From assembly GCF_026914265.1 (NCBI RefSeq), contig NC_069126.1:29839854-29903853 (forward strand): 64,000 bases of DNA, read 5' to 3'. The stretch is from Mya arenaria. Its lineage: Eukaryota; Mollusca; Bivalvia; Myida; Myidae. The notes under the pieces are model-generated. The model saw nothing but the letters and a program-made list of their open reading frames with translations, was not told the origin of the DNA and ran no database searches. Position 1 is the first letter of the stretch, and each line of letters opens with the position of its first letter. Both the position numbers and the translations under genes were made by a program. Positions 1-64,000 of this stretch are shown here, in pieces.

Positions 1-2280
1 TTGGTTGCAGATTAAGCTATGCAACATTGCTCAAATTGCCGTGATACTATGTATGGCATTTGCTACAATAATGCAGATGTATGTGCTGTTAACTGTTTTC
101 CATGTATCGATGCACTGTTCTTGCTTTGAAATGTTACTGTATAGTATAGCGTTTTAGGATATATTGCCTCTATTGATGTAGAAGAATCAAATTCATTATT
201 GTTTCGTTTTATCATTTTACTAGTTCCCGAGTTGGTTTGGTATATAAGGTAGAGGTCTATCCCAGAACGAGACTGCTCGTCCTACGGAAAGACCCTCCAT
301 TGGCTCATTACGCCATATGATTAGGAATCCATCTAATTTCACATTGTTTCACAATATGAAGGCAGCGGAATTATTCGATTTTGATTTTTGATTGTTCATA
401 ATGAATTACCGTTTTCTATATAAAAATGGGGAATTTCAGAGGCTCATATGGGGAAATCAGGGTCCGCCGCGCGTAGTTGCTACGACAAAGAAGGATCAAA
501 ATGAATTGGCTATTACTTAAGCGAATGATAATAATAGTTTAATACAACTTCGAAAAGATGTATTTTGGTTATCGAATATTCGAATATTCGATCGAAAGAA
601 TTACCGAATATTCGAATATCAATTTTGCCATTCGTTTGCATCCCTAGTTTGAAGTTTAGTTTCTAATCTCATTCCGTTTGCAAAAATAAATGCAACGACT
701 TTGATTTGACCTGTTGTTGACCCCGTTTTTGACCGGGATACAACGAAGTTGCAATGCACGTATTTTTTGTGTCATATTTTCCAGGCTAATTACGGTAAGT
801 TGTAAACAAATCCGTATGATTATGGAAAGCATTGCATGGGCGGCCTTACAGTTACTGTGTATTAATTTCACTCGAACTTGTATAAAATTCACGTAATCCA
901 GAAGTAGTATCGACTTTATCAATTTGTTGCAGAATCGATTGACCGTTGTTCTAGCATTTCATCGATTAAATTCATTTTTTTAATAAATATTACTTGAGTA
1001 TGTCATACATTCTGATAGGCTTGTTGGCATTTTTATTTTGTTGTTTTCGTATCATCCAACGACAATATGCCTGTTATCATTTTCAGAATACCTGGCCAAG
1101 GAAACTATTTTTATTTCATGTTGTACATGATTATCAGTCCTGGTACCAGTTTGATAATCAAATTCGCAAACGAACATACAATCAAAAAGCAATCAAACTG
1201 CAGAGCGTAGTGATACATGACGTAAGTGAAGTGTAGAGTTGGCCGAGGTAGTCAATATCCTGGTGCAAAAGAAATGACAATGTACTTGTTGTTTTGTCCA
1301 ACCCAGTATTCCAACATTGTTCATACACGAACTGCTCCTTCAACGTAACGCCCAACAAGTAATTTGGCTGGAATTTCACTCCAATTTGACAACTCGTGAT
1401 TAACAAATGCTAGTATCGCGTATTGTCGCGAGATATAATGAGAACTTTGCAGGTGTCACTATTTTTATGTTTTTGGTAATAGTTATTTTTTATAGCTCCA
1501 GTTGCATTTTTCTAGCTGTTATGCAGTTTTAATTCATTATTTGAATATACGTGTCCTGGAAATTAAAGAAATTAAACATATGAATAAGCAACTATTGCTT
1601 TCTGCGCATTCATTGTTTAAAAGATTTAGGTTACCGTAGCTACTCGAATTTACCCACAGTTGAGAACAACAAGAGAAAAAAATATCTTAAATAAAAAAAA
1701 CATTCAGCAGCACTTAACATTAAAAGAAATGTAAGTATAAGTATTGAAGACCCATTATGTTTTTAGTGATGTAAGCTTAATTTTTGTTTGTGTATCCAAG
1801 TGACATCTTTTAACCTTTGAGACATTTTTAACCACCAGAATGATAAAAAAAAAATACATTTCTCGCTATTTCAAAATTCAACAAAACCAAAAGTATAATC
1901 TGAATTTAGCGCGCACAACGTCATTACGAAATTTGCACATTACGTGACTTTCTGAACACTTAAAACTTTATGTTGCTATACAAAAATGTGTTTCGTTTAA
2001 ATCGTTTTCCCAATAATGCATCTGTAAAAACTTATTTATCATTATTTTACTCTATGATATCAAAATTGTAGGGAAAAAACAATTATAGTATGAAACCTTA
2101 TGTTGGTTTTAGCGGTGTGCGAACACACACCTGTAATGTCAAGAAAAATAACCCAGGATTAACAGCGTCATTTTTGTTTCGGACTTTTGTAAATTATTAC
2201 ATGTTCATTTATGTTAGCGCGAACATTTGAACGAAATGTACATCTTACATTTACAAGAGCTCTAGACTAATAATTCCTGT
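1..2280. other. Region with no supported gene
   Basis: AT-rich sequence. The open frames present are short, mutually overlapping and show no recognisable domain or splice-framed exon. Near 575-625 there is a local run of repeated 'cgaatattcg' words, which is a simple palindromic repeat. I see nothing else to annotate. Confidence 0.5.
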
Positions 2281-2479
2281 ACGAAGACATTTAACAGTGG
2301 GTTGAATGGAACAAATGATTAGAAGGCTTTTGGCTGGACTGATCCAACGTCATTTCGCACATCAACATAACGTTATCCATACAGAGACTGGCCGTTTATA
2401 TTGTGAATACATGTGTACTATCATACAAAGAAGCAGGTTCAAATCCACATCAGATGTGAACGAACACTTTTGAGAAGTG

Positions 2480-2920
2480 TCTTGGGTTGCATTTGTAAGC
2501 AAACCCTTAGGCATAGACTTCATGCGGCTTATTTTCAAGCCCGCAGGCCTGCTGTTCGTCCACCTTAGACTCCAATCACCGAAGACTGAGGTTAGAATTT
2601 TACAAGGATTACAAAACATTTACGCTTTCCAGAACCTTTTAACAGATCGATCTAATTTTGAGTTGATTTCAATGACAGTCTTAGACGTGTATGAAGGCAG
2701 TAAATGATCAGTTAAAGGAGTTTTGTGTCATTGAACATGATATGTACGGTGGTCCATCTGTGGTGGTCTGGGATGAGGTGTCCTATGATGGATCTACAGA
2801 CTCGTATACTTGTATGTAATCCGTAACGGTTCTTTAAATGGTGTTCGTTATCGCGACGAAATATACGATGAATATGTGAGGCCATATGCTGGTGCTATAG
2901 GCAACAACTTTGTTAATGTA
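2480..2920 (+). pseudogene. Decayed Tc1/mariner transposase remnant
   Basis: Two fragments in different frames resemble a Tc1-type transposase. Around 2485-2570 the translation contains QTLRHRLHAAYFQARRPAV, typical of the second helix-turn-helix of Tc1 DNA-binding domains. It ends in a stop. From about 2728 to 2915 a second stretch reads CVIEHDMYGG...VVVWDEVSYDG, then after a frameshift LYVIRNGSLNGVRYRDEIYD and VRPYAGAIG, typical of the catalytic core before the second Asp. The core has frameshifts and stops and no intact flanking inverted repeats were recognised. It is therefore a dead copy. The family call rests on remembered family motifs, not a search. Confidence 0.65.
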
Positions 2921-3064
2921 ATTTTTGAAAATGAACTCAAACTTATTTGGTGTTTGCACTTATTTGACCCACTAATTCCGACCTTTTCGTAGACACGTGG
3001 TATTTGGGCGTGAAAGTTAAACCACGCGTTAGTTTCATTAAATGAGTAATTGGCGATGACTTCG

Positions 3065-3500
3065 TAAGCTTCAAATGTCTCTAGAAAACGGCACCCTAAA
3101 CTGTCAATCATAGTTTATTCACGCATGCGCAGAGGGCAGAGCGATCTATGAAAAGAGACGACTTTACCAAATAGGTCGACACAAAATGCCTTCTATGACA
3201 ATACATGTTTATATTCAACGTCAAATCGGCTCTACATGATATGGGGCTGCAGTAAATAGGATATATCCTCGATTGTCATTGGCCCACATATATGTGCGAT
3301 CATCAATTCGGGTTCATGAAGTTAGCTTCGACTGCTTCATACAACGGCACCTTAACTGTCAATCATAGTCACTTCGCGTATGTGAAGAGGGCAGAGCGAT
3401 CTATGAAAACTAGACGACTGTACAATCATAAAGACCGACAAAATATTCTCTACAAAATAAATGTTTATATTCGCCGTCGATTCTACTCTATAACTCGATA
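3065..3500. repeat. Diverged tandem duplication, unit about 245 bp
   Basis: Two adjacent stretches (about 3065-3245 and 3310-3500) share blocks such as 'acggcacc', 'aactgtcaatcatag', 'agggcagagcgatctatga' and 'tgtttatattc' in the same order. This indicates an old duplication. No function is evident. Confidence 0.6.
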
Positions 3501-3736
3501 AAGCTCGCCAACACTAAGCTCTGCTTGTCAACACTTACACTGAAAGAGAGGGTATTGAGCGTAAAAACTGGCCAGTCATCGCCCGACCAATACCACATAG
3601 AGCATACATGGGACATACTCCAGAGACAGATTAGTTTGAGATCCTTCCCTCCCTAGACACATGTACATACTTGTTACGACTATAATACATACTTTGTAAG
3701 ACTATAATACACTCTTTCTACGACGATAATACATAC

Positions 3737-4090
3737 TTGTAACGACGATTGTTCTATCCCCATTTCCGTTTCTAATATCTCCTCCTTCGGCTAGACAAAA
3801 CCAAACGTCCCCGTTCATGGCTCTGGTGACGGTTCCGATTACACAGACGTATTCCCTTCTACTGACACATAAGCAGCTGAGGTAGGACGGTGGTGCGGGA
3901 TCCGTGCCACATTTTGTCGATGAGCCGTAGCCAACTGCAGTTATTGTATAAGGACTTTTGTCCGAATATCTTTTATAATAGGTAACATAGTGGACATCGG
4001 TAGAGGTGGAACACGTCAATTCAAGAGTTGCGTTTTCTTGGACTGTAAAACCTCCAAACGTGCCATTCCCCGACAAGTTTATGCTGAGAA
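3737..4090 (-). CDS. Orphan exon encoding an Ig-like domain (partial gene)
   Basis: A 354-base minus-strand stretch is open throughout and bounded by an acceptor (TTTTACAG before 4090) and a donor (A|GTATGT after 3737). It encodes about 117 residues with an immunoglobulin-like pattern: TLELTCST for the first core cysteine, then VTYYKRY where a tryptophan would be usual, and GDVWFCLAEGG for the second core cysteine. Extra cysteines lie between (SYLSCLCVSRREYVCV). Both exon ends are in phase 1, the classical arrangement for shuffled Ig domains. I could not find a signal-peptide exon, a membrane exon or a second Ig exon nearby. The gene may continue beyond what I can recognise or be a relic. The receptor class is unknown. 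Confidence 0.55.
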
Positions 4091-4299
4091 CTGTAAAATA
4101 GTATAGAAACGTTACTTAATATTCGTTTGTTCATCAACCTGCAAATCAAAGCAAAGGCAATTTTATTTAAAAGAACTTTCCGCAACACTCCTGATGATCT
4201 AATAAATAAAGGTACTGAAATAAGTGATATACTGAATGCAGGGATTTAGGCCTTATTTTGAAGGATGCTGCAATGTGTAGGTAAATATCCATTTAACGT

Positions 4300-5180
4300 A
4301 CAAGACGCAAATGGAGAGAGAATGTTACTTGCAGGACAATATGAGGTTGATTTAAAGTGTGGAGAAGGGATGCAGTAAGAGGTTTGGACGTGGGTCTTGC
4401 ATCCGTATTGTTATATATCATGTGCATAGTAATGCTAGACCATTCCCGTTCACACCCGGACATTACCAACTATTTCCTATTTATATGGGTATATGCAGCA
4501 TTCCATAATTGTTAAACTCTAAGTTGGATCTTGAACTTTTAGGTAGGGTATGAAAAGAAACATTGCCTGAATGTTTGACACACACGATGATTTATTTTAG
4601 AATCCCTATGTGCATGACAAAGTTGCAGAACGTAGACAGATGCTCTAAGTGCATACATGTAGAATTTCAAAATGTTTTAACTTTAAGTGTGACCTTGCAT
4701 TTTATGGTAGGATTGTGGGTCTTGCACCCGATCCATGTCCTTTATGTACCAAATACGTGTGCCAATTATTTTTCAAAATTCCACCGTGCACTGGACACGA
4801 ACAACTATACTGTATATGCATAAATGCAGCATTCCATGATGACAAACATGAATGACATTTGACCTTTAAGGTAGGTGGGTCGTTATTGCAGGCAAATCGT
4901 CGCCTTTTTTACCGAATAATTTCAAAATGACTTCATGCATAATAATGTTGCAGCCCGGACTCGACCATTTATACTATATTTGCATATATACAGTATTTCA
5001 CAATGATTCGACTCTAAATGTGACCTTGGACTTTTAGGAAGGGCCATGTGTCTTGCACGAGAAACATTGTCTTTGTATATCGAACGTATGTGCCAATCTG
5101 TTTTAATTCCCTCCCCGCATGGCAAATTCACAGCCTAGACACGACCAACTATACTGTATATGCATATAGCGAACACAACA
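4300..5180. repeat. Tandem repeat array, unit about 175 bp (block A)
   Basis: Four to five diverged units share ordered words: 'tatatgcagcattccat', 'gtgaccttg..cttt.aggta', 'gtgggtcttgca', 'atgtgccaa', 'ttcaaaat' and 'cagcc(c/t)ggacacgac'. The same family recurs at 11690-12740. No coding potential is visible. Confidence 0.75.
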
Positions 5181-5199
5181 TAATGACCTGCAAATGCAA

Positions 5200-5990
5200 A
5201 AGGTAATATTAACAATTAGAAATAATGGCTACGCAGTATCTCCGCCATATTGTTGAAACTGTACACAAAACCATGCATTTGTAACCTCAAGCAACACTAT
5301 CAAAACCGGTTTCGAAACTGCTGAAACCATTGAAACTAAAACTGAAACTGGTTTGGTATCAACAAAAACGCCCATAGTATGTGTCGCTGCGTCTAGTATA
5401 TATTATACAGTAGAAATAAATTATGGTCAGTCTTCACTTTCGCATTCAACAATACCATAAACGAAAGTTAATACAGACTATGTTAGTTCGAGTAAATGTC
5501 TTATTTCAATAAATTTAATATAAGTTCGTATAAAATTGTGTAAAACAATTTCTAGCCGTTTAACTTATTCAAATAATGCTGCGTTATCGTACGTTTGTTT
5601 GCGTCAAACTTTGAAATAAAAAATATCAGTAATGCGACTGCACATAATAATGCCAAACAATGTCTTAACCCTGGCCTGAAAAATCCCAGCTTCTTTATAC
5701 TGAGAAAAATGTGTCCATCAAATACTTGTTCGAAATGAATCGAAAAGTGGATCGAACATTTTCGATCAACTCGATCGATCGAAAATGCGATCGTTTTTGA
5801 CACTCTCTACGGTGTTAATTCTCAAATGGCTTTTAGCCGATATACAAGACTGGAATGTAGCATGAATGAGCCAGCTTTATACAATTATACAGTGCTAGCT
5901 ACAAATCACTAACTGTGAAATTATGCGTGAATGTACTTTTGTGACCTTGAGTAAAAAGGAAGTGCATATATGTAAACAACAAGATGGCTC
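5200..5990. other. Region with no supported gene
   Basis: AT-rich spacer with a local run of 'gaaactg' words near 5305-5355. No exon, RNA gene or clear mobile-element end was recognised. Confidence 0.4.
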
Positions 5991-6002
5991 ACGCAGAGCA
6001 AA

Positions 6003-6370
6003 AGATTAAAGATGCACTATTACTTTCAAATAAGATTTACCACAATTAATCATATTGTTTTGATATTCCAAAAAGGATGAATACATGTCGAAAACAATGG
6101 TTCTTATAAAGGATACCGAATTTAATTTGAAAGAAATAAGCATAAAACACGGTGTTTCTACCTTAAGAGACAATAGTAGACCATAGTAAATATTTTAGCA
6201 TTCACCAATCCGCTTTCTGCTATTTAATACACGGTTACAATCTTTTTATCAGTAAGTAATATTGTCAATAAATGCATTATTTGAGAAGTAGTTAAAGGTT
6301 TATCAGCTAACATTGATGTTTGTTGTACATGTGTATGTATTGATTTTGAATAAGAATGTCGCTTTAGCAT
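6003..6370. mobile_element. Non-autonomous element, relative of the copy at 16059-16600
   Basis: This stretch starts 'ttaaagatgcactattac' and includes 'aataagatttaccacaatta', 'acaatggttcttata', 'cacggtgtttctacctta' and 'gcattcaccaatccgc'. The same words, partly inverted, occur at 16059-16600, where the ends form inverted repeats. This copy lacks a clear right end. Confidence 0.5.
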
Positions 6371-7324
6371 AATAATGGAGTTTACATGCATTCATCCACT
6401 GTAAGTGTTATTTTTGTTTTATTAGGTTTTATAACCATATTATTTAGGTCCACATAAGGAGAAATCCACATAATTCATCATAAAAATAAACAAAGTTTTA
6501 TTAAATCAAAATCATGTTTAAAAATGCATAATCTCTTATAACTACACTATTGTCTGATTAGCATTGCGCAAATAAAGCATATAATCATTGCATCAATGTC
6601 ACTAAAACGCATCATTAATTCAACTAATATATATATAATTTATAAAAGATAGCCGATACCTTGGCTGCAAAGAATAGTTCCAAATAATAGAAATAGCTCC
6701 ATATTGTAACCACATGTATAATTCTCCACACACATTAAATAAGGAAACTAAAACAAAGTTGTATTCCTTTAAGGAAGTAAAAACGGAGGTTAAGTGCTTT
6801 TTAACATTTATGTTTTTGCTACAGCGCTTATATTTATCACACAATACTTGGTTTTAAGTTAAATGATAAAAATGAACTGAAATTGGCTGGACCAGATTGG
6901 CCATTATGGACCGTTTGTACTTCCTAGAATGTTGACAGGTTTGCTTAAACATAATGAATTACTTCTTTGATAATAATTGGTATATATTCAACTTTTCTTT
7001 TATAATTATATTCATATGTTCATAATGGAGGTATTGTTTTGAAATTCTGCATTTTGTGTATTTAAACTTTAACTTAAAAACTGAAACTTTGATTGGGGTT
7101 TGATGGCTGCTTTTTAATTTCAATGTGCTACAGTAATGCTCGTATACCACATGAAATGTATAAATTACCGCTATACGAGAACATAGTTAACTGCCTCAAA
7201 AATAGGCTGAATTTTTAAGCGACGAAAGATAATGAAAACTAATTAAAACAGCTGAGTTGAAACTGAAGCCATTATAAGAGGAATTAACCAACGTACAACA
7301 GCCATTGCCTTTGGCGAACAAGTA

Positions 7325-7690
7325 AATATGTGTACCCTTGTGGTGTTGTTATCAACCCATGGGCACCATGGCTAGTCGCAAGCCCAAGTCGAAAGGTATA
7401 TACTCCGACAAGATATACCCCTTTTGGTCTGTTAGAAATAAAACGTCCTTATGTGAGTAGTGTACTTGAGGCATCTTGCCTCAAGAAAGATGCCACAGGA
7501 AGCTTAAAACTGAAAAAAAACACATAATTACTTCTATCAAGTCCTTTCTCAGTTGGCAGTGACAGGACTTGGTGAATGTTTTTATGGTGTGAGAATGAGA
7601 ATGATAAGTAAATCATATACCTTAGCCGAGATATTTGGGATACTGTGAAAGACAAAGAGGACACATTCTTTGATTTAAATACGTGTGAAC
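7325..7690 (+). pseudogene. YqaJ-like exonuclease domain remnant (transposon gene)
   Basis: The plus frame reads GVVINPWAPWLVASPS..., then GLLEIKRPY, then about 35 residues on LKKNT. A shift near 7525 allows YYQVLSQLAVTG-like sequence to follow in another frame. This order (PWL.ASPD-like, GLLEIK.PY, YYQVQ.QMAVTG) is the core of the YqaJ/lambda-exonuclease fold. The metal-binding Asp expected after ASP is replaced (ASPSRK), and the frame is broken, so it is most likely inactive. It lies tail-to-tail with the THAP/DDE remnant at 7864-9220. As I recall, ISL2EU/IS4EU-type eukaryotic DNA transposons encode a YqaJ nuclease beside a DDE transposase. That fits, but element ends were not found. Confidence 0.6.
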
Positions 7691-7863
7691 GTTAATAATT
7701 TAAAACTGACTGCGTTAAGTATACGGAACAAATTGTATGTAGTTGCATGATATGATATATTATCTATACAAACAATATTTTACAGCAAAATTGTTTGGTT
7801 TCATAATTGCTAAAATAAACTATCAATTACTTTTTTTTCCCACAACTGGTTTACTGAGCCTGC

Positions 7864-9145
7864 TTAAGACAACGGCATTGGCACATCAAATAGATGATAT
7901 TCTTTTAGTCTTCTCTTTACACTTTCAATATGGATTCGTAATTTTGCAATTTGTTTCTTTTCTTTAATTTCAGATTTTGTATTTTTTTGTTTACAACTTG
8001 AAAATGGTGAAGTATTTAGGGTAATATGTTTCTCACTTAATATTTTCTTTATTGTGAAACCTTTGTCAGACATAACATCGTCCAAGAGTCCTGATAGCTT
8101 TGTAATTTCTACATCTGACATACAACCTGTATACAAAGGTGAAAAAATGTCGTCATTCCGTTTAGTGCAATATCTATGAGACATTTAAATGTGCAGTAAC
8201 TTAACTGATTTGAATAAACCTGTGCATTTAGAAAAAGTGAAAATGGTTGTTGCGTTTTTACTTCTGTGCAGTCAATGAATACTCTTGTTTTAGGATACAG
8301 ATATTTGAAACAGTCGGACATATTTTCTTGTAGTATGTCTTTTGGCAGCCAGATTGAAATTCTACCTAATGTTAAATATAAAAACTTTGCCCATGTGACA
8401 ATTTTTCTGCTGACTGTGGCTATTGGGCAATGGAACTGTTCTGCCAAAACTTGCTCTAGCAAACCTACCTTTAAACTACAGAGAAACAAGAACAGTTCAT
8501 TAATAAAGAACATACTTCTTTTTCTACCAAGAGACTTATTGTTTCAGATCCTTCGTGATATTTACCCAACATGTTGCTAGCAGAAGGTTCAATATATTTG
8601 AAAAAGAAAGGAATAAACTATACGTACAAAACCTGTGTAGAATTTAATCAAGCTGTCATCTTAACTAAACAAGAAATCGTTCATATTTGTTTTGAATTTT
8701 TAAATGGACACACTCTTGTTTTTTGTTTTGTTATTGCTCTTTTCAATTTCCCCTTCGTAGGCGACATGCAATGGAACAGCTATTAACATTTCACTGTTTG
8801 ATGGTTGTTCTTCAAATACGTCATTGCTGCTGCTCTTTTATCTGCAAAGAAAAAGGCATATGTTTAATACTGCACTATTCTTAAGGTAAAACTTTCATTT
8901 TAAGGTTTAATGAAAACTATTAAATATATTTTTAGAATACGTTAGTGAAGTTCTTACTGTGTTGATGTTGTCTCATGTGTTGCTAGTATCTTCCTCTTAA
9001 GCTCTCTCCTCTTTGGTGTCTTATTCTGCAAGTCAAAAATACTGGGAACAGTATCTGTCTTTAAACGTCTTATGTTTGGAGTCCAACCGTTAGAATCATC
9101 TTTGGTAAAATGTTTTGAACAAACTACTGTTGTTTTAGAAAATCT
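7864..9145 (-). pseudogene. Degenerate THAP + DDE_Tnp_4 transposase
   Basis: Three minus-strand blocks occur in the expected order. At about 8954-9145 a THAP C-terminal half reads VVCSKHFTKDD...RRLKTDTVPSIF, with an acceptor (TATATTTTAG) in front and a donor (GTAAGA) behind. At about 8160-8513 there is a helix-turn-helix (LLEQVLAEQFHCPIATVSRK) followed by FIDCTEVKTQQP, which carries the first catalytic Asp. After a frameshift near 8150-8180 come FSPLYTGCMSDVEIT, LLDDVMSDKGFTI (second Asp) and a C-terminal IAKLRIHIESVKRRL (Glu). The layout resembles Harbinger/ISL2EU transposases. The N-terminal CxxxC half of THAP was not found and the linker frames do not join, so I call it a pseudogene. Confidence 0.65.
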
Positions 9146-9339
9146 AAAATATACCATTAATATAAATTTAAGTGTTGTTATTTTCGATTCTTTTTCAATA
9201 AAAAATACACCAAAAACCATTTTAGAAATGAAACACTTTAATATAAAAGCAAAAAGTATATTGAAAGAACATTATACCTGTTTCTGTTTATTTGATGAAC
9301 TACATGTATACGATACTATGTATAATAAACATATCTGAA

Positions 9340-10680
9340 ACATAAGCCCCTCGTCTCTGATGATTTTGGCAATCCATTTTTTAGCATAAAATGGTCCATG
9401 CATAATTCCATACGTTTAGGTATCCAAAACATTTGGATACTGTTGTATGCATTTATCATTTGCCGTAAAAATGCAAAAGAAAAACAGAGTGTCGTCTTTG
9501 TTTGTAACGAAACAAACTACAATCATTGAACAGCCACTTTATAAATGTTTATTTAGAAAATCATACAAATATCTTCTTAATTGAATACTTTAATCCTTAA
9601 GTCGTTCCGAAGGTTTAAATTTTAAACCTTTTGACCCAAATTGTATCGGTCCGCGGTTGATTTTTTTATCTTTAAATAAGTTTTCTGCTAGCTGAATTGC
9701 CTCCTTAATAAGAGAGTAATCGTAAAATGTTCAATCTGTGTTTATGTCTCGAAGGATATTCGACATCATTTCTATATTTTCTATAGTTTTATTGTATTTT
9801 CATTGTGCCTTTCCACCTGGTTTGGTCAGGACACTTTCAATATTAGACTATATGAAAAGATAGTTTTAAACCTTATTTAGGCGAGCTATATATGATTGCT
9901 GTCTTTGAAATATCTTAATCGTACTTTTAAGAGCCAGCATTTTGCTCCGGCTCGATTCCTTCGTCTACAGGTGATGTTGGTATCCGGTCGTTGAGAACTT
10001 GAATTTTATTCATCAATATGTTTGTTGTTTTATTATATGTTCATTGTGTTCTTCCTCCTAGCTTTTGAACCTTATTAAGGCGAGCCATGTCTGAAAATTG
10101 TCTTTGAATGACTTTATCGTACCTTTTAAGAGCTAGCACTTTTGCTCCGGCTTGATTCCTTCGTTTATAGTTGATATCTGTACCCGGTCGTTGAGAAATT
10201 CAAATAACTTTATTAGTTTATATTTTATTGTTTACTTTATTCTTCATTGATTTGAAGTTGATGCTGGCTTTGATGAAGCTTTTTAATTATTATCATTGAT
10301 AAATGTTGGGACATGTGTGAGATTATAACCATATAAACTTATTCAAGCCTCCAGCAGACTCGTGTTTCAGTGAACTAGATTTCTGATGACCGTTCCAATG
10401 CGGTATTTCCACCATTTATCATATTTGGATGAGTATGTGGTGTTTGTATATGTGTGTTTGCTTTGTTCCTTGCTTACATTTGAATGGTTAACTATGAGGC
10501 TCATATTTCTAATCATTTGATAAATGTTGGGACAAGTCTGAGGGTTAAACCATATAAACTTGAACTCGCGTTTCGCTAAAGGTTCCAAGGCGGTTTTCAT
10601 TGTATAAATAATCGAATAATAATCTATACGAAGTAAATAATTTAAGACCGGAATTATAAATATTCTGGTTTTCCAAAGCT
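9340..10680. repeat. Gene-free stretch with diverged local duplications
   Basis: About 9840-10050 and 10065-10230 share 'ttttgctccggct(c/t)gattccttcg' followed by 'ccggtcgttgaga'. About 10290-10420 and 10500-10600 share 'tgataaatgttgggaca' and 'aaccatataaactt'. These look like old tandem duplications of non-coding sequence. Minus-strand open frames across them are interrupted. Confidence 0.45.
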
Positions 10681-11047
10681 AATCCTCCGGTACAAAGAAT
10701 AAATTATACCGTTTTAATATACACACGTTACTTCGGAAACGATAGTGTCATTGGGCTGTTACAAGAATTTCAATAGCTCGAAATATACTTTTTATTTGTA
10801 CCGGCATGGGAAAACCCAGTTACGCGAATTCCGGGCTATATATATATTAACATGCTTGCGTGCCTAATACCGTGTTAAGCTATTGAAATCAGAGTCGGTG
10901 GTGTTCATAAACATCTTAAGTCATTTTTCTGTCAAGTCAAGTTTATCACTGGATCTGATTCTATAACGAATTGTTCAGTTATAGCATTGTGTTATTGTGA
11001 ATTTGTTGTTTGCAGTGACAGTAGACAGTCGGCAATATGACAGCAAA

Positions 11048-11164
11048 ATGAACGCTGTGTTATTATTTTCACCATGGTTATCACTATCATACGTGCAAGG
11101 AGAAAACTGCGTTTCAGTCGCTGATAAAGATGATTGTGTGTTATTCAAACAACTTTCATTATAA
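11048..11164 (+). CDS. Possible signal-peptide exon or small secreted peptide
   Basis: An ATG at 11048 opens a 38-residue frame beginning MNAVLLFSPWLSLSYVQG, a plausible secretion signal, followed by ENCVSVADKDDC. That cysteine spacing is loosely like the start of a trefoil domain. A strong acceptor-like site (tttcttttacag) lies near 11263, but the sequence after it does not continue a recognisable domain in frame. It could be a first exon, a pseudogene or chance. Low confidence. Confidence 0.2.
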   Translation: MNAVLLFSPWLSLSYVQGENCVSVADKDDCVLFKQLSL

Positions 11165-11689
11165 TTTAAGTATTTTTAGAATTGCTTCATGCATCTTTGT
11201 CGATTCGCTATTTCTTGATTAAAATTAACATTCATTTAGGTAAGCTTTAATTTCTTTTACAGAGGACTAACGGCATTGGTTGAAGCATGATGTTAGTGAA
11301 AGGCCTTGTACTTCACTTGTCGGGGATATTCAGGGCTGAGCGGTAACATGAACATTTACAGCGCCGGATTTCTGATAGGCCGCTGATGGACAAGTATCAT
11401 CATGCGCGCAGTCTTATATAAATATTCCATCAATTGTTGCATTGTCTGTATCTGGGAAAGTTTCCTCCTCAGTTAAATATCATCAATCAAGGGTCAAACT
11501 ACTATGAAGTTGATCATGGAGAAATAATTTAGAATTATTGCTTCCCTTGAGTAGAAGAGTGCATCCTGTTGACACCAGACAACACAGTCGACCGAAGTTT
11601 TATGCGAACCTCGCCATTGTTGTCTGATACCAAGGGGCCCTCTCATCGCACTCAGAGGCATTACATTTACCTATGCATGACAAAATTAA

Positions 11690-12740
11690 ACGAACGCCTT
11701 TCCCTCTATGTGCATATATGCATCAAGCCATAACGATTAGCCTTTTGTGTAACCTTGACCTTGGAAGGGATATTGGTTGACATGCATTGCCCTTATGAAG
11801 TGATCAAATGTGCCAAGTAGTTTTAAAATCCTTTCAAGTATGTCAAAGTTGCAGCCCGATACGACCAACTGTACTCTGTTTATATGCATATATAAATTAT
11901 GCCATAATGATTAAACTCTTAGTGTAGTCTTAATCTTTGAAGTAAGGTCGTGGACATTGCACAAGACACCTCGCCCTTATTTATCGAACACATTTTAAAA
12001 TCCGTCCGTGCATGATAAAGTTACAGCCCAGACATGATCAACTATACTCGATCTGTATATATGCAGCATTCCATTATGATACACTTGTGTGACCTTGACC
12101 TTTGAGGTAGGGTCGTGGGTCTTTCACATGACATGTCCTTATTTACCGAACACATGTGCTAAGTAATTTCAAAATACCTCCGTGTATGACAACGGTAAAG
12201 CCCGGACACGAACAACTGTATTTATGTGAATATATGCAGCATTCCATAATGATTAAACTCCAAGTGTGACCTTGAACTTTGAAGTAGGGCTGTGGGCCTT
12301 GCTCGATTATTTATCAAACACATAAGCAAATTTATTTTAAAATCCCTCCACTCATGACAAAGTTACAGCCTGGACACGACCAACTATACAAAATATATCT
12401 GCAATTATGCAGCTTTCAATAATGATACATCTGTAAGTGTGACCTTGAGTTTTTGAGGTAGGGACATGGGTTTTGCCCGCGACACGTCGTCTTTGTGTAC
12501 CTAAGACATGTGCTAAGTACTTTGAAAATCCCTTCGTGTATAAAAAATTTACAGCACGGACACGACCAACTTTATTTATGCAAATATTTTCAGCATTCCA
12601 TAATGATAAAACTCCAAGTGTGTCCTAGAGCTATGAGGAAGGGTCATGGGTCCTGCACGCAACACATCCCCATTATATACTTAACAACGGAGCAAATTAA
12701 CTTAAGAATCCCAACCGGCATGACAAAGGTAGAGCTCGGA
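11690..12740. repeat. Tandem repeat array, unit about 175 bp (block B)
   Basis: About six diverged units carry the same ordered words as block A at 4300-5180, including 'gcattccataatgat', 'gaccttgacctttgaggta', 'cgtgggtctt' and 'cccggacacgaacaact'. The block lies immediately beyond the 3' end of the glucose-6-phosphatase gene. Confidence 0.75.
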
Positions 12741-12914
12741 CACAAAAAAAAACCAGACAGGACGAACCTCTAGAGAGAAAATGCGATTTTAATATTCCAA
12801 CCTTCATTAGCATAAAAACATGATAAAACATAACTACATACAGTTTTCAATCAAATTGAAAATAATACAGTTTTGACCAGATCAGATTCTGTCACTCAAA
12901 ATCACATTTTTTGT

Positions 12915-15900
12915 TTAATTTGGTTTATCACAATCATCATCGCGCTCCTCAGCTATGATGGTTTCACTTCCAGGTGGTATTTTCCCCGTAGAAAACACAT
13001 TTGTAACGCTCATCGTCGTAAACGTAAGAACTGCAAACTTGAGACACGTGAAAAAATAGTAAAAGATCGCACTATATTGGCCCGGTTTCACATTTTCTGC
13101 CATTTGACAAAGAAATAATGTCAGCCCAACGTGAATGAGTCTGTTGAAATACGGAAGTGACGTCATATTCTCTGACGCGTGAAATCTGGGTATGCTCATT
13201 TCGGAGATGACGTAGTGGAACAGTCCAAGTCCTGAAATAATGTTATAGATGTACTCAAATACCCCAATGAAATGCTTAGGGTTCACAAACAAAATGACGG
13301 TACGACATTTATATACATTTCCACGCAAGTCAACGCACGACACAAGTAAACTTGTTGTAAATGGTTTGAACCAGGAGAAATCTCCTTTTTGATAATAAAT
13401 GTAATTATCTTGTAATCCAAAAGAGATCAATGATGAATTCTATTCTATATATGTTTGATTTTGTTTTAATATAATTCAAAGTAAATAGAATAAATGACAT
13501 TAGTTTAAGCATCGGTCTGTGTTCGAGTTCATAGACTTGCTGCACTTAAAAATAGACATATATATAACAGTAAACAGTAAAAATAACAGTATAAAAGTAT
13601 GCGTTAAAGAAGCTTTGTGTTTACGTCGAACAACGTTGAATGTAGATCTAACTAGAAGTTAATAGTCATTTCTGTCCATCCATACCTTATTTAATCATAT
13701 TACTTATATTCCAATACTGCTATATCACATTGCATGCGCGTCGGAAATTAATTGAATTACCCGTTCATTCAACAAGTTTGAGTTTAAATACAATGGTTAC
13801 GAAGTGAATGCACCTTGTATATGTTTTCTTTCACAAGAACTAATTGAGCACAATAAATACCTAAAATACCGCCTGCGTCTCTATACACGGCGTTGAAAAG
13901 AGTCGTGTCAAGGTGAATCCAGCTTGGGTCGGCGCAGTGTTTGGTTGCCAAGGTGATAGACCACTGAGGGTCAAGGCCGATCATCTTGAAGACGTAGAAG
14001 GTCAAAATACAAGACAACGGTATTATTACCGAGGTCGCTATGGGAATGTTATAACGAGCGTCTGGAAGTTTGAACTGTTCCGTGAACACTGTTATAGCAA
14101 TTCCTGTAAAGACAAATATTTATCATATGCTTTACGATGCCAGTTTATATAAAGACTTTTAGTAAAATAAAAATGCTATTTCACTGTTTCAAACAGCGAA
14201 ATAACATATTGTCTGATATTTCTCATTGTTTTGAAGTTTAGCCCGCTCTCAATTCTAAATCAAACGTGAGGGTTTGGACACAAATTCAACGACGTCATTT
14301 CCGAAATGACGTTACGTTCGCATTCATTTTGGCTCGCTTTTTAACAACAATTTACTGTCATTTTACATCTTTATTTTTTTGGCATATATAATAAAAAGAA
14401 AATGTAAGATTACAATATACAGTCGAAACTCGTTGGCTCGAACTCCCAGGGACAGGCGAAAATACTAAGAGCCTCGGAACTGCATACATTCAGTATCTAG
14501 AAATTGGTCCTTAAAATCCAGATCGAGCCAACGAGGAATTCGAGCCAAGCGAGTTCGACCCAACGAGGTTCGACTGTATATCATCTCGTAAGCACCAAAA
14601 GTAAATATTTCACTCGTTGCTACTCCATATAGCATTTGGGTTCTCACCGAATATGTAACGATCTTAATAAACTGAAACAAACAATTATCCTAGATATATA
14701 ATGCGATTTTAAGTTTTACTTTTACCAAAAAAACAATTTGTGATGGTTTTGCATTTCTGTTTCTCTGTGAGAGGTCCAATCATTGATTGACATTTTGATC
14801 ACATGATACAACACAATTTTCTCATTGGACTATATACGGCATTTTGCAGTTCGGTTCGCCTTTATGATTTTAGTGATGTTAACATTCCGATGCCAAAAAA
14901 ATGCAACTTCAGCATTTTAAAGTGATGAGGCCATCGCTATATATGAAAGAGATACTTATTGAAATCAGAAGATGAAGTTTGATTAATACATGCATATGTT
15001 AAATTCTCGAATATTTCTGGCTAAGTACTATGCTTGTCCATGTAATTTACAATGTAAAAATGCAATGATAAATTAGTTATAATATGCTAAATAAGATAAA
15101 CATTACTACAACATATTTGTATCATATATAAAATTTCGTCTCCTGATAAGATCGAGAAGTGTAGAACAAGTGTTTACCTATGAAGGTTCCGAAAATAACC
15201 TGATGTGGGAAATGGGTGGCGATATAAAGCCGCGAAACATTCACTGCAATTAGGAACCAGACAAAAACGGACCAAATAATGGCTTGTACCCACAACCTGA
15301 AAAATAAAAAGAGCTGTTTAATGAAAGTGACATATGTCCCTCAACTTGAAGTGTGACCTTGACTTTGAGGCAAGAGCATGAATGATATGCGCGACACACC
15401 TTCCCGTGGTATGTATACTGTTGTGAAGTTTGATCAAACTTTAAATAATGCAATTTGCATTTATGTGAAACTTGATCAAACTTTGAATAATGCTATGTGC
15501 ATTTCTGTGAAGTTCGATCAAATTTTGAATAACGCTATGTACACTTCTGTGATGTTCGATTAAACTTTGAATAGCGCTAAATACATTTCTGTGAAGTTTG
15601 ATAAAAAAATAATAATGCTATGTACATTTCTGTAAAGTTATATCAAACTTTGAACAATGCTACATTTATGTACATTTCTGTGATGTTTGATAAACATATA
15701 AACGGTATTGAGTAAGTTGCGGCTGAAATCTGATAACAACAGACATACAGTGACAGTGCTATCCTTTCTTCAAAGTATGTCAACTTGCTTCTACATGTTA
15801 TCTCTTCAATGTGTATCATTCCAACATCAGCATGAAATAGAGACTTCGTAAACCACTGCGCCAAGCAAATACAATTTCAGTGTGTTTTTTTAAATTCTTT

Positions 15901-18900
15901 TTTTTTAAATTTGGCTCTATTTCAATCCGGAAAAATATATCCTCCTTCCCAGCTAAAAAGATATGTTTTACATGCATTGACCACTAAATTATTAGCAAAT
16001 GTAGCTATATAGTAACAATCATAAATATTTGGATAGGACTGTTGAATAAAAGGTTTAAAGATGCAATCTTACTCCCAAATAAGCAGTAACACAATTAATA
16101 CAATTGTGTTAAAATGACACTCTTATTCAAAATCATTACATACACATGTATATCAAACATAGCTTTTGACTGATAAACCTTTTAACTACTTACTAAATAA
16201 TGCATTTATGGAAAATATTTATTACTGATAACAAGATTGTAACCGTGTATTTAATAGCAGAGAGCGCAAAAATGTTAAATGATTGGTGAATGCTAAAAGA
16301 TTTACTGTGGTCTACTATAGTCTTATAAGGTAAAAATTCCTTGTTTTATGCTCATTTTCTTTCAAATTAAACTCAATAAACTTTATAAGAACCATTGTTA
16401 TCAACATTTATTCATCCTGTTCGGAATATTAAAACAATATTATCAATTGTGGTAAATCTTATTTGGGAGTAAGAGTGGATCTTTAATTTACCAAAAAGGT
16501 TGAAATAAATATCAAAAACAATGGTTCTTATGAAGGATACCATGTCTAATTTGAAAGAAAGGTGCAGAAAACACGGTATTTCTACCTTATGAGAATATAA
16601 CATATATAACATATATTATGTATGCAGACTATATTAATCAGATTATCTACCAACCTTGGTTTGTGGATCCGTATAACAGCCAAGACAATGTAGTACACAA
16701 CAGAGGCAGTCACCATGCCATGGCCGGATGGACTACCTGAACAAAGATACTTATTTGTTAAATTAACACATCGTTTTTATAGGTAGAAGGGTCTTAATGG
16801 TCTCATTAAATGTAGTGATCTTTCATGTCTTTAAAGTCTCATGAAAATGTTCAAAGTTTAACCATTTGATTAAAATAAAGGTTAGGTTGCATCACAGCAC
16901 TGTAACTGATGTAATCTTAAGGCGAATTTAAGATGTATTAAAGGGACTAGACACCAGGTGATACCATTGTAAGAAAACAAGAACAAGCGATGTTTGTCAA
17001 ACATTATGCCCTCCGGAGTGCCATGTTGTCAGGATTATTTGGACAATTGAATGAAATGTGCATGGACCGAAATGACAGCTGATTTGCCATTGACATTGGA
17101 TGCCTTTGCGGCAGTTTTAAGATTATGACCATTCAAAGTGTGAGGAAAGTAGGTACAGTTTTTAATCACACAGACAAGCTTTTTGCGTTCAAGATCACTG
17201 TGACCTTGACCTTTAACCCGATGACCCCTAAAATCTAAAGGGGTCATCTACTGGTCAGGCCCAAACCCAAAGTCAAGTATGAGGGCCATGGGTGCAGGCA
17301 TTGTCAGTTATCACACTGTGTCACTGTGACCTTGACCTTTGACCCAATGACCCCTAAAATCAAAAGAGGTCAGATAAAGGTCAGGCCCAACCCGCAAGTC
17401 AAGATTGAGGGCCATGGGTGCAGGCATTGTCGAGTTATCACTCAACAATCTTTTCGCATTCAAGGTCACTCTTACCTTGGCCCGATGACCTTTTTAATCA
17501 AAAGGGGTCATCTACTGGTCATGCCTAGCCTCCATGTCAAGTTTGATGATCAAAATTTTTGGCATTGTTGAGATATCACTCGGAGAAGCTTTGTTAACCT
17601 TTTTGCGTTAAAGGTCACTGTGACCTTGACCTTTGACCCGATAACCCCTAAAATCATTATGGGTCATCTACTGGTAAGGCCCAACCTTTATGTCAAGTTT
17701 GATGACCAGAAGTCAAGAAATTGTCAAGTTTGCATTCAAGGTCACTGTGACCTTGACCTGATGACCTCATAAATCAATATGGGTCATCTACTGGTCAGGC
17801 CCGACCTCCAAGTTAAGTTTGAGGGCCATGGGTTAAGCATTGTCGAGTTATCACTCGGACAAGCTTGACCTTTAATCCGATGACCCCTAAAATCAATAGA
17901 GGTCATGTACTGGTCAGGCCCAACCTTCATGTTAAGTTTGATGACCATACCTCCAGGAAGTGTCGAGTTATCACTCGGACAAGCTTTGGTCTACAGAAGA
18001 ACCAACCAACTGACTGACTGACCAACCTACAGACCAACCGACCGACTGACCGACCAACCAAGATGTGCAAGGCAATATACCCTCTCTTCTTCGAAGGGGG
18101 GCATAAAAAGTCAAAAACTTACATAAAATTGATATCGTTGTATACAGTAATATTCATTTCATTGTACACAACCAAATCAATTTTATGTCAGTTTTTTCGA
18201 CCATTTTTCTTGCAATAGTATCATATGGTATCTAGTCCCTTTAATAGTGACCATGCTTTTGGCAAAGCCAACAACACAAAAACTATGGCAAACCCTTGAC
18301 TCTTTTTCTTTGAAGAAACGAAGCTGCTTAGTAAGTAAATTACCAGGTCCAGTTTCACAAGTTAAGGGAAACTGTTGTACGATTGTAGAGTTGGAAGGAT
18401 AATGACCGCACTCCCTCACCCACCAATATGGCCGCTCTCCATGCATCACCCTGGTGTATTAGAGAACAAATAACAGAACTGTTATTCAAATGTACAATGG
18501 ATAACAATCATGTGCATATACAAATAGCCTAGGTATGTGTGTGTGCGTGCGTGCGTGTGTGTGTGTGTGTGTGTTTGTGTGTGTGTGAGGGTGGAGGGAG
18601 CGCTGCATGTCGGTGGAGTAGCCGTACTCTCTTCCCATCATGGTTTAGTCCTCATCTATTACCCTTTGGATGTTACAAGCGTTTGGGTCACATTTCTCAT
18701 AAAACTATTTATTTTTCGATGTCTGACCCTAGGCCTACAAAACTATACCTAATAAAAAATAAACCCGACCCACCCAACGAAATAGGCACTGCCCCTACCA
18801 TTTTAATAGTCAGATGGTAAAAAAAATATTATTTTATTAAGTGTGTCTTAATATATGAAGTTTACAACCTTTAAAGCTTTATACAGAAGTTTACTTTATA

Positions 18901-20383
18901 CAATTCACCAATGATTTCAATAATGTTCTTATATAAAAAAAATCAAATAAAAAAGCCTACCTACCATACATGTTTTTGGAAAGGAGGTTACATAACGAAA
19001 CCATTTTTTTGGCCCTCTCAAACATGTACAAGTACCTATAAAGGAAATGATAAGTGTTAAGTGGTTGATACGCGATCCAGTTGTACCACACTTGACTGTC
19101 AACCCAGGAATCGCAGGTTTGATTCCCCGCCGCACCACCTTAGAAATACCAATCGTCTTCCGGGAGGGACGTTAAATGAGGGTCCTTGCCCGAGTACAAG
19201 TAAAGCTTAGACCCCACCCCCTACACTTAATTTTGCAAGAAACAGAGTACCATTTCAGTAGGTTATTCATCCATTCCGATAGGCACGCCAACCAGAGGAC
19301 TTGTATGCCAGTACGCTTGTGTAGACAGTATGCCACAGGGAAGTAAATCAGGAAGGCGGCCCGGGGATCCCCCATGCGGGACATGGTCTGCATCAGGCCA
19401 CTGTGTTCCTACAATGTATTAATAAACAAACTTGATGAAGAATGGCTCAACAATGCAAACTTGAATGGTAAATGCCAACCAGGCCAAAAAAATTGTTTGG
19501 TTTAGATTACATCCTTTTCAAAAATAGGGTGGGCATTATTTTTTTACCAACTGACTATGAAAACAATACGATTGGCACTTATTTCATAGGAAGGGTCTGG
19601 TAACACAAACCAAAATAAATTTTAGGCCTAAATGCCAATCAGCTGTTTTCGGCATCAAAGCCTTTAATTCAGTAATATAAGCTAACTCAAAATAGAACAT
19701 TTGTTTGTAAAACTGCCAAAAATATCATTTTATCAAAGCGTTAGAAACGCTCTGACTTAAAACATCAATCTTCCAACATTAATTAAATGTGAACTGATCC
19801 TTTGTCACCATTCTTGTTTCACTAATTTCCAGACATTGACACGAAAATTGGCTCATTGAAAGGCAAAAATAAAAAATTAATTGTGTGAGATAACTTGATG
19901 TTAACTCAACAATTATTATTGTCTGAGTCATGAAAATTGATATTTTTGGTACAAATCAGCATATTCTCTTTGGCAACACGTTAACTTACCCTGGTAATTG
20001 CATTAAATATATATAATATATATTTATCTTGTATTAGATATGGCCAATATTTGTTTTTAAATGCTGACAAAGCCAATGACCTAGATATTTTTAATGTTCT
20101 TTGAAAAACAGAACAGCTAAAATAAAACAAAACTTGTCAATACCGTACAGTAGACGATTACATGTATTAAAATGGATTTGAATATTAACACGTTATCAAA
20201 AACAACTTATTTGTAACGCTGAAGTTGTGATAAAGTGTACAGTATATGGACGAGTTTTACACTTCAATGTCTTTAAAGAGACATTCTTATAAAGCTGCAG
20301 AAATTCAAAGTTAAACTACTGACCGGAAACTCATTTTGAAGAAACTGGATGACCTCAATTCCATGTTTGTGAATGAAATCCAT
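12915..20383 (-). CDS. G6PC: Glucose-6-phosphatase catalytic subunit, 7 exons, 361 aa
   Basis: Hydrolyses glucose-6-phosphate to glucose in the endoplasmic reticulum lumen, the last step of gluconeogenesis and glycogenolysis. Coding exons (transcript order): 20324-20383, 19251-19408, 18344-18450, 16655-16736, 15178-15296, 13861-14103 and 12915-13231. All junctions are GT/AG and phases agree, giving 361 residues against 357 in human. Phosphatase-signature residues are present: Lys72 and Arg79 (KWVMHGERP), PSGH with His114, and SRLYIATH with Arg158 and His164. HxDTT (IHLDTT) is in exon 6. Several hydrophobic segments fit a multi-pass membrane protein. The start Met aligns with vertebrate starts ([11 protein letters not shown]). 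The C-terminus ends CDKPN and lacks the dilysine ER-retrieval signal of the human enzyme. An acceptor-like TATTACAG just before the coding start suggests a 5' UTR intron. Orthology versus other G6PC paralogues is unresolved. Confidence 0.93.
14178..14290. repeat. Dispersed repeat fragment
   Basis: The words 'atttcactgttt', 'gatattt', 'gaa(g/a)ttt(t)agcc(c/t)gctctcaatt' recur at about 35846-35965. The two places therefore share a repeat of unknown class. Confidence 0.45.
14418..14578. mobile_element. Small inverted-repeat element, 'ACAGTCGAA' family, copy 1
   Basis: The element starts TACAGTCGAAACTCGTTGGC and ends with the inverted counterpart (CGAGGTTCGACTGTA), about 160 bp between TA dinucleotides. 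Internal direct words 'cgagcca' repeat several times. Related copies occur at 44636-44808 and 52948-53105. TA at both ends suggests mobilisation by a Tc1/mariner-type transposase (inference). It sits in an intron of the G6PC gene. Confidence 0.7.
15411..15690. repeat. Minisatellite, unit about 42 bp, in G6PC intron 4
   Basis: Six to seven head-to-tail copies of a unit containing 'tgtgaagtttgatcaaactt' and 'aataatgctatgtacattt', with substitutions between copies. There is no coding or CRISPR character, because units are contiguous without spacers. Confidence 0.8.
16059..16490. mobile_element. Non-autonomous inverted-repeat element
   Basis: The left end (aaagatgcaatcttactccc then aaataag) is matched by the inverted right end (cttatttgggagtaagag then tggatcttt). 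The body shares words with 6003-6370, partly inverted. A related tail (acaatggttcttatgaagga, cacggtatttctacctta) continues to about 16595. It lies in G6PC intron 4. Confidence 0.6.
16938..18244. mobile_element. TTAA-ended element of the 'AAAGGGACTAGA' family, carrying a nested element
   Basis: The left end TTAAAGGGACTAGACACCAG is matched by the inverted right end (tatctagtccctttaa). Both ends coincide with TTAA. The same family is seen complete at 43043-43494. A second element (about 16970-18110) lies inside, running from 'gatgtttgtcaaacattatg' to 'ttcgaaggggggcataa'. It contains seven or so diverged units of about 110-150 bp with 'tgaccttgacctttgaccc' and 'gggtcatctactggtcaggc', and ends in a GACC/GACT-rich run. 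The whole lies in G6PC intron 3. Confidence 0.65.
18534..18592. repeat. (TG)n microsatellite with TGCG interruptions
   Basis: An almost pure TG/GC alternating run on the plus strand, beside the third G6PC exon. Likely length-polymorphic. Confidence 0.9.
18732..19014. mobile_element. 'GGCCtAAAAA' MITE family, copy 1 (reverse orientation)
   Basis: Relative to the clear copy at 57433-57760 this is inverted. It has 'ggcctacaaaac', 'aaacccgaccca', 'ctttaaagctttatacagaag', 'aaaaaagcctacctacc', 'ggttacataacgaaacc' and 'ttttggcc' in the expected order. Confidence 0.65.
19040..19140 (+). repeat. tRNA-derived SINE-like fragment
   Basis: The sequence has an A-box-like 'agtggttgatacgc' and a B-box-like 'gcaggtttgattccc' about 55 bases later, but does not fold as a functional tRNA that I can support. 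SINE origin is inferred. Confidence 0.35.
19481..19629 (+). mobile_element. 'GGCCtAAAAA' MITE family, copy 2 (internally deleted)
   Basis: The ends 'aggccaaaaaaattgtttgg' and 'aaaccaaaataaattttagg' frame a core with 'tacatccttttcaaaaatag' and 'ccaactgactat'. It is shorter than the copies at 26637 and 57433 and lies in G6PC intron 1. Confidence 0.65.
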
Positions 20384-20612
20384 CGCTGTATCAGATATAA
20401 CTGTCCACAAGTGATGTTCTGTAATACATATAAATACTAGTTTCCAAACATGTATGTAATAATATTGATAAATGCCCATATAGTTTATATTTTACAAAAT
20501 CGTTACAAGCTTGTAATAAAAGGAGTTTGAACTATATCGAGACTATCTCTTTTCATTTCCATAGAAACCAACATTATTGAATGCCCAAGGCTAACCCCAT
20601 TTTGTAAAAACA

Positions 20613-21025
20613 ACTGTAACCGGTAACCTGATATGTATATAGCGTCACTTATACTGTCTTGCTATAGAGCTAGCTTTTATAGCGACGCCATAGAGTGTCC
20701 GCCTGCATAGCCAGAGGTCGTGGGTTCAAACCCCGACAGGTGCATATAGCAATAAGTGCAGTTTGCTACATTTGGCACCCAACGAGGGATCAGTGTTGCA
20801 CAATAAGCCGCAAGGTCATTGCAAATTGACCCTTGTCTGCAAAATTCGAGGACAAATTTCAAAATGGAGGGGGAATGTCTAACCGGGTAAACGATATGCA
20901 TATAGCAGCACTTATACTGTCTTGCTATAGAGCTAGCTTTTATAGCCACACCGTAGTGTCCACCTGCATAGCGAGAGGTCGTGGGTTTGAACCCCGACAG
21001 GAGCACATATAGCAATTTGTTCAGT
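20613..21025. repeat. Duplicated tRNA-related repeat
   Basis: Two copies (about 20615-20755 and 20878-21020) share 'cttatactgtcttgctatag', 'gagctagcttttatag' and the B-box-like 'gtcgtgggtt(c/t)(a/g)aaccccgacag'. The B box suggests a tRNA-derived SINE. No complete tRNA cloverleaf was recognised. Confidence 0.5.
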
Positions 21026-21179
21026 CTGTTACACAACAATTATCTCTTGGTACTTAACACTGATGTTTTTCTATTATTATACATGTACATGTGCATTTAA
21101 GCTGGATCAAAGAAAGCATTAGGTTGATATTGAATTACTCTTGTGTTTACTTGAGTAAAAACCAGTATCGGAGTCGTTT

Positions 21180-21285
21180 TTTAGAGCCCAGATGGACTGA
21201 ATCGCCCTTGTGTGGCTGGGATTAAAACCACAACCCCTTAATTAGGAGAGGCACACACTACAGATTGACCACTCTCATCTAAATT
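21180..21285 (-). repeat. tRNA-derived SINE-like fragment
   Basis: The minus strand has an A-box-like 'gtggtcaatctgtagtg' and a B-box-like 'gtggttttaatccc'. The order and spacing fit a tRNA-derived SINE head. Confidence 0.35.
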
Positions 21286-22103
21286 TATTATGTATACTTA
21301 TGCGAAACATTTCGGTCAATCCCAATCAATTAAATTCCAAACTGTTTCTGTAACTTAAACTTCATGCAACGATCAACCACGTGCACATGCATTTAAGAAT
21401 CCAATATTGAACGTCTATTATTTTAGACTAATGCATATATATAATACACATAATGTTGGCTGAAAATGGCTTGATGATTGTCTAAATAAGTCGACATTTA
21501 TTGCAAAATGGTGTTCTCATAACTAGTTTGCAAAGAGCTAGCGTCGAGGCAGGACTTCCTTGTATCCCACTACATGTATATTTTATGACATGTATACATA
21601 ATTTATGTACGTTGCTTCAAAGTTCTCTATAAACTCGAGTTTCCTGGGAAATTCTTTCTCATGTCGCTTATATGACATTTAAACACAAGGTGGTCATTGT
21701 GATTAAGAAATCCCTTTACCGTTGAAATGATGCCCTTAAAATTACGATAAACCACAAACATAAAATACAGCTACAGACGACCGTACACAGACTTCCGTTT
21801 TCGCTTTCACTTTCACTTTGGGCTCATGCAGAAAATTTAAATATAAATATATAAAGTATAATAAAAATCAATTAAATTAATAATGTCTTAAAGAGATTTT
21901 CATAACTAATACACCGATAATTTGCTCAACGGATTTTTTTCATTAATGATATCAATATTTGCTCCGATACAGAACACACGTGTATTTCTACTTCCGGGAA
22001 AAACAGACCGTCGATTTCTCGTAACTTATATTTAAGATTACAATGTTTCAGTAACTTAATTTTATATATTTTCTAGAACTTACTGTCGACATAAAAAATA
22101 AGT

Positions 22104-25100
22104 ATGTCCCACTATAACTTTAAAAAGATCACGGTCGTTCCAACGGCAAAGGTAAGATTCTTCTTATTTTGTCATATATGTTCGCGATGTGTCAAATGAA
22201 ACTTAATGGGTGCAAGACGAAGTGAACCAGTTCCTAAGTGTACCATTTCAGGACCAAGTGAACCACATATGTATTATATAGTGGCTATTGTGTGATGGCA
22301 CACTGTCTGAAAGGTGATAATAACTAGTAATTATCGCCATTTGAATGCAAGACTCAAGAGTAATTACCAATTAATAAGGTCAATTAAAATTAAAGTACAA
22401 TTATCCATTGATTACACACACTTATTTGTTTTTGGGATATGATTGAGGTGTAAATAACAAACATAGATAATGTTTTGAACATATATGAAATAAAATTCAA
22501 CAAAGTAGGATGTATTGATAATATATTCATTATAAGGATTAAATAAAAAGGTATTTTGTTTTTCATTTTTCTTTTCCTTTTTTCAAAACATTGTTATATC
22601 AAAATACATAATTCTAATAAATAAACACTTTGATATGATTAACAATTTATTCATATAATCTATTAAATCATTTATACTCAGGAAAATAAACTCTGAAACA
22701 TAATATTACATTAAGAGAATATTCCCTATATAACATATAGATGGTTCACTTCGTCTCACCGAGTGGTTCACTTAGTCCTGGTTCACTTGGGAAGTGGTTC
22801 ACTTCGTCCTACATTCAAACTTAATCATGTCTCCTTACTTTTCATTCTCATTTTTGTCACGATGGTTTTTTTAGCACTTTTTGGTAAATCATAGTCGATT
22901 TCGTGTGTAAGATATCTAGAAAACTGCAGATATTTATTATTTTTGTTAAGTTATGATAAAAATTAATTTTATTTATGATGAATATATAATAATATCCCAT
23001 AGAGTACATTATTAGGAAAATATCGTGTTACAACCATTCCAAGCGCAACAATGTGCCACTTCTTTTTTCTTTATATATATATATATAGTTATGAATCTTG
23101 AATTATTGCATTCACTCTAGTGCTACTTAATACACATGTATTGCAAAAAATGTAATTAAATCATCATGATATACTGTAGCGATACAAAAATTTCATGCCG
23201 ACATCCAAATCAACTGCACAGCATTATTTCAATAATCAACGTCAAATGCGCTTTTTGATGAAATGTACAAATTCTACAATTTCTACTTTAATATTTAATC
23301 AACTAAAAAAATTGTATGTAAGAAAAATTATGAATTAAGAGTTCCTGTCTGGATTGAAAAACCCCACATGACTGCTCCAGATCCAGGGTTTAGCGGGGGA
23401 AACTGGCTGTGTTTTTACCTTCCAGGTGGCCCCACAGTGCTAAATGAATGTGGTTGTTTTGTTGTCACGCCGGAAATAGCGGGGCCAAAACTTTTGTGGG
23501 GATTATACCAGAATTTTATCCCCGCAGGGCGGATTGGGGGCTGTGGTTACAATTGACTGGTGCATTAGTAAATTTATATTGTAAAGACTTGTACACGATG
23601 TTAACAAAAACTCTTATTTTTAGGACTTTGTGGACATTGTTTTGTCAAAAACACAAAGGAAAACACCAACTGTCATCCATCGGCACTACAAGATATCAAG
23701 AATCCGCCAGTTTTACACCAGGAAAATCAAGTTTGCACAACAGTCATTTCATGACAAACTTACAATGATCATTACAGACTTCCCGAAACTTGAGGTATGT
23801 TATAATATGATTAAGAGTTAAGAACTTTAGGCTATATAATAAATATAACATTTCATTCATGATGTCAGATTGTGACATATGATACATTATAAATTGAGCA
23901 CTTAAAACTTAAAAATCAAATCAGTTTTAATACCATGAAATTCATGTTGTTGTTTTTTCCAATGCAAAGTGCCCTAGCCAAAATCACAACAGGATGAGGA
24001 AAATTTTTTGACCCAAAATTTGATTCAAACAATAAACTTCTTGATTTAGCATCAGCTTGGCAAATTCACTACCGTAAATGACTGGGTATAAGACGATAGG
24101 GGGTATTAGACACAGAAAAAAATCTGTGAAAAAAACGAGAAAAAAACTTTTAATCTATGTTTTTGGTTAAAAGACGCATAGAAAAAATGTCAAAATCGTC
24201 CGGCATTTTCAGCCACCATGTTTGTTGATAGTGACAAAAAAAAGTTTTTCGTGAAAATGGCGATGGTTATCTTTAAAACCATACAACCATACTGTCGAGA
24301 ATGAAAAGTTATGTTATGCAAAAAATATTTTGACAGTGCCCAACTTTGCTTTTTTATATGTAAGTTTGATTATTGTTTAATTCAATTTATTATTTAAAAT
24401 AATATTGAATACCGTAATTCACAAGAGTTTGGACACCATAAATTATTTATTTTTTTCGCTCTCCGAATACATAGAAAATTATCATTTTTACATTTTATTT
24501 ACATGTTTGTTTAACCTGCCTTTTTTCTTCATGTTTGCTTTTTACCACTTATTAATTTATCCGTAGTAATCAATGGTCATAAACTTATTTATTACGCCTA
24601 TAAGTGTAAATCCTTCATGAAGTTAATTAAAACACCATTTTATACATGCATTGAACTGAATAAACACGTTCTATCGGCTTCAGATCAAAGAGTCACACTG
24701 TGTGACGTCACATAACTTACAGTTATACCCACGAGGATCACGTGGAGAGCATGGAGATTGCTATGCAGGATTAATGTATAACTGTACGATTATTGCTTCA
24801 TATAGTCTATAAGTGTGGTACAAGTTTGAAAGCTTATTGGCAGATCGTTTTACAAACATTCCATGTCAATGTTTTCTTAATCCCTTGATTGCCCTTGTTG
24901 TTTCTTTAATCCTCCAATAAATATATCACACTTCCTTTTCAACAGGCAATAAATCGTTTAGGATGGGTAGTAACTAATTAAATTGTCACAGTGGTGTATA
25001 CGGTTAGGTAATCTAGCCAGGCATTGTAAAGATAAAAATCAATAATCTTCGTCTGTGAAACTTGGTAACTGTAAAAGTTATGATTGATGTCCTTTGGGTG

Positions 25101-28100
25101 TCCGAAAATTAGGTACGCAAAATAAATTATTTTGGGAAATAATTATGAGTGTCTAAATATTTAGAGTGTCCGAACTCTTAGGTGAATTACGGTAACTTTA
25201 ATCGAAAAATATTTTTGTTGAAATTATAAACGTCTTACGATATACCGTATCCCGATCTTCAACTGCCGTTTTAACCCGTATATACTCGATCAATATGACG
25301 CGAGTAACATCCCTTTCTACATAAATCTAAACAAACTCTCGGCTTGAAATTGACCTCAGAAAAAAAGTTCAAAAAATTGTTACTGGGTATTATACGCAGG
25401 CATTTTTTGCATCAAAATCTGAGGGAAAAAAGTGCGTCTAATACCCAGTCATTTACGGTAATAATTAACCTTACAATCAATTAAATGAAGCACTATTTAG
25501 ACTTACATCGAGTTTAGGTCATATACCTTTTAAATGGCCTTTATGAAATGATTAGAATGTAATTAAATCTGAAGTAAACTTTTATTTCTAGGATGTCCAT
25601 CCATTCTACGCTGACTTAATGAATGTGCTGTATGATAAGGATCATTTCAAGCTGGCCCTTGGACAGATCAACACGGCGAGACATCTGATAGACAAGTGAG
25701 TAACTTTGAAGAGCTGCAATTTACATGTCATATCAAATCTAAGGTTCTTAAAAACAAAATAAAAACAGTATCTGTTAGCATTATTAATAAATTTCTTGTT
25801 CATTTAAAAGTAAAAATAGATTAGAAACTGCAATTTAGAATTGAATATCATAATTAGTATACTTGCACATCAATGCCATCTTTTTAGCTTATCCGTTTTT
25901 CAAAGAAAAGGTTAATGTATTGTCATAGCCTTGGTGTCTTTTCCGGTGTTGTATGCATGCAAACACTTTTAACATTGGCCATTATTCGAAAATGGTTATT
26001 GACCTTAGATGAAACTTGATATTGTTTTGCCATAATCAATACACATTCACATATAAAGTATGAACCATAACTCTGCCTTAAATAACTGTGAAATTGCTGA
26101 GTTATGCATCTTTTGAGCCTGAACTTTTTTTTAAAAAACTGACAAACAGTATCATTCACTGCGAAGCACTTTAGTTGGTGTTCAAGATTCTGTATTATCA
26201 AGGTGTACATAACTGTTCAAACGACAATATTTAACTATGAAAACTTCCTCCTTTTATTGTATGGCAGTTCATAGTTTACCCTGACAACTGACTGTAAATA
26301 TGATTATGTCCAACCACTAAAGCCACTATAAAGACTAAGAAATAAAGGGAGGTTGAAGGTTCTGGCATCATGCTCTACAGTTTGTTTTGAGTAAGCCTTT
26401 ATTGTATAAAATTTGCATGTAACAGCATCTGTTAATTGGGAAGTATTTTATTTCAGTGTTTCTAAAGATTATGTCCGTCTCATGAAGTATGCCGACAGCC
26501 TGTACAGATGTAAACAGCTGAAGAAAGCCTCTCTTGGAAGGTATGAATGTTTACAAACATAGAAAAACTTTCACATGTTAAACCACAGTAACATATCCAG
26601 TGATAAGGCCCAATTTCTCATTGCAAATTTCCATTGGGCCAACAAAAATGGTTTGGTTAGTGTTACATGATTTTTAAAAACAGGCAGGGTAGGTAGGCCT
26701 TTAGAAAAAAATATTTGGCTTTATATAAGAAAGTAATTGGCGTCATTGGAGAATGGTGCTAACGTTATCTTCTGTATAAAGCTTTAAAGGTTGTAAACTA
26801 AATATTAAAAAACACAAACTTGAAAAAAAGTTGTTGTGTTTTTAATTTATTTTATTTTTAACCAACTGACTATAAAAACAGCGCCTATTTCGTTGGTAGG
26901 GTTGGTTAACCCGAAATAAATGTTGTTGTTTTTTGGACTGGTGACTGCAACGGAACCATGGTGAGCCTGTTGTTGGCTTGGCATATTTCTTCACCATATG
27001 GCACATCCAGAGCTCGGAATTAAAAATCATACCAGGAGGGGTGGCAGCATATTGAATTTTTCATGCGTGTTTATTTGTTATTCTTCCTGAAAAGTATTTT
27101 TATCCTCTGCAGAATGTGTACTATTATGAAGCGCCAGAAACAGAGTCTTGAATACCTGGAGCAGGTCAGACAGCATCTTTCCCGACTCCCGACCATCGAC
27201 CCCAACACCCGTACTCTCCTCATCTGTGGGTTCCCAAATGTCGGCAAATCAAGCTTTATCAACAAGGTAGGAACTAGCATCTAGTTCTAGGTCAGTATTC
27301 ACAATGCAACTTAGTGACAAAGCTTAACTTAAATTATTGAGTTTGTCTTTTTTCTAAGTTGATTATAAAAAATCTTGTTTGTACACCAAGAATATGAAAA
27401 TAAGCAAAAAAAAATGGTCTTACTAAGTCATTATAAAGGAATATCGTTAAATGTATGATAAAAAGGTTTTAAAGTAATTTTTGTCAAATCACTATGAATT
27501 TTTCACTTGGATGTTTTATGGAAAAAACAACCTGGGAAGTGGTAATTGCTCATTTCTAAGCATAAACAAATTCTGAACCAAAAGGTTAATGTGTGTTGTT
27601 GTGATAGTGTACTTGCTAATGACTGCCGCAGAACTATATTTTACCTGTTATCACAGAAAGATAATGTCTTTTTCTGGTTTCTGGTGGCTGTACATGAGTA
27701 TCACAGATGTAACAACTGTGGTCCATGCCACCGTTGAATTGTTGCTAAAAGCTCAGAATTTATGCCTTGAATGATTCAAGTTTTATTTGCAAAAGATACA
27801 TTTCTGATTACTGCTTTTTTTTCCTCAATGCAGGGATTTCTAATGTTTTCTCATTTCAGATAACAAGAGCAGATGTAGAAGTTCAGCCTTATGCCTTTAC
27901 CACCAAATCACTGTTTGTTGGACACACTGACTACAAGTACTTACGCTGGCAGGTAAGAATTCTTAAATGTCAAGTATATAAGAGGTTTAGCCTTATCTGA
28001 CCAACAAGCGTATTGTATGATTGCTTATTCAAATTAATATTTCTGTGTATTTACAGTCATTGAATGAAGAATTTTAGATGAAAAAGGCCAAAGTCTAACA

Positions 28101-31100
28101 CTTGTGCAAAGCATCAAAATATTTCAATAAGTCCTGCAATATAAAATCTTTTGAGTTTGAGCAATCCAGTGACCTTTTTACCAGTGCAGGGCTTGTGGTT
28201 ATAACATATGTAAATACAATATCTATTTTTAAAGAAATAGTTGTATGAATTGGTCAGATAAGATATTGAAATAGCCATAGAATCGTCAGTGGCTGCATCA
28301 TACAAGAACTTCAAACTTGAACAGAACTCAATCACTGTACACATGTTGCCAGCAACAAAATGAACATATACTGCAAGGCCAATATATCTGGCTTCAATAA
28401 ATGTTGACTTTTTTTGCCCTTTTTCGTTGTAATGTAAACCACAGACAAGCATTGTTGATACACATTTTATTTTGTCTCTTTGATCAGGTAGTAGACACAC
28501 CGGGAATCCTCGACCACTCGTTGGAAGACAGAAACACAATTGAGATGCAGGCAATCACAGCATTGGCCCATCTGAGGGCTGCTGTACTGTATGTGATGGA
28601 TGTTTCTGAACAATGTGGCCACTCTATAGAACAACAGGTTGGTATGGTTATGTCATAAGTAGGCATGTGTAAACAGAATGCTGGCAGCCAATCTCAGGGC
28701 AGCTGTTTTGTATGTGATGGATGTGTCTAAACAATGTGGCCGCTCTATATATAAGTAAGTACGTGTAAATACGAATGCTGGCAATAACAGCTCTGGCCCA
28801 TCTAAGGGCTGCTGCTTTGTATGTGATGGATGTGTCTAAACAATGTGGCCGCTCTATACATAAGTAGGTACGTGTAAATACAAATGCAGGCAGTCACAGC
28901 CCTGGCCCATCTCCGGGCTGCCATTCTGTATGTGATGAATGTTTCTGAACAATGTGGCCACTCTATAGAACAACAGGTTGGTATGGTTATGTTATATATA
29001 GGTACGTGTAAATACGAATGCAGGCAATAACAGCTCTGGTCCATCTCAGGGCTTCTGTTCTGTATATGCAGTCAATGCGAAAACTTTTACTAGCTCATAG
29101 GACATTGCGACAGACAAGGACCAAATTTTTACCTGTCGCAACAACTTTTTACATGTCGCAACATTTTTAACCTATGATATCGTAACATTTTTTACCCGGT
29201 CCGACAACTTCAACCCAATACAAATAATTCTTACAATACTGAATGCATTGCTTATAGCAGTTACAGTGACAAAGACTAATAGACTATTCTAAATTATTTC
29301 ATTTATTTCATATACACATAATTTCAAATGTCCCGACAAAGAAACTCAATGTTCCTAAGATTTTCTTCAACACTTTGATAGTCCACAATCTTATCCTCTG
29401 AGTCTGTTTCCCCAAACATGACCCTGATTTCATACTTCAACAGATCTGTTTCTTCCTCTTTTCCTTCTTCTTCTTCCTCCTATTCTTCTTCTTCATCAAT
29501 CTCAACTACCTTGACAGCATTAGCCTTCTTCTGCCTCTTGTAGGTCAGCTGTCTGCCTCCTACTGAAGATGTCCGTCGAATGTAAAAACACAATTATTTT
29601 ATCATGGTCATCGCATACAAAACATTAGGACTTATTATATAAAGCAATTCTTTTTATTTGTACTGAAAAATATAACTAGAGAGGGTCTTTTCTTTTGCTC
29701 TGCAGATGAAATTTGCAATTTACGCCCTGGCTGAACATCTTTAGAGTATTTAAAAAAAATCATCTGGAATTCTTAATTGTAGTTTGAGAAAATACTAAAA
29801 TATATTTATTTCAGAACTGTCAAAAAGTTTGTCTGGAGAAATTGTCATTTGCGTCTAAAACGTGATTGTTTCTATTAAGATCCTTTTAATTTAATAAATA
29901 ACACAAGCTAATGACAAAAAATACTTGCTTATTAATACAAATCAAAACAAACACACTAAAGTGACTAATAATAGCTCGAAAAATACAACCTTTTACTTCG
30001 ATTGACGTGACCTCGATGTTTTTGACAAGGACAAACAGAGCGGAACGCATATGTAATAAAAATAAAGATTGACTAAGAAAATGTCCGTAAACCAATGAAA
30101 TACAGGGACGCTCTCGCTTTCATGCTGAGCTAGTCGTAACCGAATGTGAGCGTAATTCAAACAGAGCTAGCCTTATTGCAAACGTAAACATGTGTCAGAG
30201 TGAATAAAAATAGGTAAAATGCAAATCTCACTGAAATAAAAGTGGCTTTTTTCATCAGGACTTATAAAATTTCCTGATAATAAATGTCCGATTTTGATTT
30301 TTTTTTCACTGGAAATATTTTCATCGGACATTTTGTCCGACAAAAACAGAAATTTCAGCCGGTCATCACCGCAAATTACCGGACATGACCGACTGTCCGA
30401 TGGACATTCGCATTGACTGTATGTGATGGATGTTTCTGAACAATGTGGCCACTCTATAGAACAACAGGTTGGTATGGTTATGTCATAAGTAGGTACGTGT
30501 AAATACGAATGCAGGCAATAACAGCCCTGGCCCATCTCCGGGCTGCCATTCTGTATGTGATGGATGTTTCTGAACAATGTGGCCACTCTATAGAACAACA
30601 GTGGTAATGTAGTAAGTTGTGTGTTTAATGGGTATTTATTCTGCATTAAATGTAGCTGTATTGGCACTGTATTTTAAGCATATTGTTTTTACCGAGTGAA
30701 TTAAATACAAGAAAAAGTGCACTTTTTTTCCCTGAAGCGCATTTATTCTGCACTAAAAACGTATTACTGTGAAATCATTAATGTTCGTGGGGCATTAATG
30801 TTCGTGGTTTTCGTGGGTTGGGTGATCCACGAATTCAAGATCCCACGAAATATAAACCCTTTATTCACTTTTTCAATTGCCTTGTTACGTACATACTCTA
30901 GTATATTATTTACAGAGGTCGCAGTATACAGTGTTAAAACCTGTCTCACTGTATAACTTACGATCATTATTCTGTTAACATATTATAACTGCTTTTAACA
31001 AATAATGAACCAAATCAATTAAATGTGTTTTATGCAGCAAATGACAGTTATAAGCACATGTTTAAACCTGTGCTGTTAATGAAAATCTCCAAGTTTACAA

Positions 31101-34100
31101 GATGTGCGTGATGAGTGTCTGTACCCGATTTTTTTATTTAATGAAATAATTAATCGATTACTAGTACATTGAAGGTTACTAAGCACCGAACGTGACAATA
31201 TACGCACCTTTTCGGTGTTTTCACAGTTTGCAAAATTCTTAATTGGCATTAAATGGCTTCCCCTATCTGTACTTATGATCAGGGTACATCTTCTTTTATT
31301 ACCTTTATTCCCAATTAAATCGATAAGTGACATGGGTATATGCACTAATTTGCATGTCGTACCACATTAGCGAGTGTCATAAATCGAGTGACGTAGAAGA
31401 CGGAAATCACGGGCCAGCGCGTGGATATTATGCAGACGATCTAGGACGATCGCATCTTCGTTTTGTTTTTTTTTTCAAAAATGAAAATCCACGAATTTAA
31501 GTACCCACGAAATTGTTTTTTTTCGGCAAACCACGAAATTTCATGCCCACGAACATTAATGATTTCACAGTAATTATGGAATGACCATGCATTAATGCAC
31601 TGAAGCCCAATTTTTCTTCTCGTTAGCCTTTTCATCTGCGTAAAAAGCACATTAATTCACTTAAGTGCAATATTTCTGCATTTTAAGTGCATTTTCTGCA
31701 TTAAAGGCACATTTTTTTGGTAAATAGCGTATTTTTTGGAGGAAGGTTCAAGTACATTTATATTTTAATAAAAAAAATCGTCCCCTAGGGGTATATTAAA
31801 GCTACTTTTCTGTATGTGATGGATCCGTTCATGGTCTGCGCAAAGGAAACTCTATGTCTATCTGGACAATTACAGAACTAGAGGTGGTTTGTGGAGCTGC
31901 CATCCTGGCCCCGTATTCATAAAACATTTCAATTCATTTCATATACTTTTCCAAGTTTTGTCCATTTAAGATGCCTGTAAAGGGTTATGACTTTTCATGT
32001 ACGATGTCATTAACATTTTTCTTGTTTATTTTAGGTGTCGTTATTCAACAACATTAAGCCTCTGTTTGCCAACAAGCCGCTGATGGTGGCAGTCAACAAA
32101 ATAGACGTGCTGAAAATAGAGGACCTTCCACAAGATAAACAGGTGGGCAGGTGTTTCAGCGCTTCTCTTAAATACTCGTTACTCCCTTAAGTTAAAAAAG
32201 GCTATCGGCCAAAAATGTTCATTATCTACTTAAATCTTGATGCTTATAGTTGCAGTGCGTAAAATATACCGAAAATGTTACCAGTATGCACAATTATTAC
32301 AAGACTTAATTAATCAAGCTGAAAAGTAAAGATCCAAAAGGCAAATTCTGTCCTTTATTTCATGTCAAAAGTGATAAAATCTAATAATCTGGTGGGTTTA
32401 ATACAGTGTTCAAAATAAGTAAAAGCCCGCAAGCCATGCACTGGTAAAAAGCTTTCGCGGCTCACTTGAATTCTTAACTTTATATAGAAGGGCTTGTTGA
32501 ACAATGTTGATGCCAAGCACCAGTATAAGGATTCGAGCATGTCAATGGAAATGTGTAATTTGGATGCCTGTTTAATATTGGCAATTTCACAATGTAACTA
32601 TTGAAAGCAACAATAAATTTGTGAAATTATTCATTCGTAAATAATCAATCTTGAAAAATATTGTCGAAAGTTTAATTATTTAACAGTATGTCTTGATATG
32701 AACTTTAAATTGATTGCTCATTCTGTAATTATGCATGGCTACCTTCATGTTTACAAATGTATCTATACCATTGTGTTTTTATCATTGCAGGATTTGTTCA
32801 AGGGATTTGAGGAAGATGATATCCCTGTCATGAACATGAGCACCCTGACAGATGTTGGTGTTATTGAGCTACGGAATGAGGTACTTAGCATGACGGTTTT
32901 TCAACCAGGTTTTGAAAGAATCAGGATGCTGTTAGTTGACGGCCATCAAACATTGGTTTCCACCAAAAAAATTCAGTTAGCATTAATGAAAAGTGATGAA
33001 ACTTGGTGTATAGGTTGCAGGGCTTCTTAAAGTTTGGAACCTCAACCGGTCTGCACCCGGCGACATTGACCAAAATTGAAAAAACAAAATTTTCGGACTT
33101 TTTTTTTCGCCATTTTCTGTAACTGCAATCGGTCTGGCAAAGTCAAAAGTCCAGACTGGCAAATTGCTGGTTTTTAGAAGCCCTGATAGATAGCTTATGT
33201 GAATGTAAAGGTATTAGACCCATGCTGGAGTCTTTGCGAAATATTAAATAAAAATGTGCAGGACATTCAGGATCAAAAATTAATTTCACGATTTCCAAAG
33301 GGTACAATCTAGAATAGGTATACATTCAAATTAATACTAGTACTGATTATTATGTTTGAGTTAGAATAAATAGTAACTGACTGACAAAATGATGTTTGAA
33401 ATACTTCTGTGTATTTTGTTATGCAAGCAAAGTTTGATATGAAAAAAGTTAAGAATATTATTTTTTTAGTGCAAAAGATGCTGACACATGTCATATCAAC
33501 CCATTTTAATTTCACATTCAATAGGGTTTATTCTGTTGGACCAAAAAAAAAAATATTGGACCAAATTTTTTTTTTATTGAATTTCAAAAAAAGAAAAATA
33601 GTGTATGTAGGAATAAGTGACAAAATTGATTGTGAACTGTTTGTTTCTGATGATATATACCATTGCTTTTGTTGCTTATTTTAACATGCACAATTTTCTT
33701 TTTTCGGAAAACAATAGAACTGGAAATAACAAATCCTAGTACAATTAGTCACACACAAAAAGGTGCATAGATCTATAGAATTACCCTGACAAAAAAGTCT
33801 GAAAAACATTACATCTATGATAAGCATTTTATGTCTGTCTAAAGTTCTTGGACCCTTCTCAGATTTATGCAGACTGAATAAAAAAAAACAGCGGTGCCAG
33901 ACAGTTGTCATGATGTCTGCTGTACTGGTTTCTACCAAGGAAACTTACTCAAGAGTGATTTCTACTAGTGATCAGCAGAAAGATTAGCTAAAAATATACT
34001 GTAAAAATTGAACCGTAAATATTTTTCCTCTCCATTTACAGGCGTGTGACCGGTTGTTAGCCCACAGAGTGGAGGCGAAAATTAAAAATAGAAAGGTTCA

Positions 34101-37100
34101 AGACATCAGCAATAGACTTCACGTTGCCATGCCTCAGAAACGAGATCAGAAGGTTAGAAAAGGGTTTGATTTATAATAAGGTTTTAGCCAGGTTTTCAGA
34201 TGGACAGGGGAGTTATAAAACAAGGACCGGGTGCTATGTAAGGACCGTTTGCTAAGTAAAGAAAGGGCAGGCACATTAGGTCTGGCAGTGAAGAATTTGA
34301 AAATTGTGAATTTCCCCCAAAATAGTAGGAATTGTGCTTAATTGAAGTAATAGTAGGTTTCAACTGCCAAATAGGTCCATGTTTGTATGAATTTGTAATA
34401 TTAATATTTAAAGTTTTAATTAAAACAAAAGAAATTTTGGATTATCTTAAGCATTTAATTCTAAGAGGCCAGAAGGGTGCTACCAAAAAAGTACAGGGTG
34501 CAGCTACCTTCCATAACTCTTAAGCAAAAACCCTAGATAAATATCATATTGTTTCTATTGCACTTCCTCAGATGAACACGTATTTTTTCAACTGCATTCA
34601 TAGTTCAATAAAAGCAGCATCTTTGTAATGTCTCAGATCCTACCAAAACGATGCTTTAGATTGGTGAAATGTTTTATTGTGGTTAAATGTATGCTCACAC
34701 TGTTCAAACAGCTGAAATATTACTTTGTTCAATCACGTCTAGTGACAGCGTTGTGCTACTTGTGCAAAATCTTTAATCATTGCCTTAACTCAAAAACAGT
34801 TAAGGTATTCATATTAAATGTATGTATTACCGGATACAATGTGCACATGTTTAGGAAAACATATAACTCTGGCTTTGATAAATATCAAGTCATACCTTTT
34901 TTAATACCAAAACCCTGAAGCTCTCTTGTTGTTAAAGTAAAGACAAATGGAGTTTTGACAGCAGTTTATTTCTTTTATGCTGTATGTAAGACATCAGGCA
35001 TAAAAAAGTCATGTTTGTTTCCGGTTTCATGCCACCCAAAGTAGGGTTAATAGGTTTGTCTTCCATTTTTATTTGGCTAATTGTTTCTTTGGGTTTTTCT
35101 GTGACCCAAAACTATCAATGTAATGCTTAAGAACATCTTAACAATCTGTATTAGCATTACTGGTATTGTTAAAAAGAAATAAAAAAACACTTTATGTTTA
35201 CATTAAAAAAATTCAAACTTACATGTATGATAAAACATCTTCAGAGCAAGATAAAGGTTAAGGAATGAGGAAAAGTTCAGGTAGGTTGGAAAAACAGAAA
35301 CAAACATTATTTTTGTTTTATGCCAAACTTTAATTTTTGAAAAACTACATTTATAGTTTTCTTTTGTCTTATTTTGGTTTCATGTACATGTAAGGTATTG
35401 TTTTGCTCCAAGAACTTCTGTCCCTGTTCAGAAGTTTTCATAAAAATAAGGATGTCTGCATTTTAAGTTGTAAAATAAATCATACCATTTACGTAAACCT
35501 TGTACACTTGAACTGATTCCAGGAACGTCCCGCGTTCATCCCAGAGGCTGTGTTGAAGAAACGCCAGGCAATGGAGATAGAGAGAGAAAAGAGAAAGACA
35601 GAGCGTGATATCGAGTTGGAGGAGGGCGATGATTACATACTTGATCTCAGAAGTGAGTCACACTTAAATTTTGTTGATTGTTTAAGGTGATGGTGAGAAT
35701 ACAACCTATGAATTTGCGAGGGTTTTGTATTTATTGAGATAGAACACAAAAAAGATTGAGCAAAATATTTAGTTTGAGGAGGGGGATCATTATTTATTAT
35801 ATGCTTTCAGGTGGCAAATACAGAATTATCAGTGAAATAAAAATAATATTTCACTGTTTAAAACGGGGAAATATTATTTTGATATTTTCACTGTTTAAAA
35901 CTTGGAATTATATTTTGATATTTTTCACTGTTATGAAATTTTAGCCTGCTCTCAATTCCAAATGAAATTTAATGAGCACAGAATCCCAGAGCTAGAGATA
36001 TATTTTTAAAGTGTAATGACACATTGAAGTGCAATCATGAATGTATTTTCCTGACACAAATTTGACGATAGGCTTAATCCTAAAAGCGAACTATATTGAT
36101 TTTAAATACCACACTTTCCTTTGTTTTATAAATTCTACGAACTATGAATTCTACGAACGTCAAGGGAAATCTTTGGGTAGGGTGTTACTACACCAGTAAT
36201 GCGCTGTTGTTCGATTAAGTCAAATGAGTTGTTTCTGAAGGGGTTGTAAATTGAACTTGTAGTAACAACACTCCCTTATAACGTATCATACCAATATGAA
36301 CAGAAGTTAGATTTTATCTGCTGTTCTGTAGAACGAATTAAGAATTAAATTGTAAGATAATCTAGCAAAGATTAATTTTGATTAATGGAAATTTATACTT
36401 TCTCGATCTTTTAACCTCATGAAATATTTCAAATACTTTTTAAGGCGACTTTAATTATTTTGCTATATTTTCATTTCTGCCATCGCTTCTTATCTGCGGC
36501 ATCTTAAACTTCAGTGACTTAAATACAAATGTTGAACTAGGGTCTGTATTTGCGTATTGGTCTGGTTCTGTCCAGGAATGGCGTTTATTCATAGTTACCT
36601 ATGGTGTCCATGTATAAGATTTACATGTAAATAGGGATATTTGTTACGTTCATGTTTGTTGTTAGTCTAGAAACGCATGTAAATTGTCCCATGTTCAATG
36701 ATTAAGAGCATGAACAGATATTCAATGGTGAAACAGTCATTTAAAAAAATTAGAAAATAAATTGTCACCCCCTACCCCCATTTAAAATGAAAATGGTTGA
36801 AATTATATCGATTATTTTATTTTGACCGAAATGAAAATGACCATTGTGTTAGCTCTGTTCACCTGTTAACACAGGATTACTGTATTAGTATCCTAAGGAG
36901 ATGCAATGTAAATTAATAATTCCATAACATTCCTTTTGTCACGGAGAAGATGGAATGATAGGCAACAGTGCATGTACATCTTCCACCTGTATTTTTCAGA
37001 AACCTGGGACCTGCACAAGCCTGAGGAGAAATATGATGTCATACCTGAGATATGGGAGGGCCATAATGTGGCAGACTTCATTGATCCTGACATTATGGAG

Positions 37101-40100
37101 GTATGAATTTCCAGTGAAAGCTACAATGCTCATGCATTAAAGAATAAGTATAAATGGACTATGAAATTGAGTGTTGAATTAGTTGCTAACCTAGTCAGAA
37201 ATATTAAATTCTACTATCCCTAGTTTAAGTATTTGTTTAAAAATATATCTATTTACAGCCAAGAATAAGGAATTCCAAAAAAGATCATGCTAAAAGTTCA
37301 TTGATGAGATCGCCTCTTATTGTGTAATTTACATAAAAGGGATAGACCGGTCATATATTGGTTTCTGGAATTGTCATTTATCAATTCAAGAATTGACATT
37401 TATCAATTCAAGAATTGTCATTTATCGGTTAAAGAATTGACATTTATCGGTTCAAGAATTGTCATGGATCATTCTTGAATTATCATTGATCATTCATGAA
37501 TTGTCTTTTATTGGTTCAAGAATTGACATTTATCATTCATGAATTGTCATTTATTGGTTCGTGAATTGTCATTGATTAGTTAAAAAATTGTCATGTATCT
37601 GTTCAAGAATTGACATTTATCGTTTCATGAATTGTCTGTTCAAGAATTGACATTTATCTGTTCAAGAATTGTCGTTGATCAGTTCAAGAATTGTCATTGA
37701 TCAGTTCAAGAATTGTCATTGATCAGTTCAAGAATTGTCAATTATTGATTCAAGAATTGTCATTTATCGATTCAAGAATAGACATTTATCGTTTCATGAA
37801 GACTTATACTTGTTTTGTTCTATGTGATAACTGCTGTCTGAGTAGAAAAAGCTTTCATGCCCTGCACTATCTTTCCTCTGCTCAATTTTTCCTATTCTAT
37901 TCATAGAAACTTGATGCACTGGAGCGTGAAGAAGAGTTGCGAGAGAAGGCTGGTTACTATAACAACGATGATAGCGAGGAAGATGAGGACACGAAGGTGA
38001 TGAGAAAAACTGCGTTCAAGTGAGTATTAAACATGGTTGCTTATTTGCGTCATAGTGGAAGATGAATAAAAAAAAAACAGACTGAATGATAATTCACTGA
38101 AACATGGTTTACCAAGGTTTGGAAAAATATCTAAAGTGAAGGTTAGAATATATCTGTCTTCCACGACAGCCCATGTTAGATTTTTTTGTCCCACACCCAT
38201 TTCCAGGGAAATGAAATATTTAAAAATTTTAATGGAACTCCTTATCCTTAGCGCTAATGTGTAGTAAATAATGTTTTAACATTGATCATGGAAGGACGTA
38301 AACTGGATTTGACATCGTTTTCATTAGGAAAATTTGTCCTTAAAACAGACATGAATAGTTTTATGAACCTGTCCATATTGAAAGTAAAAACAATACATCT
38401 GAAAACCACACATCGCAGCTGGACACTCAAAATATTTCATAATGTTTCAACAGTTAATTCTCGGAAATATTTTACTAAATTTTAAAACTTTTTATATAAT
38501 TTGTTAGAAAGCTTGTGCATCATTCTATTTTATTAATATGTCAACTGAGTTTGGATTACAATCAAGGTATGTTTTCCATATATATTGTCTGAACCTATCC
38601 AAAATACCTTATCGCAAACATTCTTCCAAAAGCAAGATGTCTAGTTGTCAAATTCGCCCCGGACCAAGACGCCCCAAGTTTGATTCCTGGCCTTGTCCCT
38701 TGCGAGTTTGGTCCACCAAACTGGACAAGTTTATTGTTCTTAAATCTTGTAACCTAATTGAAAAAAAATTCACAACCAAGGATTCAGGGCTTTTTCTGCC
38801 CATTTTGAGAAAAAGACCCTAGACATTTTGGGAAAATTTGCATCGCGAAAATGCCAAAATTGGGAAAATTTACAGTTAAAAGAACAAGCTGTCTAGTCTC
38901 TTGCGAATGAGGAAATTATTTAATATAAGTTTCTTTTCCCTTTTAAAAGACCCAAAATGGCTGAAATATCTTTTAAATATTTATTTATTTATTTTTTACT
39001 TTTGATTGGGATTTTTTTCTGGAGATTGGGAAAAATTTCTTATATTTTGCTTTGGGAATGGGTCCAGTAGTCGGACCCATGGGTACTATAGAAAAAGCCC
39101 TGGTAGTTGTGGGTGATCCCTACCAGAGATACTTTCTCATGGCCTATACACCAGTTCTGGTTCTACCTGAAGAATTTACTCGAAAGTGATTTCATATTGA
39201 TCAGTGTTCAGCTGTTTTCACAATTAAGCTTAAATCAATAAGTTTTAGTTAAACACAATCTCCACTCAAGGATTCGACACAAGCGGCAATTGATCAACCT
39301 GGAGAGTAATGAGAAGCGAAGAGTTCAGCGGTCCCGAGTACCGAGAACGGCAAAGAAGATTGCTGCTAAAGACATGGAGGAGAGTATGGCTGAACTGGGG
39401 GTCGAAATTGAGGACAAGAGTTCTGTGAGTTGGGCAGATTATTTTCATTTCTTCATCTGAAGAATATTGATAACATTTCAAACAATTATTAGGAAATTTA
39501 GGATTTATTATGTTTATAACAGAGTTACTTATTCCCAGTGTCGGTAAATAGATGGTGGTATTGTTCAAAAGGGTTGTAAAATTATATATGCAGATTTGCT
39601 TTGTATGGGTATTTTCAATAAAGTAAAGCAAGTGGATATAAAAAATGTTTGATATATAAAATTATATACCACTGTGCTAAGTTAGAAACTTGTGGGATGT
39701 GATAAGAGAAAATATGTCCTTTTGAATTTTTGGCATTCCTTCAAAATAGAGTTTGCAATAAAAATTATATTTTATGATGATTTGTTAAGAAGAAGTTATA
39801 TATTGTATCTCTAACTTACCTGCAGAACTTCGCAAATGTCATTATTTCAGATAATAAATTTCTATTAAGTAAATCATAATCTTTGTAAAACAAATGAAGT
39901 TTAAACTAAAACCATTTTCTTTTTCCAGACCCACTACAGCAAACTACGAGAGCGTGGTGCCAGTCAGCGTAGTGCCAGTCGGGTAGCAGTCAAGAGAAAG
40001 CGTGAAGTATCTGAGAACCGGTCTCGCACCCGTAGCGCATCTAAAACTACTCGCGACAAGTCTGGCATTAGGGATGAACCTGTAAGTAATTGCCTAGGAT

Positions 40101-41110
40101 GTTAAATTGTTAATCACACACAGTGATTGATATAACCAAATGCCCACACACGCAAAGCAAGCCAAGGCTTGAATAAAAGACGTCAGTCATGGTATTCTCC
40201 TAGCGTTGGTGTTGCCCACTTCATGCAGCAACTATGAGCAAGGCCTGAACACCAAAAAAACTTCGTTCTCATCAGACTTTGTTAATTGTTAGGGTATGCC
40301 TCTTGATTGACTGAAAGAAATTTCTGATAACTCATTGATCTGCCCATCTGGGAGAGTTAGACCCTGGAAGCAGAAAAGTTATATTTCATGTCATGCTTCA
40401 GTTTTGGCTTGTTAATGGGTGAAGCGAAAGTGTCTTGTTTAATTATTTGTATTTTAACAAAGAAGGATGCAAGAAACATAACCTACACCCATACAAGCCA
40501 CAACTTTTAAAAGCATGGCATATGGCATATTAGACAGGACAATTGTCATAGCATTAGTGGTATCATCAGCATGCAAACCATTCAACCATAGGAACAACTG
40601 GCAAGGGTCCTATTTCTAAAAGATAAGAGTTGGTGGTGGCTCCGCAGTGCCCTTGTTCACAAATCACATCCAAATGGAATTGTATAAACAGTTTGTGACA
40701 AGTTTTTGAGCCAATTTTTCTTGCATACCAGACATGTGTTTCCTGTCATGTGACAAGTGCTGGAAAACATCAACAAGCCTAGTCACCCGCTTACACGCTT
40801 GTTCTTGGGTCGGATTTTTCTTTCTTTACCGGTAACACATGATAGATACTTATAAGCTTAGATGGTTAAGAACCTGACTAGGAAGTAGGGAGTGCCTGAC
40901 TCAATCCCCAGACTGGCTGTGTACAAATCTGAGACTATGAATCTTATCTAATTCCAGATGGCAAAGAAGGTCAAGAAGATTGCTCGCAAGGCCCAGTTTG
41001 GTTTCAACCAGGAGGCCCGCAAGGGAGAGGCTGACAGACGTGTACTGGACATGAAGCCCAAACATTTGTTTTCAGGGAAACGGGGCATGGGAAAAACAGA
41101 CCGAAGATAG
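22104..41110 (+). CDS. GTPBP4: Nucleolar GTP-binding protein 1 (NOG1), 16 exons, 638 aa
   Basis: GTPase that acts in the nucleolus on pre-60S ribosomal particles. Exons: 22104-22151, 23624-23794, 25592-25695, 26457-26540, 27113-27266, 27860-27952, 28488-28637, 32035-32142, 32791-32880, 34042-34152, 35523-35652, 37000-37100, 37907-38019, 39271-39424, 39929-40081, 40958-41110. All introns are GT/AG, phases agree, and the total is 1917 nt including the stop (human protein 634 aa). The start [16 protein letters not shown] matches the family. The N-terminal NOG1 helical domain leads to the G domain: G1 GFPNVGKSS at 175-183, G3 DTPG at 221-224, G4 NKID at 289-292. The C-terminal part is acidic then basic and ends [16 protein letters not shown]. 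Introns hold many repeats, and intron 7 holds extra partial copies of exon 7. It lies head-to-head with the G6PC gene. Confidence 0.97.
22208..22816. mobile_element. Mutator-like non-autonomous element with 9-bp target duplication
   Basis: The left end GGGTGCAAGACGAAGTGAAC and the right end share the inverted core GACGAAGTGAACCA. Perfect 9-bp direct repeats AAACTTAAT flank it (22199-22207 and 22817-22825). 'GTGAACCA' words recur several times at both subtermini. A 9-bp duplication is typical of Mutator-like elements. It lies in NOG1 intron 1. Confidence 0.7.
24070..25460. mobile_element. TA-flanked inverted-repeat element (outer of a nest)
   Basis: Starts TACCGTAAATGACTGGGTAT and ends with the inverted counterpart (ataccc then agtcatttacggta). 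Total about 1.39 kb, in NOG1 intron 2. It contains the second element at 24410-25194. Confidence 0.75.
24410..25194. mobile_element. TA-flanked inverted-repeat element nested in 24070-25460
   Basis: Starts TACCGTAATTCACAAGAGTT then tggacacc, and ends with the inverted form (gtccgaactcttaggtgaat then tacggta). Its terminal 'TACCGTAA' resembles that of the host element, so the two families may be mobilised by related enzymes (inference). Confidence 0.7.
26637..26936 (+). mobile_element. 'GGCCtAAAAA' MITE family, copy 3
   Basis: Ends 'ggccaacaaaaatggtttgg' and 'ccgaaataaatgttgttg..ttttggac'. The core has 'ggtaggtaggcct', 'tcttctgtataaagctttaa', 'accaactgactataaaaaca' and 'gcgcctatttcgttgg'. It lies in NOG1 intron 4, directly ahead of exon 5. 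Confidence 0.7.
28638..30610 (+). repeat. Array of partial NOG1 exon-7 copies in intron 7
   Basis: After the true exon 7 come five partial copies of its 3' half plus the donor and about 35 bases of intron: about 28678-28774, 28775-28883, 28884-29017, 29018-29068 joined to 30420-30507, and 30508-30610. The unit is up to about 135 bp and junctions carry 'aggtacgtgtaaatac'. The better copies keep the open frame, for example [20 protein letters not shown] in the third. None has a full acceptor with the exon's 5' half (VVDTPG), so they are not extra exons in the usual sense. Confidence 0.8.
29069..30419. mobile_element. 1.35-kb inverted-repeat element inserted in the exon-7 array
   Basis: The 13-bp ends CAGTCAATGCGAA and TTCGCATTGACTG are perfectly inverted and interrupt one exon-7 copy at 'tgtat(a/g)tg'. 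Near the right end are repeated 'cggacatgaccgactgtccg'-type words; near the left end 'cctgtcgcaacaa' repeats. Inside, the minus strand at about 29350-29575 reads like a short acidic protein tail (VVEIDEEEE, a stop, then [18 protein letters not shown]). The family is not recognised. Confidence 0.65.
30765..31572. mobile_element. Inverted-repeat element with long perfect termini
   Basis: The left end TACTGTGAAATCATTAATGT continues into 'tcgtgggg' and is matched perfectly over at least 27 bp by the right end (cattaatgatttcacagta). Subterminal 'cccacgaa' and 'ccacgaattcaag' words are also mirrored. TA at both ends fits a Tc1/mariner-type target. It lies in NOG1 intron 7. Confidence 0.8.
33018..33185. 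mobile_element. Small hAT-like MITE
   Basis: CAGGGCTTCTTAAAGTTT at the left is mirrored by 'tttttagaagccctg' at the right, 168 bp in all. CAGGG-type ends are common in hAT elements. No convincing 8-bp duplication was identified. NOG1 intron 9. Confidence 0.55.
35846..35965. repeat. Dispersed repeat fragment (relative of 14178-14290)
   Basis: Contains two runs of 'ttcactgtttaaaac' and 'gaaattttagcctgctctca', shared with the fragment in the G6PC gene. Confidence 0.4.
36530..36755. repeat. Dispersed repeat shared with 51000-51300
   Basis: The words 'tgtatttgcgtattggtctg', 'tcatagttac', 'tttacatg', 'gagcatgaacagatattcaa' match the stretch at 51000-51220. On the minus strand both give a similar peptide ending YANT(N/D)P(G/S)STF, but this copy is broken. 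Confidence 0.55.
37360..37800. repeat. 22-bp minisatellite in NOG1 intron 12
   Basis: About twenty contiguous copies of a unit like TTCAAGAATTGTCATTGATC plus two bases. 'ttcaagaattg' alternates with 'ttcatgaattg'. It ends about 100 bp before exon 13. There are no unique spacers, so it is not a CRISPR array. Confidence 0.85.
38785..39102. mobile_element. hAT-like MITE, 318 bp
   Basis: CAGGGCTTTTTCT at the left and AGAAAAAGCCCTG at the right are perfectly inverted over 13 bp. Internal inverted words 'gggtcc.gta.tcggaccc' lie near the right end. The flanking 8-bp duplication is not clear. NOG1 intron 13. Confidence 0.65.
40855..40930 (+). repeat. tRNA-derived SINE-like fragment
   Basis: 'gatggttaagaacctgac' resembles an A-box region and 'ctgactcaatcccc' a weak B box. 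Short and degenerate, in NOG1 intron 15. Confidence 0.25.
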
Positions 41111-41421
41111 AAGGATATTTGATTCAATTGTTTGCTGGGAAATGGGAAATAGGAAAAACTGATAGAAAATCGAGGGATATTTGGTTCTTTTGTCTGCTCG
41201 GAAAATTGATGTTTTTAACAGGATAAACTGATAGAAAAAGAGGGTTATTTGATACTTTTTATTTGCTTGGAAATGGGAAACAGGAAAAAACTAGCTTTTT
41301 CCCTGGGAAATGAAAAAAAAATATATTGGGAACAACTGTCTGAATGGAACAAGGGATTTGTTTTACTGTTCTAGATAATGGAGGAAACAAAAGAAGTTAA
41401 AGTGGAATTAATGAAATGATT

Positions 41422-41627
41422 ACAATAAAGAACAAACTACATTGTATTTAAATATTACATTCAAAAGTTTTTTTTGTAATTTAGAAAATGAAAATACTGA
41501 AATCTTGTCACTTTAACTTTTTGTGATGATAATTTTGCATTACCTAATATAATACTTATCATCTATACCTTGTACTTGTGTTCATCTTTGCCTAAGATGT
41601 GTTGGTTGTCATTGTTATGGAAATAAA
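41422..41627 (+). promoter_or_regulatory. Candidate NOG1 polyadenylation signals
   Basis: AATAAA occurs at about 41425 and again at 41622-41627, roughly 0.3 and 0.5 kb beyond the NOG1 stop. Either could define the 3' end. Confidence 0.4.
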
Positions 41628-41699
41628 TTCATGAGAAAAAAAAATGTTAATATAGCTGGATTTTCTTAATTCTTGTCCCAAAGGTCGGAAATATTTTCT

Positions 41700-42720
41700 G
41701 CATTGACAATTGCTTCGCTGGTCAAAGGTCATGGTCGCATTAAAAGGTCAAGGGCCCATTTCCGGACTTCATTTGCTAAACTGATTAGATATTTGTGTTG
41801 TACTCTGTGACACGTTTAACTTACCAAGGTTGTATTCAGAATCGATGTTGGTACAAAGCCTTGGTCAAGGTCACAATGCATGGTCTTGAATTGGAACTGA
41901 TCCACATCTATACGTATTGAAGTAAATACATTGGGTCGCGTGTTTAATGTGACGTAAATAGTTCATGATGGAACGTTGCCTGTCAAGGCCGAGGTCACAA
42001 ACCATAGGCATGGTTAAAGCCTTGATTATTCATGATGACACATTGCTGGATCGGATACAAGGTTTCAATACATGGTCATATGTTTAAGCCTTTAATATGA
42101 GTCTATCGCATACTTCCTTCACTTATTGAAGTTAATGGACGACACTAGGTCACATATTAAATATTTGAATGTGTCATGAATAATTCATGATGGAGCATTG
42201 CCGGATCAAGGTCAAGGTTACTATACATGTTTAATTCTTAAATGTGACGAAAATAATTAATGATTAACATCACTTGATCAGGATCGAAGACACAATACAT
42301 TGTCATAGGCTTAAGCCTTGATTTTGAGTCTGCCTCATATCTCTATCACTTATCGAAGTTAATGGACGACATTGGGTCACATGTTCAACTCCTGAATGTG
42401 ACCAATAATTATGATGGAACATCGCTGGATCATAGTCAAGGTTTTAACGCATGGTCATAGGTTTAAGCCTTGATTTTGAGTCTGGTGCACATTTTCTAGA
42501 CTTATTGACAATCTGGCTCACATGTTATATACATTAATGTACTGTAAATATTACGGGGAACCACAAGATCACATGATCCTGAGATCGGGTCTTAAACCTT
42601 GTACATGTCCCTCTTCTAAACTTAATGAAAGTGTATTAGCGATATTGGATCACATTTGATTGTCACGTGAGGAGTACGTGACGGAACCTCATATGGTCAA
42701 AGTCATTGTTAAGTACTAGG
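41700..42720. repeat. Diverged tandem repeat, unit about 150 bp
   Basis: Several units share 'catggtcataggtttaagcc', 'ttgattttgagtctg', 'cacttat(t/c)gaagttaatgga', 'cgacattgggtcaca' and 'gatggaacatcgctggatca' in a constant order. It fills the NOG1 to secreted-protein intergenic space. Confidence 0.7.
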
Positions 42721-43042
42721 TCAAGGGTTTGAACTTTTGTTAAGTGTTTGATTTCACATGTAAAAGAACTTAAACGAAACATGCCCACATTTTCAACTCC
42801 TCTAGGCGACATGCACAACTTTTAAAGCTGACCTATATTTCTAATATTGAAGTATATGCATAGACCACATGTTCATCTCGTGAATTTCTTTCGCATTACC
42901 TGTATTATCGGGGTCTAAATAACCATTTCGTGTCAGTTCTTTATTTTATTCACATTATAAGTTACATATTAGTAATCAGCAATGAAACGCCTTTCAAATG
43001 ATACCAACCTTATATGGGGACATCAGGCATCAACATTTAACA

Positions 43043-43494
43043 TTAAAGGGACTAGACACCAGATGGTCCCTAAATCGACAAATACAGTATTTCCTCAAAA
43101 CAAGACTGGAATATTGTCAATACGAGCCAGTATAAGGACCACGAGGACGAGAATACATGATTTTATATGATTAAAAGATTATTATGTCGCTGTCTCAACT
43201 GAACTTACCCGTTTAAAAATAGCCCATACTGGTTCCCTGTTTATAGTGAGTATTTTTTTTATTTTAGCGTGTGAAAGTCAGACAGACCAATATACCGACG
43301 CTGTTTTTAAATTTACTGGGTGGTAAACCTGCCCAGTTAATTTTGAATTGGAAACACACGCACAAACTGTCAAAGATAGATGTGTCGTAAGCGATGTGAT
43401 ACATCAGTAGCTAAGATTCAATGCGCTGAACACAAAAATATTAATTTCTTTTATTTTTCTTGCAGTTGAATAATCTGGTATCTAGGCCCTTTAA
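43043..43494. mobile_element. TTAA-ended element, 'AAAGGGACTAGA' family, complete copy
   Basis: TTAAAGGGACTAGACACCAG at the left is mirrored by 'ctggtatctaggccctttaa' at the right, 452 bp overall, with TTAA at each end. It shares ends with the larger copy in the G6PC intron. TTAA targets are typical of piggyBac-mobilised elements (inference). Confidence 0.7.
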
Positions 43495-43678
43495 GGTAAA
43501 TCAGAGAATTAGCTTATTTGTGGGTTGGACTCCTTCATATTCAATAAAAATCGCGCACTTAACTGAAAATTGCCAAGCTGTGTTCCTAAATGTCCCTTTA
43601 AATTACCGATGTACATTCTATTTCTAAAGACTTTTGACCCCATATTTTAACACAAAGATAAGCAGACATTACTTAGGG

Positions 43679-43686
43679 TATAAAAG
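43679..43686 (+). promoter_or_regulatory. TATA box of the secreted-protein gene
   Basis: TATAAAAG lies 37 bases before the ATG at 43723. That distance leaves only a very short 5' UTR, as often seen for strongly expressed secreted products. Confidence 0.65.
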
Positions 43687-43722
43687 GAATAAGCACCACG
43701 TGTTGACCTCACTTTTGCCAGT

Positions 43723-45942
43723 ATGAAGTTACTAATAATTGTTTCCATCGGGCTATTAGCGGCAGTTGACGGAGCAGCCCGGGGACGCCGGGCGCTCCAG
43801 GCCATGGACGCATTTTCTCTCCAGTGTAAGTGAAATCTTCTTTACATGTTTAAAACAGTTAACAGATAATGTTATTCATAATTTTTGAAACAACTTAAAA
43901 TTATCGGGTTGCTAACGGCTGTGAACGGAGTGGCTAGAGTGCGCCGAGCGCTTTAGACCATGGATGCTAATACTGCTAGGTTTTACGGAAGAAATGTGCT
44001 TTTGCCCTAGCTACCGTTCGAAGGGAATAGCCCCCCACCAAAGACCATGTGCCTTAGATTAAACAAGATGTCATGACATTGTTGATTTTTGTTGGCTTTT
44101 TTAACAACTGTCGAGCTGAAACATAATTGGATGTATACAAACACGAATATGAGAGCAGATACGTCTTAGATGAAGAATATAATACCCTAATATGCAACTG
44201 GAAAAAGCGCTTGCATTAGAATCTAGCTATGGTTGGGTTTTCCGACTAGTGCAGTTGTTACCGCACTTGTTTCTCACCAAGGCGTCCCGGGTTCGATTTG
44301 GGGCCTGATCGTACGTTAGTTTGCTTTGATGGTCACCAATCCGGACAAGTAGGGTTTTTTACACGGAACTTCAATTTCCCACACAACACAAGACCACGCA
44401 CTCGCGCAACATCGTGCCAACTATAGTGGCTTAACATAACGTACTTTCTCCCAAATCGTTGAAAAATAACTATAAACGAAACCAGCAATGATGCTGATAA
44501 CTCATACATTGTTTTCTAAAATTTAATAAATGCTTTGTTTTTACATGTATTAAAACATCATTCAATATCACTCAGTTACATCAGTTATAAATGTGTTAAG
44601 TAACTCATCGGTATTCAATATAAAAAGAGTCGAGGTACAGTCGAACCTCGATGGCTCGAACCCCAAGGGACCGGCAGAAATACCTCGAACCTTGAACAAT
44701 TCGAGCCAAGCGGTTATGCTTAGTTAAAAAAAATCGGTTCTTTACATCCAGTTCGACCCAACGTGGAATTCGAGCCAAGCGAGTTCGAGCCAACGGGGTT
44801 CGACTGTAGTGTCATATATTTAGAGTTGTTAACGTCAACGTCGATGTGCAAAAACCTTTACCTCGGTCATACCTTAAACGTCGTTTAAGATATTGCAATG
44901 AAACTTGGTACACATGTTGCCAAAGACAATACGCTGTTGCTTAGCAATGCCCAAAATTCTGACTAAATATTATAATTGTGAGGTGATATCAATTTTTTGA
45001 CAAAAACAAACAGACGAGCGTACGCTACGCGGCGATCTTATTTCTATTTAAGTATTCTTATCTTGTTGAAATTATTTAAAACTGTGTAACCATTTCTTTC
45101 AACATACTATTAAAGTAGTGTGACATTATTACAATGTACTTCGTAACAAAACAGATAACATAGCTCTGACATGATTCAATGAAATGCCACAGTTAGAAAA
45201 CAACCTACATTTTAAGCCAATGAAATTGCACAAAGGCAATCATTAAGTACTAGGCTAAATCCTTAAGAACTTTTGCGGGTATTTTAATGTCCGCCTACTG
45301 CCACTCATCCGATACACACTCTGATGCCAAAATAATATATTACCCAAACCGTAAATAATAAGTTATTGAGTCAACAAATGTTTAGACAGGAAATAAGTCT
45401 TCTTCTTCTTCTTCTTCTTTTTCTTCTGCTTCTTCTGCTTCTTCTTCTGTTTCTTCAAATACTTATTCTCCTTCTTCTTATTCTGGTTCTTCTTCTAGTT
45501 CTTCTTCTTCTGTTTTTTCTTCTTCTGTTTTTTCTTCTTCTGGTTCTTCTTCTTCTTTTTCTTCTTCTTCTGGTTTTTCTTCTTCTTCTTCTTCTTCTTC
45601 TTCTTCTTCTTCTTCTTCTTCTTCTTCTTCTTCTTCTTCTTCTTCTTCTTCTTCTTCTGCTCCTTCTTCTTCTTCTTCTGCTCCTTCTTCTGCTCCTTCT
45701 TCTTCTTCTTCTGCTCCTTCTTCTGCTTCTTCAAATACTGCTTCTGGTTCTTCTTCTTCTGGTTCTTCTTCTGGTTCTTCTTCTTGTTCTTGTTCTTCTT
45801 GTTCTTGTTCTCCTTCTTCTTCTTCTTCTTCTTCTTCTTCTTCTTCTTCTTCTTCTGGTTCTTATTCTTCTGCTTCTTCTTCTGGTTCTTCAAATACTTT
45901 TTCTTCTGGTTCTTCTTCTTCTGGTTCTTCTTCTTCTGGTTC

Positions 45943-45999
<57 letters not shown>

Positions 46000-48900
46000 T
46001 TCTTTTTTTTCTTCTTTTTCTTCTTCTTCTATATTACCCAAACCGTAAATAATTAGTTATTGAGTTAACAAATGTTCAGACAGGAAATAAGTCTTCTTTT
46101 TATTTTTCTTCTTCTTCTGCTTCTTCTTCTGCTTCTTCTTCTGCTTCTTCTTCTGCTTCTTCTTGTGGTTCTTCTTCTTCTTCTGCTCCTTCTTCTGACT
46201 TTTCTTCCGCTTCCTCTACTTCTGTATCTTCTTCTATTCGTTATATCTATAATACATTACAGCCTTCACACAGTTGTTTCGCCAAACGCTGCTGAACAAG
46301 ATCGCACTGGAGATGAACAACACCGTGGACATGTCACGTGACCTTAAGGTCAAGATGGACGCCTGTAAGGTCCAGGTCACCGCCAAAACGGACCAATGCA
46401 AGTCCGCCGCTCAGTCAGCCTGCCAGTAAGTCTGCTGTAAAACACGCACAAAACATTAAACATGAAGTAAACGCATTAAAGCAGCACTCTCACAGATTGA
46501 ACGTTTTGACAACTTTCAGCTAATTTTTGCGAAAATCCATGGAAACCAGTTAAATAAGACTGCTGACAAAAAAATAGATCGCAGATTTTTGTAATTAAGT
46601 TAAAAAAATGATGTTTTGTGAATTTTTCTTAAACCGTAAGTAATGGTTTAGGCCATAAAGCAATAATTTTTGAACGGAAATATGAAAATCTACGGTCTGA
46701 TTTCTTGTCAGCAATCTTATATCATTGGTTTGCAGATATTTACGCAAAAATTTGCTCTTTCGAAGACAAAAAATAAAAAAGTTGTAAAAATGATAAATCT
46801 GTGGGAGTGCAGCTTTAATGAAAACTTCAGAAAGTTATAAAATGGCCGTGTTGGCGATGTTTCATGTGAATAATGTACTTGAGTTAAATAGCAGTATGTG
46901 TATACCACGTGATAAATTGCGTCATAGATGCTACATCGGAAGGCAATATTTTGATTTGAAAAAATACTTTAAACAAAGATAACTTCACTATTTCTTCACC
47001 ATTTTAAATGAAACATAGCGCAGTCTACGCTGCCTACGGAGCCCCACCTTCAATCTTTTACCAGAATTTGATCGAGAGTTTAGTTTCTTAAGACACTTCG
47101 ACAAACCTTTTCACAATACGGCCGTCTGACGGAGCACTGTCAAAACATTATTTTGGAAACAGGTCTGTCGAAGTGTTTGATGAAACTAATGACCTCATCA
47201 AATTTTGGTGATAAACAAATGCGGGGCTCTTTAAGCGGCATAGACTGCCCTTTGTTTCATTTAAAATGGTGTTGTAAATGAAAAGTTATCTTTGATTTAA
47301 GTCTTCATTTTAAGCAATTTTTTGCCTTCCGACGTAGCATGTATGACGTCATTTATCACGTGGTATACGCACACTGAATAGGGAATATGTTGAATTTTTA
47401 TCAGCCAAAAATATGCAAAATATTATTTTTTAATTCAAAGGAAATCCAAATGGCTTCTACAGCAGATACCAAATGGACACGTAATTAATCATAACAAAAG
47501 TATACCCGTACTTTTGTTCCACACCACTTTCATCTTAATATTACTAACAAATTTCCAGTTGTTGGACAGGACTGTACCATACGTACCTGGCGACTCTTCG
47601 ACAGGCACAATCAACCCTTCCTTAAAGCGTCAAAGTTTACTTCTTTTTCAATATAGGAGAAAAAAAAGTTATAAGATGTGCACCATTTTGGACTAGAAAT
47701 TGTTAATTTTTTATGGGGGAGTTCCCACAACCGCTCCGTTCACAACTGCCAACACTTTCAACTAAATACATTTCGGGTTTGAGGTAGGGGCGCAAGCCAA
47801 AAGGTTACGCCCTAAGTTAGATCCCCTCTAACGTCGAATTCTGGATACGCCCCTGCAATCGTAACAACTCGGCCATCTCCGGCAAGCTCCAAATTCTGTT
47901 GGATAATGGCGGAGGTGTTTCGATCGCAATCGGCATAAATCATTTGGTTCCTGGCTGAAAGCTGAAACAGTTCTTCATTAGCCAGTGTTCATTACATCGC
48001 GTTGCTTAGCAACTGGCGGACAATGTCTCGAGTGGATCCGATGTATACAATTCTGATTTATAATCATAACTTCATACCCACGATATCTTTGTCTTTTCTC
48101 TGTAGAGCTGACCCAAGCTTCATGGATTACCTGAACGCTGGAGCAAACCTGGTCAACCCATACACTTACCTTGAGGGGCCGTTCAACGATATGGCCTCTA
48201 AGGTTGGGGACGCCGTGGACCTTCTAGGCGACAAAGCAAATGGTTTCCTAAACTCCGTGAAAGATCTTGGAGGTTCCGCTGTTGGTGGAGTTTATGATGG
48301 CTTTTCGGTAAGTTTATACTAGATTAACTTCAGCTATAATTTGTAGTGCTTTGTCATAGTCGTTGTGATCATAAGACATACTTCGAGATAACGACATTCG
48401 ATTTAACATAAATACATAAAGTGTATATAACCAAACTTATTCGATTTTTTTCGCATAACCAGAACATCGAGATAACAAAGTTCGACATAGCGAGTTGTGA
48501 CTGTATATTTGTTATAAATGTATTTTTATTTCCCTTTTCTGTTCGCTGTTTTGTGAGGATTGTGGTTTTTGAGACCAGGTTTTTCCAAGGGTGCAGGTTT
48601 TCCATCCACCATTCGGTTGCATATAACTCTCCTACTTTTTCCTTCCATTTTAATAGTTTATCACTCAATTTTTACTTCTAACGGACTGACAGAAGTATTT
48701 AGCTCGGCTTGTACATGTACAAAGTATATTCATCGTCAGTACAAACTAAATATTAGTTCATAATAAACATGAAATACACATAAAATATAACATAACATTG
48801 TACTCGTATATTAAACAATAACACTGTTTATCATATATCTTTATTTACCCTTTTTGCTAAAACCGTTTTATGAATGCATTTGTATCTTCGTCAACATCTG

Positions 48901-51900
48901 AAGTCGATTATTGGAAAACTGTTTTGAACGCATCAATCCAGATATTGACAAAGAATGCAGGTTAAATTTATTAGATTGTGTTTGTAACGTTTATATGAAC
49001 ATGTGCTTATTTAACCTACCATATTAATCATATTATTTACAGTCGGCATTCAACGGTTTCAAGGACCAACTCAGCTCCCTCGGTGGTTCCATCCTTGACG
49101 CTGGAAACAGCGTCATCGACACCGCCAATCTCATTGGCGACGGCTTTACTGACCTCGGAAGCAGTATCGGAAACGTCGGAACAGACATCGGGCACACGAT
49201 TGGGGACATCGGTGGCAGCATTGGACACGCTATTGGAGGTATGCAGTAGTTCTTAAGTGCATTATAGATTTTATGGGGCATAAAAAATAATACCATTGTT
49301 CCCGGTTTGATGCCAACCCCCTCCCCCTCCCCAAAAAACAAAATATAGATAAAATAATAAAAAAAAAAAAAATAAATAATAAAAATATGTATAAATAAAT
49401 AGGGTATAAGATGGAATGTAGGTCGGGAAATCCCTTTTTATAAGGCGAATTGTTTTTAAGATTTTTCTGTTACCCAGAACTTAAAGAGCATCTATAAGAT
49501 CAGTATTAATTATCATTACTGATCTTGTATTTAGAGTATTTTAGACCAAAACACTTAATTTTTACCTTTTGAATAACAAATCAAACAAATAATTTCTCAA
49601 GGCAAATATAGGTTAACGCTCGCGTCATAAAGGGAAGGCCGGGGAAATGGAAACCTTTTTACGCCTTAGTATCTTAAGAACCTTTTCTTAAGTATTGCAC
49701 AGAACTTCGGTTTTTCCATACTCAGAATGCTAATGACTATAACAACATAACAGTACAATCCTGGTTTGAACCAAGATCGAAGAGAACAGAAATCGATTGT
49801 ACAAATGAGCATCTATTTTGGAAGGTTTTTCACAACACCGAATAAATAAGAATTTGGCCATTCGGCCCTTTCCCATTCTCATTCATCAGAGGTTTGATAA
49901 TGATGAATCTGATATCTACTGTACGCATAGCATCATCTCTCAGGTTAGCCTATTTTAAGAGAAATCACTTTTTGTGATACAAGCGTAAAGTCAATGCGTG
50001 CATTATAATCTCTTCATAAGGTCGAACGGCCGTACATACGATTATTTTTGGCATTAAGTTATATTTATATTCCTATAACCTTCATTAACAGAAGCTAGGT
50101 ACTCTTTGACATTTATCAATGATTTTTTTTTTCTCAGGCATCTTCGGCCGACGTGAGCTTGACGCCCAGACCCGCCAGTGTATGGAGAAATGCGCCCCCT
50201 GTCGGCCACTCCTTCTTCCCACTCAGTCTGATATCATCACTTCAGGTAAATGCAACAATTTGACGTCATCACCTCAGGTAAATGACAAAAATTGTCATCA
50301 TCGCCAAAGGTCAATGAAACTGCCTGATTCCATAACCGAATGTAAACCGTAGTTGTCGCGGGTAAAATGACACAGTTGGACATCAACGCAGATATATGGC
50401 ACAGTTTGACGTCATTACTGTTAATCATCATATATGGTCTGAAATCATCAACGCAGGTAATTGACACATTCTTACGTCTTCGTCACATTTAAAATGACAC
50501 AGTTTGACCCTTTTGCCGAAAAGCTTTAGTAAAAAATGAAATACTCAAGGCTTTGATTTACAAGTTAATTTATATCAGAGTCAAAAGAATATCATTCTAT
50601 TAGTTGCTGTTTATTAAGAAAAATAAACAATACAACTCAATCTGAACAAATTACACAAAATGGAGCCTATTTAAAATATATGAACGAGCCCCTTTAAAGA
50701 CAAGCCGGTTAGAAATGTGATATTTATTTAAGTCTGTGGACCTGGGATTGTAAACACGAACAAGACGATCCAGGACCGTGTCGGCAAGCTCCAGAGAGTC
50801 TATGACGCCACACTGGACAAGATCCACCCCATCATCACCAAGGTAACGTAGGGTTACTTTAGAGTTTCTAACTAAGCCTGTTATTAAGATACTGCAATAA
50901 AGTTAACTCTTGTAAGGCGACCATAAATTAATTGCTAAATTTTCACCCCGGCGTGCACCCTCTTTTTTCCGCCGCCCCTAAAATTTAATGACTGAAATAA
51001 AAATGTTGAACCAGGATTAGTGTTTGCGTATCGGTCCGGTACTGTCCGGGAACGGCATTTATTCATACTTACGATGTCGGGTATGACATTCACATGTGAA
51101 AAAGGAAAATTGTTACGCTCGTGTTCGTCAGGAACATTTGTATATGGTCCCTTATAAAACAGAAAGAGCATGGACACATATTCAACGGTAAAAACAGGCA
51201 TCCATCTAAGAAAAAAGTCAAACCCCTCCCCATTTAACAAAGTATAATTGAATGAGTATCTAGTAATAAATTTATATTGGCCATAGGCGTACTTTGTAGA
51301 ACTCCCTTCAGGCACCGTGACTAGATAAAAGGAACTTGTGAACGCAGACTTTAAGTTAAGTATAGAAATCGCTAGAGCTGAAACTAACTCTCGCCCATGT
51401 ACGTGAAGTTAGCGGCCTAGCGGCCTAGCGGCGTGAAGTTAGCGGACTAGCGGCGTGAAGTTAGCGGCCTGGCGGCCTAGCGGCGTGAAGTTAGCGGCCT
51501 GGCGGCCAAGCGGCCTAGCGGCGTGAAGTTGGCGGCCTAGCGGCCTGGCGGCCTAATTATTTTTTCTATTTCCAAGCAATTGTTAATGCGTTTTTTTTAA
51601 AAAACAATGATAAATCAAGGTTTTTTATTCATATAGTTACATAGCGGCCTTAAATTGTTATATATTCAGAATATTTTTCTTTACCTTTTATTTTAAAACA
51701 ATTTTAAATTAACTGTTTTATGCACAAATTATCACTCTGAAGCGTTTTTCAACTTTTTTTCAAAAAAGTCGATCAAGCACTTCAGCGACCTAGCGGCATA
51801 GCGGCGTGAAATTAGCGGCCTAGCGGCCTAAATTGAATCCTATTTCAAAGCATGTATACATGCATTTTCTTCTAAAACAATGACATTTTAACTGTTTGAA

Positions 51901-52800
51901 TGCACAAATTAACACTTTGAAGCAATTAGCGATAATCAACATATTTTTTTCCAAAAAAGTCGATTGAGCAGTCAGCTATTTCAAAGCATTAAACATGCCT
52001 GATCTTCTTAATCAATGATATATTTACTGTTTATATGCACAAATTATCACTCTGAAGTGTTTTTCAACTTTTTTTCAAAAAAGTCGATCGAGCACTTCAG
52101 CGGCCTAGCGGCCTAGCGGCGTGAAGTTAGCGGCCTGGCGGCCTGGCGGCCTAGCGGCCTAGCGGCCTAAAATGGTTACCTATTTCAAAGAATGTATACA
52201 TGCATTTTCTTCTAAAACAATGACATATTAACTGTTTGAATGCACAAATTAACACTTTGAAGCTATTAGCGATAATCAACATATTTTTTTCCAAAAAAGT
52301 CGATTAAGCAGTCAGCTATTTCAAAGCATTAAACATGCCTGATCTTCTGAATCAAAGATATATTTACTGTTTATATGCACAAATTATCACTCTGAAGCGT
52401 TTTTCAACTTTTTTTCAATAAAACTTATGAAGTAACTTAGGTAAACTTTTAGAGAAGTCTGTCATCGGCATCGAACAAATGGTTGATACTCGAAACGTTG
52501 TTTGAGTGCCCAATAGGGCGTTATAATTCACTCTTATTCGAAACATAAGGAAAGTCTAACTGCTGGTTTTCATCACCAAATGAAATTTCCAGGTTGAAAT
52601 CGTTCATCACCAAATGAAATTTCCAGGTTGAATTCGACCCCTCCTCCATGAACGCCCAGATGCAGCTTGCTAATGTCCACATCACTGTCCGCCTGAACGG
52701 ACGCGACCAGAGCTACAAGACGACTGTGCCCTACAGCATGATGAACCTGCCAACCACAGCCCACAACATGGCCATGGAGTTCTGGGGAAAGTCACAATAA
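43723..52800 (+). CDS. Uncharacterised secreted protein, 7 exons, 351 aa
   Basis: I do not recognise this family. Exons: 43723-43825, 46263-46425, 48106-48307, 49043-49238, 50138-50245, 50733-50842, 52627-52800. All junctions are GT/AG and phases match. It starts with a clear signal peptide (MKLLIIVSIGLLAAVDG), then a basic RGRRALQ stretch that could be a processing site. Exon 2 is helical with three cysteines. Exons 3-4 are rich in Gly, Asp and Ser with a glycine-zipper-like run (DIGHTIGDIGGSIGHAIGG). Exon 5 carries RQCMEKCAPCRP. The last exon reads VEFDPSSMNAQMQLANVHI and ends MEFWGKSQ; it may be a small beta domain. There is no transmembrane segment beyond the signal. The TATA box and short leader suggest strong, tissue-specific expression (inference). 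The boundary of exon 6 (AAG|TCTGTGG) is the least certain. Confidence 0.75.
44225..44345 (+). repeat. tRNA-derived SINE-like fragment
   Basis: 'gactagtgcagttgttacc' (A-box-like) and 'cccgggttcgatttgggg' (B-box-like) are spaced as in a tRNA-derived SINE head. 'tttgatggtcaccaatccgg' follows. It lies in intron 1 of the secreted-protein gene. Confidence 0.45.
44636..44808. mobile_element. 'ACAGTCGAA' small inverted-repeat element, copy 2
   Basis: TACAGTCGAACCTCGATGGC at the left and 'caacggggttcgactgta' at the right, 173 bp with TA ends. Same family as 14418-14578. Confidence 0.75.
45398..46237 (+). repeat. Very long TTC trinucleotide tract in intron 1, in two blocks
   Basis: Block one (45398-46030) and block two (46092-46237) are almost pure TTC/TCT on the sense strand, interrupted by TGC, TGG, CTC and AAATAC words. 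The 64-bp sequence in front of block one (from 45337, 'atattacccaaaccgtaaat') is repeated in front of block two (from 46031), so a whole unit was duplicated. The second block runs up to the exon 2 acceptor at 46262, giving an extreme polypyrimidine run. The Leu/Phe-rich plus frames and Lys-rich minus frame here are by-products. Confidence 0.95.
46476..46818. mobile_element. TTAA-ended inverted-repeat element, 'AAAGCAGCACTC' family
   Basis: 'TTAAAGCAGCACTCTCACAG' at the left, mirrored by 'ctgtgggagtgcagctttaa' at the right, 343 bp with TTAA at both ends. The arms continue as 'ttttgacaactttcagc' against 'aaaaaagttgtaaaaat'. In intron 2 of the secreted-protein gene. Confidence 0.7.
46892..47376. 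mobile_element. Near-complete hairpin (foldback) element, 485 bp
   Basis: The left arm (cagtatgtgtataccacgtg ... aaggcaa ... ttaaatgaaaca) is mirrored for more than 150 bp by the right arm, and the central part is also mirrored (cttcgacaaacc against ggtctgtcgaag). Direct repeats AATAG abut both ends (46887-46891 and 47377-47381). The two halves together could form one long hairpin. Confidence 0.7.
51000..51310 (-). repeat. Dispersed repeat with a surviving 126-codon frame
   Basis: Related to 36530-36755. The minus strand is open for 126 codons (LRWMPVFTVEYVSMLFLFYK, then HVNVIPDIVSMNKCRSRTVP). Its presence as a repeat in two introns suggests a mobile-element piece, not a host gene. Confidence 0.5.
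51405..52430. repeat. GC-rich minisatellite and compound duplication in intron 6
   Basis: A 9-10 bp 'gcggcctag' / 'gcggcgtgaagtta' repeat occurs at 51405-51560, 51785-51830 and 52095-52170. Between and after these lie about 250-bp AT-rich units (51835-52090 and 52175-52430) that are nearly identical, with 'gcattttcttctaaaacaat', 'gcgataatcaacatattttt' and 'catgcctgatcttct'. An older relative lies at 51565-51780. Confidence 0.85.
52571..52638 (+). repeat. 34-bp tandem duplication of the last splice acceptor
   Basis: 'catcaccaaatgaaatttcc' followed by 'aggttgaa' occurs twice, from 52571 and from 52605. Both copies carry an AG acceptor (52592 and 52626). Only the second keeps the reading frame; the first would reach a stop after about a dozen codons. 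Confidence 0.85.
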
Positions 52801-52842
52801 ATGAACTAGTATTAGCCCTAGTGTGTGGACTGTTTAGCACAT

Positions 52843-52848
52843 AATAAA
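52843..52848 (+). promoter_or_regulatory. Polyadenylation signal of the secreted-protein gene
   Basis: AATAAA lies 43 bases beyond the stop codon at 52798-52800, implying a short 3' UTR. Confidence 0.65.
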
Positions 52849-52947
52849 GGAATAAACAATCAACTGTGTTGTATTTAAATAACATTGATCGAAACGCAAT
52901 CTCATTGAGGGTGTTTAACGAGCGTAACAACGATTTCCTCAAAATTC

Positions 52948-53105
52948 AATCAAACCCCGTTGGCTCGATTCCCTCTTTCGCTCGAACTGGATTTAAAGGT
53001 CGTTTCTTTATACTGAAGGTAAGCATTCCCGCTTGGCTGGAAATCCCCGAGGCTCGAGGTTTTTTGCTGGTGCCTGTGAGTTCGAGCCAACGGGGTTCGA
53101 CTGTA
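52948..53105. mobile_element. 'ACAGTCGAA' small inverted-repeat element, copy 3 (diverged)
   Basis: The left end is worn (atcaaaccccgttggctcga); the right end 'caacggggttcgactgta' is intact. It lies just beyond the polyadenylation signal of the secreted-protein gene. Confidence 0.6.
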
Positions 53106-53274
53106 TAACGAGGTCCGACAATAAACTGCGGTACACATTAGTGGATTTTTGTTAATGATGACACATTTTGTGCAGCAGCAAACACTCACCGTAAAATATT
53201 TGTATGTCGTACCATTAGGGTTGAATGTCGCTTGAAGCAGACAGTAGAACACAAAACAGACGTGCATCTTGAAA

Positions 53275-56200
53275 TATAGAGATGCATCTCCATACATAGA
53301 GGCACAGGACTAAATATAGAGGTACACCTCCATACATAAGGTACAGGTCTAAATACAGCGGTGCAACTCCATACATGGAGTCTAAATATAGAGGTCAACC
53401 TCCTTATATAGAGGTATATGTCAAAATATAGATTTGCACTTCCATCAAAACATAGAGATACCGGTCTAAATATAGAGGTACACCTCCTCACATGCAGGTG
53501 CAAATTCAGGTCTGAATAAAGAGGTGCACCTCCATACATTGAGGTACAGGTCTAAATATAGAGGTGCACCTTCATACATAGAGGTACAGGTCTAACTAGA
53601 GCTATCACTGAAGGTGATTAGTACCCCCGAACGCCGCCTCTCATTATGATTTATCATTGTATGAAGTTTTATGAAATTTCATCTAGTAGTTTTCAAGTTA
53701 CTGTCCGGACAAAAGTTTGACAAAAAAACACAGAAAAAGGCAATAACTCTGTAATTTGCTAAAATAGTGTAATGATTCATGAACACTGAACTCCTTCTCA
53801 TTGTGCTGTACCATTGTATAAAGTTTTATTACATTATATCCGGTAGTTTTCAAGTTATGCTCCGGACAAGAAAAAAGTAACAAAGGGCAATAACTCTGTA
53901 TTTGGCTGAAATAGAATAGCGGTTCCTGTACACTTAACTTCCTCTCATTATGATCTATCACTGTATGAAGTTTTATTAAATTCCATCCAATAGTTTTCAA
54001 GTTATGCTCCGGACAAGAAAAAGTAACAAAGGGCAGTAACTCTGTAATTAGCTGAAATAGAATTGCGGTTCCTGTACACTGCACTCCTTCTCATTATGAT
54101 ATATCACTGTATAAAGTTTTATTGAATTCCATCCAATAGTTTTCAAGTTATGCTCCCGACAAGAAAAAAAGAACAAAGGGCAGTAACTCTGTAATTAGCT
54201 AAAATATAATTATGGTTCTTGTGCACTGCACAAAATAAATTCCATCTAATAGTTTGCAAGTTAATGTCTGGAAAAATATTTGACATCAAAAAAATAATAA
54301 AGGGCACTAACTCAGTTATTAGCTAAAGTAGAGTTATGGTTCTTGAACACTGCACTTCCTCTCATTGTGCTTTACCATTGTATGAAGTTCCAATGAATTT
54401 CATCCCGTACTTTTCAAGTTATACTCAAGACAAAAAAGTAACAAAGGGCAATAACTCAGTAATAAGCAAGAATAGAGTTATGGTTATTGTACACTGCACT
54501 TCCTCTCATTATGCTCTATCATTGTATGAAGTTTAAACCAATTCCATCCAGTAGTTTTTAAGTTAGGCTCCGGACAAGGTAAATTGCAACGGACTGACCG
54601 ACAAACCAACGGACCGACCAACCAACCGACCACAGGGTGACTCCAATATACCCCCTTCAAACTTCGTTTGTCGGGGGTATAAATATAGAGGTGCACCTCC
54701 ATATATAGAGGTACAGGTCTAAATATAAAGGTGCAACTCCATACATAGAGTCTAAATATAGAGGTCAACCTCCATACATAGAAGTACAGGTCTAAATATA
54801 GAGGTGCACCTCCATACATAGAGGACAGATCTGAATATAGAGGTACACCTCCATACCACATATAGAGGTACAGGTCTGAATAAAGAGGTGCACCTCTATA
54901 CCACATATAGAGGTACAGGTCTGAATATAAAGGTACACCTCTATCTATAGAGGCACACTTCTAAATAAAGAGGTGCACCTCCATCCATAGAGGTACAGGT
55001 CTGTATATAGAGGTACACCTCCATACCACATATAGAGGTACAGGTCTGAATATAGAGGTGCACCTCTATACCACATATAGAGGTACAGGTCTGAATATAA
55101 AGGTGCACCTCTATCTATAGAGGCACACTTCTAAATAGAGAGGTGCACCTCCATCCATAGAAGTACAGGTCTAAATATAGAGGTGCACCTCCATACATAG
55201 AGGACAGATCTGAATATAGAGGTACACCTCCATACCACATATAGAGGTACAGGTCTGAATATAGAGGTGCACCTCTATACCACATATAGAGGTACAGGTC
55301 TGAATATAAAGGTGCACCTCTATCTATAGAGGAACACTTCTAAATATAGAGGTGCACCTCCATTCATAGAGGTATATTTCTAAATATAGAGGTCAACCTC
55401 CATACATAGAGATGCCGGTCTAAATATAAAGGTGCACCTCCATTCATAGAGGTACAGGTCTAAATATAGAGGTGCACCTCCATACATAGAGGTACAGGTC
55501 TAAATATAGAGGTGCACCTCCATTCATAGAGGTACAGGTCTAAATAGAGAGGTGCAACTCCACACATAGAGGTGCCGGTGTAAATATAGAGGTTTACCTC
55601 CATAAATAGAAGTATAGGTCTAAATATAGAGGTACACCTCTATAAACAGAAGTACAGGTCTAAATATAGAGGTACACCTTCTCCCATGCAGGTGCAAGTC
55701 TAAATATAGAGGTGCTTCTCCTTGCATAGAGGTACAGGTCTAAATATAGAGGTGCTTCTCCTTACATAGAGGTGCCGGTCTAAATATAGAGAAACACATC
55801 CATAAATAGAAGTATAGGTCTAAATATAGAGGTAAATCTCCTCACATGCAGGTGCAGGTCTAAATATAGAGGTGCTTCTCCTTACATAGATGTACAGGTC
55901 TGAATATTAAGGTACACCTCCATACATAGAGGTACAGGTCTAAATATAGAGGTGCACCTCCTCACATAGAGGTACAGGTCTAAATGAAGAGGTGCACCTC
56001 CTCACATAGAGGTACAGGTCTAGATATAGAGGTGCACCTCCATACATAGAAGTACAAGTCTACATATAGAGGTACACCTCCTCACATGCAGGTGCAGGTC
56101 TAAATACAGAGGTGCACTTCCATTCATAGAGGTACAGGTCTAAATATAGAGGTGCAACTCCACACATAGAGGTTCAGGTCTAAATATAGAGGTTTACCTC

Positions 56201-56370
56201 CATAAATAGAAGTATAGGTCTAAATATAGAGGTACACCTCCATAAATAGAAGTATAGGTCTAAAATAGAGGTGCACCTCCATACATGGAGGTGCCGGTCT
56301 AAATATAGAGGTACACCTCCATAAATAGAAGTATAGGTCTAAATACAGAGGTTCACCTCCATAAATATGA
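53275..56370. repeat. 40-bp palindromic satellite
   Basis: The unit is built as AGGTCTAAATATAGAGGTGC then ACCTCCATACATAGAGGTAC. Each unit carries the palindrome AGGTGCACCT. Two blocks (53275-53597 and 54677-56370) hold roughly fifty units. Between about 54790 and 55570 a higher-order pattern repeats with a period near 380 bp (markers 'gaggacagatctgaatatag' at about 54821 and 55200). Short open frames within it are repeat artefacts. Confidence 0.95.
53598..54676. mobile_element. Mobile element with internal tandem repeats inserted in the satellite
   Basis: Starts near 'gagctatcactgaaggtgat' then 'tagtacccccga' and ends 'acttcgtttgtcgggggtat'. Between are about six units of 110-140 bp with 'aagttatgctccggacaaga', 'aacaaagggcaataactctg' and 'ttcctgtacactgcac', followed by a GACC-rich run. 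The plan matches the nested element at 16970-18110: tandem core, GACC tail, inverted CCCCC-containing ends. The satellite resumes immediately after it. Confidence 0.6.
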
Positions 56371-56374
56371 CTTG

Positions 56375-57430
56375 TATATTCAGAATGGCTTCTTTAAATA
56401 AGCTCAAATAAATGGATGTCATTGACTTCATTCACTGTCATTCACTTCATTGGTCCGAAATTGTTACATGCAATCTGATTAGCTACACCTTACCTAAATC
56501 CAATTTAAGCCACACTCTCTATTTTGACCAGTTTGTATGCTTATGACCAAAAACAATGCTTATATGTAAAGGTCTCTTGAACAATTCTTATTAACCTTCT
56601 GACTCAGAGTGAACAAAACATTTCTTTTGTTGCAATGTTGACAAATTCTGCAACAATTATAAATATGGCTTAAAGTTTCAAAATCCCTCAGAAAGTAGCT
56701 GTCTACCAAGGTGCATTAAATATGCAGAATATGCACCAAATGTAGAGCGAGACCAGAATTGATTTTCGCTGCCGTCGCAACTCTGTTCTCATTATCTCTT
56801 TTGTGATTATTATTATAAAATTCATTTCAATTTGTAAGTCATCACATTGCATTTCATTTTTTTTTCAGAAATAATTTGCATTTGATGACATCGAAACTGC
56901 AGGTTATGGGCAATATTGATTATCACCTCTGACTCTTGCATGTTTATAGCTGGTTGATAAAAAATGTTCTTAAGCTTTAAAAATGTGTTGGCGAAGAAAA
57001 CAAAACTTATATACTCAAAGCTTTTAATAACAATGTCCTGTCTTTTGTTTCAATTTGTTAAACATGTAATTATTTAAGCATTTTTTTCTATTATAGAATG
57101 TTTAAATAACAAACTAGTACATTTGTCACCATTAAATCAAGTTTGGAAATACTGGTACTAAGCACTTATTTTTTTCGATCTTACTAGCATAATATTAATA
57201 ACTGGCAAGTTTCAAATCCAGACAGAAAACAATGCCACGACATAATTTAATTTCATTATTACATTAGTATCACCGGTCCATGAAAGGTTTGACTAAAAAG
57301 TAAAACTATGATGAAAGAAAATGCTTTGATCAAACAAATTAACTTACAAAATTTACTTCTTGTCTTAGCAAAACAATACTGTAGAAAGCATAAATGATAA
57401 ACAATGGGCTGATTGTTCAGAACTTTGAAT
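56375..57430. other. Spacer with no supported gene
   Basis: AT-rich spacer between the satellite and the MITE at 57433. No exon or repeat boundary was recognised. Confidence 0.4.
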
Positions 57431-57432
57431 AA

Positions 57433-57760
57433 GGCCTAAAAAAAAATTGTTTGGTTAGGGTTACATCCTTCTCAAAAATAGGTAGGGTAGGTAGGCTTTT
57501 TAATTTTTTTTGTTATTAGGCTTTATATAAGAATATCATTTTCATCATTGGAGAATGGTGTTAAAGCTATCTTCTGTATAAGCATTTAAGGTTGAACTAC
57601 ATATTGAAAAGCAATTAAAAAAAAAAACGATAAAAAAACATTTTTTTTTTTTTTTAGTTTTTCATTTTTTTTTCAAACTGACTATAAAAACGGTAGGGTC
57701 GGCGCCTATTCCGTAGGTAGGGTCGGGTAACCCGAACCAAATGTTGTTTTTTTTTAGGCC
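57433..57760 (+). mobile_element. 'GGCCtAAAAA' MITE family, copy 4 (best preserved)
   Basis: The left end GGCCTAAAAAAAAATTGTTT then 'ggttagggttac' is mirrored by 'cgaaccaaatgttg..tttttttttaggcc' at the right, 328 bp. The core includes 'ggtagggtaggtaggctttt', 'tatcttctgtataagc' and 'actgactataaaaacgg'. Three other copies lie at 18732, 19481 and 26637. Confidence 0.8.
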
Positions 57761-57876
57761 TAAGTAAACAACATTGTTAACATCATTGTTGTTACCTTAA
57801 AATCTCTATTGCTCTGGAAATGTTATGGATACATTTGTGATATGCAGAACATTGAGGCAACCATTTCAGCTGTAGT

Positions 57877-57882
57877 TTTATT
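57877..57882 (-). promoter_or_regulatory. Candidate PTPMT1 polyadenylation signal
   Basis: AATAAA on the minus strand, about 160 bases beyond the stop at 58044-58046. Confidence 0.35.
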
Positions 57883-58043
57883 GTAATTTATGAGCACATC
57901 TAACATTCCAAGTTAAAAAGTTAATGACGATGTCGATAATCATGTTGTTAACTTTGACAAAGTTCTGAACAACTAGCCTATTATAGCTGAATAATCAGAA
58001 TCACAACTCAAGCCACAAAATACATAAATAATATCATATTGCA

Positions 58044-61000
58044 CTAAGCCCCCTTTTGTTTGTCCGTCCGTATGCTGGTATTATAGTAGTGTTGGATGGA
58101 AGCCAGCTGTTTCTCCCGAAGCCAGATATGTGGCCTCTTCTCTTCTATATGCGCAATGGCTTCTTCTGGATTCCAGCCATGCACCTTCAAAGGAAACAAG
58201 AGATGTTTGTTAACAATAAGCACCATGAGCGCCACTTAGTCAGAGACATGTGTAAGATTGAATAAATATTTTCGAAGAAGAAATGCATTTGTTATTAATG
58301 GTTTATGCACAAAGTTTTCAGGAAAGTGATCATCTACTGGTCAAGGACAAGCTTACAATTAAGGTCCCTGGTCCTCGATTACCTCTTTGTTAAGTTATTG
58401 CGTGAATAAAGCTTCTATAGCCTTGAATTTTGACCAACTGGTCAAGGCAACCTACTAGTTAATGCATGGAGAAGAAATGTTCTACCCCATAAAATATTCT
58501 GACTTAAGATTGAATGTCAATATGGTAGATAAAACTATGAAAAATAATACACCAGAATTCACTATTTAGGACAAAAATATAGCGAACATTTTCATAGTGT
58601 GGGACCACCGAACCTATTCTTGATAAAGGATCTCCAAGTCCCTCCCCTATAACAATTCCTACTCACCTTGACTAGATAGCAGGCGACCACAGTGGCACTT
58701 CTCGTGCGCCCAGCCTTACAGTGGACATACACGGAGCCAAGCTGTTCGTTTCTATACTTAATCATAAAGTCTACTGCTCGGCAGATCTTCTCATGACTTG
58801 GAGAAGCTGTGAAGTCGACTGTAGGAACTTTCAGTTGTGTTACACCAACAGCTGCCCATTCCTTTATACAGAAATACTCATTACTGACTTAAGTTTATAC
58901 AGAAATGCTAACAAATCTATTTTTAATACAGTACTCCTTTGTAGGACAAAGAATGAGTAGGTAACAATGGTTCCTCCCCTTAAAGGCTTTCGTTCACATT
59001 TTATAGGGCAAGACATTGAAAAAATTAGGGTGCATACAAAATGTTTGTTTCAATGATAAAACATCATCAATTTCAAAATATATAATAAAAGATCTTCTGT
59101 TGATAATCATTTAAAAATGTGAAAGAAATGCTTTATTTTGCTGGAAAGTGTTAGTTAGCTTATAAATTATTTTAAATTTGGATTTACAAATCTATCAGCT
59201 TCAAATCTGTAAAAAGATCAAGGAAAGAGGTCGCAACACTTATCTGGGGTATTATCCAATCGAACAAGGGGCAAAAATTGATAATTATTAAACAAACAGT
59301 AATGGCATTTAAACACATGTGCTTACCGTAACTGGTAACTTAAGTACTCAATACCATGTACATTAGGTACTGGATGCCATGTAAATATCTTAGAACATTT
59401 TTTTATTAGTTTCAAGTAACTGCCCATTGTACATACCTTCTCTGTATTACAGAAATCCTCCAGTTCCCAATCTTCATTGAGAGTAACAACTCCTTTCACA
59501 TTCTCTTCCTTAACCCTTTAGCACATAGACAAGTGGCCAGATTACACCTCCCAGTCAATAGCCATCTTACTGATAAGCAGTCCTTATCTGCATAGGTACT
59601 TTTCTGGATATTTGAAAATGAGAAAATGAATACAGCAGTATGACCTTAAAATCAATGTTACTCCAAATAATTGTGTCCAAATCTTTTTTATGTGAATTCA
59701 TTTTTTATAGATAATTAAATTATCTAATAAATGGTGTCAATGATGAAATATTAAATTATTTTATTTCAGCTGTGAATGTATTTTCAAGATGGATTTGTAA
59801 CATTTCTTTGAAATGTCATAATTGCATTAAATCAAAGGGTAATAAAATGCTGGGATCGATCTAATTTTTATTACCCCTACCCTAAAGACCCATCTGGATT
59901 AAAAAGCCGACAATTTATGTTCTTGTGTATTAATACACAGAAATATGTCAAGAATATCCGGTGTCATCCAGCTGAGAGATCCAGTCCAAGGTGTCTGTTT
60001 AACTTTATTACCCCCTCATAAAACTGTTTACAAAAAAAGAAAGCCAATAAATGATTTTCCGGTATGAATAAAAAGATCTAGATCAAACAAAACGCTTGCA
60101 CATGACCTATTTTACAGCCAAAACTATGATGGACATTATATAAGCTTCACAGAAAATTTACCCATCATTTTCTCATTTACTAATTGTTTCTTTTGTTTGT
60201 AAACAAAATATTACCTTTAAGTAAATATAATCTCAATTGATTTTAATGGTAAACTGAACTGACGTAATATATTTAATGATTTACGCATCAATGAATTTGG
60301 GGGAAATTCCATACAGTACTTAGCTCGTGGTCTTATTACGTCACAATGGGATATCACACCTGCGATTGGGAGTATAAACACCTTCTCAATTTAGCAGACG
60401 ATATTTTCAAGGGAAAATCAATACACAAAAGGTTAAACTTTAATTTTATAAACATCCGGGATATTGTTTACAAAAAGAAAGATGCAAAATTGAAATATTG
60501 AAATGACCCTATTGAAATATGCGGGCCATGCGTTTACATCCAGTAATGGATACGGTCGGCCAAATGCGTATACATCTGGTAATGAGCTATGTCGGCCTAT
60601 CTCGTATACATGCGCTAAAGGGTTAACAAGCTGAAACATAAATGTTTAATAATATTGATTAATCATCAAGTCTCTTTATCCATACATAGAGTTTGTTTTT
60701 GAAAGATTCTCTTAAAATGGTTCATTATGCTTATATTTTTGAATTATTGTATGTAAAAAACTGAGACAATTTAAGTAAATGTAAATGCTGAAAGGATAGC
60801 AGAGCTGAAGACAAAGTGAAAGATATGAAGAAATCCTTGTACACTGCGTCAGTGCTTGTGTGCCCAAAGATTATCAATACATCTAGGAGACAACTTTCCT
60901 GGTATTGCATATTTCAGTTTCTGGGCACTTTACTCTCCAATGCTGAGCACAAAACAAGGGAGTTACCTGTACCATTTTGTATGTCCTTAGTATCAAACAA

Positions 61001-61334
61001 ACAGGGATTGAACCTTAGAACTCCCATTACAGAAGCAAACACTCAACCACTTGGCCACCCAGGTGGTCAAGTATATGAACAGTAAAAGATTCTAGCTATA
61101 CCAGCAGTAATTTAATCTTAAAAGATTTACATAATTAAATAAAGTGATTTTAAATCTTTAGTAAGCGCTGACCATGTACATTTGACTTACCCATTTCGTC
61201 ATTCCCCTAAATGGTAGGGCACCCAATAGCACTGTGTCATCTATTCGATCATACCATCGGCGACTGCTAACCTTGCTCAGAAACACATTGTAGAAGAGAG
61301 TTGGGTAAAATGCCACCTTATTGAATAGACTCAT
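58044..61334 (-). CDS. PTPMT1: PTPMT1 mitochondrial phosphatase, 4 exons, exon 2 split by an insertion
   Basis: PTEN-like mitochondrial dual-specificity phosphatase; it dephosphorylates phosphatidylglycerophosphate in cardiolipin synthesis at the inner membrane. Exon 1 61191-61334 encodes [20 protein letters not shown] and ends [11 protein letters not shown]. Exon 2 is in two parts, 60623-60630 and 59437-59509, separated by the element at 59514-60622 and a TTAA duplication. Exon 3 58667-58861 carries the active site HCKAGRTRS (Cys123, Arg129 in the uninterrupted count). Exon 4 58044-58184 starts [13 protein letters not shown] and ends in the stop. All coding exons are phase 0, and the uninterrupted total would be 186 aa against 201 in human. 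As written, reading through exon 2 into the insertion gives a stop at 60433, before the active site. Skipping exon 2 (81 nt) would keep the frame. An acceptor-like TTTCCATTTCAG before the start (about 61381) suggests a 5' UTR intron. Confidence 0.9.
59514..60622. mobile_element. piggyBac-like non-autonomous element (TTAA target) inside PTPMT1 exon 2
   Basis: 1109 bp bounded by inverted ends: CCCTTTAGCACAT on the left and its counterpart ATGCGCTAAAGGG on the right (12 of 13 positions match). TTAA lies at both edges (59510-59513 and 60623-60626). Near the right end 'gtatacatc(t)ggtaatg' and 'tcggcc(t)a' words repeat, a usual subterminal feature. No transposase frame is visible inside, so it would need an enzyme from elsewhere. 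TTAA duplications with CCC/GGG ends are typical of piggyBac elements. Confidence 0.85.
60905..61078 (-). repeat. tRNA-derived SINE-like element in PTPMT1 intron 1
   Basis: On the minus strand 'gtggccaagtggttgagtg' is a good A box and 'ctaaggttcaatccctg' a good B box at about 35 bases distance. No functional tRNA acceptor stem was recognised. Confidence 0.5.
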
Positions 61335-61399
61335 TGCAGTGCCTTGGTATTCCAGCTGTATTATTCTTCTATCATTTTCTGAAATGGAAAGCATTTGAA

Positions 61400-64000
61400 G
61401 TGTGTGAGATGAAGTCATTTTTACCACAAATCAACAAATGCCCATTTTACTTTCATGACTTATAAGTATGATCTCCCTTTTCAATTGTTTGTGTAACTGG
61501 GAATCTGCCAGAAATTGATGCTAAGAATATGTATTCTCTTTAAAAATATAAATAAATGGTGTTACACTTACAGGAATCCAATATGCAATCTTCTATAAAG
61601 TATTTTATAAGAGAGTAATAGACATGTATGTGTAATGGTAAAAAAAACAAGGACAATAACAGTGTTCCAAATTCGCGGTAGTCCGATAGCCCGGGGTTAC
61701 CGAATTTCAGCTGGGGCTACCGATTTTCTGCAGAAATAGCCCAACCGGGCCACCATTTTTTTCCTAATGTAATTTAAATAAAAACATGTCAATTTAACAC
61801 GTATAGCATCATGTTTTTATACGATTATTTTTCAAGAATGCATCCTTTTAGGCAACTCGAGCGACTAAGTTGTGTTTTAGTCGCCTTGACAATGGCGAAA
61901 GATCAAAGCAAGGTCAGAATCGCTGAGTTTGACGATGATCAGAAAGTTAATTGCTCTGCGGTTCAGGACTGCAAGCCATGAGCTGAATGTTTTGTTTTTT
62001 TTCTATTAATATGTCAAGAGTTATAAAAGCCTGAGGTGACAAGTGATTATCGATCAGTTTGTAACCAGTATCTGTGTCTGTAAGCAGCAGTCAAACTCAA
62101 TGACGTCAATAACTCTGCCCATTTATGTAAATTAATGCATAACTTTGGCAGTTTTCGCTAACTACGATGGCTGTGAAAAACAGCAAAGCTAAATATCAAT
62201 ATCAAAATGATACTTTATTTATTTTGTTTGAATAAATTTTATTTATTATCGAAAATTAAATGATAGATTTTAAGTTTTTAATACGTAACAGAAAATTAAT
62301 ATTTTACAAATATCGTCTTAAATGCGCGGGAAACAGGTGCCCGTTTACTTCCTGTCAAATTTAATCAAAGTGAAAGGAGAACTGTTGGACATAGATAAAT
62401 TGTTGTCAGTGTACAGTACAGTAAGATTCTATGTTATACCTTTGAATTGCTTTGCCATTTATTTTAATAACATTTATAGGAATATTAATTGGCAATAGAA
62501 ACATCAATATTTTGTTTGTTTTTACTTCTGGAAATTGAAAGTGAAACTGAAAGTAGAAAAGAGAAATTGCACAATCACTGGTGCATATCGGATTTGACAA
62601 TGATGCATTAAATCATAGAACTAATAGTACATGCTTAATTCGTATCATCTTAAATAAATGATCTGTTTAACAGAGTCAGATAACATTATCTTCTTTTTTA
62701 ACTTTTTGAAAGCTTTATAATTTATATGTATCACTATAATTTATCTACGAGAAGTTCACTTCGCTCAATGCATTTTTGACGCATTGTCCAGATTGAACAT
62801 TTTTTGAATTATTGAAACTGATTGAGAGTGTTCAAGCGTGCTCGATTAGTGGTTGGAATCATATTCAAACTTCCCATAAATTCTTCCAAAAAAGTTCTTT
62901 ATGGTGTTTATGTTTGGGCTTGTGAAATTGGTTTCGGGCTAGTAAATTTTCCTATCTGGTAGCCCGATAAAATTTCCTATCTGGTAGTCATTCTAAAATG
63001 CCGTCCAGGCTTTTTTTTTACTGATGGTTAGCCTGGAACGTCATTCATAACAAAATTCGTAAACATGTAAAAACTGTCTATGAAATGAAATGGTCTTCAT
63101 TTGTATTCTGTAGCTTAAGACTGCCAATAAATACATTAATTCTTATCAATAACCATATCCATTTTGCAAATTCACAAGCTATTTCTTCAAAAAAGTAATT
63201 TAAATACCTGATTTCAGTTGACAGGAGCTTTCTTACTGCCAAAAAGGAAAAAGGTTACACACAACTATACTTTAAGGTTTCAAGAACATATGCTTGTAAA
63301 AAGGACTAAAAACTGACCTGGTCAAGCAATAGCCTACATTGCCCAAGGTGGTTCACAAATGGCAGTTATGGATATAAGGGAAGTAACTTTAACATGTATT
63401 TAATTTGTCATAACGTCCGATATTAAACGGCTCACACAAGAAAAACGACAGATACTCATGACATATTTCATAACATTCAATTAAGCCCAACAAAATCACA
63501 ACTTTAGTCGTTGAGTATAATCTAAGTCAGTTGATTGTTATAATAATTAATCACAATTGTATTCATTTATTTTCGCATATCTTAAAATTTTCATTTTCAA
63601 TGTCATTTACAGCAAGGTAGCTTATAAATGCAGGAACAGTCAGGTTTGTGTGATTTGTTATCTCCCCGAAATCCATAGATTTTTTGGCTCGTTTGAAGAT
63701 CCTTCAAATTTTGGCAAAATGTTAAAATGATTATAGAAGTAAATATAGAAACGAATCGCAGGTCAGTGAAATATATGATTTCAAGAGTGTGTTTTTGTTA
63801 TAATTCTCTTAAGCTACCACATGCGTTTCTGATGCCTCCAGCAAGAATTAAGCGTTTGGCTACTGTGGTTTATTTTGGTAAAATATATGAATTATCAGCC
63901 TTCTCAATTTTCATAAAAAGTTCACTTTGGCAATTTTAGGGCGGGGTGGGTGTAGGGGCGCCGAGTACACCGGGTACGCCCACTGTACCTGAAACCGCTA
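61400..64000. other. Region with no supported gene; probable repeat remnants
   Basis: Around 61665-61760 and 62935-62995 the words 'gatagcccggggttaccg', 'ctggggctaccg' and 'tatctggtagcccgataaaa' recur, which suggests an old mobile element of about 1.3 kb between them. The rest is AT-rich. The upstream non-coding exon and promoter of PTPMT1 should lie somewhere here but cannot be placed. Confidence 0.35.

Follow-up and report, generated by a model that had tools for sequence, protein, structure and literature searches.

The window, by which we mean the whole 64,000-nucleotide stretch of Mya arenaria DNA analysed here (C5:29839854-29903853, in a genome of 1.216 Gb and 18 contigs), carries on its minus strand a PTPMT1-like gene whose coding sequence is spread over four exons, the second of which is interrupted by an inserted element. 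This raises the question of whether this gene can still give rise to its enzyme, what the element is and when it arrived, and from where the animal obtains its PTPMT1. The parts of the locus are as follows (a slash marks an exon boundary).

61191..61334, minus strand: PTPMT1-like exon 1, coding part, 144 nt, from the ATG to the donor TGG/gtaagt; aligns with mouse PTPMT1
60623..60630, minus strand: upstream piece of exon 2, CTTGTTAA, 8 nt, its last four bases being the target-site TTAA; acceptor tttcag/CTTG at 60630
59514..60622, minus strand: inserted element, 1109 bp, non-coding, piggyBac-like, with the ends CCCTTTAGC...GCTAAAGGG
59437..59513, minus strand: downstream piece of exon 2, 77 nt, starting with the second TTAA (59513-59510); donor AAG/gtatgt after 59437
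60433..60435, minus strand: stop codon reached on reading from exon 2 into the element
58667..58861, minus strand: exon 3, 195 nt, holding the active-site motif HCKAGRTRS
58044..58184, minus strand: exon 4 through the stop codon, 141 nt

When the element and one TTAA are left out, exon 2 comprises 81 nt (27 codons), as opposed to 1194 nt with the insertion, and has phase 0 at both ends, and the spliced frame with the joined exon amounts to 186 codons plus a stop. In a search of PDB sequences the best match was mouse PTPMT1 (3rgo_A; E-value 1.9e-47, the next molecule having 4.3e-10), and the alignment runs without a gap across the joins of exons 1-2 and 2-3, in keeping with a previous sequence-only reading of the window according to which exon 2 is in frame at both ends and family-like once the element is removed. 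Moreover, the product has a Pfam DSPc domain (E-value 4.5e-19) and the C-x5-R active site is present as HCKAGRTRS. The assignment of the interrupted gene to the PTPMT1 family, PTP-type phosphatases of the mitochondrion with a role in lipid metabolism, is supported by these matches. A literature search for PTPMT1 combined with mollusc found no paper.

The same reading had described exon 2 as split by a TTAA-flanked 1109-bp element and had translation through the element ending before the active site. Every junction was checked, from the acceptor at 60630 to the donor at 59437, and both descriptions hold: the element-containing reading gives a product of 113 aa, with its stop at 60435-60433 and thus upstream of HCKAGRTRS. 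Judged by this frame, the window version of PTPMT1 is most likely null. The inverted ends that had been noted for the element are likewise present, but they are longer than described, i.e. 17 bp including TTAA with 94% complementarity, and begin with CCC.

Searching the genome with the exon gave 668 candidates, the best 40 of which were scored, and 41 matches were listed, 40 of them full-length including the window copy. All 40 full-length copies (8 + 32 loci) were read and have the same ends with TTAA on both sides (40/40), which bears out that this is a TTAA-flanked mobile element; together with the matching empty site (see below) it excludes chance. These best-scored copies, which represent the closest relatives and not a random sample, are approximately 99% identical, with 0.09-0.63% substitutions relative to their majority consensus. 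A 24-mer from the left end occurs 272 times in the genome, and its reversed control 0 times. The longest start-to-stop frame fully within the element is 54 aa, and another one of 68 aa enters from the flank. TTAA duplications and CCC ends are hallmarks of piggyBac elements, and by its ends, its copies and its frames the element is classed here as belonging to a young non-coding piggyBac-like family.

With non-autonomous (MITE-like) piggyBac elements it has in common the TTAA duplication, the CCC/GGG and inverted ends, the lack of coding capacity and the many near-identical copies, but its length of 1.1 kb exceeds what is usual for a MITE. For PF13843, a transposase family of the piggyBac superfamily, the genome gives 120 matches; at the three best loci, which are the ones that were read, the ends are TTAACCCATTTC and just TTAACCC is common to these and the element. 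Comparing the element end with viral_contigs gave 0 matches. Among the 40 empty sites no other copy in a coding exon was supported, based on five sites read and with the proviso that short exons would escape. The two longest open frames over empty sites (loci L024 and L021) are tandem repeats, and 0/200 shuffles reach either length; at both loci the copies sit in tandem repeats, with an open frame of almost 200 codons spanning the empty site. At locus L025 (C6:46683708-46686409) a partial copy (positions 1-977) abuts a full copy at a TTAA, as if one copy had inserted in an internal TTAA of another.

A protein search of the genome for PTPMT1 (22 candidates, all scored, 19 matches) identified one further full PTPMT1, which lies on the plus strand at C5:32006063-32008230, i.e. 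2.1 Mb away and inverted; the other 11 matches fall in different phosphatase-like loci, with E-values of 0.016 or worse. In this second version the four exons recur with splice sites and reading frame intact, and exon 2, at 81 nt and with one TTAA, constitutes an exact empty site at C5:32006770-32006850. Loss of PTPMT1 from the assembly is ruled out by this intact version. The search also located what the sequence-only reading had put forward, next to a recent and heterozygous insertion and to skipping of exon 2, as "another functional copy", in the form of an intact-frame version that could be another copy or another allele. The two versions are identical at 185 of 186 residues and nine codons differ, eight of them synonymously and one giving Q115R (CAG in the window version, CGG in the other), corresponding to dN 0.0023, dS 0.0685 and dN/dS of approximately 0.03.

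With respect to the age of the insertion, comparison of the window copy with the consensus of the 40 copies shows five substitutions and one deletion of 3 nt. Two of the substitutions also occur in the copy L002 (one of these in L029 as well) and another in L027 and L037, and being shared these are probably older than the window insertion. The deletion and the remaining two substitutions are clustered within ten bases and appear to represent a single event private to the window copy; the 29-mer carrying this change has one genomic occurrence, at the window. The DNA flanking the insertion is 1.8-1.9% divergent between the versions (42/2287 and 58/3065 sites). With one private change against this flank divergence, the insertion most likely happened after the two versions had split, and the earlier description of it as recent agrees with the single local change seen against the consensus. 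Since piggyBac-type excision is precise, the empty site in the other version could in principle be the product of such an excision.

That the insertion is an assembly artefact, in which a repeat was misjoined into the exon, appears extremely improbable: the element is indeed high-copy, which would favour it, but the TTAA duplication is exact, the element is full-length, the empty site in the other version matches, and a 29-mer within the window element is unique in the genome, which is unexpected in a misplaced repeat. Taken together, we consider it very probable that a young piggyBac-like insertion disrupts one of two PTPMT1 versions, and that the intact version 2.1 Mb away covers the loss. 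Specifically, a young non-coding piggyBac-like DNA transposon would have jumped into a TTAA within coding exon 2 of one of the two versions; the disrupted version would then encode 113 residues followed by a stop ahead of the catalytic motif and be null, and the animal would keep making PTPMT1 via the intact version with its uninterrupted 81-nt exon in the same assembly. The insertion is a fresh instance of an event type already known.

The relationship between the two versions was addressed by comparing the DNA around them, which extends over the following stretch.

19612..64000, no strand assigned: window stretch with inverted colinear homology to C5 approximately 32.00-32.07 Mb; continues beyond the right end

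Its left limit, 19612, reflects the extent of the sequence retrieved for aligning. The two arms align, inverted, in 16 colinear blocks whose 40,718 columns include 1141 mismatches (2.8%), and further out C5:30.400 Mb aligns, in inverted order, with 31.466-31.467 Mb (91-93%). For the non-repeat parts of C5:30.600 and 30.953 Mb no partner was found among the best 40 candidates scored per search; likewise, a query from C5:29.700 Mb, which is almost all repeats, gave no partner near 32.2 Mb among the best 40 candidates scored. By these comparisons each arm measures at least 0.54 Mb, and the spacer is roughly 0.7-1.1 Mb and apparently unique, where the edges of arms and spacer are approximate because the best 40 candidates were scored per search.

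Three insertions are present in the window only (1387, 609 and 1109 bp) and stretches of approximately 2.0, 2.4 and 19.7 kb in the other arm only, the 19.7-kb one without clean junctions. The 1387-bp insertion (24072-25458), which has no counterpart in the other arm, has the inverted ends CCGTAAATGACTGGGT/ACCCAGTCATTTACGG and an apparent TA duplication and looks like a second young DNA transposon. The 609-bp insertion (22208-22816), also absent from the other arm, is associated with a 9-bp duplication, AAACTTAAT. Divergence along the arms is mosaic, with 24 substitutions in 40000-50000, 139 in 37900-39900 and 50 in 50000-51500, and a near-identical tract (40054-50291; 30 substitutions in 10,237 bp) lies between stretches having up to 50 per 500 bp. 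This 10-kb tract may reflect recent shared haplotype ancestry, gene conversion or a collapsed assembly.

The alignment of arm to arm is fragmented over a tandem array at 54676-56367 (unit 40 bp, approximately 42 copies), just downstream of the end of PTPMT1 exon 4 at 58044. Elsewhere in the window, a TCT-rich array (45398-46235) gives long meaningless open frames of up to 238 aa, and a frame at 8112-8543 whose matches to DDE_Tnp_4 (24.5 bits, cut-off 24.8) and HTH_Tnp_4 are both weak is probably a transposase remnant.

Our reading of these data leans towards the two versions being two haplotypes of one heterozygous locus, the second of which was retained in the scaffold as a duplicate. The mosaic divergence and the several insertions confined to one side speak for alleles, and the allele reading is favoured by the origin of the assembly: the part of PMC10663159 that deals with it describes one highly heterozygous wild clam, 1.22 Gb, 17 scaffolds, and the use of FALCON-Unzip, purge_haplotigs and Hi-C. 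For a mussel, the summary given in PMC7653742 describes high gene presence-absence variation and hemizygosity, and the cause of false duplication by retained haplotypes is set out in PMC7203741. As in such a false duplication, long colinear segments a few percent apart lie on one scaffold with one-sided insertions; what differs here is that the segments are inverted and the spacer is apparently unique. Had an allelic contig remained in the assembly and been flipped during scaffolding, the inverted layout with a spacer would result, but the inverted arms and the spacer, where no partner was found at two sampled places, do demand such a wrongly turned contig for a simple retained haplotype, and purge_haplotigs, to go by the assembly description in PMC10663159, had been applied. 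Among the 40 element copies, no two were found to have junction flanks in common (two partial matches are out of register), and the 40-copy sample accordingly shows no sign of widespread duplicated haplotypes. When other same-chromosome repeat pairs were examined as possible large duplications, 4/4 matched beyond the repeat, as does the single control pair on two chromosomes, so this comparison does not discriminate.

The chief alternative, possible if less likely, is that the versions are true paralogues, generated by an inverted segmental duplication with arms of at least 0.54 Mb each, and that the window copy is a young pseudogene tolerated thanks to the working copy; such a duplication would replace the allele reading but leave the insertion itself untouched. 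The inverted arms and the apparently unique spacer would fit such a duplication, and gene conversion could produce a 10-kb tract with so few substitutions (30 in 10,237 bp) beside stretches of up to 50 per 500 bp. Against this, the dN and dS values (0.0023/0.0685) indicate that both versions were constrained until recently, and alleles need no extra steps; moreover, the homology spans long stretches beyond the gene and includes several one-sided insertions, which is usual in bivalve haplotypes.

Could the window version still yield protein, the element being removed from the RNA by SOS splicing, by use of a cryptic intron or by skipping of exon 2? We regard this as very unlikely. The splice sites were scored with a generic matrix, giving sequence scores only: the native donors have 4.65-8.4 and the native acceptors range from -1.12 (exon 3) to 4.38, while the best stop-free in-frame donor reaches -1.9 and the in-frame acceptor TTAAG/GAA -7.6, both of them weak. 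The acceptor at the end of the element scores better (-0.07, above native exon 3) but runs straight into a stop. An element serving as a ready-made in-frame intron is unlikely given these poor in-frame scores. In this respect it departs from the introners in the account of PMC9860276, which it otherwise resembles as a non-autonomous DNA transposon that duplicated its target, has inverted ends and sits in a coding exon: the window element and its target duplication supply no good in-frame splice sites. Skipping of exon 2 would preserve the frame, the exon having phase 0 at both ends, but would drop 27 residues that align gap-free with mouse PTPMT1.

SOS splicing, which as outlined in the review PMC13247085 excises DNA transposons from animal mRNAs, makes removal conceivable in that the inverted 17-bp ends are able to base-pair and close the fold predicted for the RNA, a fold given without shuffle control at such length and one that any element with inverted ends would form. 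The cases introduced in that review resemble the present one in being exonic DNA transposons with inverted ends; here the element is known from DNA alone. That it is cut from the mRNA of the window version by SOS splicing via its paired ends, and the exonic transposon tolerated in this way, would be a faint prospect, and rescue of any kind is unnecessary given the intact version. If it did occur, it would as far as we know be the first natural example from molluscs, a literature search having found none. The preferred interpretation, a null version accompanied by an intact one, calls for no such step.

In the portion of PMC11788212 that concerns PTPMT1 loss, biallelic variants cause human disease and knockout zebrafish are abnormal, and this harm fits an insertion that is sheltered by an intact version. 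For annotators, a conserved gene seems broken when seen from the window alone, and counting both versions may overcount. With the filled and the empty site both sequenced, the locus provides a clean pair, one member of which has a young transposon interrupting a coding exon of an important gene, and it permits a direct test of null-allele carriage in a bivalve as well as a test of transposon removal from mRNA in molluscs.
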